DNA of 64,000 nucleotides from Orbilia blumenaviensis. Lineage: Eukaryota > Ascomycota > Orbiliomycetes > Orbiliales > Orbiliaceae. This document shows positions 1 through 64,000 of the stretch, one piece after another. Location of the stretch: NCBI GenBank assembly GCA_036872755.1, contig JAVHNS010000015.1, positions 1,269,971 to 1,333,970 of the forward strand. Reading direction: 5' to 3'. Numbering within the stretch: position 1 is the stretch's first letter; each line of letters begins with the position of its first letter. The notes under the pieces were generated by a model. That model saw only the letters and a program-made list of their open reading frames with translations, did no database searches and was not told where the DNA came from. A program made the position numbers and the translations under genes.

Positions 1-3000
1 ATTCCCAGCAGGACATTCTTAGCGTTGTATCCAGCGCTCCAGCATGTGGTTGCTGCCAGAACAGTGCACTCGTCCAGGGTTTCGAAGCATTCCAGTATCA
101 CACCCCTTTGCTCGTCGTTGAGCTCGCTGTAGAATGGTAGAATGTTGAGCGATTTCAAACCGGCCAGGTGTAATGCCTGTGCTTTGCTCCGACAGAACAC
201 CACTATCTTTCCGCCCTGGCTTCGGATGCTGGCGACCTCGCTGCGGATTATTTCTTCAGTCATATTCAAAAACGCTTCGCTGACCGTCACCGCATAGGAA
301 ACGTTTTTGACATTGGTAGGCACCCTCATTGTGATGTACTTCTTGATACTGGTAAACTCGGTGAAAGCGCCGCTCATAATGGGAGGGAAGCTGGCTGTCA
401 TGAACACCAGTTGCGTGGGGATAGCGGAGAGATAGACCAGCTTGTTCAACTTGCGAAAGCCCTCATCGACGATAGGCTGGTGGCATTCGTCTAGAACGAT
501 TCGGTCGAGCTGCTGGCGTGACCAAAGCTCTCCAATAAAGCAACGAAATGACGTTGTGACAGCTGATTCCGGCGTCGAGACTATGAGATATGGAGGCTTT
601 GGAGGGATGTGTTTCTCACCCGAGTCCCCTCGATAGAAGGTAGCCTTGATGCCCTTCTCGTTTGCCCTTTTGACGACGTCCTCGCATGTGGCGATATAGG
701 GCTCAATTATAACCGTAACTCTTGATCCTGGAATTTTCATAGCGACCAGAATGGCTTCCGTCTTTCCGATAGAGGTCGGTAGGATCGCAAGAAGAGGCCC
801 GTGCTTGAGGAAGAGCGCCCGGGCGAATTCAGCCTGCGCGTCGCATTTGAACTTAGCCTCCGGTCCGTGTAGAGCTATCAGTGCCTGGAGAATCTCTTTC
901 GGGTAGGGGTTTGGCTGCGTATAGACGCTTAAGTGCACAGGGGGTTGTGCGAGCGGAGCCTCGGGAGCAGCTGGAGCTGGTTCGGGGGCAGTCTGGGGCA
1001 GTACTGGTGGGTAGGGAGCGACTGGCGGGAGGAGCTGTGTGGTTCCACCGTAAAGGCTATTCCACTTTCCTCTAAACATCTCGATCACTACACCGACCAA
1101 TGTCAGCCAGCTACATTTGTACATGTGTATATGCTGTAATATAGTACTTACTTTCATGCTGGAGAACCGGCGGTTTAAAGACCCAATCTGGTAAATCTGT
1201 GATAGCACCGATGAAGAAGTGCCAGTACATAGAAGCAATCCTAGAGTTCTCGACGATTTCGCCAGGACCCATGGACTCAGCATCGACGCCATAGCAGTGA
1301 TCCCGTGTGTTCTGGCCATGGCCGGTTTGGAAAGCAAAACTGCTCTCTTCGATAGCGGTCTCCTTCAGACGCTGAACCATGACTCCGAAGCGCTCGAGGT
1401 GCTTCTTCGTCATCGCAACAACCAGCTGCCGATAGGTGCTGATCTTGAGATTGAAGCCAAAACTGGCAGTCGCGGAGTCGGCTAGTGAGTCGGAAAGCTT
1501 CTCCGACCTCCATGACCTCCCGTTCGCATCATGAAACAGGAACGGGGTCATCACAGCACAGCCAATCTTTTTTCTCAAGTAACAGGCGAAGGGTTTCACC
1601 ACCAGGTCGAACATCAAAAAGCTGTCCCCGACGTCGGGCGGGAAGAACCTGTAGATACACTATGTATGCGCACGGATCAGATGCTGCTAGAGCGAGCGGG
1701 GACCCAGGGGGGGATAGGGGCGGGCTCATGAAAGCAAACCTTCGCGGAACCGGTAAAGGCCATCGTCTTGTTATAAGCTATCGCGGATACAACGGTGCGG
1801 CCCTCCCAAATAAAGAAAGTTCGTTGATATTTTGCAGTGTTGCAAACTCGACTTCCAAGGATCTCAGGCCCACGGGGTGGCTGACCGCCGGTAATGTGCA
1901 TTGCGATGGCCAGGACGACCAGATATCTCTCTACTAGATCCAGATAGTCCCGTGCCGTAGAGAACTTGAGCACCCCATCCACCGTGAAGAAGCGGCTTCT
2001 GAGTTCAGGTGCGGCGTAGATTTTCCGTAGCAGATGCGAGTAAAAGGAACTGAAGTTGTTCCTACCGTCTGCGGTGTAGGACCACCCCAAAGCTGTCTCG
2101 GATTGGATATCGTAGATAGTCGGGGGGAGGATGGGCCACGAGGATTTATCGTCGCACAGTAGCAAATTCCCTGTTAGCTCGCCGAGAAGACGTATCTCAT
2201 CTGCGACAAACTTCTTAAAAAGATAGATATCAAAGACGTGGCCTTTGTACGAAAGTTTTGAATATCCGCTGGTGTCATCCCAGTGGATTTTATTCAAGGC
2301 TAGGACGTCGAGGGACAGAACTTTTCCGTAAGCCAGCAGCGAGAGAGCCTCGCCCATGACGCTTCTGCTGTTATCCCTCAGGTACGGCTTTAGGGATTCG
2401 AAGTAGGCGTGGAATGGAGCCTCGCCCTTCTCCGGGTCCTTGGCCAGCACTTTTTCCTGATAGCGCAGGCACGCGCGAAGGCAGAGCAGACGGGAGCAAA
2501 AGATGAAGCCAGCGAGAAACTTTGTATATCTCTCTGGGGGGCGAAATATCCTCGACTCGCGATCATAGCCCACGAGGCAGAGAAAGTTTATCCCCAGGTT
2601 TGAGAACCGCTTCAGGCCGAAAGACTGTACAAGAATACACTTGACGAACAGGGCAATGATACGGTCTGGGAGCTCTTCCCGAAGCACAGGGTCAACGGCA
2701 CAGGTAGCGAGACTCTTGAGCAACTGGTCGGTCTTATCGGGAACATCCACACCGATCAGCTCCAGCTCCTTCTGACTCAACCACTGCAGCCGAACCAGAA
2801 AACAAAGCAGACGGATCAGCACCCTGAAGTACGCCGTGTGGGTTGCGGGTAGCTGTTTGGCACAGAAGAGTCGGGGGGACGTCGATTCGCCGGGAGACCT
2901 CAGTTCTTTGAGAGTGACGACGTCGACATCGGAAATAAGATCCAACGTGCCGTACAGCACGGTTTCCGCGGCCTTAATGATGGGACGGAGGATTTCGAAA

Positions 3001-4293
3001 TCGGGACTTTGGTCGGTGGGGACCTCTGTCAAACGAACATACTTGGCGGCTACCTCTGACCCGCTCCCGCCGTACTGCAGCCATTGGGTCCTTAGGAGCC
3101 AAGGTGGGGTGGCCATTGCTTCATCACTCAGCTCTTCGTCGTCGATGGCGCGCATTCTATCCAGCAGCTCGAGTTCTCGAGCCAGAAGGTCGGTATCACG
3201 GGGGGCACGCGGGGTTTGAGTAGCGAGAACTTCGAAATAGACTTTGCCTACCCCCGTATGGAGCAGCTGGGCCTGGCATTCAACCGTCGTCTTGTCGGAA
3301 CATCCTCTTTGGTAGTGCCAAGTCGAAGTGCCAATCCGGATGGCATTGCACGACCTGCATTTATAGGCCCTGATAGGAGGGTTTATATCCGTAATGGGCG
3401 GTCCGGGAGGGCTATTATTCAGATCTCGCTCTTTTGATTTGATTTCATCGTGCGTCATGAGGCCTAGAGGCTCAACGGTCTTTTCAATCGATTTCATGAC
3501 CCGTGAGTACGAGTCATTTCTCTTGTGGATACCATTCTTCAAATGAGCGACCAGCCGGTCGACGCCGACGCAGACCTTACACTCCCGACAGACAACCGCA
3601 TTGATTGTTTTGTTCACAGCATAATTGAGCTCGCTCAGGCTACCCACAATGTTCTTTTGCACCGCCAAGTCAGCATCAATCCTTAAAATCTGTTCATACA
3701 TGCATTAAACCATCTAGATATACGCACATATCTTGGGCTTTTGCATATCTTAACTATGTACATATATACGAAAAAATTGTATGGATCTAATATGTAATAG
3801 AGAGGATTACTTACTTGCTCGTCGCATTGTATTTGTGGCTGCTGCTCTGACTGAGAGGGCTGCAGCGTGCTCTGGCGGGGAGTGCTTGGAGGGTCATCAG
3901 GCACGACTTGGGGAGGCTCAGGAGCAACAGAAGCGGTACTTCCGGGGTGGAGGACACCCTGTGACAAAACATCCGCTGCCTCACCTGCACCGTTTTCGTT
4001 CAGCTATGAAGAAAGTCAGAGCAAAGTTAAATTATAAGATCAAGGTCAAGACCTACCGGAGCCTGAGTAGGGGGGGCGGGGTGGCTTTTGACATGACCTC
4101 GAAGGTTGTTCGGATTGTCATATAGCATCTGGCAGCCGGGACACTCGAACTTGCCGTCCTTTCGCTGCAGTTTCACCTTTTCTCCATTTCCAAAGGTGAC
4201 TAGAACCGCCTTCTGGTGAACACAGCGCCGGTGCTCTGACAGCTTGGCTTCGTCTGGGAACACCTCCTGGCAGGTGGCACAGCGGGAGGACAT
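1..4293 (-). CDS. TLH-type protein: zinc fingers, OrsD region, recombinase-like region and RecQ-type helicase (partial)
   Basis: Seen: an ATG at 4293 opens a five-exon model (4057-4293, 3815-4003, 1740-3689, about 1148-1659, 1-1071; GT-AG introns) that leaves the window at base 1. Two C2H2 fingers lie at residues 5-26 and 51-71; CxxC..H fingers follow in exon 3 (VVCRECK; YKCRSC). Near residue 745 is TGGQPPRGPEIL; exon 4 has PFLF, STYRQL and QTGHGQNTRDHCYG. After a Pro/Ala-rich linker comes an SF2 helicase core: ILPTSIGKT (Walker A, ~1060), DECH box (~1160), MTAS (motif III), FCRSKAQ (motif IV), with the window ending near motif V. Family knowledge: OrsD/DUF3505 regions joined to RecQ helicases are typical of fungal subtelomeric TLH genes. 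The helicase should unwind DNA in the nucleus; a telomere role is inferred from family and place. The last exon junction has two possible phases. Transcribed away from the telomere. Confidence 0.8.
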
Positions 4294-4565
4294 GGTGGAC
4301 GGTCAGGTTGGTACGAGACTGAGGTTGGTGATGGTTTGGATGTGGTGTTGATACATCGTATCATTATTTAACTACATGCCCTTCAAAAAAAAAAAAAGAA
4401 AAAAAGGAACTAGCACACACAATCCAGCCCTCCACCAGAACAGCTTGGCTAGACTATGCACCCCACCATCTACCGCACCCTATTATATTGCCACCGCTCC
4501 CAGAGAGCTAATCCAGCGATATGTCACATAGTTAGTAGTATAATAAAGCAGAAAGTCGATTCTAG

Positions 4566-5197
4566 CTGACAAAGCCGCAGATAAACGGCCTCTATCCCCT
4601 CCCTCCGAAGATGACGTCAAAAGGCCCAGAGCCAGGAGCATTGACTCCCTCCCCAGCCTATCGCAGAACCCAGGCACTCCTCCGCAGCAAGACGAGGAAG
4701 ATGTATCCTTCGTGGGCAGCAGCCCTCAAACAAACCTGGCCGCAAACGACTTATACGCATTTGCCAGAAGCTTGGAGTACGCGGAATGCATCTACTGCCG
4801 ATGGACAGGCATTAGCAAAGCTCCTGACCACAGTCTCGATGAATGCACAGAACAGCCGGAAGGCTTTATTGAGAAGTGTGAGAAGATGGTGCGAGGGAAA
4901 TGCCTGTGCGGCCTGGAGCACACGAGCGATCCTTGTGCCCTGACAAGGATGGCGAAGGCGGTTTCAGGCCTTGCGACGGTCGTAGACGAGCTGCGGGACG
5001 ACTTTTCGCTGTGCATCCTGGGAGAGTGGTGCGATCTAGGTTCCTACGAGGCGTGGTGTCTGAAAGAGGGTAGATGGCGCGGTGAGATTATCCCAAACCC
5101 GCTCAGGCTGCTCGATTCAGCACGGGAACTAGCAGAAGACGAGCCTAAGTGGCGAAGTAAATGGGTCCCGGAGCAAAACGTCTTCTATTGTATCTAG
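4566..5197 (+). CDS. Small Cys/His-rich protein, TLH C-terminal-domain-like (5' end unresolved)
   Basis: Seen: an open frame from an acceptor-like CTAG at 4562-4565 to the stop at 5197, about 210 residues. It starts with a Pro/Ser/Glu-rich stretch and then has a Cys/His cluster: CIYCRWTG, HSLDEC, GKCLCGLEH, DPC, with further Cys near the end. The start is uncertain. A short first exon from an ATG at 4455 would need a non-consensus donor near 4520; otherwise a leader exon was missed. It is divergent from the TLH gene, with about 270 bp between them. Inference: the C-x2-C ... H-x4-C ... C-x-C layout recalls the Cys-rich tail that follows the helicase in fungal TLH proteins, so this may be a free-standing zinc-binding module. 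This rests on remembered family layout, not on an alignment. Confidence 0.5.
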
Positions 5198-5362
5198 GCA
5201 GGCTGCTATTACAAGGCCGTCCTCTCAAGCATCTAGGCATGTTAACATCTATTATTGTATATAAACACAAAAAGAAAATAAAAGAGAGGAAAGGGAGAAA
5301 AGAAAAACAAAGGAAAAGACAAGGTAGAGTATACATGTATGTAAGAGGACCTTCTAGTATTG

Positions 5363-7648
5363 CTAAGGTCGAATTTTTTCCCCCATAAGAAGCCACAGCC
5401 ATCGGTCTCCAGCGTCGTCCAATGGGAGTTTCAGCTTCGATGCGTCTTCCAAAGTAAGACCTCTACACCAGCCGTCTGAGCCGTCTACCCAGATCCCAGT
5501 CGATATCCTCCAGCGACGAGAGTAGTGGACGACGTTACAGAGAGGGATATCGAGGCCTATTGCCTTTGAGACTAGATTGGAAATGCCGGCAGCAGTAAAC
5601 GGACGGTTGGAGATATCACGAAAGACAGTCTGCGGGTCGAGAGTGACACGTGGTGCCTGATTTTCGTTGGCGTAGAGAGAGAGCTTCTCCTTGAAGGGCA
5701 CAACAAATATCAAGTAGACCAACCAAAATGCACTCATGAGGAAGCCCAGCCGTCTGATCACAGGATTTTCGGTCCCCCATGCCATGTACACCCTGCCTTC
5801 ACGGAAAAAGATGTTATTGGCTAGAACTGTGCCATCCTTCGCGACGAGCGTAGCTAGCCTCTCAGGAGACTCTCCGAGGTAGATTATAGAAGTAGCCATG
5901 AGTAGAGTTTCGTATTTCGCGCAAAATTCCAGCTGTGAGGCCAAGAGCTTTTCATCCGGGGCAGCCTCGAAAGATGGGTTGTTCTTTAGGAATTCTTGCC
6001 ACAAATTGTCGCGGGGACCCGAGTCAGGAAGAAATAAGCAGTCGTCAGTGGGAGAGTTCGTGACACCGCCGTCGAGAAGGATGCTAGAAAAGTGCTTCAT
6101 GACTATGCCTAAGAAGTCTTCGGTCAAACCTCGGAAAATTTCCCTGATGCGTCTGGAATCCATGAGCTTAGAGGGCTGTGAATAATATCGCAGATATTGA
6201 GAACTGCGGGCCACCATCCCAATAGCAGTGTTATGCGCAGGATTTGCCGCGTCGCAGTACGAAGACTCGTCATCGAAGGGATTGCCTGGGATACGTTTGA
6301 GGGAGAGCTCGGAGGCTGTTTTCCATACCAGCAGATGATCGACCATCTCTATCGCTACATCAAAGACGAATAAAATCTGGTCATCCGCAAGGAGTGTGGA
6401 TGTCTTTACAGTGTGCTTGGAGGCCCAGATCTTAAGGAATGATAGCAGGATATTTGCTGACACCCGTTGCATGCCGTCCAGAGGTTGCAAAGCGCAGTCA
6501 AGAACGAGGCTCACTAGATACCGTTCCATATTTTCATCAGAGGCAGCGCAGGCCAGGTTCAGGAGGGTGGTGGTTAAGGTTTCCGGAGGGGAAATACCGG
6601 ATGCAGTAAGGCTAGACTCCCTGCAGTCGTCGAGTATTTCGAGAGTGAACTCGACAAAGCTGGTGAATAGCTCAAAATGTACAAGAGAAGGCAGCACACG
6701 GTCTAGTTTCAGAGCCTTGATGATATTTGCGGAGGTTGCAAATATCCGTCGGGCAAGCTGCTTCCTGTATGCACTCTGCGGGCTATCCGTGCCTGGAACC
6801 TGGTAGGCTAGGTGGAAGTTGGTGTGGACATCCACACCGCTCTCTCGCCAGAAGAGAGTGATCGGAGGGAGGAATACGGGATTCGTCGGTCCGTATTTGG
6901 ATACCTCATAGATCCCCCCGGGCGCCAGAGCGGATGTTGTATCATTCGGAGCAACCGGTAGATCATCCAGAATGGCCAGTGGATCATCCAAAGTGGCTGG
7001 TGGGTCGTTCTTCAGGCCCTTCTTGAGCCGGACAGGGGATTCATCTCTCGCCGGACGCGATTTACCCTTAGATTCAGTGCAGTTGCTTTTCAGCTTGGCG
7101 AGCTCACTTAGGAAGTATTTGGGTGACCCAGCGGTGGTTTCGGGGCTGGACGATTTGGTCATATCGATGATGTCGATATGGGTAGCTCCCGGCGACACAG
7201 GGAGATGTGCAGAGAGAGATTTACACGAGACACTTCCAAGGAGATCAGATGCAGGCTCATCTTCGGGCACCGGGTTATCATCCTGGCTGGGACTAGCACA
7301 CTGCGAGCTTCCCTGGACGATCGGACTGAGGATGCCATCAGTGCCGGGATTGATGCTCTCCGGGATATTTTGCGGGGCACGCAGCTCCAGTTCTGGATCT
7401 GAGAGGGCTAGCAAGGTGGCTGGACGCTGAACGAGGGGAGCAGCAAGCGGAGGAGAGGACATCTTATTACCCGCCTGAAGGATATTCGCCATAGTCTTTC
7501 CAAGCTTTTCCCTGAGGGTCGAGGCCTCGAGACGATGAGGCGGTGAAGAGTTCATCGTGGTGATGGTTGAGAGGGTAGATATGGGCGATGGTTGGGGCGA
7601 CGTTGGCTCGATGCTCAAGTTGAGTTGCGTCATCAATACTCTATACAT
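5363..7648 (-). CDS. 761-residue protein with a diverged, TLH-like recombinase-related C-terminus
   Basis: Seen: a single open frame from ATG 7648; a second in-frame Met at 7633 is an alternative start. Residues 1-240 are Ser/Pro/Asp-rich with a short repeated pattern (TLDDPLAILDD). A long mostly helical middle follows. Residues ~590-720 align by eye with the two other OrsD-type proteins here: GESPERLATL against GGQPPRGPEIL, NNIFFREGRVY against RTFFIWEGRTV, WLVYLIFVVPF against the YYLTTVLPF region, and IGLDIPLCNVVHY against FGFNLKISTYR. The residues matching the recombinase Arg and the GH...Y motif are changed or absent. No zinc fingers and no helicase are present. Inference: a degenerate, non-catalytic relative of the TLH recombinase-like module. 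Function unknown. Confidence 0.6.
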   Translation of the reverse strand: MYRVLMTQLNLSIEPTSPQPSPISTLSTITTMNSSPPHRLEASTLREKLGKTMANILQAGNKMSSPPLAAPLVQRPATLLALSDPELELRAPQNIPESINPGTDGILSPIVQGSSQCASPSQDDNPVPEDEPASDLLGSVSCKSLSAHLPVSPGATHIDIIDMTKSSSPETTAGSPKYFLSELAKLKSNCTESKGKSRPARDESPVRLKKGLKNDPPATLDDPLAILDDLPVAPNDTTSALAPGGIYEVSKYGPTNPVFLPPITLFWRESGVDVHTNFHLAYQVPGTDSPQSAYRKQLARRIFATSANIIKALKLDRVLPSLVHFELFTSFVEFTLEILDDCRESSLTASGISPPETLTTTLLNLACAASDENMERYLVSLVLDCALQPLDGMQRVSANILLSFLKIWASKHTVKTSTLLADDQILFVFDVAIEMVDHLLVWKTASELSLKRIPGNPFDDESSYCDAANPAHNTAIGMVARSSQYLRYYSQPSKLMDSRRIREIFRGLTEDFLGIVMKHFSSILLDGGVTNSPTDDCLFLPDSGPRDNLWQEFLKNNPSFEAAPDEKLLASQLEFCAKYETLLMATSIIYLGESPERLATLVAKDGTVLANNIFFREGRVYMAWGTENPVIRRLGFLMSAFWLVYLIFVVPFKEKLSLYANENQAPRVTLDPQTVFRDISNRPFTAAGISNLVSKAIGLDIPLCNVVHYSRRWRISTGIWVDGSDGWCRGLTLEDASKLKLPLDDAGDRWLWLLMGEKIRP

Positions 7649-8349
7649 ATTTGCGTACGCACAACCTCCCGCCCCCTAATCGACACCGAAGTGATACGTA
7701 CTGGCTGCCTTGCTTAACTGCTAAGTACTTACCAACCTACGCCCTTAATTTCTTTCCTACGGACCTACCACAGAGGACAATGGAAGCCTTGATACGTGTT
7801 TTCACGATTCAGGTATATAACATAGAGAGACAGCCATCTTTGAAGTCATCCAGGGAGCGCTCGAGCCCTCGGTCTAGTTTCAAGTTAGCCAAAATCCGTG
7901 TGGTACCTCCCTCTTCGTTTAGATACTTCCTAAGTAGGTATATATCTAAGCAGGCAGGGCTACAGCCGTAGTTTCAAAACTACGAGTAATGGTGGATTTT
8001 CACGGCTGAGTACCACAGATGCCACGGCAATGTTATATATACCTAGACAAAACTATATACCTACGACTATAAGCATATACGGCAGAATTAATGCCCTCCA
8101 TTTATGCCCGTAGTTTTGAAACCACGGGGTGTCTGCCATTCTGATATACAAGAATTAAACCCTAGAATTTGGGGATATAACATCTTTTCTCTCGCTCATT
8201 TTGTCTTTTTTGTCTTTTTGCTTTCTCTTTCTTTTTTTTTGCCTCTTTATATTTTTTTAATTTTTTTATTTGAGAGCGTCATCTTATTCCGAAAAGACAA
8301 GCAACTGAGTTTGGCTGCGAAATACCATTAGTATAGCGACAGATACAGC
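7649..8349. other. Intergenic; two near-palindromes
   Basis: No gene is supported. Two near-palindromic sequences at 7967-7984 and 8109-8126 are near reverse complements of each other (CGTAGTTTCAAAACTACG and a close match to its complement). They bracket about 125 bp of AT-rich sequence. T-rich low complexity fills 8190-8270. Confidence 0.5.
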
Positions 8350-9593
8350 TCAACAAAGGAGGTTCAGGCGAACGAATTCGCACAACAGGAGCCAGCCGTT
8401 ACTGTGTCCCCTGGTCTTTCCCGCAGCGAAATCCATGGTTGTTGTTGGTGGAGCGGCCTGGTTCGGTAGACCGCGGTGGTGATTAAACATCTGCATCATG
8501 TCTGAATAGTTGGCGAGACACCACAGGAGCGTGCAGCTTGAGTCACGGTGCTGACAAGAATGCATGGTTGCAGCGTCGGTGAACTCATCGCAGTGGAAGC
8601 ACTTTGGACCAGCTATTTCATGATATAACCGCCAATGCTTGAAGTAAAGCCACAAAGGTTGATGGTCGATACAGAATAGCGACTTTTTGGTCCGTTCAGC
8701 AATACCGATACCGGGACGGGCGATATTGTTCTTGAAAAAGCTATCGATGGAAGTGGCCCAGCATGCGGAGCAGTCTTTGGAGTGGTCAAACAGCCACAGT
8801 TCCACACGATCTGCCACGGTTGGGGTAGGGAATAGAAATGTGGATTCATTGATGTATATAGACCTGATTTGATCCGATACTGGTGGCTCCGCGGCCTCCA
8901 CCGCTGTTGATATATTTATCAGCAAAGCATCGACAGGAATAAGGGCGTCCCAACCCCTTTTTTTTCGAAAAAAAAAAAATATAAAATAAATAATAAAAAT
9001 AATTGAAAGAATTGAAAGAATTTAAAGGATAGATATCGTACCATTGACGGCGATTCGTTTCATCAGAAGTTGAGTGCGAAATTCGGACTTGTCTTTAGCA
9101 AATGCTTCGGCTACAATAGCCGGTCAGCTGTGCGCAAGCAGCTGCAGTTCAATGACCTTACCCAATGACTCTCCCGAGACCCTGTTTTCGACAACTTGTG
9201 AAGGTTAATGAATGACTTACTACGAGGAGTAGATGAAAACTCACCTGACTCGACGATTTCTTGGCTCATTTCACGACCTCGATCATTGGTGGATAGGTAG
9301 TGCTTGACTTGACTATGAATGTCTAGTAGGAGTCAGACCAGATTGGCAGTGGAGCAAGAGAAACAATTACATAAAGCTATATCTGAATCTACGGAGAGGT
9401 CAGTAGCTAGAATCCGAAAACATAGCCACGGCGGCTCTCATACCGGAAGCATCCTTTATTTCCTCTTGGGTGGTAGGCTCTATCCCTCGACATCAGCATC
9501 GGAACCGAAATACCACATGTACAACACGCTTCAGGGGAGCAGATGAGGATACATACCAGGAGGAGAGCTTGGAGGTACAATTTCTTGTGGCAT
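8350..9593 (-). CDS. Four-exon Cys/His-rich small protein (245 residues)
   Basis: Assembled here: exons 9557-9593, 9245-9322, 9042-9110 and 8350-8903. All introns are GT-AG and phase 1, and the joined frame stays open from ATG to stop (738 nt). The N-terminal part is charged (HYLSTNDRGREM, KDKSEFRTQLLMKR). The C-terminal exon holds a Cys/His cluster: DCSACW, FCIDH, KCFHCDE, HSCQHRDSSC, LLWC. The cluster resembles the Cys-rich modules at 4566-5197 and 23557-24720, so a zinc-binding TLH-tail-like protein is a fair inference. The first intron (234 bp) is long for this locus. MSQEIVES in exon 2 resembles the MPQEIVPP start of exon 1, so an alternative start at 9269 is possible. The last intron contains an A/T homopolymer stretch. 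Confidence 0.5.
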
Positions 9594-10607
9594 CTTTATG
9601 AGATTTAGTATGACGAAGTGCTCACCGACGATGGTCTAGCCAGTGAAGTGATTGATGGAGATGGCTGGTGGGTGGATGGCTTACGGGGTACAGTTGGGTC
9701 CAACACAGGCTGGATATATATAGTTGTTTTCTGAGTCGACTAGTCCCACAAAACTATCGATACTAGTAGAACAAAAACGCCTTATATATGCTTCTCGATC
9801 TATTCGACAGTAGCAGCTACCGACAATCCATAGATCTATAGAGGTGCTGAGTCTAAGGCCAAAGCGGATTCGGTTCATGCGTAATATTACAAAACTAGTT
9901 ATGCGTATATATGGATGTGGGTCGAGGGCACCGGTCCGCGGTTTATAAGTTTAGCTGCCCAGAACGTAGAGCTAGATCGACTACAGGGATTGGATCTCAG
10001 CTGTCATACCAGGAGGACGCCGTCATAGATATATATATATATACGACCTCCCAGCTCTATAGATCTAAAGTGAAAATTATATTCATGGGAACAGCAGCTT
10101 CCGAAGATAACCACAAGCTCTAGTGTTTTGGAAAGACCAGACCGGTAGCCATTCTATAAAGCTGATTTACCTGTGCTCATGGCGATGTATAAGTCCTTAT
10201 GTGATGCGTATATATATGTTGTGGTCATCGGTTATATATCTTTGCGAGAGGACAAATGGGGACATTTCGGGACAAGGACGGGGAGGAATAAGGCGGAAAA
10301 AAAAAAGAGAAAAGATAAAATTAAAGATAGTATTAGCAACAGGATGATACCCATGGAAGGGTTATTTACGGAGGCTACGAGGCTGCTACCGGTCCGGTAG
10401 ATGCCAGGGCTACAATGGGGTGCACTACCTGCAACAACGGGGCTGGAAACCGCTAAACTGCACGATATATGGAGGATGGCATCATTGCACTTTCTCCCGG
10501 CCCCTCTTTCTTTCCTTACCTGTTCTCCTCCTTCATCCAACCTCCTCATCTCTTACGTCAGAGCACTTACCTTAGAGCACTCAAAGTAGGGTACCGACTT
10601 CGGGAAC
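9594..10607. other. Intergenic
   Basis: No gene could be supported. The stretch has TA-rich microsatellite patches (around 10025-10045) and pyrimidine-rich sequence at 10490-10560 that could be the leader of the gene starting at 10608. Confidence 0.4.
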
Positions 10608-12816
10608 ATGAAGAGGGCTATGTCGGGCGTATCACAAGGTGAGAGCTTCATATCTCATCCTGCTGGAGCAAACTAATTATAACGTCATGGTATGTCAATA
10701 TAGATAGACCAGGGAGCCGGCTCGTGGATGAGTTGGAAGCAGTCATCCGGAGGAAGAGACAAGGTATATATTTCGTATATGTTCCGATCTTCAGGTTCTC
10801 ACTAAACAGACAGCAGGAGACTTTACCCGTTCTATAGACGTTCCCCGGCTTAGGAGGATAACCGAGTGCATTGCAGCTGAAGTAGAGCTGTATCCTGCAT
10901 TTCCCGAAGGAGAAGACGATGTTTCTTTTACCACCGAGGACAGCGAGCCTCTTTCGCTCGATAAAGAGAGGATATACGAGGGCAAAGTGTTCCTGCTGAC
11001 ACACGATGTCATGAGACATGTCCTCGAAAGCTACTCACCGGCTGCAGGAGCTCCCGAGTTCGACTGGTTCGCACAGTGGGACTGGAAGGGCAGATATCCA
11101 GCTGTGGATCGAAACCTGCGGGTTGCGCTCAAGCGTCACGGGATGAGAACGGATGCGATCTTTATACCAGACCAGGACCACTCCCGGTGGCACAGCCAGG
11201 AGCCGGCGATGTGGAAACTGGCCCAGGATACTCTCGAAACCGAGAGGTACATCCACTCATGTACCGATCATGCGATCTTGATCTTCGTGGTACACAAGCT
11301 GCCAGACTCCATCACGAACTTCGACATCAAGTTCACCGATAGTTGTGGGTCAGTCCGGAGGTTTGAAGAAGAGTCGAACTTGGAAACGATTGATTATAAT
11401 GTGAAAGATGTGGATCACTACGTTGGCTGCGAGATTGCTAAGCGATTTAACGGAGTTCTTTCATCGAACCTTCGCTTCCCGAGAATGGCCGACGAAGATA
11501 GTGACCAAGAGAACCAGCCGCCAGCGGGAGACGGCGGATTTACAACGACAAAGAACCCCAAGTTCAAGCGGATAAACAACCGCGAGAAGCCCCAGGAAGC
11601 CCAAGAAAAGCCCAAGCAGCCCAGACAGCCCAAACAGAAGAAGCTGGGGGAGATGGGGGTCATTAAGAGACCAAAACTACCAAGATCCGAGGGCGGCGAG
11701 GAGTCTGGTCCAAAATCAGCAGACGACCAGCCCGCTTCGGAGCAATCACAGAAGAGGAGACCAAGAAAGAGATCCAAAACTGTTGATGGTAGCGAGGAGG
11801 AGGTCGAGGAAGTTGCAACTAGAATAGCCGATGCCATTCAGGTCCTGAGCGGGGAAGACAAGGAAGCAGTCGCAAGAGGAAGAGCTTCTTGCATTGTAAG
11901 ACTCTCCCACAGCTGCCTGACCGGGCCTGTCATCCATAGTATCTGGCAAGCCCTGCGCTCTCGCGACGGTAGCTTTCTGTGCGACTTTTCAGCGAGAGAC
12001 TTGGCACGGGCGGTGGACCTTCTTGGGGTCACTCGTAAAGTCAGAACCATGGGCGTGAGGAATGTTCACAATGCCGGCAGGCAGAAAAAGTTCATATCCA
12101 GTGTGGTATTTGCCAGTATTGAAAAGTCGAACACAGCTCTGTTCCTCAACTACTTTGAAACGGCGCTGATGACGTTGGTTTCCTACCTCGACTACAAGAA
12201 TAAGCTGGAGACACCAGATCAGAATGGCAAACCGGTCGATAAAACCAAGCTTCTCGATGAGATGTGCCGTGAGGCGGTCCCGGAAGCGATGAAACTGCTG
12301 CACAAAGACGCAGTGCCGTTCAATACTTTGCCCGTTGAACAACAAGACCACCTGTTGAAGACTATACGGGCGAAGCTACACGACTACAACGGTGCGGGGA
12401 AGTTTTGGCACGGGATCATCACTACCGGGTTGGAGGATGGCAAAGGGTTGGGGCTGGGGGCACTCATTATGTTCGACTTCTTTGGTGACGCGAAAACCAC
12501 GAGATACAGGTAAGTTGGAGAGACTACGGCTCCTACCACTCCGTGAGCTAACTGTCTCAGTTTGTACAAGCAGTACGGGCCCCGCCACTCGGATCTGATT
12601 ACTTCGCACCTCGAAAGGTCGATCCCAGGGATCAGGGACATTCGCGTGGTTCTCGAAAACATCGCACTCGAAATACTTGGCTTCCGGTTGGAGAAAGGCC
12701 ACACAACAGCATGCCGTCTGACCGAAATGGACGGCGATGAAGCGCAAGACATCGCTAACGAGACGGTCGACCGTGCAAGGAGGGTGGACGTATTTCGAGA
12801 GGCGCTCGAAGATTGA
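10608..12816 (+). CDS. Unknown 680-residue protein, paralog of 16079-17767
   Basis: Assembled model: exons 10608-10638, 10704-10763, 10814-12509 and 12561-12816, with GT-AG introns and an open frame throughout. The N-terminal domain includes TDAIFIPDQDHSRW. A basic, Pro/Lys/Glu-rich low-complexity linker in the middle (around 11560-11800; REKPQEAQEKPKQPRQPK, RRPRKRSK) looks like a nuclear-localisation and nucleic-acid-contact region. A helical C-terminal domain contains GLGLGALIMFDFF just before the last intron and IALEILGF after it. The gene at 16079 has matching pieces (SAIFIPNDSC, KLGFGAFILFDI, ITLSLAGF) and a phase-2 intron at the same place, so the two are paralogs. The family is not recognised. 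The large linker is absent from the paralog. Confidence 0.7.
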
Positions 12817-13037
12817 TTTGTTACCGTATATTTATTACCCTCGTCTGAACAGCGCTGCAGCGCCATATAATATCTATTTTTTGTTTCCTCTAACTAGTTA
12901 CAACACAGTAGCAGCTGTAACATGCAATGGCAATACCAACAACATAAAGTAAAAAATAAAATAAAATGAAAATAAATAAACAAAATTAATCATAAAAAAT
13001 AGAAGCAAATAAATGGATGGGCGGTGGAGAAGAGAGG

Positions 13038-13117
<80 letters not shown>

Positions 13118-13187
13118 CTGCCGGCGGAAGGGGTAAATGTAGTTCACGGGCGAGCAGAAGGTTACGAGCAAAGATGGTTGGGCTTAG
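12817..13187. repeat. Intergenic with a (GA)n microsatellite
   Basis: The spacer between two convergent genes (stops at 12816 and 13188). A perfect GA dinucleotide tract spans about 13041-13115. AT-rich sequence at 12940-13010 could serve polyadenylation. Apparent open frames across the GA tract (Glu-Arg or Ser-Leu repeats) are artefacts. Confidence 0.9.
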
Positions 13188-15260
13188 TTAGCGAGACTCA
13201 TATTCTGATACCTGACGCGTCATCTCATTAGTCCACCGGGGGAGATAGTCTTTTGTGATATCCTCGCAAAACGATTTGAGAAGGCGTTCAGTTTTGGGGC
13301 CCGAAGAGCCGCTCAATAAATAACTGACCAGTTCCAGGTTGCTTGGCTCCTCCCAGGGGCTCGCGCCTATTTGGCAGAGCGAGATCTTGCATTCTGTATC
13401 CAGCTTCGCAATGCCAGCCGGTACTGCTTCACCATCGTTCTGGGGGCGAAAGGGGCTCGTGTTCTGATGGGCGTCGGCGCAAGACTTGCGCACAGACTCA
13501 GCTACATCATGGTCTGGGAGGAGGGAGGTTGAAGAGTCGAAAGCAACAAAGCTCTTGTCCCCGTAAACTTTGTGGCTGACTGTGGCCTTCTTCACAATGA
13601 ACAAGAGATCACCCACAGCTCGTTGGATAATTTTTTGAGGCGTCCCGTCGGAGAAGGCGAGAGTGGTTTCTACGGTTGTATTCCCGCCAAGGACAACAAA
13701 CACGGAGCCTGGATCCGCCTCTGAGGTATCGCCTTGCTGCGCCGATGTTATCTGGTTCACCCCAGTGCCTACGCAGAGAGTGTGGGGGCTTGCGCTCCTG
13801 AGGATTGAGTGGATCACGAACAACCTGGGATCGCGATAGATGATTTGCTGGAGAACGCCATGCTGGAGATGTTCGATCCGCCCCGTGTTGTCATAAAAAG
13901 CGAGCTCGGCATCTGCAATACGAAGGATGGTTGGGTTGTCCAAAGCCCACTGGTAAAAGCCTCTGATGAAGAGGTATCCTTCATCGTGTACTACTGACAC
14001 AGCAAACTGGCTGGGATCTAGATCCATCAAACGCAGCGCGCCGGAGAGCTCGATGTTGAATGGTGGCAGACCTGTATGCAACCGCATTTTATAATACTGG
14101 ACCTGCGGTAGCGAGCTGGGATCAAAAAGTTTGCTGTACAGCTGTTTAATGTGATATTCGCAGGGTTGGCCGCTTAACAGTCTTCTTAATCCGCTTGCGC
14201 TTAGGTGTTTATCCGCGTCTATAGCCATAACGTCGTCCCTGATGGTCAAGGGGCAGTCACATAGCCTCAAGTCGCATATGCGTTCCGTGGTGTTGCTTAG
14301 GGGGCTGTCCGGTGGATCAGTCAACCCATCATCATCATCGTCAGCCATCGGGATGTCTTCCATCGGACTGCTCGCGGTGCGCTGTCTTCCAGCAGGAGCT
14401 TCCGTCTCAGTATCCGAGTCTCCAGAATCAGGCTCTGCATCAGAGCTGCTAGCCGTATCGGGGCTGAGAACTAGGCATCGCCGTACACATTCGTCTCCGG
14501 TGAGACCAAAAGTCTCCAGTACATTCTTGTTCAAGAATATCTGTATTCCCGGGCGGCCGGGGACCGTGAATGGTACTAACTGACGATAATGCCGAAGGCT
14601 ATCCATGGTCTCTTGGTCTAGGACAGCGCAGGGAGAGTCATGGAAGGTTTTGAAGGCCCATTGGACATCCCTGTGCGTCCAGAAAGGCTGGGCATCGATA
14701 GTCGCGAGACTTTTGGTAAGCCGATCCGCCATGACTTTGTTCGTTGCCTGAAAGATTTCTTCCACCGTAGGCGGTGGTTTCAAGCCCAAGAAGGACTTTA
14801 AATTCGTCGTAAACTCCACAACAACGTGGAACCGATACGGCAACAACAAGAGATTGCGGGATACTTTAAGGCTAGTCTCAAGGATTCGAAAGTTGTTACT
14901 CAGGGTTATCTGGCGGCTACTTGGTGATTCGGTACCTCGAACTTTAGGGTTGGCCTTTCCGGCGCTCGTCTTTGGAGATCCCGGCGCGAGCATGTCGTTT
15001 ATGGTATGGGTTGAGAAACCGCGGGTTTCGCGAAGGTATGTTCTTATCGCTGTACTCACGGCAAGGAAGCACCCTTTCGATTTTATCTGTGCCAGAGCCT
15101 TGTGACACTTCGTTGCCAGTTTCAGGCAGTCCGCCTTTTCCAAACCATCAAAGCTCGCCGAAATCACGATAACAATAACTCCGTTAGTTATCCCGACTGT
15201 CTCAGCGAGCTTGACGATCTTATCGACAACGAGACCAGATTCCACGCTTTGGGGATCCAT
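13188..15260 (-). CDS. Unknown 690-residue protein
   Basis: Seen: a single open frame, ATG at 15260, no intron needed. The N-terminal half is mixed helical. Residues ~275-330 are an acidic low-complexity linker (SGDSDTETEA, MADDDDDG). A short Cys pair, LCDCPL, follows near 345. Residues ~475-570 read as a run of beta strands (SVFVVLGGNTTVE, GDLLFIVKKATVSHKVYG, KSFVAFD), loosely like a double-stranded beta-helix, but no HxD/E iron motif is obvious. It is not a family I recognise. It lies between the two paralogs at 10608 and 16079, convergent with the first and divergent from the second. Codon use looks like the neighbours. Confidence 0.65.
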   Translation of the reverse strand: MDPQSVESGLVVDKIVKLAETVGITNGVIVIVISASFDGLEKADCLKLATKCHKALAQIKSKGCFLAVSTAIRTYLRETRGFSTHTINDMLAPGSPKTSAGKANPKVRGTESPSSRQITLSNNFRILETSLKVSRNLLLLPYRFHVVVEFTTNLKSFLGLKPPPTVEEIFQATNKVMADRLTKSLATIDAQPFWTHRDVQWAFKTFHDSPCAVLDQETMDSLRHYRQLVPFTVPGRPGIQIFLNKNVLETFGLTGDECVRRCLVLSPDTASSSDAEPDSGDSDTETEAPAGRQRTASSPMEDIPMADDDDDGLTDPPDSPLSNTTERICDLRLCDCPLTIRDDVMAIDADKHLSASGLRRLLSGQPCEYHIKQLYSKLFDPSSLPQVQYYKMRLHTGLPPFNIELSGALRLMDLDPSQFAVSVVHDEGYLFIRGFYQWALDNPTILRIADAELAFYDNTGRIEHLQHGVLQQIIYRDPRLFVIHSILRSASPHTLCVGTGVNQITSAQQGDTSEADPGSVFVVLGGNTTVETTLAFSDGTPQKIIQRAVGDLLFIVKKATVSHKVYGDKSFVAFDSSTSLLPDHDVAESVRKSCADAHQNTSPFRPQNDGEAVPAGIAKLDTECKISLCQIGASPWEEPSNLELVSYLLSGSSGPKTERLLKSFCEDITKDYLPRWTNEMTRQVSEYESR

Positions 15261-16078
15261 GACTACTTCACCATTAGCTCTTGAATACTATTCCTACCAA
15301 AAAAAAAAAAGAAAAAAAGAAGGCTTACCTAGTTGAGTTGGGCGATAGGTGTACAGAGCGGGTGCAACTAAGTAGACTTGGTGGCAAGTCTGTAGTGCCA
15401 TTAGTACCTCTTCGAATACCGCTTGTAGCACGAAAACCTACCCAGCTATATCAACAAGCTGTTGACAAGCGGTAGAGACAGGTGGTCGTCCGAGCAAAAA
15501 TGAGTGGTGGTTCGAGTAGAAATGATGAATGGTGATGGTTCGAGCAGAAATGGGTGGCTATTCGAGCACAGATGGATGCCAAATGGCAGTGACCGCCGGA
15601 GGGAAGGAGCTATGCTGCCATCAGTGGCTATTCGAATAGATGATTATGTAGATACAGCTTACCTTGTCGGATCAAGAGTACTGGGAGGGAAGACGGGCGA
15701 TGGCTAGAGCAGAGATGCTGATGGTTGGAGGGGAGCGTGCAGGTGGAATATGCTGAGAGGGAGCCCTAAGGTTGTTGCACCTATGTTATCTTTTATGTAC
15801 TTAGCCCAATATATAATATGCTGCATAGCCTAAGGTCTACACCTCACACTCACCCGCACCCAACCCACTGGGAGCGAATCACGATACTCCACGCCCTCGA
15901 AGCCCGGTTTACGCCTACAGTCTAGACTTTCATTGCTCCTCTAGGTTCAGTGTGTTACATACAGTTTATTCTCGAAGCTAGCTGAAAGGCTGCTGTGAAA
16001 AGCTTCGAAGGAGCGGTTCCCACCACCACCACCTCTCGGCCCATTACATTCCCCATAAGCTCCCCATATTTTACCGCG
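15261..16078. other. Intergenic with a minisatellite
   Basis: The spacer between divergent genes. It holds the imperfect minisatellite listed separately (15485-15735). The last ~200 bp before 16079 are pyrimidine/CA-rich (caccaccaccacctctcggc), a plausible promoter and leader for the downstream gene. Confidence 0.5.
15485..15735. repeat. Imperfect minisatellite, about 24-30 bp units
   Basis: About six diverged units built on GGTTCGAGCAGAAATG-like cores, for example near 15508, 15536, 15558, 15628 and 15700. They are separated by GGTG/GATG-rich sequence. No coding potential is supported. Confidence 0.7.
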
Positions 16079-17767
16079 ATGGCTCCCAAGAGTAAGATTA
16101 ATATTGCATGAACGATCCAAATGTCCTAGCAAGTAGCTAAACACTCTGCAGGGGTCAAAAGCAGCAGCAGGAGAGCCTCGAAGGGCGACGCTGAAAACAA
16201 AGGTAGCAGACTAGCTGGCAGTAAGTAGTCCCTGCATGTCGCTCTATTTCTACCCAATGACTGACGCTTATGATATAATAGCGCACCCACCAAAGAAAGA
16301 TGGCAAGGCTATCGATTCCAACGTCGGAAACGAAGTCTGCGCGGTGGATCCTCTCAAAGTGGTCAGGGTTATCGTGCAGGTCATTTCGCTGGAGGATGTA
16401 AACGCAATCATCCGCGATATGTCCTCGGCTACGACGATACCGACCAAACTTTGGCCGACAGCGATCAGGCAGTGGAATCTCGGGTACCCATTCTTTAAGA
16501 ATCTGTTGAAAGAGCTGGAGAGCGCTGGGATTCAAGTTTCGGCTATATTTATTCCCAACGACAGCTGTACAGCTGACTTGGCCAGTGCACCATCCGCGTG
16601 GTGCCTATGCACTACTTCCATCCAAGCTGACTCATATCTATGCTGCACTTTGAGATCCGCAATTCCAGTAGTATGCATAAGCAATCCCAGTTTCGAAATG
16701 AGGATGGGCTCTGTAGCAGACTACGAGGGAGAGATCGAAAAGGAAAATCTTGCCGGCAATGCTCGAATCATCGACGAGGCCATAAAACTAAACATGTTGA
16801 TGACACGGAACCCGTTCCACTCGCTCAAAGATTGGGGGCAGGTCCAGCAGTTGGATTCAGAAGAGGCTCTCAGCGAAGAGGAGCAATACTGCATCGACAG
16901 CTGTCTGACCTCACAGGTGCTCGTAGCGATCAAGAAGGCGTGGGCACGAAGATCCAATGAACCGACCGTCCCTGGAGCCATGGGTAACAGCCTACTGGGA
17001 CTACTCCAGAAGTTCGCTGGAAGCAAAGAAAAGCTGACTGCGGGGCAATTTAAGTCTCAACCCGCCGTGTCATCGGTGCCCGAGAGCTTCCTTGACCCAG
17101 ACAACGTCAAGCCAGGGGTGGATTTGGAATCTAGGATCATGTATTGTTTTCAGCTGGTCTTGTCACGGCTGTACTACGAGGAGGTGGAGAACGAAAGCTG
17201 GGGGCTCCCGGAACTTGTTGATCCTATGGATTTAATTGTGCACAGGCTGTCCAACTCCAAGGAGCCGAAGATCGAAGATGAAGGCGAATTGAAACGGCTG
17301 CGGATGCGTTTCTTAGAGAACCAGAGGTTTGGGAAGATCTGGCTGAACTTGATCCGAGGATATGGGTCGTACGCAAAGCCTCCGGCGGCTGCGAAGTGCA
17401 AGCTTGGTTTCGGCGCATTCATTCTCTTCGATATCGACGAGTCATCGTCGTCTGGAATCACTTTTGAAGAGTAAGAGCCACCCATAGCTTCCTCAGGAAC
17501 ACAGCTAACAGAATTTACAGCATTCACGATGGCCTACAGACAACCGATCCTTCCAAAATATACAACAAGCTACGGGAAGAAATCCGGGACTTCGAGGCGG
17601 CCTTGCCTACGTTGGAAAACATCACGCTGTCGTTGGCCGGGTTCGCTCTCGCAGGCTGGTGGGAAGGCGTCGACTGTCCTTTGTTCCACAAGTCCAGCAA
17701 CGAGATATTGCAAGAGGTCGGGAACAGGAACAACGTAGCGAGGCTGATTATCCCGCGCTTCTCATAG
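16079..17767 (+). CDS. Unknown 505-residue protein, paralog of 10608-12816
   Basis: Assembled model: exons 16079-16091, 16152-16220, 16282-17470 and 17521-17767, with consensus GT-AG introns and a single open frame. The N-terminus is basic (KSSSRRASK). An alpha/beta domain follows, with VRVIVQVISLEDVN and SAIFIPNDSC. Then come helical segments, KLGFGAFILFDI at the last intron, and LENITLSLAGF after it. The phase-2 intron after the FILFDI region lies where the paralog at 10608 has one. Both genes are on the plus strand, either side of the 690-residue gene, which suggests a local duplication. No known domain is recognised. Expression and function cannot be inferred. Confidence 0.7.
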
Positions 17768-18030
17768 GCCTATAACTGGGTGCCAACGAGTCTCACCGTG
17801 GCGGATTGGAGGTTTTATCCATTTATTATTTCTTTTTATTACAAATACGTACAACCAGCGTATATAACCCAACCACGCCCCTTCTTTTCTCCCCTCAGTA
17901 TATACACAAGTGGCCACACAAGTGGCCACACAATATAGATGCTGCTGACACCTGGAAATTTTCTCCGCGCTTACATGATGGCGACGAAATATGTATATAA
18001 TTGTGTGGCTCGAAATTTGCCCCCTAAGCT
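17768..18030. repeat. Intergenic with a short tandem duplication
   Basis: A 13-bp tandem repeat (cacaagtggccac, starting about 17906) is present. No gene is supported here; 17880-18000 could be the 3' end of the upstream gene's transcript. Confidence 0.5.
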
Positions 18031-18264
18031 TTAATTGGAGTTTCTAGTAACCGCTCAAGCTCTCTAAAGTCGGGCCTAGTCACCGAAATTATAGTCCCGG
18101 AGAAATATTGCCAAGGGATCGTTGCTGCGGACCTAACTACTATCTGCGATGTAACTGGAGGCGCCAGTATAGTAATCCAGCTTTCTCTACATGATATTAA
18201 TACGTTGGTTACCGAGTACTATAGTCGCCAAAGTTCCAGCTTTCGAAAGCTCGAAGTATACTAG
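18031..18264 (+). pseudogene. Possible relic of a third paralog of the 10608/16079 family
   Basis: An open stretch of 77 codons without a start ATG ends at a TAG. It encodes IVIQLSLHDINTLVTEYYS, which resembles VIVQVISLEDVNAIIRDMS of the protein at 16079 (S-L-x-D-V/I-N pattern). The paralog continues beyond this point, whereas here the frame stops. It lies just downstream of the full-length copy. The call rests on one short stretch of similarity. Confidence 0.35.
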
Positions 18265-18781
18265 GACAGTGAACCACGCTTAACTCGAAAGCGTTCCCAC
18301 CCACTTCCCTCTTTGTTTCATGTCTGCTGCTGCTGTAAACTTGTGAACGGCAGAGGAAGCTACTTTAAGTTTGCCAACCGTAGACGTTGGAAGGAGGAGA
18401 AGCGAAGCCAAAGGAGGCAGCCGAATTGAATAAATAGTAAGTCAAATACACTGGTTAAGGAGATTAGTCTAATTTGGACCCTAGTTTCTGGACAGACGCC
18501 CCTGGAGAAGTATTTACAGATTGTAGGTGTAAAGTGGTCTCGTTGGAACGAGACAACACGGCGTGTAAAGTATGTTACAATACTTTGCATGGCAAAGTAG
18601 CAGCCCCATATACCTTCGGCAAACAAATAAAATAAATAAAAAGACAACGTAAGCCAACTCCGTATATATCGAGAGATTCGATGCCAAGCACCGAGGGCCC
18701 TTCTAGTGCCACCAAAGATGAAGCAGAACTGACGATATATCATGGATGGGATTTGACTGAGCCCAATGCGAGCATTCAATA
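18265..18781. other. Intergenic
   Basis: Nothing convincing. A minus-strand open frame of 141 codons covers much of it but has transposed, hydrophobic low-quality composition and no recognised motif. Confidence 0.4.
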
Positions 18782-21700
18782 TCAAAGAGGGGAGTAGGCG
18801 TCAAGCATAGGGAGGAGGGCGTTCTCGATGTTAAAATCGGTTCCGAAAGACTGTGTATCTAGCATATCCGTGTCGCCATCGGCCTCGGTTGAGACTGATA
18901 CAAGTCCTGAGCCGCTATTCCTGCTTTCGCACTCGTCAAGCAATCTTGCTGCGGTTGGTTCATGCGGGACGAGAGGAATGTCCGAGAGTAGTCTCATCTG
19001 CCGGATCAGATTCTCGTTTGACCTGAAGAGTGCGAGGGCATAAGCCTTAGACACTGTTTCTTGTTAGATTTGCTCACTTTCACAGTATCTAGTCTGAGAC
19101 CAGACCAGAGTATCTTGGGAACACAAAACAACAAAAAAAAAAAAGAAAGAAAGAGGCGGGAAGGGTTTAGCATACATTTAGAAGCCAGAACAGGGGGATA
19201 CACCACCCATTCGGGCAGCTCGTCCAGCGCTCCAATGAAGACCTGCCAATACACGGAGGCATGGCGCGACTCCGTAATTGACTCTGCAGTTATCCCAATG
19301 ATATCATTAGCGTCAACCCCGTAGGAGAAGTCCCGCATATCGTTGGTATGGCCGGCTTGGTAAGCGTAGATGTTGACACTCTGATTCCGCTGCCTCTCTA
19401 TTACCAGCGACAGTGGCTCAACGTATCTTTTGGCTATCGCTATCGCAATCTGTCGGTACTTGCGCGGCCTGAGTTCGAAATCCATCACGCTAAAGGCCTC
19501 CTCCTCCATGAAGGCGGCCAGGCGTTCCGCCCTCCACCTTTCAGCATTAGGGGTCACGAACAGGAATGGGCTTTTCTTAAGCTCTCGTGATCTTTCCAAT
19601 AAATACCAATAAAACGGAAGGACAGTAGTGAGATAGTAAATGATCTGGTCGGCGAGGAAGGGGGGCGGAAACCGGCATATATTCTAGATCGTTAGAACAG
19701 TCTACAAAGGTACGTAGAATGGGGGGGGGCTTCGAGGCATACCTTGAGTTTTCCCTTAGTCTCCTGGGTCTTGGAGTAGGACGTGGTAATCATTACGGTG
19801 CGATTCTCGATGATATAGATATTCCGCTGGTGATACTCCGTGTTTTTGAAGCGGAGGGTCAGGATCTCTGTGCTTCGTATAGGCTGCCCGCAGGTGAACT
19901 GCATGGCGAGACACAGCAGTGCCAGATAGCGAGAGACATGAGTTGTATATTGTTCGACAGCGCTGTCCAGTAGAACATCCATGTTGCCATACAGTCTCCC
20001 CTTCTTGGCCGGGTCTCTCATCAACGAAATCACCATGAACCTGGACAGCTCCTGGATGGTAGAATGATTTCGCTGATCGCTTCTGAAACTCCAGTCGGCT
20101 GCTGTATTACTAGGGACGTCAAAAAGTCTATCCGGTAGCGGGGGCCAACCCCCTCGGTCGGTGGAGAATAGCAGATAATTAAGCTCTGTCTCTAGACACT
20201 CGAAGACATGTTTTACTAGGGATGTGAATTTGGGAATACTGAAGCATTCTCCATCCAGGTTCAGACTCTGATAACCATCTTCGACATTCCACTGTACTTG
20301 TCCGGGAGCAGCGTGGTTCCTCAAATGGAAAGCCCCCGCGCTATGCAGGCCGAGAATCTCGCCTGCGGTGGTCCGACAGGAGTCCTTCAGGCGTTGGCAT
20401 ATCTCATCAGCACTGGCGTGGAACCTTTGGGTCCTCGCCGGCTCTGCCAAAGCTTCGTCGCCATCCACTGCGTCCCAGCAAGAGCGGAGGGCTACCAACC
20501 GGAAACAAAACATTAGGCCTGCTAGAAGCGGGGTGTACCGCTCAGGACTTTTAAAAGTCTGATTGCTCGGACAATACCCCATCAGAGCCAGGAAGTTTAC
20601 AGTTAAATTGCCGAACTTGCGGTTGATATATACCTTCTCGGACAGTAATTCCCACATCAAACTGCCGATTTCCGCTGCTAGCGTCTCCGAGGAATCCGGT
20701 TCGACCGCGCAGCGCTTGATGTTTTGGATTATTGCAAGAGTAGCGGAGGGCATGACGACGCCAGTGGCGATTTTGTCGGTTTCGTCGTATGTTATGCGAA
20801 CCACGAAGCATACGAGCCGCGCCATCCACGTGAAATATTTGAGGTGCGTCCGCTTTTGATGCCGGCGCGAAAACGGCCGCAAATCAAGATCCTCATTTGG
20901 AGAGCGAATGTTACGAAGTGTGATGTTGTCAGTGTCGTCTATCAGATTGAGGTACTGGTGCAGGAGCGCCTTTGTCTGTGTGAAAACGGCATCCAGTACT
21001 TCAAAATTCCGGTCTTCCGGTGCCGGTTTATAGGTAAGTCTGGAGAGGGTCGCCATGATTCTCATATCGGCATAGTCATGCCACCCGGTTCTTGTGATCC
21101 AGGGGGGCTCTCGAACTTCCTCGGTGACGACGGCATCCAACTGTCGCATTGCGCTTGCTAAGATGTCTAGCTGCTTCTGGAGTGCCCCCTCCGCCTCAGT
21201 CATGTGGTTCTCGACTTCAGGCACCGCTACTTTGAAGTAGGAACTGCCGATTCCCACCGTGAGGGCCTGCACGTGGCACTTGACGAAGGAGGCACCATTA
21301 CAGGCCTTTCCGTGATGTTTGATGGAATCAAGGGTGGCCCGAAGCCGGCCGCATCTGGTGCATTCGAATCCATCCGAAACCGGAAAATATGGGAACGGCG
21401 GAACCGGGCCAATCCTGCGGAGATGGGGTACCCAGCGAGCAAGGTCTCCATGGGGCAGGAAGGGTAGTGGCGTCAGCTGTCTTTCCAGCGCAATGAGCTC
21501 CGATCTGTTAACCTTCCTACCATGCAGTCGAAGCCGGTGGCTATGGATACGGCTAGGATTGATACAGAAGCCGCAGTCCAGACAGACTAAGGCTCTCAGC
21601 TCGGACACTATCTCGAGGTTGATGTATCTTAGGTTGCGCAAAGTCGTCTGACGTAGGCATCAGTTTTGCGTATTAAATTGCATTCGCCGTTATAATTAGC

Positions 21701-22458
21701 TAGCAGGGTATACAGAGCAGTAACTCACGTCGTCTACGTCGAACGCTCCCTCATCCAATGGTTCCAATTCTGATTCAAGTCAGCGCGCGCGCCCCGCGCG
21801 ATCCACAATTTCGCGGAGAAGACTAACCCAACTCTGGTGCTATTTCCAGCTCTATATGGGCCGCTGTAAGTTCGCTGGCAGAAACACCAACAGGACGTGA
21901 GAGAGGGAGGCTCTCGTCGTCTAACTCCTCGGTGCTCTCTTGGCCATTCTCATCTTCACTCTCCTCTTCTGCGTCGCTTTCGTCTTCTGCATCGCTTCCG
22001 TCTTCGTCGGTCTATAATGTATATATATATGCGCCGTTAGTTCAGCTGCAAGCGTATACATATAGATATACGCGGATATGGCAGGCTCTTACCTGTTCCA
22101 CTCCTTCCTATCATGTACAATTAGCATCGGCCGAGATGATTATGATAAAGGATAAATAGAATAAAATGGGGTAGGCATAACGAGAATGGAGCTGGAGAGG
22201 ATGACTTACTGCTGCAAGATGTACAGCGCAGTCCTTAGCGTGGACGAGCAATGCATTGGGGTTCCTGTATTTGATGCCGCAAGAGCAACTGAAATAACCG
22301 CTGGGGCTCCGCTCTATCAACCGTTTGGAGCCATCTGCATACGTAAGCGTCGTGGTTCTCTGATGGAACTCCCTGCGGTGCTTTGTCAATTCGCAGCTTT
22401 TGGCGAAAACGGCCGTGCAGTTGATTTTGACGCAGCAGAAGACCCGCGAACTCGACAT
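18782..22458 (-). CDS. OrsD-type zinc-finger/recombinase-like protein without helicase (1052 residues)
   Basis: Assembled model: exons 22210-22458, 21828-22011, 21729-21769, 19743-21647, 19176-19683 and 18782-19053, phases consistent throughout. Two finger-like motifs lie in exon 1 (CCVKINC...H; FSCSCG...H). An acidic linker follows (SDAEDESDAEEESEDE), then an OrsD region with LVCLDCGFC and FECTRCGR. Exon 4 ends in CGQPIRSTEILTLRF. Exon 5 has IIYYLTTVLPF, KSPFLF, RKYRQIAIAIAKR and YQAGHTNDMRDFSYG. These match the TLH gene at 1-4293 motif by motif, including the intron before the xICRF/CIYRF segment. Instead of a helicase, exon 6 gives a short acidic tail ending at 18782. The gene is complete and helicase-free. 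The recombinase interpretation is inference. Confidence 0.75.
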
Positions 22459-23556
22459 GATGGTGTATCTAGATTCGATAACGGTATAAATCCGCAGATA
22501 GTATATATATCTCTATATAAGTCAGCTTATATCTATATAAGTCAGCACTGAGTATGATGGTGAATGCTACGCAGGCAAATACTATACGTACTACTGACGC
22601 TATAGCGACTACAGCATGCGTGTACCTACCAGGTATGTCTTTAATGCGTATCTCCGTAGTGTATATCTGGATCTGTAATATATATGCCTGTAATGTATGT
22701 TTGTGATATATGACCGTATATGTCTGTACGTAGGTATGTGAACCAAGGTCTTGAGGCGTGAAGCATGAGGTTCAGCTGAAGTCAAATCAGGAAACCAACT
22801 GGCCCTGGCTACTCTATTTAAATATAAATTTCCTTTCGGCAGCCCTCGACGCTGTTCTACTTGGCTCGATCTAACCATTTTTAAGTACACACTCAGGGGT
22901 TCACTATAATTACTTTTGAGCAACGTTAGGTTCAATCAGCCATTGGCGGGTTGCAATATTTAATTGCATGTGTGTGGGCGAGATTTCTCTCTCTCTCTTG
23001 AGAGTGTTGCACCAAAAACGCGTCGTCTCGCAACTCACCACCTCCCCCCACCAACGAACCAACCATTACCCGTCTACTCACCTATCCATCCAACACTCAC
23101 CATCTCCCACCCAAGCTAGGCTCCCGTCAAAATCATCATCATTATCATCATCACCGCCGCGTCTCCGAGCATCTGCCTGTAAAATGTACGGTGTATGTAC
23201 ATACAGGTGTATGCACGATGTATGTACAGTACATACATACATCCTACGGAAGCTCCGGGCCAGGCTGGCATGGTTAGGAGGTAGTGGGCTATAGTAGGCT
23301 GTCCGGGTCAACAAGGCAAGCATCCATCCGCTCGCTCGTATCGAACTTGATAATGATATAAGTCACATAGATACTGTCGATTATGCCGGTTGTTTTCTAG
23401 TCAGTTACAGGTTGCAGGCAAAATGGCCATTATGTCATCGAGGCACCACCAGAACCTCCTCCCCCCGCACCCCCCACCTCTCCCCCCCTCCCTTCCGCCT
23501 CCAATCTCCCGTCTTCCATATTCGATCTCGCACCTCGCTGAGGCCTCCTCCCTAAG
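22459..23556. other. Intergenic; microsatellites and a perfect inverted repeat
   Basis: TA- and GTAT-rich patches lie around 22500-22740. An inverted repeat (ATGTATGTAC-A-GTACATACAT) lies near 23218-23240. C-rich pyrimidine tracts at 23460-23500 precede the ATG at 23557 and are plausible promoter and leader sequence. No gene is supported. Confidence 0.5.
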
Positions 23557-24720
23557 ATGGCGCAGACCAAGGGTTCTTCCCAGCCTTTCTGTTGCACCGC
23601 GTTCGCCAATGTGGTTGTACCATTCCTATCAAATTATTCGACAAAGTGCGCTGGATGTGTGGTGGAGAAGGGACCAGAACTGGCATCACTCTTCATCCGT
23701 ACCGGATTCTGTCTAAAGCACCAACGGTATCGTCTGGAAGGTAGACATATCGCTAGCGAGTTTCAGAGGCTCGTTGATGACGGCAAGATCAATACAGATC
23801 CTGCAGTCGAGCATCCTCTTGCGGCTTGTGTGTCCTGCTTTCTACCGTTGCAAGTTTGCAACAGTCGGTGCGGGTCCTGGTGGGGAGTTTTCATATCTAG
23901 CCTCGCCGGTTACCTCGTGTACCAGGCGGACAAGAGCGAACGGGCTCCCGAAAAGCGGGTTATCGATCTGACGGGATCCGACTGCTTGTTTCGTCTGCGC
24001 GGCGGCCACCTTCTGCTGTGGAGAATAGTCAACAGCCATCTGGGCTGCGAGGAGAAAAAATACAACCTGCCTGGCACCCTCCCCAAAGATAACCCTTCGC
24101 ACATCGAAGGTGCCCGAATTTTACCAAAAGACTTGGAACAGCTGCCCGACAAAGCAGCGGGCCTCGAAGAAAGCACGCATGAGAGTGCACCGAAAGCCCA
24201 CCCTTCTGGCGGACCTACTCCCAGTAGACCTACCTCAGGCAGACCTACTTCGGCTGGATCCGTTTCGGGTGGATCTGTTTCGAGCGGACCTATTTTGGGT
24301 CTTAAGGCTCAAAACCTGCCACAGCCTGCGAAAAGCCTGCCTCCTCTCCAAGTCTTCGGCAAAGAGAACGAAGATATACGAAAATCCAGTTCAAAGCGAC
24401 CGCTCTCTCCGGAGTCTCGCGAGACCAAACAATTCGACGCCAAGAAATACTACCCCAGGTACTCCAAGATGAAGGCCGAAGGAAAACTGCCCAGCAGGCC
24501 AATGGTTTCGCCAAAAAGTCTGACCACGTCCCTGGCACAACCCAGCGATAGCTGCAATAATAGAACGGAAATGCTTTACCCTAACTACTGTAGGCTTAAA
24601 GCGGAAGGGAAGGTCCCTGACAGGCGAGCCGTATTAGGGCGCCTAGCGGCCCAAAATCAAGCTCTCCAACCCGGGAAACGACAGCTAAGCAATGCTAAAG
24701 ACAGTGCGCAGTCTATCTAG
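23557..24720 (+). CDS. Cys-rich protein with TLH-tail-like module and a duplicated YPxY-KAEGK motif (387 residues)
   Basis: Seen: a single-exon frame from ATG 23557 to TAG. Residues 10-110 hold a Cys cluster: FCCTAF, KCAGCVVEKG, FCLKHQ, ACVSCFLPLQVC, SRCGSWW. The ACVSCFLPLQVC element matches my memory of the conserved C-x2-C-x3-P-x3-C signature in the C-terminal region of fungal TLH proteins; it was not aligned. A Ser/Thr/Gly/Pro-rich repeat follows (about residues 215-250: SRPTSGRPTSAGS, VSGGSVSSG). Two copies of a ~17-residue motif then occur about 42 residues apart: YYPRYSKMKAEGKLPSR near 297 and LYPNYCRLKAEGKVPDR near 338. Inference: a zinc-binding protein with two short docking-type motifs. 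Confidence 0.65.
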   Translation: MAQTKGSSQPFCCTAFANVVVPFLSNYSTKCAGCVVEKGPELASLFIRTGFCLKHQRYRLEGRHIASEFQRLVDDGKINTDPAVEHPLAACVSCFLPLQVCNSRCGSWWGVFISSLAGYLVYQADKSERAPEKRVIDLTGSDCLFRLRGGHLLLWRIVNSHLGCEEKKYNLPGTLPKDNPSHIEGARILPKDLEQLPDKAAGLEESTHESAPKAHPSGGPTPSRPTSGRPTSAGSVSGGSVSSGPILGLKAQNLPQPAKSLPPLQVFGKENEDIRKSSSKRPLSPESRETKQFDAKKYYPRYSKMKAEGKLPSRPMVSPKSLTTSLAQPSDSCNNRTEMLYPNYCRLKAEGKVPDRRAVLGRLAAQNQALQPGKRQLSNAKDSAQSI

Positions 24721-25364
24721 CATCGGATCAAGCCTTGCCAGCGCTTTCCCATCTCTGGAAATGCCCGGCGTCCTTCGCCCCTTTATTTCCTCAATCTATA
24801 TTTCTCCGTATTGTTCCATTCTAGTTCTTTTTTGTGGGCTCTTCTTCCTCTACTTCTTCCTGTTTTTTTTTTTGTTTTTTTTCTGATTATTTACCTTCGC
24901 CCAAACATGCGAGACTAGGCGATTACGTTTTTTCCTGTTGATCTATACCATTGAATGCCAATGGAATACAGGAAGGCATGATTTTCTGTTAGCTTCAACT
25001 GCTCGATTTCTGACAATGTCCCGTACGAATGCTATAAGACCACTGCCAATATCCGCTTCCGCTATTGTCGTCCGGCGAAGGAGCGCAAGTAGTCCGAGAG
25101 CACTTGGGGCAATCTTGGTGAGTGTATACTCCGTTCCTCTAGTCTCGGTCCCAGACGCTGTTGACCACCCGTTCCTCATAGTTTCACGACCAAGTTGTCC
25201 TAATTTCCTCGAAATATCAGATCCCGAAAATGTTTTCATAATCGGCATGCCTACGTTCTGCCCAAGCCTGCTCCGTTTTCTCCCTCCCATCTCCACTCTC
25301 TCCTCTTCCGTCTTCACTCTCCCGTCCTCACTCCCCATATCACTTATTTCATATTACCTACTCA
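24721..25364. other. Intergenic with one copy of a dispersed motif
   Basis: T-rich low complexity lies at 24850-24890. One copy of the dispersed motif lies at 25141-25168. Pyrimidine-rich sequence at 25270-25340 directly before the next ATG fits a fungal promoter and leader. An overlapping open frame (24938-25402) is not favoured. Confidence 0.5.
25141..25168 (+). repeat. Dispersed short motif, copy 1
   Basis: Contains TCTCGGTCCCAGACGC followed by TGTTGACCAC. Other copies are at 40231, 42488 and 51894, all on the plus strand. Confidence 0.7.
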
Positions 25365-26342
25365 ATGGCACCCCAATCCTCTCTAGCGCTGCCGATGAAT
25401 GATAGCGGGTTAGGCGGCTTCAGCATCGAGGAACTCGAAGATATCTTCAACAGTGACGGCTTCGAGGAGCTCGCGGCAGCGACCAACGGGAAACTCCAGT
25501 TCGCCATTGCCGAAGATTCGGCCAAAGAGCCGGCGTCACGCACAAACGATCGCGGGTTCGAGGAGTCTTTAAGAGCTATGGCGCCCAACACACAGGAAGT
25601 CGATGCTTTGTTCGACGACGATGAATTCGACCGCCTGGTAGACCAGGAGGCCAAAATACCCGGTGTAAATGCCCAATATCCAAGAAAGCCTGTTACTGGC
25701 GAGAAAATGGACGAGCATGCTACCACCACTGCTTCTAAATGCACTAGCGATGGTGTTGTCAAGCTGGAGAAGACCAACGGACCTGTTGTTCCCGGGAAAA
25801 CGATCGAAAATGCTGTCACTATTGTCTCTGAATGCGCTAGTGGCAATTCTGTCAAGTCTGAGGAGACTGGTGAGCATGGTATCGAGCGCGAAGAAACGGC
25901 GGAACCCGCGACCGGCCTCGATGAGCCCACCAGCACCCCGGCACAGCTGACACCGCTGGAGTTCCTTGCATCAGATGTTTTCTTGGACTTAGCTCAGAAG
26001 CACGGTCTATGCCGTGACGATTTTGTGACCTTCACTGCGGCCTTGAAAAACTTCGCGATCCCGCAGAACTCCGCATCGAAAAGGAAACCTCGGAAAAGTG
26101 CAACGGCGGCCCCTCCAAAACGCCTACATTCACCTAAACAAACTATATTGGAGCAAGTTTGCAAACAAGGAAATGGAAGCCCAAGACTAGCAGGCGGGAG
26201 GCAGCCATATGGAGTCGACGACCCACAAATTGAAAGCAGCCGAGCGGGCGAGCGAAGGTCCTACAAGAAGGGATTCACCACCGGTGACAAAAGGTCCTTC
26301 AAGAAGGCATCCACGGCCGGCAAACAACCAGCACGAAGATAA
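25365..26342 (+). CDS. Unknown 325-residue protein, acidic N-terminus and basic repeat tail
   Basis: Seen: a single open frame from ATG 25365. The N-terminal ~100 residues are acidic with repeated patterns (IEELEDIFNSDGFEEL, VDALFDDDEFDRLV). The middle is Ser/Thr/Glu-rich. A short helical segment (LEFLASDVFLDLAQKHG) precedes a Lys/Arg-rich tail with SKRKPRKS and a small repeat (RRSYKKGFTTG, KRSFKKASTAG). It is probably nuclear, judging from the basic tail. The family is not recognised. The charge layout (acidic head, basic tail) is common in chromatin-associated proteins, but that is not evidence of function. Confidence 0.6.
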   Translation: MAPQSSLALPMNDSGLGGFSIEELEDIFNSDGFEELAAATNGKLQFAIAEDSAKEPASRTNDRGFEESLRAMAPNTQEVDALFDDDEFDRLVDQEAKIPGVNAQYPRKPVTGEKMDEHATTTASKCTSDGVVKLEKTNGPVVPGKTIENAVTIVSECASGNSVKSEETGEHGIEREETAEPATGLDEPTSTPAQLTPLEFLASDVFLDLAQKHGLCRDDFVTFTAALKNFAIPQNSASKRKPRKSATAAPPKRLHSPKQTILEQVCKQGNGSPRLAGGRQPYGVDDPQIESSRAGERRSYKKGFTTGDKRSFKKASTAGKQPARR

Positions 26343-26776
26343 AAATATATCTGCCCCGGCGACCAACCACAAAAAAAAAAAATACAATAAAATAAAAATA
26401 AAGGAGGAGGGCGAGAATAGAAGGAAAATGGGAACAAGTAAAGGACGGCACCCAGGGACAGGAAAAATGGGGGGGGGGGGGGGGGGGGGTGAAGAATTAA
26501 TAATCAAAATATGCTTTTTTCATATCATAATACCTGCTGTGCCCTTATGTTTCAAAGACGGTAGACCTGAATACTAGTAGCCTAGTATTCTTCATATTGT
26601 TATAATTTTTTTCCCTTTAAATTTGTGTTACCACTCGGCCTGAACGGATGGGCTACTTTTGTATGTACCTCTTAAGCTAGTGCCTTACTCAACTAATACG
26701 GGGAAGCCAATGCCGCATTTACGTCTTTAAAGCTCCTAGCTCTGAAGGAGGGATTGCCTTTGAATGAACGAAAACA

Positions 26777-26812
<36 letters not shown>

Positions 26813-27513
26813 CGTAATGATGCACGTGGCAGCATGCCCTCCAAGTGATATGCGCATGTTACACAACTTAATTCCAACGTCACCACAACACCTGCAGTCG
26901 GCCCTTGGGGGTGGGATTTGGTTCGGAGCTAGCTATATTTTTCCAAGTATATGCATGGTGAGGGGTATAGGGATACCCCACTCGTATGAACCGATAGCTC
27001 GGAGCTAGGTTTTAGTGCGTACACGTAGTAGTGTCGAATTTCGGGGCTCTTTACCAAGACTCCCAGCTGCAATTCCAGCCGTATTAATATCAATCCTGGC
27101 ATGCAACTATCCTAGCGAAGCGTATTTAGGCAAGGAGAGGTTGGGAAGAAATGGGAGGCCAAATATCGCACCCAAGAAGGAAATCGCTACACCTCAGCGA
27201 ACAGTCTCCTAGGCAAGGCAAATATTGGACCGTCATAGGCTGAATAATCATTCATGTAGATAATTAATAGAGATCATCGTGCTCAATTTAACCATAACCC
27301 TGGTTTCCGTTGAACTGAATGGTAGCGGCCTGCGAAGGTCGTTTGTGTTGAATGCATATGTTTTGGTGGACGAGCAATTGCTGTTGCATTTTGGGAACTA
27401 GTTACTACAACCCAACCCAACAACAACCCAAACCAGCACCATCACTGCTCGACACCATCGCCACGATCATCACCTAACATCATCTCCATCATCACCTAGC
27501 GCCGGCTGCCACG
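26343..27513. repeat. Intergenic with homopolymer tracts
   Basis: A G tract of about 21 lies at 26469-26489 and a T tract of about 33 at 26780-26812. The last ~100 bp before 27514 are CA/CCA-rich leader-like sequence. No gene is supported. Confidence 0.7.
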
Positions 27514-28969
27514 ATGGATCACCACTGGGTAGATAGCGTCCGAGAAATTCCGGAAGGTTTGCAGGGTGTATTTACAGTTACCACGCTTCAGGAACTAAAA
27601 CGGCGTGCGTGTGCACAGACGGGGCCTGGCGCTCGCAAGGCCAAGGAACGCCGTGATAGGGCAGTCCAAACACTATCCCGGTACCGAAGCTGCCTGCAAA
27701 GCCACAACCACTACCAAGTAAGCTATCGGAACGATGACGGCGATGCAACTGGTGGAACTCTGTTCCCGGTCTTCCATCCAACCAAGACCCAGTTTGCCGA
27801 TTTTGAACGGTTAATGGAGAAGGCACAAGAATTAACGCACGAAATCGGGACTGGCCTCTTCATAATCAAGGTTCCACGGGAAGCGATCATCGGGCAGTCG
27901 GGAACCAAAAACAAGAAGCGCTCAAAGCCTATCCTTCCCTTTTACAAGCAGACCACGAAGAAAGTCGTCAGCCTGGATGCCACCAAAAGCCAAGATTGTG
28001 GAGACAGCAAACGAAAATGTGCACCACTATGGCAAGATTTCCCTACCTTTCCGACTATTGGGTACAAGGTGACGTCTTCCGTCTCAAAAGCACCAACTGA
28101 TCTCTCTAAGTGGGTGACGGGCGGAGGTGAGGATGAAGATTTCCAGCAAGCCGTTTCGAGTTGGAGTGATCCTAAATGGAAAGTCCGATACTATGGTGAC
28201 CTCAATGCAGGGCAAAACCTTAAACGGCAGCTTGAGATGGCCCACCCGCTTATGGAATCGTTGCCCGGCTGCATAATGCAGCAACTTGGTATGGATATCC
28301 CGGGGATCAATTCTCCGTACTACTACCTCTCCGAAAGGCACTCTCTCTTCTCTCTACATGTCGAGGATTTAAACACCATGTCGGTCAACTATCATGCGGG
28401 AGGCGACGCGAAGGTCTGGTTTGTAGTCCACCCGGCGGCGCGGAAGGAACTGGAGAAGTGCATCAAAAAACACGTTGGGTTTCCCGGGGAGGCTGTTATT
28501 ACTAGTGGGGGATCGCGGTCATGTGGACAGTTCGTTCGGCATTTGTCCGTCTTCATCCTACCGGACGTCCTACAGAATTGGGGAATTCGTTTTGTCAAAG
28601 TCTCACAGCAAGCGGAGGAAATGGTAGTAACTATGCCACACGCTTACCACCAAGGTTTGTGTTCCCGGCCCTACCCCCCATTTGCTCCTGGAACCGTTCT
28701 TCGGGAATAACAGCTAACGTTGAGTAGGGTATAACGCCGGCCTTGCCCGGAATGTCGCCGTCAACTACATGCCGGAGAGTCTATCTTACAAGCTACTCAG
28801 ACATGTGGACTGCTCTCAAAGCTGTGGTCTCGGCGTCACAGGGGTCCAGGTGGATCCCTCTGAGATTATATCTGCGAGGGGGTTTGCTGATGACGAAACC
28901 ATAAAGGCTCTACAGCAGCTGCGCATGCTCAGGATGCAGGTAAAAATGGAGGCGTCAGATGAGGAGTGA
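27514..28969 (+). CDS. JmjN-JmjC domain protein, KDM4/JHDM3 type, probably catalytically competent
   Basis: Model: exons 27514-28654 and 28728-28969 (intron 73 bp, branch-like CTAAC), 460 residues. A JmjN-like segment near residue 88 reads FPVFHPTKTQFADF. The JmjC core has YYGDLNAG (the 2-oxoglutarate Tyr), PGINSPYYYL, LHVEDLNTMSVNYHAG, AKVWF, CGQFVRH, TMPHAYHQG and then YNAG across the splice. Compared with KDM4A from memory, the iron ligands His/Glu (H-x-E in LHVED) and distal His (AYHQG) are present, as are the Asn and Lys of the cofactor site. The zinc site (Cys and His of CGQFVRH, plus a Cys pair CSQSC in exon 2) also looks kept. Known role of the family: Fe(II)/2-oxoglutarate-dependent demethylation of histone lysines (H3K9/K36). 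The protein is short, with no PHD, Tudor or C2H2 domain seen. Substrate is unproven. Confidence 0.85.
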
Positions 28970-30141
28970 CACACCTCCTCTACATATTTATATTCGGCCC
29001 AGCCACTCCCCATCTTATCGTGTTAGTATAGAAGCGAGAAATGCTTAGTTAAACAGGAGGGAGAAACCGATGCACCCATGTAGGTGACGAGATCTCATAT
29101 GTTTTTAAAAGCTGTATTTCGCTCAACTGCCGCATCAGGACTGAGCTAGCCAAACCACGGTTGTATATATTTGCTTAGTCTCCAGCAGCTGCACGGACTA
29201 TATATTGGGAAATACGTGGTCTATCATAATTCACCGATCCGGCTAGCGTATACCCCTTCTTCGATCGAATTTGGGAAATAGGGGACCAACGCTTGGCCTA
29301 TATAAACTGCGATCACAGTATGGGGGGAGCGGACATCAAACTCGCGGCTGCTATGATGTATCACTCTATCCATTTGAAACCCATATTGAAGCGTCAGCGG
29401 GGATAAATTACAGCAGAGAGCATCGGTACAATGCTAACCTTCCGAAAAAATGAGGGCACGCTCTAGAACATATATATATTCTTTGGTACTTCATTTACAT
29501 CAGATACACAGCGATTAGGGGTATTTCTGAGAAATTACAAAGAGGCCCGATCAACTCAGATGATATTACTAGATAGACTCGTGGTATCGCGCCTCGTGTT
29601 TGTGATCTCTTCCATTCAGTATTTGGAGTGTTGGTTGCGAGATCTCCAGATAGCGATATATAGAGGGAAGACTTGCTGACAGCGATAGACAGATAGATAG
29701 GTAGATAGATTGATAGAGATCTCGAGTGGTGGTCGATAGAGGAACGGAAATACTCTGCAAACGTACTCGACCTGCTTAAGTACTTACCTATAGAACAACC
29801 TTAAGTCACTTCGTAGGAGTTTATCTACAAAGTCAAAGGGCTCTCTGTATATATACATTGAGGATCGTCGAGCGACGATGAAGAATATACCCTCTAAATA
29901 GAAGGTCTATACTATTTTTTAACATACCGTCAAAAAGCATATATTAGTATAATTCTGGGCACCGGCCGTTACCGGACTAAAGGAAAGCTACATATATGCG
30001 TACGTTTCACAATATCGAGACGTTGCGTTGGCTCAGTACTTCAACTTAACACTCCCCAAACCCACCCCATCTCCGAACCATCGCAGCCACATCCATATCC
30101 TCCCACTCCTGCTTCCCAGCTAAGACTAACCAAGAAACAAA
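28970..30141. other. Intergenic
   Basis: GATA/TAGA-rich microsatellite sequence lies at about 29680-29720, with TA-rich patches at 29465 and 29840. CCA-rich leader sequence precedes 30142. No gene is supported. Confidence 0.5.
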
Positions 30142-31389
30142 ATGCCAGACGGTCTAACCAACTTGCAGTGGGCAGACCAGCTCAGCAGCACCCCGCCTTT
30201 GGCGAGGTATACCACGGAACAAGTCAAGGAGCTCGCCGCCGGGGTTAGGAGTAGCAAAGTATCCAGCCAGACCCTCAGTTCGGCAAGACAGGGCATCATG
30301 GAGCATCAAGCCATCATCCGACGATACAACATATCCTTCCGCTCAGCGTATGGGGTCCTAACACCCATTTTTGAACCAAACGAAGAGCAGGTGAAGATAG
30401 GCTTTGATATGATGGTATATGACGCGCTACGCTTGTGTGGGGACAAGGTGCCCTGCTTCCTCCTCAAACACCCCCCAAGCACACTCCGTGCCTTCCCAGA
30501 CGACCACCCGGAGAGGGACACTGTATCTATAGTACGTTATGTCAACAAAAGTGCCTGTAGCATCCAACAATACAAGGACTATCTGGACGAAAACCCTGAG
30601 AAAAAGAAGCATCTCGGCGTTAAGCTTTACAACAATTCGCCACCCAGGCGGAAGGAGAATCAAACTTTGCTGCCTGAGCTGGATTCCGAAATGTGGAGGG
30701 AACTAGACACCGTGGGGTACCGTTGCAGCCAGAACGGCAAATCGACAAGGAACAATGCGGACATAAAGGCTTGGAAGATTGCTGCTGCTGCCGCTGTTGA
30801 CGGGGAAGATTCCGACGACATTGATGATCAGCAAGCTATTCATGCACTCGACACGTGTGCACGGAAGGGTTTGGGCAGCCGGACACTCGAAGTATTGGGC
30901 GGGACACGGTTGGCATTCAAGCTCGCTGGGGCTCCAGTACCGGAGCTCGAAAACCTCCCTGGCTGCTCGATCCGGGCACTCAGGCGGCACGGCTACCTCG
31001 AAGCGCTGAAGTACTTCTGTCAGCCGGTACTTAGAGTCCGTGAGCAGGTCCCTCGCCCGCTAGGTTTTGGGGAAGTTGGGTCCCTTACTGTACAGTATCT
31101 CGTCGCCGGCGGAGCTACAATGTGGTATATCGCCAACCCCAAGGATAACAAAACGGTCAAGGAATTCATGTGCCTGCATTTTGGCGACCGCTTCGTTGAA
31201 ACTGCAGAGGGGATATACGAAGATATACATGTGAAGTGCGAGCAGAAAACCCGACACTTGGAGATCTTCGTCAAGCCGGATCTCTTAGAATCGGCGGGGA
31301 TCAAACTGCACCGCGTCGTGCAGCTCCCAGGAGAATGTATGGTGACCTTTCCGTACGCTAATTTTCAAGGTACTCCACCTCAGACCGCT

Positions 31390-31428
<39 letters not shown>

Positions 31429-31724
31429 CGGTTACGCTAATTCGCGTAGAAATCAGCTTGAAGAAATCGATGTCTCTGACGTCGCTGTATCTCCCGTTCG
31501 ATCGCATACATCAGCTCCAGAACTACAAGGGCTGTAACATGGCATGCGGACTCGCTCAAGCGGAAGGAGGTAGCGATGGTATCCCGGACGTGCGTGACAT
31601 TGAATCCGTCGGTTGGGTCGACTTTGCCGGTGCTAAGAAGTTTTCAAAACGCGTCAAGGAGATACTGGAGCATATTCGCCAGACGGATGGCTCGGCTCGG
31701 GACAACGAACGCGAGGATAAATGA
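30142..31724 (+). CDS. Diverged JmjN-JmjC paralog lacking iron-binding residues (pseudoenzyme)
   Basis: Model: exons 30142-31369 and 31450-31724, 500 residues. The intron (80 bp) includes a run of 38 T. The layout follows the gene at 27514: a weak JmjN-like segment (LTPIFEPNEEQ), then ENLPGCSIRAL, PLGFGEVGSLTVQYLVAGG, TMWYI, TRHLEIFVKPDLLESAGI and TFPYANFQG, with the intron at the same place. Where the partner has LHVED and AYHQG, this protein has LGFGE and ANFQG, so all three iron ligands are replaced. The cofactor Asn and Lys are also changed (VQY, GATMW). The structural zinc Cys/His (CEQKTRH) and a late Cys pair (GCNMAC) are kept. A non-catalytic, fold-retaining role is inferred. The frame is intact, so it is not an obvious pseudogene. 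Confidence 0.75.
31370..31449 (+). other. Intron with a 38-T tract
   Basis: GT at 31370 and AG at 31449. T tract 31391-31428, followed by a branch-like CTAAT and the CGTAG acceptor. Splicing here restores the frame and matches the intron of the paralog (28655-28727). Confidence 0.75.
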
Positions 31725-32552
31725 TATTTCTTTCTGATTACTGGCTGCCCCGGTCCTGTCAATAACACAGCATACTACCTGTTAATATGCCTTAACCGCT
31801 GTTGTCGTCAATATCCAAATTTATATATTGAATATCTGATAAAAAGATCCGGACACAACTTATTGGTGGTGTAGACCGCGCAAGCCCCCAGCTATGAAAG
31901 CATTTAACTCCAACCTCTGCGTGCACTAAAGCGCTTATGCGGCACAGTGGGGACAAAGCATTGTATCTCATAAAATCAATTTAGTCGCGAGGCTGCACAC
32001 TGCATACACATATACGAAGTACTGCAAGTGAGATAACCGTGGTATACCTAGTTATGGGGAGGAATTCTGCGTTGTGGCTGTTGTGCCAAGATGAAGTTGG
32101 TCGCCTTGGTTACCGGGCCAAGAAAAACAATCAAAAAGGGGCGCAACACAAAGTCTAATTCCATTATTTACAATCCAAACTCCCGACCACCAACTAACAT
32201 CCATCTCAGAACATCATCCAACCAGACACCCATACAGAACTAACGAACGAGAATACCAGGATTTCGAATGACGATGACATCTTCTAGCTTCGGGTAGATC
32301 ACACTGCAGGACTGGTAGCAGGCTCCCTAATGATATGAGTCTCGCGAGGACCGGGTGTGATGTACGCGATTCTAGATGGTGTAGTAGTCGCGTTACTTAC
32401 TAACCAGAGAGTGAGTGGAGACAGGACTTCTTCCGGATTGCTGCACTGCATCGCAGGACTGGTAGCAGGTTCCCTTCATGCGAATCTCGCGAGGACCGGG
32501 TGCAGAGCAGAAATCGACTATCGGCGATGTTCTTCGGGCCGTTGCCTCACGG
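31725..32552. repeat. Intergenic; one ~70-bp unit duplicated 146 bp apart
   Basis: GCAGGACTGGTAGCAGG and the following CTCGCGAGGACCGGGTG occur near 32307-32357 and again near 32453-32503. CA-rich sequence with a short ATG frame (32269) lies just upstream and looks like a transcript leader. No protein gene is supported. Confidence 0.6.
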
Positions 32553-33318
32553 GAGAGATCCGCTTGTCTAAGACTTGTGATTTCGGCACCGAGAGGAATT
32601 GGCGGCCCGTTTTGCCTTACAGTTGCGATTCCACTGGAAGCTATCTTGTCAGCCTGTCGCTCCTCCGCTTGTCTAAGACTTGTGAGGAGATATGATAGCT
32701 CGTGATTGTGGCTGCCGGTGGCGAGGCGGGTGATGATGGTTTACAATGGGGGAAGAATGAAATGAAGAGCCTATAGTCTCCGCTGGTCTAAGACCTGTGA
32801 GATAGCACGGCTATACACTGTCTGCATACGGAATTCGACTTCGATGTCGTCTTTCTGCTGCCTCCGCTTGTCTAAGACTTGTGAGGTAGATTGGTCTATC
32901 ATGTTCTACTATGAACAATAACCAGGGATACTATTGTCACCTCCGCTTGTCTAAGACTTGTGAGGTCGATGCATGTGATGTTCTGTTATGAAGAATCGTC
33001 TAATTGTCACCTCCGCTTGTCCAAGACTTGTGAGGTCGATGTATGGCGTGTTCTACTCCGAACAACAATCAGGGATACGATTGCCACCTCCGCTTGTCTA
33101 AGACTTGTGAGGTAGATGCATAGCGTGCTCTGTTACAGGCAATAATATAATTGTCGCCTCCGCTTGTCCAAGACTTGTGAGGCAGATTGGCCTATCGTGT
33201 TCTGGTATGAACAATAATCTAATTGTCACTTCCGCTTGTCCAAGACTTGTGAAGCGTTGTTTAGATGTTGCTCCGTTGCATCCGCCAAGGGTCTTCACTT
33301 GTCTAAGACTTGTGAGGT
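32553..33318 (+). ncRNA. Array of ten hairpin-forming repeats, candidate structured noncoding RNA
   Basis: A ~26-bp core (CCTCCGCTTGTCTAAGAC then TTGTGAGG) occurs ten times, starting near 32557, 32662, 32777, 32861, 32940, 33010, 33087, 33157, 33229 and 33293 (spacing 64-115 bp). The core folds: outer arm CCTC/GAGG, inner GTC/GAC, UAA-type loop. Outer-arm bases differ between copies but keep pairing (for example GAGATC with GATTTC, TCTC with GAGA, CTTC with GAAG). Several changes give G-U on the plus strand, which favours plus-strand RNA. The stretches between cores are themselves related but more diverged. Transcription is not shown. Confidence 0.55.
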
Positions 33319-34614
33319 CCCAGTATTTCTTGGGCTTCTCGAAACTGACAATCATTCGCTCTGATAGATCGCCACCGCCATGCCGATGAACGGCCGCGGG
33401 AGAACCGGATTTTGACACTACCCGGCGACACCGGCCGCTCGTAATAGGCGCTACGCTGCGTAATGGCTTTTCGGGCCTCGGTATTGCGAGCAATATGCCA
33501 GACAGACAAGGGGGGCCCATATATATCTTCGCCCACCCGCCCTGGGAAGCTTGGATGATAATGTCGTTCGCTCGGAGTAATATTGGAAAGGGCCCTTTGG
33601 TGTATATGGGAGCCTTATTGGGGATACACCGTTGAACAGATAAAGTTTAGACTTATGTGGTCAAAGGGAAATGTCCAGATTTAAGCTCTTGAACCAGCAA
33701 AACCTGTTGGGGCGGATTATTCCCAGAGACTACGAGGTTGTCACACAAGGAACGTAGCGTCTGCTTGCGGTTCAGCCGGTGGAGGACGATGAAATCGTCA
33801 CCGTTTAGACCCCCCAGGGCATGGCTTTCTATCCAGGCGAGTCTAGATCCCGTGATGGGTAGAGGGAGGGGGTATTGCGATGGCGGTGTGAGGCCACCTC
33901 AATCGAAGCAAATATATATGCCGCAGCCGAAGGCGTCGCCTTATGTTGCGAGAGTAATTGAGGTAAGGCTATTCAACCCTAGTAGAGCCACACGTCGTGA
34001 AATAACCGGCCAATATGCCAGAAGGAGGTGACTATTGGACAGTAAAATCATGATGATCGAGATATCCAGCGATACCATCACATCGCAAGTTTGAATTGGT
34101 ATATCTAATAGTATAAATCGTAGATGTTAATAAAATAGATTATCGTACTATCAGACTATATGTATCATACTACAAGACTAATATATACTCAAGTATCTAT
34201 GAGTTTTCGAGGTTCAGCAGTATATCCGGCCTGTTAGATCCTCAGATGCTCGAATATTTAGTCATCCGGTTATTGTATACTTAAAGCTATTCCGTGCGCC
34301 AGAACCCAAGGCAGCTGTTTGTGAAATAGAGACCGTATACAGTTCATGATAAGAGGAACTATTGTAAGGAGCGCCGGTTTTGCACGTAGGAATGGTATGG
34401 ATGGAGAATGATACCAGCGCCTGGAAATGTGTGTATACGCCGTTGAATGGTGGTCATCCTCCAACCCATCCCACCACCAAACCCATCACCAACCATCTCT
34501 ATCAGCCCACCAAACCCTCCCCATCAGCCCGCCAAAGTCTCACTCTCTCCAAGCTGACTCGTCGAGCCCACCTCCCACAACTCGTATCAACCAATAACCG
34601 CCCATCCTTTCACG
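33319..34614. other. Intergenic
   Basis: No gene is supported. Short open frames in this stretch show no recognisable motif. CCA/CAA-rich sequence at 34455-34610 looks like the leader of the gene at 34615. Confidence 0.45.
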
Positions 34615-35679
34615 ATGTATGGATACCCAGCGGAGCGTCGACAACTTTCTGGGGAAATTCTCGACCTCGAATTCTTGAATACACTATTCTCTGGGAACAT
34701 AGCTAGTATAGGCAAACTCGCCGGTGAAGATGATATTACCCACCAAAAGCGCTTGAGAGCAGTAATGCCAGACCAGAACGTCCGCATGGTCGAGATTTTG
34801 AAGAGAGCCCCACCTTCGTGCGCTGAAGAATTGAAATGCCGGTTGCGACAGGCTATTCTTGTCCACCAGTACGGCATAACGTTGCCTGCCTGCACAGGGA
34901 CCCCTTCCTCATCAACTAGCTGCGCCCAACAAGCCAGAGACGATTGCATCATCCATTATTCTGTTCAAAGATGTTTTCGATGTATCATGGGAAACCGTGA
35001 GTGCAGTCATGGTATACTCTCAGATCCCGTTGCAGGCCATTTAATCTATTCTAACAGTCATATGAGGCAATATATTATATCACCCAAGTAATGACCTCCT
35101 CCCAGCTGCCAAACCACCTAATAAGGCCATTCAAAACGAAGACGAAAAATTCAAGGAGTTGATTGGGTTTTACGGCCCCGAGGTAGCAATCACAGCGCTG
35201 GATTCTCTCCAACTGCCACAAATACATCAACCCATCCGTCCCCCGGACATCTTCAGGCACTACTTACTGTATGTTAATTCCCCAAACCCGTTAGATTTGG
35301 CTGCTGACTCGTGTCAGGACACCCAAGTGGAAATCAATCCCCCTCCAGCCATTAGCGCCGCAGCAACTGCAGCAAAAGCAGTCGGGACAGCAGAAAGGCA
35401 AAGGCAAGGACAAGAAACAGAATAGACCAACCACGCGGGAGAGGCCAGCGAGGAGATCGGGTAGGATCTCAAAAGGTAGGAGCTCTTACAAACCTTTCAT
35501 AAAGAGCCATTACGCTAACTATAAAATGAGTAAAAGCGACCAGCAGCAGCAGCAAGGCAGCAAAGGGTAAACGAGGGGAGAAGCTTCAGGAGGTTGTAGC
35601 TGAGGCACTAGAAACAGCTAGCGGCGTAGATGCGGACGGAGACGAGACGATGACGGAATGTGACAGTGATGTAGAATAA
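34615..35679 (+). CDS. Four-exon unknown protein with basic and acidic tails (281 residues)
   Basis: Assembled here: exons 34615-34996, 35106-35268, 35318-35475 and 35537-35679. All three introns (109, 49 and 61 bp) are GT-AG, and the joined frame of 846 nt is open from ATG to TAA. The N-terminal exon has helical sequence with scattered Cys (PSCAEELKC, VQRCFRCIMG). Exon 2 is helical (KFKELIGFYGPEVAI). Exon 3 is Gln-rich then Lys/Arg-rich (QKGKGKDKKQ, RERPARRSGR). Exon 4 is Ser/Lys-rich with an acidic end (DADGDETMTECDSD). A nuclear location is likely from the basic stretch. No known family is recognised. Four clean, phase-consistent exons argue that it is real. It is the last well-supported gene before the telomere, about 28 kb from the end. 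Confidence 0.6.
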
Positions 35680-38600
35680 TGGCCAGGCTGCCACTAGCTT
35701 CGCGGAGAAAGGGGTGGTACATCGTTCGGGGCATGCGTGCCACTTCTGTTCCTATCATTATATACTAGCAACGCGTTCGTTTAACGCCAAACCATTCGCA
35801 TTCCGTATGGCCATATCTCCGGCCATCTTCTTTTCTTACAACCGTTATCGTACACAAACAAACTTTGGACTCACCTATCACCAGAGGATTTACAGGCATA
35901 TTACAGTTGAGATCAACTAAACATAGCCCCAGTCTCACGGTTCGGGGCCGCTCTAGCTCGCTTTTGCAACAGCAGACAAACATCACGGTCGGGGATTGCG
36001 ATAGTACTAGCTGTTCTTCGGAACGCAAAAGCTTCACCTGCGAAGCTATCTCTGCAATTGCGGTGGCCATCTAATACTGTCTTTGATCTAGACTGACCTC
36101 GTAATCTAGACCACATGTATGTAATCGACAACGCTTAGTCGTAGTGATGCTGTGGAATCATCCCAGGAATCCGAGATGCTTTTGAAACAATAGGTCAATA
36201 TCAATAATACTATTAATGGGCTAACCTGCTCGCGTATAGGTCTCAGAGTCCACATAATCAGTGATCTGATATTATGAGCGTGCAGGGGAGGTGTAGCTTT
36301 CCCGTCACCGCAGTGCCGATACGCCGCCCGGCTAAATCTTAACCCTCTGTGGAACCAGTATGTCTGATATCTTGTCCCCCACCAGGGCCATACTTCTTTT
36401 GTAATATACTATGGTGCTATCCCACTCTTTATGGAAGCTAGCAATATGCAATTCAGATTTGAGAATCACAGCTCCAAAGCGCGGGTTCGTGTTGTCTGTG
36501 TTGTATTTTGAGTACTACAGCGCCGGTAGTCGACTATAGTCTCGATACAATATATACGTCAATACGTAATATACTTGAAGTTAGAAGTAGTTATAGATCC
36601 CACTATGAAGGAGAGGGGGAAGAGAAATTATAATACAGCCGCAGTCTTGAAAATCCGCAGGTTTGAGGCTGTTTGGAGAATTCGGGATGGCGGGATTAGT
36701 TATCGAGCCGCTCATCCATTAAGACTACGAAATCCGAGCAACCGCGTATGATCATACTAGGGGTGGGGGGTCATAGATAAGGCATATATCACGACCGTTG
36801 AAAACGTAAGCTTAGGCGTCGAGTTAATTCCAGGATGATAAGCTCATATGGATTAGCCGGTGGGTGTCTCGACCCTGACCGGGTATGAGTGCTGCTTCGT
36901 GCCTAAGGCGCGGATGGGTGCGAGGTACAATAACAAAAGAGTTCGAGAGGGATGGTAGATAAATGGGGAGGGCGCGGGGGGTAGTTGGAGTAGGGATAGT
37001 TAAATCTATACGCAGGCTTTCCACATCCCGAACTACTAACTACCACATATATAAAGATATTCAACGAAACAGCTTGCAAACCATGCCATGATAAAGCAGC
37101 ATACTATGCCAGCTAGTTAAAACCGCTGTATTCTAAGTTGTAGGTCCCAGCGCGAGCGATTAGACAGCATACGAGGGCAGCAAGATTAGCTCCACTAGCC
37201 GAAAGATTATGCATCATCGTCCACCCATCAATACCGCGTATATACAATATAGCTGGCATACGTGGTCATATACTTCTTGGATTTGAGGCCAGTCACACTT
37301 ATTTCCTGTGAAGGCATTACCTTCGCAGCTGCGGTTGGTTGGGAGTATCTACGTTATTTCAAAAATATACATTATATAGATCTAGTCGCGCGCGATTAAC
37401 AACGGCCTCGAGCCCCATTATACTATAGTACGTTAAAGGATTTGGGGGTTTTAGTACGGGACTATATTTCTCGAGATATATAGAAAATATTTACACTATT
37501 TCCATATCAGCAATACTAAAATTTTCGCGGTTTGAGCATAGTTCTGGGTGCGCTTAAAGGCAAATTTTCGTGAAGAGCAAATACTCTCTCAACAATCTTC
37601 TCAGATATTGTTTATTGTAAGGTATATCTTCCCGTCAGCGAAATTATGGAGAAGCTATTTACATATGTTAATTATTGGACGGTTAGTCAACCGCCTACGC
37701 CTGACTCCGGGTACTCACCACTGGCATCTCTCGTTATCATTGCATTCAGAGGTAGTACACTTTGTCGGATCTGGACTTAGCTTTGGTGTGGAAAAACTTT
37801 GAGATATTTTCTACGTTGTGGATTTTTATTTCACGGCCATCCTCTTGAACAGGTCGCTCTCTGTTGAGGTGGTTGGTAAAGGTGTAGAGTGCAAGGCTCA
37901 AGCCTAACATCAATTCCGCCCCCATCGTCGCATCCAACTCACATCAATTTATCAGTCATGAAACATATGCAGATACCTAGCCTGTTATAGACCCCTTGAA
38001 AGTAATATTTTGGTACCTCTTGCGATAGCGTGGGCCTGGTAATTTTGTATAATTGACAGACTGCCGAACTGATTGCTTCTAATCTCTGAGGCTAATGGCA
38101 ACTTCTCCACGAGGCCATCTGAGTCCAATATTTAGATACCGGCTGATGTGCTACGTTGTTGGTAGATTTTATATTGTATGTCTAGACCTAGGGTCCCACC
38201 TATCGAAGCAAGCGACGATACTCCTATCTCAGGTTCAAATTAATTATAGTGCATATGTATAACAACATAACAAGAGCGCTGTAATAGGAAAGGTTCCCAG
38301 CACAGTGTAATTGCGAGACGCAATATATTAATTGGTACTGTCGCAATCAATATGTGAAGCTAAACTAACATAATGGATTGGTTATAACTATACAAAGTGC
38401 TAGTCGTAGGTAAAGTACGGATATACGCGCATACATGGCGGCACTAAACTATAGCTAGGTACGGCGAACAGTAAATTCAACGGGTATCGCAACTGCAGGG
38501 GTGGCACCTCTAACCATAGTTTTAACATACTGCAGTAGAGGCTCTTACTGATTTCTCGGTCAAGAATGAGAAGTCTCTTGTGGTTATAACTTGATAGTGC

Positions 38601-40430
38601 CAGCAAGTCTGTCAATCCGCCTTACGACTAGCCGCCTTGGCTATCTGGCAGAGGGACTGGGGTAAGGCATATCGTTTAGCTTGGGAATGCAGCGATGGAG
38701 AAACGCTAAGAGGAATACCACATGTGTAGTAAATACTATTTCAGCTGTTATTTGGTGCGTGAACGGTCAGGCGGTGTAAAAATACGGCGCCCCTTGTTGT
38801 GATACATTTGCCTTTAACATCACACGATTGACGTGACAGATTGATTACATCGTGCTAGGGGTACATTGTTCTGATAGAGCAAGGATGATGAGTGAACAAA
38901 GGGGAGAGTCCAGAGGATGATGAGTGGAAAGAGAGGAGAGTGAAAGACCTCTAGCATAATACGAATGGGGATCTGAGAGATGTCTAGCTGGTCCATAACG
39001 TATTCCATTTGTGCGAAGTATTTTTCTTGTATGAAGTTGGTGGCATACGTCTAGAAGTTCGGTGTCGGGATATGTCAAACGCGTTCCGAGTTGACGTTCG
39101 GATAGATCTCATCTCACATTTTCGCTCGAACCACTTCTCTAACTGATGCCTGAAAGCTTCCGCGGTTCAATTTGGGTTCAGGAGGTGGGAGGATCTGTAT
39201 ATAGAGACTGACATGGGCCCTGAGTTACGGGCGACGTCAGCGGTAAAATCATGATTATGATTGCGATATTTGACCGACACCGTTGTCTACCGCCCCACAT
39301 GCTATTGACTGGTAACAGCCCCCATATCGCAAGTGGCTTGAGGTGCGAAGGTCCGTTCCACAGTAATGCGGCTTCATAGGCCCGCTCGTTACATTATACC
39401 TATACATATAACATTATTTACGCAAAGTCGTGGTCTGGATACGACGCAGGAATACTGCCAGGGTGGACATAGTGGGCTCGCTGCTACCTTGCAGTCGGAA
39501 CACGTAGCAAATCGATCGAGCGCATATATGATTTAGTGATGGGGGTAAAAAAACACCGTTTCGGAGTACGGTACTACGCTTTTTGGTAAATGTAGCAATA
39601 ATTTATGCAGGTATCGCCACCAAGATAAAAAAAAAACCAGCCGCGGCCACTTGGCTTTGCGAAAGTCGTCAATGAAACTTTGAAATATTTGGGCAGACTG
39701 AAGCAGAGAGGTACCTGGGTATCGAGGACCGAGAAGCCGGGTTAGGACGGCGATGCTTTCCTTAAGTACTAGTACGGTTATTAGTTATATACTTAACGAT
39801 GACCGGGTGATTACGCTCTTATTAGGAAAACACTTGATTGGCTTATAAGCTTCTGGATATTGCGTACTGGCACACGAATATATCATACGGTGCTCAAGAG
39901 CCTGGAGAGGCGCTCGAGACAAGTTAACAATGCCAGGTTTTCAGGGGCGATACTAGTGCTGGCAGAGTGACATAACACATAGCCTTTAATCTATATATAA
40001 TTGGCTAGCTTCACACTGTATGTCCCGAGTCGCGATATTATATCCCTACAATACCCTCGATTTTTTGAGCAAACGTTACTTGAAGGTGCTGCATTAGACT
40101 GAACTGCGGATAGTAGTACTTCTCTTCTCAGGTGCATCCCTCCAGCTAAGGGCTAATGACGTATGTGTGGCTCAAGCTCCTTAACACGCGGGTCGCCGGA
40201 ATTAATTTACTGATGTATCAGGTACGTAGTAATCTCAGTCTCAGACTTTGTTGACCACAACTGTGGGTACGTACTAGTCTCGGTCCGGTACGTACCTAAA
40301 CAGGGTCTTCCAGCGTTTATACGTGTATATGGCAGGTAACGGGCCTGTTGTAAGATCTTAATATATACTTGTTTATTCCGGACTACCACATCATCGTCAA
40401 TCGTGTGCATATGTCGCGAAATAAATATAA
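35680..40430. other. Gene-poor subtelomeric DNA
   Basis: No coding region, transposase or reverse transcriptase could be supported on either strand. Open frames are all under about 100 codons and lack motifs. One copy of the dispersed motif lies at 40231-40265. Confidence 0.45.
40231..40265 (+). repeat. Dispersed short motif, copy 2
   Basis: A diverged copy (TCTCAGTCTCAGAC, then TTTGTTGACCAC and AACTGTG). It is bracketed by GGTACGTA on the left and TACGTACT on the right. Confidence 0.6.
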
Positions 40431-40435
40431 TTGTT

Positions 40436-40610
40436 ATTGATGCATTACCTCATCATTTATCCTATTTAAAACCCCCCTCCCCCGCTTTCTTCTCTCTGTT
40501 TCTTCTCTTCTTCATCATCCCTCCGAGCTGAGCTTTCCCTTTTTCCAAACAAAGTCTCCTCCAATCAGCAAAGCTCCATTCTTCTAATGGCTCTCTCCCG
40601 TCGCCGGGAT
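40436..40610 (+). promoter_or_regulatory. Promoter-like block with pyrimidine-rich tract
   Basis: A TTTAAA element near 40466 is followed by a long C/T-rich tract (40475-40550) and an ATG at 40587 with only about 20 codons. This is the organisation seen before the real genes in this window, but no coding gene follows. Confidence 0.3.
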
Positions 40611-40979
40611 GAGTTCTTATCGTTGTTAGTTCTCGTCATACTTGGCTAGGCTCTATTAGCACGACTATCCTTTTCTGGCAATCGAATAGACCTCGGGAGC
40701 TCAAACAGTGTAAGTGCTAATTTCCCGCATATCCCGCAGACCAAACCAGGGCACTTCATATGAGGATGTCATATTGCCAACGATAGAAGCGTTCAGGCTG
40801 CTCTTTTCTCTGGCTACCCTTGAAACACTCCGAGTTTCGGTTTTAGAAGAAACTAACGGGATTAGTGCTAGGTCTTCTTGATTCGGAAGTGCCAGTGCAG
40901 AAGCCGGCATGTCGCCATGGGACTAGTTTTTGGCTTCAATGTTGGCCTGAGAGGTTCTTTCCTAATACTCTCTATCATC

Positions 40980-41250
40980 ATCGAGGCGAGTGGCAGGACG
41001 GCCGAGACGTCCTCCCTGGCACGGCTGGTATTACAAGAGCTAGTTTCCACTTTTGTGGAGAACCCAAGTCTCGAGCCGGTGTTACAAAACGCTTTTCTGG
41101 CTCCAGTGGGAGTCACAAAGGGTTGTCGTCGAAACAAGCGGCAGGACGGCCGAGAAGTCTTCAGTACGACCAGTATTAGAAGAGCCAGTTTCCACTTTTG
41201 TGGAGAACCCAAGTCTCGAATTGGTATCACGAGGTCCCTTTCTGGAGATT
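40980..41250. repeat. Tandem duplication, ~145-bp unit
   Basis: The first unit starts near 40992 and the second near 41140 (both GGCAGGACGGCCGAGA). An identical ~30-bp block containing CCACTTTTGTGG recurs near 41044 and 41189. The flanks of the two units are diverged. Confidence 0.8.
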
Positions 41251-42487
41251 CATGGAAATATCCTTCCCCAACCGTTTAGGGCTGAGCAAAACCAATGAGG
41301 GTCTCAATCTCCAAGCCCTCTCGAGATCCTTCAAACTTACGAGCTCCAATAAAGCAGACGCTTGAGACCGATCAAGGCTGGCAAAATTCCGGCTTCTAAA
41401 CGCGTCCTACGGCTCCCACCCTATGAGCCTCCACAAAAACGTCCTTCATCGGGCGCGGTCGATCAGGGACAATGAGGGTCTCAGGCCTCAATCCCGTTCC
41501 AGATGGACGACCTACTAATAAAGACGAAAACGATGGGCTTGGTTGTTTTGCGATATTTGGCCTTACAATGGGTTGGGTTATTGTATCCGGAAAGAAAGTA
41601 TGAGAGGATGATCCTATGGTATTGCAGACTCGAGAGTCTCGGTTGAATCAATCGCACATCATGTTTATAGTAGAGAGCTTTATAACTTAGCTTCTAATCC
41701 CTTGATTTAAATAACTATATCTACTGCCTCGAACTTTGGAATTCTATTCAAGCCGTCTAATTGGTATGAGACTAGCGTATGTCGTCATCTCCGCTACAAA
41801 GGTAATGTCCTTAGGTCGAACTGGCCTCGTAAACCAGCCTCAACAGATGGAGCTGATTATAACAAAACCGGTAAAAGTATCCTCAAATCATCTATGGTTC
41901 AACTATCTGGCTCGATTCGAGGCTACAGTTGCCCTATCATAATTTTTTTTTCCGTGGTACCGTGCCAGTGGGTCTATGAATAGAGAATAGATTTACTATT
42001 CACTGACTTCCCCGGGAAAAGAATAGGATTGAGGCTTTTGAGCGGTTTCTGAGTGGTGCCCAGGATTCTGGTAGGGCATATTCTGCTCCGTTGAGCTTGC
42101 GGCTTTTACGGGACCAATAGCGCACAGTTAACTGCGTAGGACCTCAAGGTCACACTTGGTGCGTCTCGCGCTGGGGTTCGTTAGTGCTAAGCTCTCTTTA
42201 ACCTTTCGCTAGCCCTGGTAATCGGCCGAGATGCAGGTATTTGGGCTGTTCAGATCCTATTTCAAGATACTACGGGACTAAATTTCAAGTAGACCCACTC
42301 AAATAAAGCCAAAACGGCCATGTTTTGTTACTGTCTATGGACTGGTCTCTGATACGTGACGAGCTGCTACGTCGAAAACACACCCAAAAAAAAGAACAAA
42401 AAAAAAAACACTCAATACGTACGAGTAACTACCCTGGGGCTATAGCTGGTCCTGGTCCTCAATTGTCGCAGTATATACTTATACGTT

Positions 42488-42515
42488 AGTCTCGGTCCCA
42501 GACGCTGTTGACCAC
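42488..42515 (+). repeat. Dispersed short motif, copy 3
   Basis: Identical to copy 1 over the shared core (AGTCTCGGTCCCAGACGC then TGTTGACCAC). Confidence 0.7.
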
Positions 42516-45500
42516 TTATACATTCAAAGGAGACTACTGACGCCTAGGCGCCTCCGTTACATTTCAGGATACACGACAAGATTATGGTGAAAGACCCTGA
42601 ATGGTCCAGTAAAGAACGGCATCCTCCTTCAGCAATTATCGAGGCCAGCGACGTACTCGAGTAGTCTGCCTGCAAAAGGGTTTTCCGGCCAAGCCTGAAA
42701 TTTAAGATGGGGTATTTACACCATTCACGAAACACGCACAAATCATGTAATAGCGGTGCCCAGGCGCATATTTTCCAAATGATATATCAACATTAATCAT
42801 TGAATGACTAAACTCCCCAGCGCTATTGTTTCGTATCCTTGTGACGGATTAATAATGTGCATAATTTGTATTTTATATGTGATTTGAGATGCTAGGCGTG
42901 GAATTGGCCACGGTGACTTTGTGCGCGATATACTCGCGTATGGCTCTAACGTCATGGCGTAGTCGGCCACCCAGAAAGTGCCATAAGAAGTAGTATATTC
43001 ATGTGACTAGAGGATGCCAAAAAATTATGCCACGTAGTCTTGTCAAGTTGCCTATGTATTGGAGCATTGTGAACTTTAAATAAGAGGAGCATGGGTCCTA
43101 ACTGTTGTATTGCGGCTGTGGTGGAGGGTTCTACATTCGCTGGGCATAAGTTCACGCTTTGGAAAGCTCAGTCTTTCCGCCACATAACGCGATTTTCATG
43201 ATGGAGATTGTATAACATTGGGCACTGACATCTCCCCGCCCCAGTTTTCTGAGGGCTCAGAGTTTGTTCGACCGGGGTTCGAATCTTTTGAAATTAAGGC
43301 TAACGGGACGGGGCTTTTGGTCACGCGGCTGCTACATTCGCCGGTTGAGGCTATGCAAATGACAGTAGCTGGGTCGTCCTTTGACCTTAAGATAGCAGTA
43401 TTTGCAATGTTTTCCCAAAGCATGCTTCAAGGAAAACCCGTAGAGAGGAATAGCAGGCGTGGTAGAAGTCGAAAGTCCTTTAATAGCTAACTGAAGCAAT
43501 CACAACTCTTTAGGACGGGTTTTGTGCCCCCAAAGCCACTCAAAGCCCACCGAAGCCCGCATCGTATGTGAAAGGTAGTGAGGCCTTTTGGGTATACTTG
43601 TTTCATACGTGTTTAAGCGGATTCTATACAGGCGGGGGGTTGGTTGGCTTTAGAACTCTACACAGGTTAAGTTCTAGTTAACTTCGTATAGGCATATACG
43701 GGTACAAAGTGGAGAGAGACGTGGATAATGGGAGAGATATAAGAGGTATAGAGCAAAAGGATTGATATGCCCCATTCCGTATAAGGGCGAAATCATATAT
43801 ACCGCAGGTTAGCCCCAGTGACTCGATAGCCAGTTGCACCGCTGGCAAACTCGTGTCAGACTTTGCCGACCTCGCATAGAGCATAGTCATGTTGGAACAT
43901 TGAAAAATAAATATTCGGATTACAGATTATAATCTATTAGTCTCGCTGCCAACATGCAGGCTCCACAAGCTAAAGTCAGCGTGGGCTAGCGGCCGTGGAC
44001 GAGCGTGACCGCATGCTATAGGAGAGCCGTGTTGACTCTGTTGTGTTCTGATCTCTCATCCGTTGTCTACACCATAGTCGTTTTCCTGCAAATTCGTTGC
44101 AAAACCCTGTAATTATTGTGATGGTTATTTCGAATTTCCTCCATCATCGTCCTCCATATGCATATTTATCTGGCCGCGCCGCAGTAGCTCTCTACGCTAT
44201 CACATACTGTGAAGGAAGATGTTCTAAGATTAGGCGTATTCCTGCAACACATTCCTCCTGCATCGCCCGCTTCACGGATGCACCTATCCACCATCAAAGG
44301 CTAGTTACTATGCCCCCTTGGGTAAGTCAACCGTTGCATAATATTTATGCTTGGGAGATAATAACGATATGACGCTGACGCTTGGCTTTAGAGGTACTTG
44401 GCAGTGATATTGATCTTCGGCATCCGCCCGGGACCACAGTAAAACCCATCTCGGAAGTGGCACATAAGTATTTAGGCCTGGCATAGACCACCGAAGACTA
44501 AAGTTCTGTGCTACCTGCATAATAGAACTCTCTTTATAAACCTTCTGTTTGAGCTGCCAGCAACGGTAATAGGAGAGGGATGCGTTGTGCCCACCAAAGT
44601 CATATAAACTAGTTTTGGTGTTGTAGTCAGAGGAAGAATGGAAAAACTGTCACAATTCCATCACACCCTATTGACCATCAGATAACGAGTCCTCGTCGAC
44701 GACATCGAAAACGCGTCGAATTTCCTGATAAACTTGTTTTTGTTATTGGAAATAAGGTATTACTCGCTTCTCAGCGGATTTCATCAAATGAATATTGAAA
44801 TTTTGGGGGTATCGAATCGAAGAATTGGCGCTTGGCGCTCCAACCGTCTGCCGAAAGAGGCAATTTTCGATGTCACCAACCATAACTATCACAAAAAAAA
44901 AAAAAAAAAAAAGGAAAGGCACATAGTTTCTGGCAAGGTATGGACTTACTTCCAAAACTGATATTGGGCGGTCCTGCGGATACCTCAAAGCCGAACAGTT
45001 CCGAAGACTGGCGCAGTAAGATTACCGCGGACTTTACGATGTAGTAATGCGTTGCGTACCGACCAAACATGAGGTAGCTCCACAACGCGATGGACAACCA
45101 CTATACACCCAGCACCGGGGAGACTAGTTAGCTGTGAAGATAGCGAGGCTTCCGAAAGCTAGCATGATCACTAGCTGCACGAGTCCTTAAGGGCCGGGAA
45201 TCAACCTAATCGATAAACTGAACGGAAACTTACAACTTACGCATAATTATAAACCAATTAACAAAGCGACATTAAATCCGATTATCCGGTCAGACGCATA
45301 GGAGCGGATATGGATCAGATGGGCAGAGCCAAGTTCAACACGTCCTGACGAAGAGACAGGGCTGACGGCTATTCGGGTATACCAATGTACCCCAGGCATA
45401 TCTACAAACCGCCCTTGCGACGTTTCGAGGCATGTTCGCCTATAAACATATGAGCCAAGGTCTTTGTAGTTCTCCACACAAAGATGCGCAGCCGTAAGGT

Positions 45501-48464
45501 ATCATGGTTATAGCAGTCCTGAACGCTATCGCGTAAAAGCCGCTGGTTCGTTGAAGAGCTAGGATTTCGTATGGGAGACTAGGCTTGAATGTATGTCTTC
45601 CCAATACTGACGTATAATGTACCGACTGACATCGAAGCAGGAATGAAAGCCAAAGTCTATGTTAGTGAAGCGTGATTCATGCTCTCCGAATCCAGTCTCA
45701 TGTATTCCCGGTTCAAAACGTTGGATCTGACTCGTCTGCAGGATCTTGGCGGGAACCACCGGAGTCTTTTTGCTTCACGAGGCCCCAAGTCAGCGTCGCT
45801 CCCACTTGCGAGGATTACAACGGATCCGACGATATCTCGACATCGCTGGATGGAGCAGTGCGCCTTCGGGATCAGGGCACTCAAAGGGCCATCTAGTGAG
45901 AGGGTACGTACGTGTAATACCAAAAATTATAATAATTCCAACGATCTACGCAAACAGAAGGTGCTAACATTCCCGCTCCGCGAATAGAGCCCACCGTTGC
46001 TCGATACGCGCGATACTTTTGCCCGTTTCCTGAGCCCTCGGTCCACCCTGAAACAGGACCCTATCTATGGACAAGCGTCTCATTGTTCCGTGAAGACGTG
46101 TAATAAAGATGAAAACGGCAACAAGTTCAAGGGGTGGGCTCGGTGAGAACAGGAAAAAAATCGACATAGTGTATTCGACGAAAACGGGACAATTTTAACG
46201 AGAGAGGTGGGTGAGTGCGGGGACAAGTTTACAAGGCGGCGGGATGAGATAGCCTATTTGGATAGAGACGGATACAGAGTGTTGAGCAGGTCTTTCCACC
46301 ACAAATTCCCCCCAGAAGGAAGAGTCGCTTCCTGCCAGTGCGGTGATGCCGAACGAGATACAAGCATACCACTTGCAACCGCGCCCCAGCAATTCTACTG
46401 CCCACAGTCAACGGCAGCCCCTGAGTCCAAAGTTTAGAGTCTGCCAAAAGTGACCTATCGTTTGGTAAGACTGGCCACGGGTATAGACCTGTTGTGATAC
46501 AGGACAACACTTCTGGAATTCTGCCTAGATGTCTCGCCCGAAACCTCGGCCTGAGAGCATAGGGGTACCCGGAAATACTTGGTAGAAGCATTCAACCCAC
46601 AGCTCCATGGTGGGCTGGGCTGGCCCTTGGGCTGTTTGACCCCTGTTATACGGCGGGCTGGGGGTTCAAACCGCAATATGCGCATATAGTATTACTTCGT
46701 TATCTAATTAATGGCTTATTCATGGTGGCTCCTAATGTACATTCTATTCGATATATCTACTCGTTGCAATTATTATTGTGGGTAGGTTGTTAGGTCGAAG
46801 AGTGAGCTGATACATGTGTACTGTTACGTGCATAGCCCGGTATAACTGTTCAATCTAGGTCTATATATATAGACAAAGCGGCGGTTCCGAGGTAGCGCAA
46901 CTGGGAGACTGTGAGTCCGGCTAGTGTACTCGTTGACATTTTTTAGTTAGTTTAGGATAGTTAATGCATGCATATAAGGTTACAGCCCTTGTGAATCAAG
47001 CAGTGGATATCTGTAGATGCATGGGTATATCTTTGGTTGGTGTCCAACATACCTTGCTTTCTGAGGCAATATCTACCTGAAGTAACAGCAGGCCATATTA
47101 TAGTCTCAGTTGTTATATTCACAACGAGGGTTTTTCCGGATCAAAGTCTATGTGGTGATTTATACACACCGCTATCTATGCACTTCGCCTGACGGGATAA
47201 TACATAAATATATAGAAATTCGGTCGGGAGGTAGACCTTTGTTGCCTCGAGTATGATGTGTCACGATTCAGTCAAGGTTTGGATTTTGTAACAGAAGATA
47301 GATAGTCCTCAAGATCTCGGTGTGCCACGCTTAGCTGATCATCATGTTAAATACGTGCGTCTTCTAGAATCGGACCGCTATTGTGGCGGGGAGTTGTGGA
47401 CACAACCCTCAAAGAAGATATTTTTGTGACGGTTCCAAAAGTAACACTCTCCACGTAATGATAGCCTTTTGTGCTGCTTTCTGACCATTTCTCCCATTCG
47501 CAGATAGCATATAAGCTACCTATCACGTATATGAATATATACGGGGAACGCTTCCAGCCTCTCCGAACCCAGTCAGCACCCTTTTTGTTGAACCGCAGTT
47601 GGCTTAAACTTAGTTCTCAGCTGAGGTTTTGTCTTTAGGATTGAGTTCTCAGAGCGAAACAGTTAATTATATACTAATATCAACAATCAACCACTTTTTC
47701 AAAAGGTGTTTAACTATAGCGAACCAACGAATATCAAAGTATTGATGAACATTCAAAGCAATCTTATAAATGATGTTAAGAGCCTGCAAACCTAGGCATA
47801 TGGAAAATAAGGTTTTCTCCGTCGTGTGCCCGTCAAATGCAAGTTTTCTCTGCCCCTTCCTGGTGAGCAACGTATCTTCGGGCTTGACTAACCCAGCATT
47901 TCATCGAGGCAGTTGAAAGTTTTTGGGTAGGTGTCCAGGCCCGTATTGGGAGCGACTACGAAGGTAAACAGATGTCAAGATCTATTTAACTTTCTCGTTT
48001 CCTGATGTGCATCAAGCATCACAATATAGGCCCACTAGTATCTATATTATATATATCTTGGACGACATGTACACGTATAGATAGAGGCTATGCGTTGATA
48101 TGGCAGTAGCTGTGTATACTAGAACGGTAGAATGTTAATATGACAAGTGCTTCATGTCTCTCTCAAAGACGGTGCCAGATGATACTGAAGCGCCTAGGTG
48201 GGTACCCTGTCGGGGATACTTACTCTGTCACATCAAGAACACCCTGCCAGTATTATACGTAATCAAGTTCACGGGTTGGGATAGTTACAACGCTTTGCGA
48301 ACGTCAATTGTTTGTGTCAGGGCGACGAGGTCATACATATCGCAATGTTGTTGACGAGCCTACTATGTAGACTTGGCGATGCAGCACTAACACCCCTATC
48401 CATAATCAACCCATTAATATCACCGCGATCCGAGTTGAATTGTACTCCCAAAATAGCATACATA

Positions 48465-48620
48465 ATTTATTTTCCCCATAAATAGCTCTCTCCCGTCCAC
48501 TCTTCTCCTTTTCTTCCTCCTCTCCCTAGAGCTCTACATCTGCCTATTCGCTACTATTTTCTCCTTCCGCATTCATTACATCCACCCTCAGCGTACTGTT
48601 CTCATAGAATGACTACTCAA
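48465..48620 (+). promoter_or_regulatory. Promoter-like block with pyrimidine-rich tract
   Basis: An ATAAATAGC element near 48478 is followed by a C/T-rich tract and an ATG near 48609 that opens only nine codons. The layout resembles the block at 40436. Confidence 0.3.
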
Positions 48621-49314
48621 TACTCCCGTCTATACTGAGATACCAACCTATTGGTGAGTTCCATAAAAGACGTAAGGCATTTATTATAGCTTGGGCACTG
48701 CTGATATCCGACGAGGTCTAGACATCACTTCTGTGTTTATCCGGACAAGGGTATTTGCTTACGAATAAGACTATCATCAATGATATCGTTTTCGAGACAC
48801 CCAGGTCTCAAGCAAGCAAGAAGCAAAAAAGATCTTGTATACACCGTCGGATCGGAGCTGGCCTTGAAACTCTGACTTGTGACCCGGCCCAGTTTTTTTT
48901 TATTGCAATCACACAGGACAGTAGCGAGATTTCTTCTAGCAAGAACTCGTTGATACACGCGTGGTTGCCCGGGGAATCGATAAGCAACTCACCAACAGTG
49001 GCGGCACAAAACCTCTTTAATGAGCCTCAGGAGTTTGCACGCGTGGGTTAAGCTGTCTTTTTACCCCTTATTTCGCAGTGTCCCGACTAATGATACAGTA
49101 GCAATATAGGCCGCTCTTGATATCCTGTCGGAGTGAGATATCTTTGGTACGGCGCATCTGCCGTCGGGGAGGCTGGGGCCTCAAGTGATAGGAATCAATT
49201 CAGATCTCCGACGGCTCTCAAGCAATTCCAGGGACTTGCTACAACAGCGGGCATAGCGACAGCTCGCCCATCGATATCCGAGGTTAACACCATCAGACTT
49301 CGTACCCTCAGCTC

Positions 49315-49540
49315 ATTCATACGGGGGCGAGAGGCGCATCGGGCCGGTTCATGTCGGCCGGCCGGTATCAGAAGGAGACACCACTTCAGACGTTATGTCA
49401 CAGCCTGTAATGAGAAGTGGAGATGCAGGCCTTCTTCTCCGCGGGAGCGAGGGGCATGTTGGGCCGGTCTATGTCAGCTGGCCCGCACCAGGAGGGACTA
49501 CAAACTCAGGGAATACATCACTGCGTGTGGTGTGAGCGCT
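49315..49540 (+). repeat. Tandem duplication, ~114-bp unit (38 codons)
   Basis: Two diverged units (near 49316 and 49430) share GGGCCGGT, CATGTC/ATGTCAG and TCA(C)AGCCTG/TCACTGCGTG. The offset is a multiple of three, so an open frame (49133-49600) survives across both with related protein sequence (RRHHFRRYVTAC and RRDYKLREYITAC). It could be a decayed gene piece. Confidence 0.6.
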
Positions 49541-51893
49541 CCTCGATGTTTATGGTGGGTTCTATTACGGGTCCTATCACATGGAGACACCAGATCATGA
49601 TTGTCAGATACTAAAAAACGTGCAGTATTCGATGTCAGCATTTAGCGGTGGTGACTTCGTATTCGGGATACAACCCCTAATCTTCCACTGCCGCCATTGA
49701 ACATAGATTTGTATATTAAACTCCGTTATCAGCATAATACACCGACTGACTCAGTAAATGCTTCTGAACTCAATTTCTAGCTTGCAAATACATCCTTTGA
49801 CAATTGAGCTGAAACTTGACGACTTACAACACAGCCTTTCTCCCTGCGGTACTTATGTGCATGCCCAGTTAACGTACGGTAGACTTACGTAGACGTACTG
49901 GTATGGCACGCTTTCCTAATTAACATATCCCGCTGTCGCTCAACAACTTCCGTCCGTAAATTACATTATGCGCATATGGATGCTTTATATGTTGCTCCTA
50001 CCAGTTTACTGTGCAGAAGTTTTCAGGATATCCCCAAGCGTTATATGCGTTGCCGCCCCGTAGGAAGATTATATGCTCACACCTTGACTTGCAGCGTGGA
50101 GCCGTCCTATAAAAAAAAGAGTAATGAAGGTATCATGTAGATACTTAGGTACTTTGCTAAGCACCATCGAGAAAGTAGTGGCGGACTCCCATTAGTAGAT
50201 GAGCTTAGCTGTTGCCAATTGTCCACCCATCAGCGTAACACATATACTATAATGTCTCCTATCGAAAGTAGAGTCCCCGAGTCAATTACATAATAATAGC
50301 ACAAACTTCTCCAGCAGCTAACGCCTTCCTGCGTCCGAGCTTCTGTATCGACAATTAATGCTACATTCTCACTGAGGCCGTGTATAGCGGCACCGAAATT
50401 GTTTTTCAGCATGTGCATAGAATCTCCGAGCGCGTCAGTTTAACATTGCATGTCTAATAGACTTCGAATGAAATTGCATTGCTATCAATTGTCATGACGC
50501 TGGATACCGGGACCAAAGTAGTAGCAGTACTTGGACCGGCTTTTATTTGCTCCGCCTTTGATAAGCGTAGGTGTGATTTATGTTCGAAGGCTAGAACGGT
50601 TACATGGATCTATAGGCGGCTTCCCATTGATACTGGATTTTACTTAGGTCAACTTTCGACCCGAGTGTAGAGGTATACATTAGGTATCTACCTAAGCATA
50701 CCTAGGTAGATAGTCAGGCTTGTCTCTATTGTTATTGCATTAAATGGCTATTATTGCGTCATTACTTTTTCTAAATATTCCATATCGTCCTAATAAGAAT
50801 TTAGAAGCGCACTGAAACAGGTACACATTTATTTATGTCTCCTTTTTCGCGCAATGACGCAAGCAATTTATGGCTCTTTACGACATCTCCGCCTCCCTGC
50901 TCCCCACTCTCTCCAGAACATAATCTTTGTTTCGATATCTAACACTGTAGCGTCCCTCCAAACTCTGCTGGTCGTCTCAGGCTCTTTATAAATTTCAATT
51001 ACAAGTTTTTTCGGTTTTCAAGTCGATATCCTTTTACCACGCTCTGTTCGCCTGGGAATAGCTCTATCCTGCGGCAGTATCATCGCCAGACCTTTCAATA
51101 GCAGCATCAGGAAGAGCCTCAAATCTCCGGGTTCCATGGTAGGTGACTAGCCGCTTCTGCAACCTCCAAATCACCGCTAACTCCGTGCTTTGACCTAGTC
51201 TAGTCAACCATTATATGTTTGATGGTACAAGCGACGAGACGGATCCAGTCAAACTTGATTCGCGGCCTGTTTGACGCACTTAGGGATTACAGTTGCCAGA
51301 TGGAAGAAAACATCCAGATCGATCGGCTCTATTTACTTAGACTTCTGGCGCCATGGTTTCCGGTATATCAACCATTGCCCTGCCAGAAGCGTGACGATAC
51401 CGGCAGGGAGGAACCTGACCGGGCGTAATGCATTCCGCCGGGATTCTACAATATCTGCAGTAAATATGATATCGCAGTAAACGAGCCAATACATACCGAT
51501 GCGCCATTCTGCCAATTGCACAACATTGGTGGGCCTTAGTTATCGGTGTTTAGTGCTGTATGTACGCAGTTCTAAACCCGATCAACTCTTCGATAGTGAG
51601 ATTTGTTTGACTATCCCAAATCTTCGGATCGATTACGCTCCATTATGATACCAGTCAACAGAGCTACTTACCGAGAAAACAATCTGGGCGTAATAATATG
51701 CCCGCGCATGGTCCGACTGGTTTATGTGGGACTTGTGAAAAGTCCTCCATAGAAAGCTCAAGATCAAACCTGTTGGGTGTTGATTCTCATTTATTTGGCG
51801 CCGAGCAGTAGTGCACTCCAATTGCTTCTGTGCTGAGCTCAGCGACAAACTAGTGCAGTTACACTATTGTCAACAGCAATATACATATATATT

Positions 51894-51928
51894 AATCTCG
51901 GTCCCAGACGCTATTGACCACAACTGTG
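51894..51928 (+). repeat. Dispersed short motif, copy 4
   Basis: TCTCGGTCCCAGACGC, then TATTGACCAC and AACTGTG, sitting inside a TA-repeat stretch (atacatatatat on the left, catatatatatg on the right). Confidence 0.7.
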
Positions 51929-53919
51929 CATATATATATGGGATGGAACGGCCGGAAATTGAATCTCAGACTTGTCTAGTGAACTTGTATAACGGATAAG
52001 ACTAGCTTACCTTCTTGTATCGTTTCTAACCGACGATTAGAGTTAACTAGTTGTGAGGCTACATTTATACTTCTAGTTGAAAGTCTGTTCTTCGTTCGTA
52101 TGGATCGCGAGCTCTAGCATCAAGACCGAGAACAAAGTTATTTTCGCGCGGCGTTCTGAAGTCTTTTGCGATGGCTCTAGGATGCGTTATCCGCTTACTA
52201 GACGGTTTCGCGACGAATTTGCAAGTGAATTGAACTTGATATTCTAACATAAGGCTTTAGTCCCATCGCGTGCCCTGACTCTGACTGCACACAAGAGGAT
52301 TCTTCAATTTTAGCGCAATCGAATCGTGGATTTTGGCAGGGCTATTTATTCCTTAACGTTATAACTGCTTCTATGACGGCCTTGGATTGTTGTTGCCACT
52401 GCCACTCAAGCATAAAGCAGATATCCGCAACGCATACATCCGAGACCCTGGCTTATCCGAAAATTTCGTCGACTGGACCCCAAGGCGGACATCACCGATT
52501 CTATTTTGGGAACGGACAAGGACAAAATTATCTTCCCTCATTTATTTTCGAAAACTATGCAGGAAAACGGTACAGTGGGATACCGCAAATATTATCAGAA
52601 ACTGGCTAGTGGTGTTGATGCGGTTTCTTGCCGGGCCCGACCTCACGTCTCTCCAGAACAAACGATAGGCCATCGTTTCTCCCTTGAATAGGACATGTTA
52701 TTTGGAATACATCATGACTAGAACATAGCCAGGGCATCATACGAAGCACCCACGTCATAATCACGAAGATTGTTAAAGTACGACGTTTCAATTTAGCAAC
52801 CAGACTGCAGCAGGTATGACATCTGATATCGTATCTTTAGGCCTAGATCTTCAGTCCAATTTGTGAAATTTCGCTTTCGGAAGTTGTACGATGAGGGAAA
52901 GGCCACTGCCAACCCCATTAGCCTACCATGTTCCTTCGAGTAGTTACGCTCTGAATCGAGTTGCCGGGGCGATATCATTGGAGAGGTTTGGCGCCCCGGG
53001 AACAGCGACAGAGCCCATAAATCTCAACAATATATACCATGATGCTGACATAGACAAATAAGAGCATAAATAGCAGCTAGAAATTAATCTGCTTTCTGCC
53101 GGTTCCGTCATCTTCCTACCTTCAACATCATTCACCTTCTTCCTCCCCTCTAATCCAGACACATTGCTCTTGCACAGCAGACATCCCCAGGAGTTCAGGT
53201 CCTGAATACCACTGCTTATCGGGCTATCTCACATCCTCTTATATCGTCTTTCGGTCATACGAGATAGATGTTGGGTCCAACCCCATTCCTGGAGCTCTCT
53301 CATAGTAGCTCCAGTGACTAGTCTCCACATTTACATCTTCCAACGATTTGCGGTAAGATAAACTGACACGGGAGAGAGTCCTTTGTCCATCTCGCTCCCT
53401 AAACTATCTCGCGATAGCTTGAATGCTTACTCAGTGCATTGTATCTGCATCTTTCAGTGATGATTGATCGTATACCTCTCGGTGCCTTGTCGAATGCAAA
53501 ATCTTCGCTGTTATATCTTCGATCACCACTTAATATCGTTCTCAAGTCAGGACGAGCTTTTTACGTCCAGAATACGGACTTTACGATCAGAGGCCAACTC
53601 AACTACTGTGAACAGGGCCAATCGGTCAGCGCCAGGTAAGCAGTACCGTTAAGTCCGTATAATTGATATGGTGAAGTGGCCAAACTAACCGGCTGTCAAG
53701 TGGTCATTCAGGAATCTAATCAGACGGGTCCTACGAAAATCCGGTTGCTGGTTTTGATATGACATAGCCAGCCGATTAGCCAGCGGACGGGGCAAGAAGT
53801 CCGGGCAGCCGGAATCTATCTATGTGGACTTCTTACGTCTTTTACGGTTCCACCCCGAAGATCGAGCTGTGGACAACCTAGGTGGAAAAGTCAAAGTCGC
53901 TACTTTGTCAAGAGAGGCT

Positions 53920-54350
53920 GTGAAATCTTCGGAGGGACACAGCGGATAATTTCTCAGTCGATGAGGCGGATGCGTACCACAAGCGAAAGGTACACCTCAA
54001 CGATTGGATCGCATATTTGAGAGGTGCTCCCACCTCAGACTGGGCTGTGAACAGCCTTGACCCTACCCCGAGAGGCCGTGAAACCTTGAGAAAAATACAG
54101 GAGACGCGAGAAAGGCATGAGTAATCGTCTTAATCGATGAAACAAATGCGTACCACAAGCAGAAGGTACATCCCAACGATCAGACTGCCAATCTTAAGAG
54201 TGAATAAAGGGGTTGTCGGGCCGAGAAAATGCGTTCCGGAGGCAAAGAAAGTCTAAGAACGACACAGGGGACGCACCAAATGGTTCTCAATCATGAAGCG
54301 GGTGCGTACCATAAGCAAAAGGTACACCTCAACGATCGGATCGAGTGAGC
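53920..54350. repeat. Three-copy tandem repeat, ~156-176-bp spacing
   Basis: Cores at 53961, 54137 and 54293 share GCGTACCA, a short variable loop, then GGTACA and CAACGAT. The GTACC/GGTAC arms form a hairpin in every copy while the loop differs. Flanking parts are more diverged. Confidence 0.75.
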
Positions 54351-56240
54351 CAGCAAATTCGTTTTGGGGACCAGGGAACTTTCCTTTTTTTTTTTTTAGG
54401 GAAATATCAGAAGGTTCGGACACCTTGTGATGATCGAGCTGGTCCGAATCTCGCGGTTCAATACCTCGGAAACGTGGACGCCCACTAACCAGTGATTAGC
54501 GATTGGAGGGTATATCGCAATAAGACGCACTTTTCTCAGTTTTTACGGGATCAGGTACTCCCTCGGCAGGCGCTGAAGCCACTTCGTTAACATCCGGCGG
54601 TATTAATTACATGTTGACAATCTGACGGAAAGGGAATGTGGGATCAACGTCTTACGGAAGACGATTGATAGACTTGAGGATTATCATGCCAATCGTTATT
54701 TGAATATAATGAGAAAAATGAAAAGCAGATTTATCAAATTGTAATCCATAGTTTCCCGCTTCGAGGAATAGTATAGTAGACGTTTTTATATCGTTAAATC
54801 CACGATCCTAAACCCTGGTTACCAGGACTTGAAGAGGGTGCTGACAAGACAACACAGAGGTGCGCATCTAATGGACGTAGCATGCAACTTAGTTGCGTAT
54901 GCCGGGTGGTGGAGCAGCCCACATTTGCCAAAAACTGCATTCAGAGGATGTCGTTGATCCTCACAATGCATTTACGTCCATCCATCCATCCACTCATCCA
55001 TAGGACGGCGGTGCCGCATATATGTACGATGTGTAGGGCTACCGCTAGCATTCTACAGGCCACCCATTTCGGCCTGGTGTGCGATATATAACCAAACCAT
55101 ATGCCATGGAAAACTCATTTGTTAAGTGATAATCTTCCGGGAAGATTAGATTAGAGAAGCGCAGAGTCTGGGACCAGGCCATGTAAGCCCGTTAATACAC
55201 GAAAGTAGAAAGCGCGTAGTACCCCCCGTTATCTTTGTTCATCAACTACTGACAGAGCGGTCACTAGCTAGAAACTTCGCTACGATATATTGTGAAAACC
55301 GTTCTGTTTTAATACCATATCGAATCCCAGTCAGTCCATGGTCAGTGTGTACCTTTGGTAGCCCAGAAATAGCGCAGCAACTATTGGGCAGTAGAGTAAA
55401 GCTCCTGACTTAATCACAGTATCTGGACTAGTCTTTATTAAATGCCAGAGGTTTTACTGGTCGATTACAGGTTTTTCTCTTCGTCCGGGCAGGCAAGTGT
55501 TTTGGGCCTTTGAAGATGGCCCGTGCCAAGGAGTAGTTAGCCCCCCTTGAGTTGGGGAAAAGTTCACGACACCAAGAAGGATGCCAACACAAAAAGTTCC
55601 GGGGAAGGCCACCAGGCGACGAATGTCAATAAGAGCTCAATGCTAACCGACAAGTTCGGAAGCCGGGTGGGGACGGATTTAGGGTCCCGCCGGGTATAAA
55701 GGCCAACTTTAATGGTTCATCTTGTCCTAGATTTTCGAAGTCCAAACTGGTGTCCGATTATGGATGTGGCTGGATTTTACACTGGGATTTTGAAGGCCCG
55801 GCTCCCGACAACGAAGTCAAGAGAAAAGACATATTTACAAGACGAAAACCATGAATAAAGGGCAGAATATTCAGATGCATGGATGGCACATATTTAAACG
55901 GCAAGAAACGAGCACGTAGAAATTACAATGCCATCAAACATCAATCTTGCACTACACCCCAATGCGTAAGATAAAAGAAGGCCCCGAAACAGCAATTTAT
56001 AGAACGATGTCACCAGAAGAGAATTAGAAGAAGGGATTAGTTTGTCAGACGTATGGTGGAAATTAGTTTCGGAACAGTAACGCGGGCAGCCTTTCGGCTG
56101 AACAGGGAACCACACTACACCAATATCACGAAAATCGAGATATGTAATGTCGACACCAGTACTCAAGACAAGAATCTTCTAGAACGATGCAGGAATGGTA
56201 ATACTGCAGGTTCATCAAAAAGAGTAAGACCTGCTGCCGC
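54351..56240. other. Gene-poor subtelomeric DNA
   Basis: Nothing recognisable. A T/A homopolymer lies at about 54385-54400. Base composition becomes purine-rich on the plus strand towards the right end. Confidence 0.4.
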
Positions 56241-58056
56241 CGCCTAGCAAAACCGGGAGGAGATTGTTGTGGCGACATCAACACATATACGGAGCCCCAA
56301 ATAAAGGTACGGCAGGGGTAGATATGGACACAGCCAAAGTAGAGAAAGGTAGGCGGGGAACGACATCGAGCTGGAGGCGGTCTGAAAATGTCGGCCGCAC
56401 CAGCGGATAATTCTTCCGACAGAAATAAACCAGCTGCCCGTGGTAAATCTTTTGCGAGAGCCGGAGTGTTTCGTCAAAGGTCATTGGAATGGAAAGGTCC
56501 ACTCAGCGCTCAAAAGCCAGCAGCTAGGCCCAGGCCAACCCCTCCAATGTATTACGAGAAGGTTACCAGATTTATTGCCATATATTTTGACAGATGAACG
56601 TCGCGTATGCAGCGTTGATATGGTTTGAACACGCAGCATTTGACGGCCGCAGCGGACGTTAGCAATAAAACATATGTATGAGTTCGTGGAATGACTTAAG
56701 AGAAGGGTATACATGTGATAGAAAGAATGAATGGTACAGGGCATCGTAAAGAAGACACGTATAAGCGTTTTCGGAGGGAGTGCAAAATATATGGTACCTC
56801 AAACAGAGCGCATTCGGAAGACAGTAAATAGATTGACAGTGTATTAGGAGTGTTCGTGTGCATGCAAGGAGTCTGTAACCAAGCGTTGAGGCGTCCAGGT
56901 TGTAAATCCGTCTGACAGAAAAAGTATATTCACGGATGCTTAAACAATAGAAGCGAAAGAATGTGCAGATAAACTTTAACCAGGAGAGAGACAGCCGTGG
57001 ATGATTGACATGACAAAACACTTATAGTTGGTATAGGCAAGCACGACTGGGAAAAAGAGAGACTATGCGAGCGGGTGGGGATTTGCGCATAGTGATTAAT
57101 CGCGTGTGACGAAGATCGAGAGGTAAATGAACACAGGCAAAAGATACAGGAGATATTGATAAGATAAAATCATGCACAGTAACATCATGGAAGAGATGTG
57201 GAGAGAAATTAGAATGGCCGGGCGTGCGAAAAGCGTTGAAGACAAGCGTTGTAGCAAACACGCCCCTGTAGAAGAATACAACGAAAGAAGAACAACGGCG
57301 TGAACAGACAATAGGGGTAGCGCAGATGATATTTAATGACAGTATATAAGAGATTTAGAAATTGTAGGTGAGAAACGTCGCTTGATTTAATGAGGGCAAG
57401 TCGATGGAAACGGCCTTGAAGTGAGCAGTCTGGTGCGTTGTTTGCTCGGTAAAAATAAACCGGCAGAAAACAACGCCTATCCGACATTTAAAAATTTAAA
57501 GTTGTGAAGAAGGCAGATAAAATGATGAAAGGGATATATTGGAGACAGTGAATAAAATGTAATTGATAGTGCGTATTTTATCATTAGTATATATCGGTAT
57601 CTGTTTCATTGGGAGCAGAGGTACTGGTGTTGGAATATTAACGGGGTTTGATGGTTTGTGGCGATTGTTGGAACGTCGAAGCGATGAAATAAAAGCATGA
57701 CTGAGAGCGGAAGTACGAAAGGAAAAGCATGTGCGTGTAGAATAGCGTAAATAAGTATGTATGTATGCATTTAAATCGACGTGCACATATAAAAGAAATT
57801 CTGGTAGAAGTGTTATATGTGTATGCATATAAAAGAATGCGTGTAGAAAGATATTAATAAGTAGGTGTATATGGATTTGTTGGGGGTTGATGGAATGAGT
57901 ACGAGAAACGTATTGAGATAAAAGCGGAGTAAAAAATGTATTAGAAAAAGGCGTGTGTACTTAAGTAATTGGGATGGAGATAGGTGTATATGTATGAAAA
58001 GTGATATATGCAAACGAATATGAACAGACTTGTGCTAAAATAGAGAAATATGTAAT
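56241..58056. other. Purine-skewed proximal zone
   Basis: The plus strand is clearly richer in A+G than C+T. This creates long but meaningless minus-strand open frames full of Ser, Leu, Phe and His. No gene is supported. Confidence 0.6.
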
Positions 58057-58189
58057 GTACGGGGGATAGATAATTTTTTTGGGACTGCTTCCGAGTCTTA
58101 AAACCATTTTTTTTCAAGTCATTATTTACACCGTCTCAAGCTCCCTTTTATTTATAAAACATCTTGAGAAACCAGCCAAAACCCCGTAC
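58057..58189. mobile_element. Composition island with short inverted ends
   Basis: About 130 bp of balanced or pyrimidine-rich sequence inside the purine-skewed zone. It starts at GTACGGGG (58057) and ends at CCCCGTAC (58182-58189), an 8-bp inverted repeat. It may be a small inserted element; no coding capacity. Confidence 0.35.
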
Positions 58190-61100
58190 GGTATGTAAAC
58201 GAGGAGATACGAGCGAATGACGACGAAAGCTGTAAGTGTAGTATGGAATGATAAATTAAGGTATCAAAGCGTAATATATAGAAGGAAAAAAATTAACGGT
58301 ATTATATAAAAGATTAGGTATAAATATAGGTGCATGGATAAGGAAGCACGTTAAAATGTGTGAAGATGTTGAGTTAGAATGTAATAAAGCAAGTGGAAAA
58401 GGTCGTTGAAAAATTAGTATGGGTGGGTAGTGCGGGGAGAAAATATGAAAAGAGTAAAAAAAGGGAAAAGAAGAAAAGGGAAAAGCAGATTAGGAAATAA
58501 GAACAGCGCTAAAAAGGATGTGTGGTTAGAATAAATTGGGGTAAAATGAAAAGATTGATTATTGAATAAGTGAATGAATTATTATATTGGTAAATAGATA
58601 AATAGATAAATTGATTGATTGATGGATTAATGTTTTAAGAAGTGAATGGATAAATAGATAAGTGAGTAAATAAATAGAGAAATGGATAACGAGATAAATG
58701 AATATGGGAATATGTGAATAGATATGTGAAAAAATAGATTGATAAATAAATAAATAAAAGAATAGATAAGTGAGTAGGGTGATAAATAAGTGAGTGAGTA
58801 GGTGAGTAAATTGGAAAGGGAAAAAGAAAATGGAGAAACAGCGAAAATATAAGATTGGTAAATAGAAATGGGAAGAGGTCGCAGAAATAATGTTTAAAGA
58901 ATGGAATGGAAACGGATAAATAAATGAATGATTAAATAATTACGTGAATAAATGTATGAATAAGAGAGTTAATTGATGTATGAATAAAAAAGAAAATGGA
59001 ATAGAGTTAGAATTGGTGGGCGAGTGGTGGCGCGGTGTAATAGTAAGTGAAGGGAAAGAGGGGTAGAAAATGGAAAAAATGAAAGAAATGAAAAGGAAAA
59101 CGAATAGATATATAAATGAGTAAATAGAAAAATAAATGTATGAAAAGATTTAAAAAGTAGAATCAGAATAAATGAATGGAGGTGGTTTAATATGCGAATA
59201 AATAAATGGATAGTTAAATGAATATATAAATGAACGGGGAAATAAATGGGAATTGAAATGAATGGGAATGGAGATGAATGGAAGTAAGGAGAAATAATTA
59301 GTTGAGTATATAAAAAAATGGATGTATGGTTAGATGAATAGTTTAAAAATAGGTAAATAAAGAGGAGGGATGAAGATAAAGAAAGAGAAAAAGAAAAAAG
59401 AAAATAATAAGAAAATAATAAAATAGATGTATGAATAAATAAATAAGATAAAGAGGGGTAGGTGAAAAGGAGGAAAGAAAGATAATAAAAGAAAATAATT
59501 AAGTAGATAAATAGATATATGAATGAATAGAAGTAAATAGAAGTGGTTAAGGGATTAAGTAGATAAATGAATGAATAGAAATAAGTAAGAGAATGAATAA
59601 GTGAGTTAATAGGGTTAAAGGAATATGTGGAAAAATGGAATAGAGATTGTTGAATAGAATTGAATAAAAATGATTAAATATATAAATGGATGAGTAGAGA
59701 AATGAATAAAGTGAATAAGTAAGGAGTGTAAGTGAAAGAAATGGTAATTGTGAATAAATGAAAAAGTGAATGAATGAGAATGAATAAATGAATGGAAAAG
59801 TGAATGAATAAGCATGGGTTGGGATGAATAAGAAGAAATAAATAATAAAAATGAATAATTGAATAAATAAAGAGTTGGAAGATAATAAAAGAGAAAGAGA
59901 AGAGAATAAGCGTGGGTTGGAGCGGGGGTAAGTGTAAGGAAAAAGAGGGAAAAAGTAAAAGATGGATAGATGAGTAAATAGAGTAGATTGATAATAGAAG
60001 TGAAGAGAAAATAATAGAAGTGAGTAGAAGTGAATAGAAGTGAATAGAAGTGAATAGAAGTGAATAGAAATGGGTAGAAAGAATAGATGAATGGATAGGG
60101 TGAAAGGGAATGTGTGTGAATGAAAAGGAAAAAGGGAAGAGTGAATGAATAATTGCGTGAATAGAAGTAGTTAGAAATAAATAGAGAATAGTAGAATGTA
60201 TGAATAAATGGGTGGGTAGGGAAGTGGATAGATGAATAAATATAGTAGATGGATAAATGAGTGAATAGAAATGAAGAGGAATGGATTAAAATAAATGAAT
60301 AGAATTGGAAAAAGTAGATGGAAAAAGTGGAAAAAGTGGGTGGAGGAAGTGGAATAGAAGTAATTGAAAAGAAATGGATAGATGAGTGAATAATTGAGTG
60401 GATAAGTGAATGGAAGTGGATAGATGGATGTGTGAATAAGTGAATGAATAATTGAATGAATGGGGTTAGAAAGAGTGAGTGAAGAAAGTAGAATAGATGT
60501 GTAAATAGATGGGTGGATGAATGGATGAATGAATAAATGAAAAGAGTAGATAGAATGGGTAGAATAGAAGTAGTTAAAGGGAAAGGGGTAGATGAGTGAA
60601 TAAATGAGTGAATAGAAATGAATAGAAATGAATAGAAATGGTTAGAAATGATTGGGAAGTAGTTAGATGGTTAAATAAATGGGTTTAAAAAAGTGGGTGA
60701 ATAGATGAATGAATAGATAGAGTGAAAGGAGGGAATGGAGATGGTAGAATGAATAAAAGTAGATGGAAGGAAATGGATGAATAGGTGAATGAATAAAAGT
60801 GAATAGAAATGAATAGTAATTAATGAATGAATGAATGGATGGATGTATAGCGAAGTGGGTAAATGAATGGGTAGAATAGATGGATAAATAAGTGGATGGA
60901 AATGGATAAATGGATAGAAGTGAATAGAGAAATGAATGGAAAGTAGTTGGATGTGTGGAGAAATAAATAGAAATGAATAAAAATGAATAGAAATAAATGA
61001 ATGGATGGATATATAAGTATATAAATAAATAAATAGATAAATGGTTAGGTAAGTAAATAAATATGTGAATAGATTAAAAAGAGTAAATAAAAGTAGTGTA

Positions 61101-63300
61101 ATAGAAGTAGGTGAAAGGAAATGGATAAATGGATAAATGGGTGAATGAATAGAAATGATTAGAAATGAATGGGGAATAATTGAATGGGAGAATAAAGAAG
61201 TGAAAAGGGAAGTGAGTGAATGAATGATTGAATGAGTGGGGTGAAGTGGAATTGGTGTAGATGAAGGGGGGGTGAAGTGAATGGATAAGGTGAAAAGAGT
61301 GGATGAATAGAAATGATTGGAAGTGGTTAGAAATAGGGAGGGATTGTGAATAGAGTGGAAAAGTAGAATTGAATAGGTGTAAATGAAGGGGAAAAGTGAA
61401 ATGTGAATGAATGGAATGGAATAGATAAATAAATGAATAGAAGAATGGATAGATGTGAATAGAAGTGAAAGAGTGGGTAGAGGTAATTGAAGAGAAGTGG
61501 ATGGATAAGTAGATAGATAGATGAATAGATGGATAGGTGAATGAATGAATAAATGAATGGATAGATAGAAATAAATGGAGAATAGAGAAATGAATAGAGA
61601 AGTGAATGGAAATGGATAAATGAATAGAAATGAATAGAAATGAAGGGGAGTGGTGAATAGGATGAAATAATAGGGTGGAATGGGTGTAAATGGGGGGGAA
61701 AGTGAGTGAATGGTTAGAGATGAATAGGGTGGGTGGAGGTGGAATAGATGGATGAATAGGTGGATGGATAGATGAATGGGGTTAGAAAAGTGGGGGGGGA
61801 ATAGAAAAGTGGATAGAAGTGGGTAAATGAATGGAAATGAATAGGTAAATGAGTGAATAGATGGATGAATGAATGAATGAATGATGAATGGATAAATGAA
61901 TGAATAGGTAAAGAGAGTAGATAGAAATGGTGGAGTAGAAATGGTTGGAAGTGGTTAGAAATGTTTGGAAATGGTTGGGTTGGCGAATAAATGAATGGAA
62001 ATGGGTAGAAATGAAGGGGAGTGGTGAATAGGTTGAAATGGGTGTAAATGGGGGGAAAAGTGAAATGTGAGTGAATGGTTAGAATTGAATAGGGGGGGTA
62101 GAAATGGAATAGATGGATGGGTGAATGAATGAATGGTTGGATAGGTGGATGGATGAATGAATGGGGTTAGAAAAAGTGGGGGAATAGAAAAGTGGGTAGA
62201 AGTAGGTAAATGAATGGAAATGGTTGGGTTGGTTAATAAATGAATGGAAATGAATAGGTAAGTGGGTGAATAAATGAATGAATGAATGAGGAGGTGAAAA
62301 GAGTGGAGTAGAAATGGTTGGAAATGATTGGGTTGGTGAATAAATGAATGGAGGTGAATAGAAATGAATAGAAATGGTTGGAAATGGGTAGAAATAGAGG
62401 GGGGGGTGATAAATAGGGTGTAAATGAATAGATAGATAGATAGATGGATGAGTGAATGAATGAATGAATGAATGATGGAATAGAAATGGTGGAATAGAAA
62501 TGGTAGAATAGAAATGGTTGGAAGTGGGTAGAAATGGAAGAGTGGTGAAGAGAGTGGATAGAAATGGTGGAGTAGAAATGGTTGGAAATGATTGGGTGGG
62601 TTGGTTAATAAATAAATGGAAAGGTGAAAAGAGTAGAATAGAAGTGGTTGAAAGTGGTTGGAGAATAGTTGGGTTGGTGAATAGATAAGTGGGTAAATGA
62701 ATGAATGGATGGGTGGATGGATGGATGGATGAATAGAATTGGATGGGGGTGTTGAATAGGGTGTAATTGGTGTAATGGGGGAGAAAGTGAAATGTGAGTG
62801 AATGGTTAGAATTGAATAGAGTGGGTGGAGGTGGAATAAATGGATAAATGGATGGATGGATAGATGAATGGATGGTTGAATGAATGAATGAATGAATAGA
62901 TGAATAGGTGGATGAATGAATGAGTAGGATTAGTTGGAAATGGGTAGAAATGGAAGAGTGGTGATGAATAGAATGTAAATGAAGGGAAAAGTGAAATGTG
63001 TGGGTAGATGGGTGGGGTGAGGGAATGAATGGAGAGGTGAAAAGAGTAGAATAGAAATGGTGGAGTAGGGGTGGTTGGAAATGATTGGAAATGGTTGTAG
63101 AATAATTGGGTTGGTGAATAAATGAATGGGGGTGAATAGAAATGAATAGGTAAGTGAGTAAATGAATGGATGGATAAATAGAATTGAATGGGTGAATAGA
63201 ATTGGATGGGGTGTTGAATAGGGTGTAATTGGTGTAAATGAGGGGAAAAAGTGAAAGTGGATGGTTGTAGGGTTGAAAAGTGGAATAGTGGTAAATGGTT
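58190..63300. repeat. Subtelomeric degenerate T-R-R-R tetranucleotide array, nearly C-free
   Basis: Over long stretches the plus strand reads as T followed by three purines (TGAA, TAAA, TGGA, TAGA, TGGG) repeated with slips. C is rare. G content rises towards the telomere. No gene. Confidence 0.9.
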
Positions 63301-63842
63301 AATGAAGAAGAGGAATTGTAAATGGTGTAGGGTTGAAAAGGGTGGGGGGAATGGGGGTAAGTGAGGGGAGAAGAGGGAGAAGTGGAAATGGAAAAGTGGT
63401 GAAGGGGGGGAGTGGAAAAGTGGGGGAGGGTTGGTGTTGTGGTTGGTGTTGTGGTTGGTGTTGTGGTTTGTGGTTTGTGGTTGGTGTTGTGGTTAGAGGT
63501 AGGGTTAGAATGGGTGGGTGGGAGGGTTTGATAGGGTTAGAGTTAGGGAGGGTGGGAGGGAGGGGGTGGTTAGAGGTAGTGGTTGTGGTTGTGTTAGAGT
63601 TAGGGAAGGGTGGGTGGGTGGGGAGGGATAGGGTTAGTAATAGGGGTAGGGTTAGAAGGGTGGGTGGGAGGGTGGTTAGTAGTAGTGTTAGGGTTGGAAT
63701 AGGGTTGGTAATAGGGGTAGGGTTAGAATAGGGGTAGGGTTAGAGTTAGAGTTGGATGGGTGGGTGGGAGGGTGGTTAGAGGTAGGTTAGGGTGGGGTGG
63801 GAGAGGGGGGAAGTAGGGTAGTGTGTGGGGTGTGTAGAAGAG
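63301..63842. repeat. G/T-rich transition zone with degenerate telomere-like units
   Basis: GGTTGGTGTTGT-like units lie at 63428-63500, followed by mixtures of TTAGAG, GTAGGG and GGGTGGGTGG. A 132-codon frame (63333-63731) of Gly/Val/Arg is low complexity and not a gene. Confidence 0.85.
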
Positions 63843-63923
63843 TTAGGGTTAGGGTTAGGGTTTAGGGTTTGGGTTAGGGTTAGGGTTAGGGTTTAGGGTT
63901 TAGGGTTAGGGTTAGGGTTAGGG

Positions 63924-63964
<41 letters not shown>

Positions 63965-63997
63965 GGTTAGGTTAGGGTTAGGTTAGGGTTAGGGTTA
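63843..63997 (+). repeat. Telomere, (TTAGGG)n with TTTAGGG and TTAGG variants
   Basis: About 25 units reading TTAGGG towards the right edge, mixed with TTTAGGG and TTAGG variants. This orientation places the right edge at the chromosome's 3' G-strand end. The last bases (TCT) depart from the repeat and may be an end artefact. Confidence 0.97.
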
Positions 63998-64000
63998 TCT

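Follow-up and report, generated by a model that had tools for sequence, protein, structure and literature searches.

The window analysed here is a stretch of 64,000 nt at the right end of contig C15 (1,333,970 bases) of the Orbilia blumenaviensis genome (42.5 Mb in 23 contigs), and it terminates in TTAGGG-type repeats. Two adjacent, diverged JmjC-domain genes lie on the plus strand (27514-28710 and 30142-31721) immediately before a region of predicted hairpins; the product of the second, hypothetical protein TWF730_003786, maps with 100% identity to exons 30142-31368 and 31449-31721. The features of the hairpin region are given below; positions within hairpin A are numbered so that position 7 is the C preceding TTGTC, and each copy spans positions 0 to 27.

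32141-32250, plus strand: C/A-rich tract with few G, immediately 5' of the structured region, a candidate 5' leader or promoter-proximal sequence
32270-32389, plus strand: hairpin B1, 120 nt, 38 predicted pairs, mainly small internal loops
32436-32515, plus strand: hairpin B2, inner sequence as in B1, outer arms different in sequence and predicted to pair
32556-32583, plus strand: hairpin A copy 1, arms GAGATC/GATTTC
32661-32688, plus strand: hairpin A copy 2, the copy whose flanks are nearest to the array on contig C1
32776-32803, plus strand: hairpin A copy 3, C-G to T-A at 1/26 and T/T to G-C at 9/19
32860-32887, plus strand: hairpin A copy 4, arms CTGCCTC/GAGGTAG
32939-32966, plus strand: hairpin A copy 5, outer pair A-T
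33009-33036, plus strand: hairpin A copy 6, outer pair A-T
33086-33113, plus strand: hairpin A copy 7, outer pair A-T
33156-33183, plus strand: hairpin A copy 8, outer pair G-C
33228-33255, plus strand: hairpin A copy 9, C-G to T-A at 2/25 and the sole A.C cell at 0/27
33291-33318, plus strand: hairpin A copy 10, minimum-energy fold in a shifted register without the bulge

An earlier note, made from the window sequence, had described ten copies of a hairpin core on the plus strand at 32553-33318. This was confirmed: the array consists of ten copies of the 28-position hairpin A between 32,556 and 33,318, and the core, allowing up to 3 mismatches, was matched 10 times in the window compared with a mean of 0.08 in shuffled windows. 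The reported spacing of 64-115 bp stands in substance, with the lower bound corrected (measured range 63-115 bp). The variant arms described for copies 1 and 4 are present in the sequence, and so are TCTC/GAGA in copy 3, CTTC/GAAG in copy 9, the outer A-T pairs of copies 5-7, the outer G-C pair of copy 8 and the G-C pair that replaces an inner mismatch in copy 3. Copy 10 has lost its bulge, as had been noted, and its minimum-energy fold shows a one-base register shift; its T-G at 4/23, previously read as a G-T pair, is unsafe as evidence of wobble pairing, since RNAalifold indicates that the bulged base may be position 4, not 5.

The genome was searched with an 18-base pattern allowing up to 3 mismatches, using the reversed pattern as control. 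The search revealed one further array, with 14 copies at C1:24030-24784 on the minus strand, 24 kb from a contig start bearing CCCTAA repeats. Both arrays are read toward their own telomere (2/2; chance expectation one half). The pattern occurred at 71 places, 24 of which are the two arrays; the remaining 47 are no more than the control yields (59 places). Three other places with up to 2 mismatches were inspected: outer arms were formed in none, and the inner three pairs do form in one near match (L018). DNA searches with either array returned these two loci only. A dispersed, MITE-like mobile hairpin was ruled out by the presence of only two arrays, within the limit of 3 mismatches applied genome-wide. 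More diverged copies were sought by a covariance search of 144 kb, comprising the window and nearby stretches of both subtelomeres; it recovered the 24 copies, the source of the model itself, and otherwise nothing below E 0.6. Prokaryote genomes and viral contigs contained 0 exact matches to the core, which fits a fungal element.

Most alignments between the two loci extend only a few bases beyond the core, the spacers being far diverged. Judged from these alignments, the C1 copies are therefore a largely, not wholly, separate sample. Window copy 2 (W2) is 80-92% similar to C1 units along 49-64 bases, and a tree built from all 24 copies places it with copy C14. There are also three weak alignments between the loci, 109-115 columns long, that span a spacer at 71-74%.

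In the fold common to the copies, positions 0-3 pair with 24-27 to form an outer stem, which is followed by one bulged base (4 or 5). The upper part consists of G6-T22 and C7-G21, the tandem mismatches T8.T20 and T9.T19, the pairs G10-C18, T11-A17 and C12-G16, and a loop at 13-15. Among the 24 copies, pair 3/24 is invariant; 2/25 is CG in 21, AT in 1, TA in 1 and TG in 1; 1/26 is CG in 21, GT in 1, TA in 1 and TG in 1; and 0/27 is TA in 14, AT in 4, GT in 3, and GC, TG and AC in 1 each. Pair 6/22 is GT in 21 copies, AT in 2 and GC in 1, and never A.C. The stem has a defined boundary: 0/27 is paired in 23 of the 24 copies, the next pair outward, -1/28, in only 11. Copy C14 is without one inner pair. 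The minimum-energy folds of W10 (shifted register, no bulge) and C12 (bulge at position 4) differ from the common fold, and the cells of these two copies therefore depend on the register chosen.

The four outer-arm pairs (3/24, 2/25, 1/26 and 0/27) are of a standard type in 95 of 96 cells, and they include 10 extra pair types, 7 of which have both sides changed. For a tree-based null, a tree of the 24 copies was built, parsimony changes were counted per column and the same number was dropped randomly on the branches. In 20,000 runs this null gave 74.4% paired cells (sd 9.8) and 1.1 double-changed pair types (sd 0.96); the observed values, 98.96% and 7, were reached in 0 of 20,000 runs, a result which is strong but not exact, as the four pairs were selected with the data already in view and the tree is a loose one. 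In a column shuffle over 23 distinct rows and 11 pairs, in which the letters of the 3' side were shuffled 500 times and five measures were recorded, 94.5% of the observed cells were paired versus 87.2% after shuffling; sliding the register gave 28-50%. The score for covariation was 0.226 versus 0.094 in the shuffles; the observed values were reached in 0/500 shuffles on four measures and in 3/500 on the fifth. Covariation above a phylogenetic null, which the earlier note had made one test of its claim, is thus borne out over 24 copies from two arrays.

The number of parsimony changes per position is 0-4 within positions 0 to 27, with the exception of loop position 13 (7 changes), and 3-12 at the sampled flanking positions. 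Among the unpaired positions, 5, 8 and 20 show no change and 15 shows one. The conserved block and the hairpin share the same ends. Copies W1, W2, C4 and C12 suggested that the hairpins might extend further outward; this was rejected by shuffling of the flanks, which gave a mean z of -0.26 over the 24 copies. A plain minisatellite was rejected because of the difference between core rates and flank rates. These findings support the conclusion that selection acts on a folded single strand.

The possibility of a coded repeat protein was also rejected. Units are spaced 43-88 bases apart in the C1 array, and many spacings in both arrays are not multiples of three (70, 77, 79 and 115 in the window; 43, 44, 79 and 88 in C1), which breaks the frame; therefore, no repeated protein is coded. 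The array was also considered as a 3' UTR of the neighbouring JmjC gene and this was set aside: coding stops at 31,721, and the matches of the JmjC protein in the genome are on C15 only, so that the C1 array has no such neighbour. At the window locus itself, a long 3' UTR of the JmjC gene could still be involved. Comparison with Rfam 15 gave no gathering-score match in the window and none at E <= 10 for 32100-33400; at the C1 locus the only match was to sR20, at chance level and on the other strand (E 3.6; 15.3 bits versus a cut-off of 44). No tRNA was found by tRNA search.

Folding was compared between strands. The window array gave z -4.19 on the plus strand versus -1.04 on the minus strand (20 shuffles each), and the interval 32160-33330 gave -3.5 versus 0.09 (30 shuffles). 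For the C1 array the values were -1.83 sense versus -1.47 antisense, and a scan in 100-nt windows reached a lowest z of -4.8 sense and -4.9 antisense. The mean energy of positions -1 to 28 was -10.3 kcal/mol on the plus strand and -7.7 kcal/mol on the minus strand; the inner three-pair stem was present in the minimum-energy fold of 22/24 units on the plus strand and likewise of 22/24 on the minus strand. In the 100-nt scan, low-z windows were also found outside the arrays (on the minus strand in the window, on both strands in C1) and no window at hairpin B1 fell below -2.8; z values alone are therefore insufficient for the claim.

Non-Watson-Crick cells give a second indication of strand. The arms contain 7 G-U versus 2 A-C cells (p 0.09 if independent), or 9 to 2 when position 4/23 is counted (p 0.03), in a count which omits pairs 6/22 and -1/28 and in which some cells are perhaps inherited together. 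Pair -1/28 has 4 C.A cells and G-U is absent from it. The proposal that one-sided G-U pairs mark the plus strand therefore has the right direction within the stem and is weak as a statistic. As for the wider claim of a structured RNA from the plus strand, covariation, the fold bias of the window array and the B hairpins alike agree with it; the C1 array shows little contrast between strands.

Hairpins B1 and B2, which were absent from the earlier note, are two copies of a larger element upstream of the window array. B1 folds with -49.4 kcal/mol (z -3.75, reached in 0/200 shuffles; z -1.31 on the minus strand). B2 alone is weak (28 predicted pairs, z -1.52, 16/200 shuffles), and the two folded jointly gave z -1.42 (22/300). 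When the arms were shuffled and the middle was kept, equal folding was obtained in 1/2000 cases for B1 and 64/2000 for B2. Conserved blocks of 23 and 21 nt are common to both copies. The only two positions at which the blocks differ, C/T and G/A, are partners in one base pair, C32323-G32339 in B1 and T32470-A32484 in B2. The outer arms are ATCACAC/GTGTGAT in B1 and CTGCA/TGCAG in B2, each pairing. No third copy of the first block was found in the genome with up to 3 mismatches; the second block occurs at 28 places in the genome, 26 of them with 2-3 mismatches, versus 13 for the control.

Both arrays have a G-poor tract directly upstream on their own strand. At the window array, 90-nt windows starting at 32141-32161 contain as few as 4 G. 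With the tract defined as at most 6 G in 90 nt within 150 nt upstream, it precedes 5 of the 7 plus-strand starts tested in the window (34613, one of the seven, is an unannotated candidate), 0/5 minus-strand starts in the window and 0/5 ORF ends in C1, the last two sets each including two positions for one ORF; in total, 12 of the 17 tested gene or ORF positions are without it. The background frequency, sampled every 20 bases, is 1.8% (50/2815) on the plus strand of the window and 2.5% (63/2485) on the minus strand of C1. G-poor, C-rich tracts of about 90 nt were seen at window positions 23444, 25256, 27396, 30032 and 34451, just before plus-strand starts. The tracts fit two genes, each composed of a leader and a hairpin body; the pattern was spotted post hoc and the marker is far from universal.

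We propose that the arrays represent a pair of related non-coding RNA genes, with repeated hairpins serving as docking sites for an RNA-binding protein, a reading to which we give about an even chance. The interval 32.14-33.32 kb would be a plus-strand gene with an unstructured, G-poor leader followed by B1, B2 and ten copies of hairpin A, and the locus on C1 a putative homologous gene with 14 copies. The lower stem of hairpin A would be required merely as a stem, and would therefore be free to drift in compensated steps. The upper part would be kept by sequence: the bulged base, the G-U and C-G pairs, the tandem U-U mismatches, the GUC/GAC stem and a YAA triloop. An interchangeable stem with a fixed top, repeated 10 and 14 times, may represent a repeated protein-binding site mounted on a structural stem. 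Such an RNA would most likely act by multivalency, as a scaffold or decoy on which numerous molecules of a single RNA-binding protein collect. What we infer from the sequence features described above is that the arrays are transcribed, that the acting molecule is RNA and not single-stranded DNA, that a protein partner exists and that the RNA serves as scaffold or decoy.

The most serious alternative to RNA is that the plus strand folds as single-stranded DNA of the attC type, the hairpins being sites for a recombinase or a replication protein, perhaps of a subtelomeric element, and the inner bulges serving as recognition marks. We consider this unlikely. G.T wobbles form in DNA too, and tandem T.T mismatches favour RNA. 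OrsD-like and DEAD-helicase genes occur in both subtelomeres, and sites folded from one strand and recognised through extrahelical bases are known in integrons, as described in PMC3053210. Against this, only two arrays were found in the genome, with spacers mostly below 90 bases and without genes; both are preceded by a G-poor tract like that before some genes; and a Pfam scan of 14 proteins did not find a recombinase domain. The resemblance to attC lies in imperfect hairpins that carry extrahelical bases; those of attC are recognised on one strand (PMC3053210). The Orbilia arrays differ in that no cassettes or integrase were seen and the host is a eukaryote. Selection for the folding of one strand close to a chromosome end would be unexpected even if the acting molecule were single-stranded DNA.

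The hairpins could instead be a precursor of small RNAs cut by Dicer or another RNase III, which is quite unlikely. B1, the chief candidate, speaks for it with its 38 predicted pairs and small internal loops. Hairpin A, the conserved repeat unit, forms some ten pairs, less than the length of a typical Dicer product, and is interrupted in its upper part; B2, at 28 predicted pairs, does not reach the length of B1.

It is very unlikely that the arrays are neutral minisatellites whose palindromic arms are repeatedly restored by template-switch mutation, giving compensation without selection. Template switching can create and mend hairpin stems, as described in PMC8794818, and may partly supply the compensatory changes (PMC8794818), but it leaves unexplained both the near-fixed unpaired bases (5, 8, 20 and 15) beside flanks with 3-12 changes and the fact that the stems end at 0/27 rather than growing.

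Double-stranded DNA sites for a dimeric or tandem-site protein are highly improbable: the inner 17 bp is largely invariant and the core has CTTGT twice, 11 bp apart, a direct repeat at one-turn spacing, but W3, C11, C12, C13 and C14 alter one or both of these words, the outer and inner dyads are one base out of register, and the outer arms change bases yet stay paired, which a duplex does not need, as the earlier note had also argued.

For the RNA genes proposed here, the nearest working analogues would be the roX tandem stem-loops, the Xist A-repeat and the fungal meiRNA. Multivalent tandem stem-loop RNAs are best known from animals. The Xist A-repeat has a core of about 26 nt and variable spacers, and meiRNA of Schizosaccharomyces pombe has repeated DSR motifs, which are short single-stranded words, not covarying hairpins. 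As described in PMC4881525, several stem-loops of the Drosophila roX1 and roX2 RNAs bind proteins jointly and redundantly within one non-coding RNA, and the Xist A-repeat comprises eight repeats of one conserved element whose stem-loops recruit proteins. meiRNA is described as a fungal lncRNA acting as decoy of the RNA-binding protein Mmi1 (PMC8113380). The fungal candidate, known from sequence, resembles roX1 and roX2 in having several tandem stem-loops in one putative non-coding RNA and differs in its 10-14 near-identical hairpins and in having no Rfam match at the locus. With the Xist A-repeat it shares a repeated conserved stem-loop element; Xist is from an animal, and the loop, bulge and compensated stem of the fungal hairpin are its own. 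The likeness to meiRNA would be that of a fungal decoy lncRNA, with DSR words in one case and covarying hairpins in the other. TERRA and other subtelomeric transcripts are comparable in that both arrays are read toward the telomere, whereas the distance to the contig end is about 31 kb for the window array and 24 kb for the C1 array, and neither contains telomeric repeat.

A more specific reading, which we hold only tentatively and consider rather doubtful, is that these loci represent an undescribed fungal RNA family, with two subtelomeric genes on different contigs, each with 10-14 protein-docking hairpins, acting like roX or Xist at chromosome ends by recruiting a chromatin factor or an RNA-decay factor to the vicinity of the telomere. 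Among the open-licence PMC papers retrieved by literature search, none reports such an array by title. If the proposal of RNA genes is true, structured RNA genes that belong to no Rfam family can reside in the subtelomeres of filamentous fungi, and the arrays would offer a tractable, compact fungal system for studying how an RNA scaffold is tuned by the number and spacing of its repeats.

Several further features were observed in the two subtelomeres. OrsD-like proteins are encoded in both, at window 3-3701, window 19009-21659 and L012:1-3976 (E 1e-7 to 2e-5); two of the three fall just below the Pfam cut-off, a DEAD/Helicase_C frame adjoins the OrsD-like protein at two of the three places, and to the eye their C-termini look like tyrosine recombinase. 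Before and within the telomere repeats (window 58001-64000) the strand is strongly G-rich, with a GC skew of 0.75-0.998 per 2 kb, and the start of C1 has G-free stretches on the plus strand. In window 40847-41295, short overlapping ORFs match one another at about 62-64%, which points to a direct repeat within the region. A 54-bp tandem array of 9.7 copies that are 94% alike lies at L010:8792-9316 (C1:18792-19316), some 5 kb away from the hairpin array of C1; 54 is a multiple of three, and the tandem array is open in several frames.
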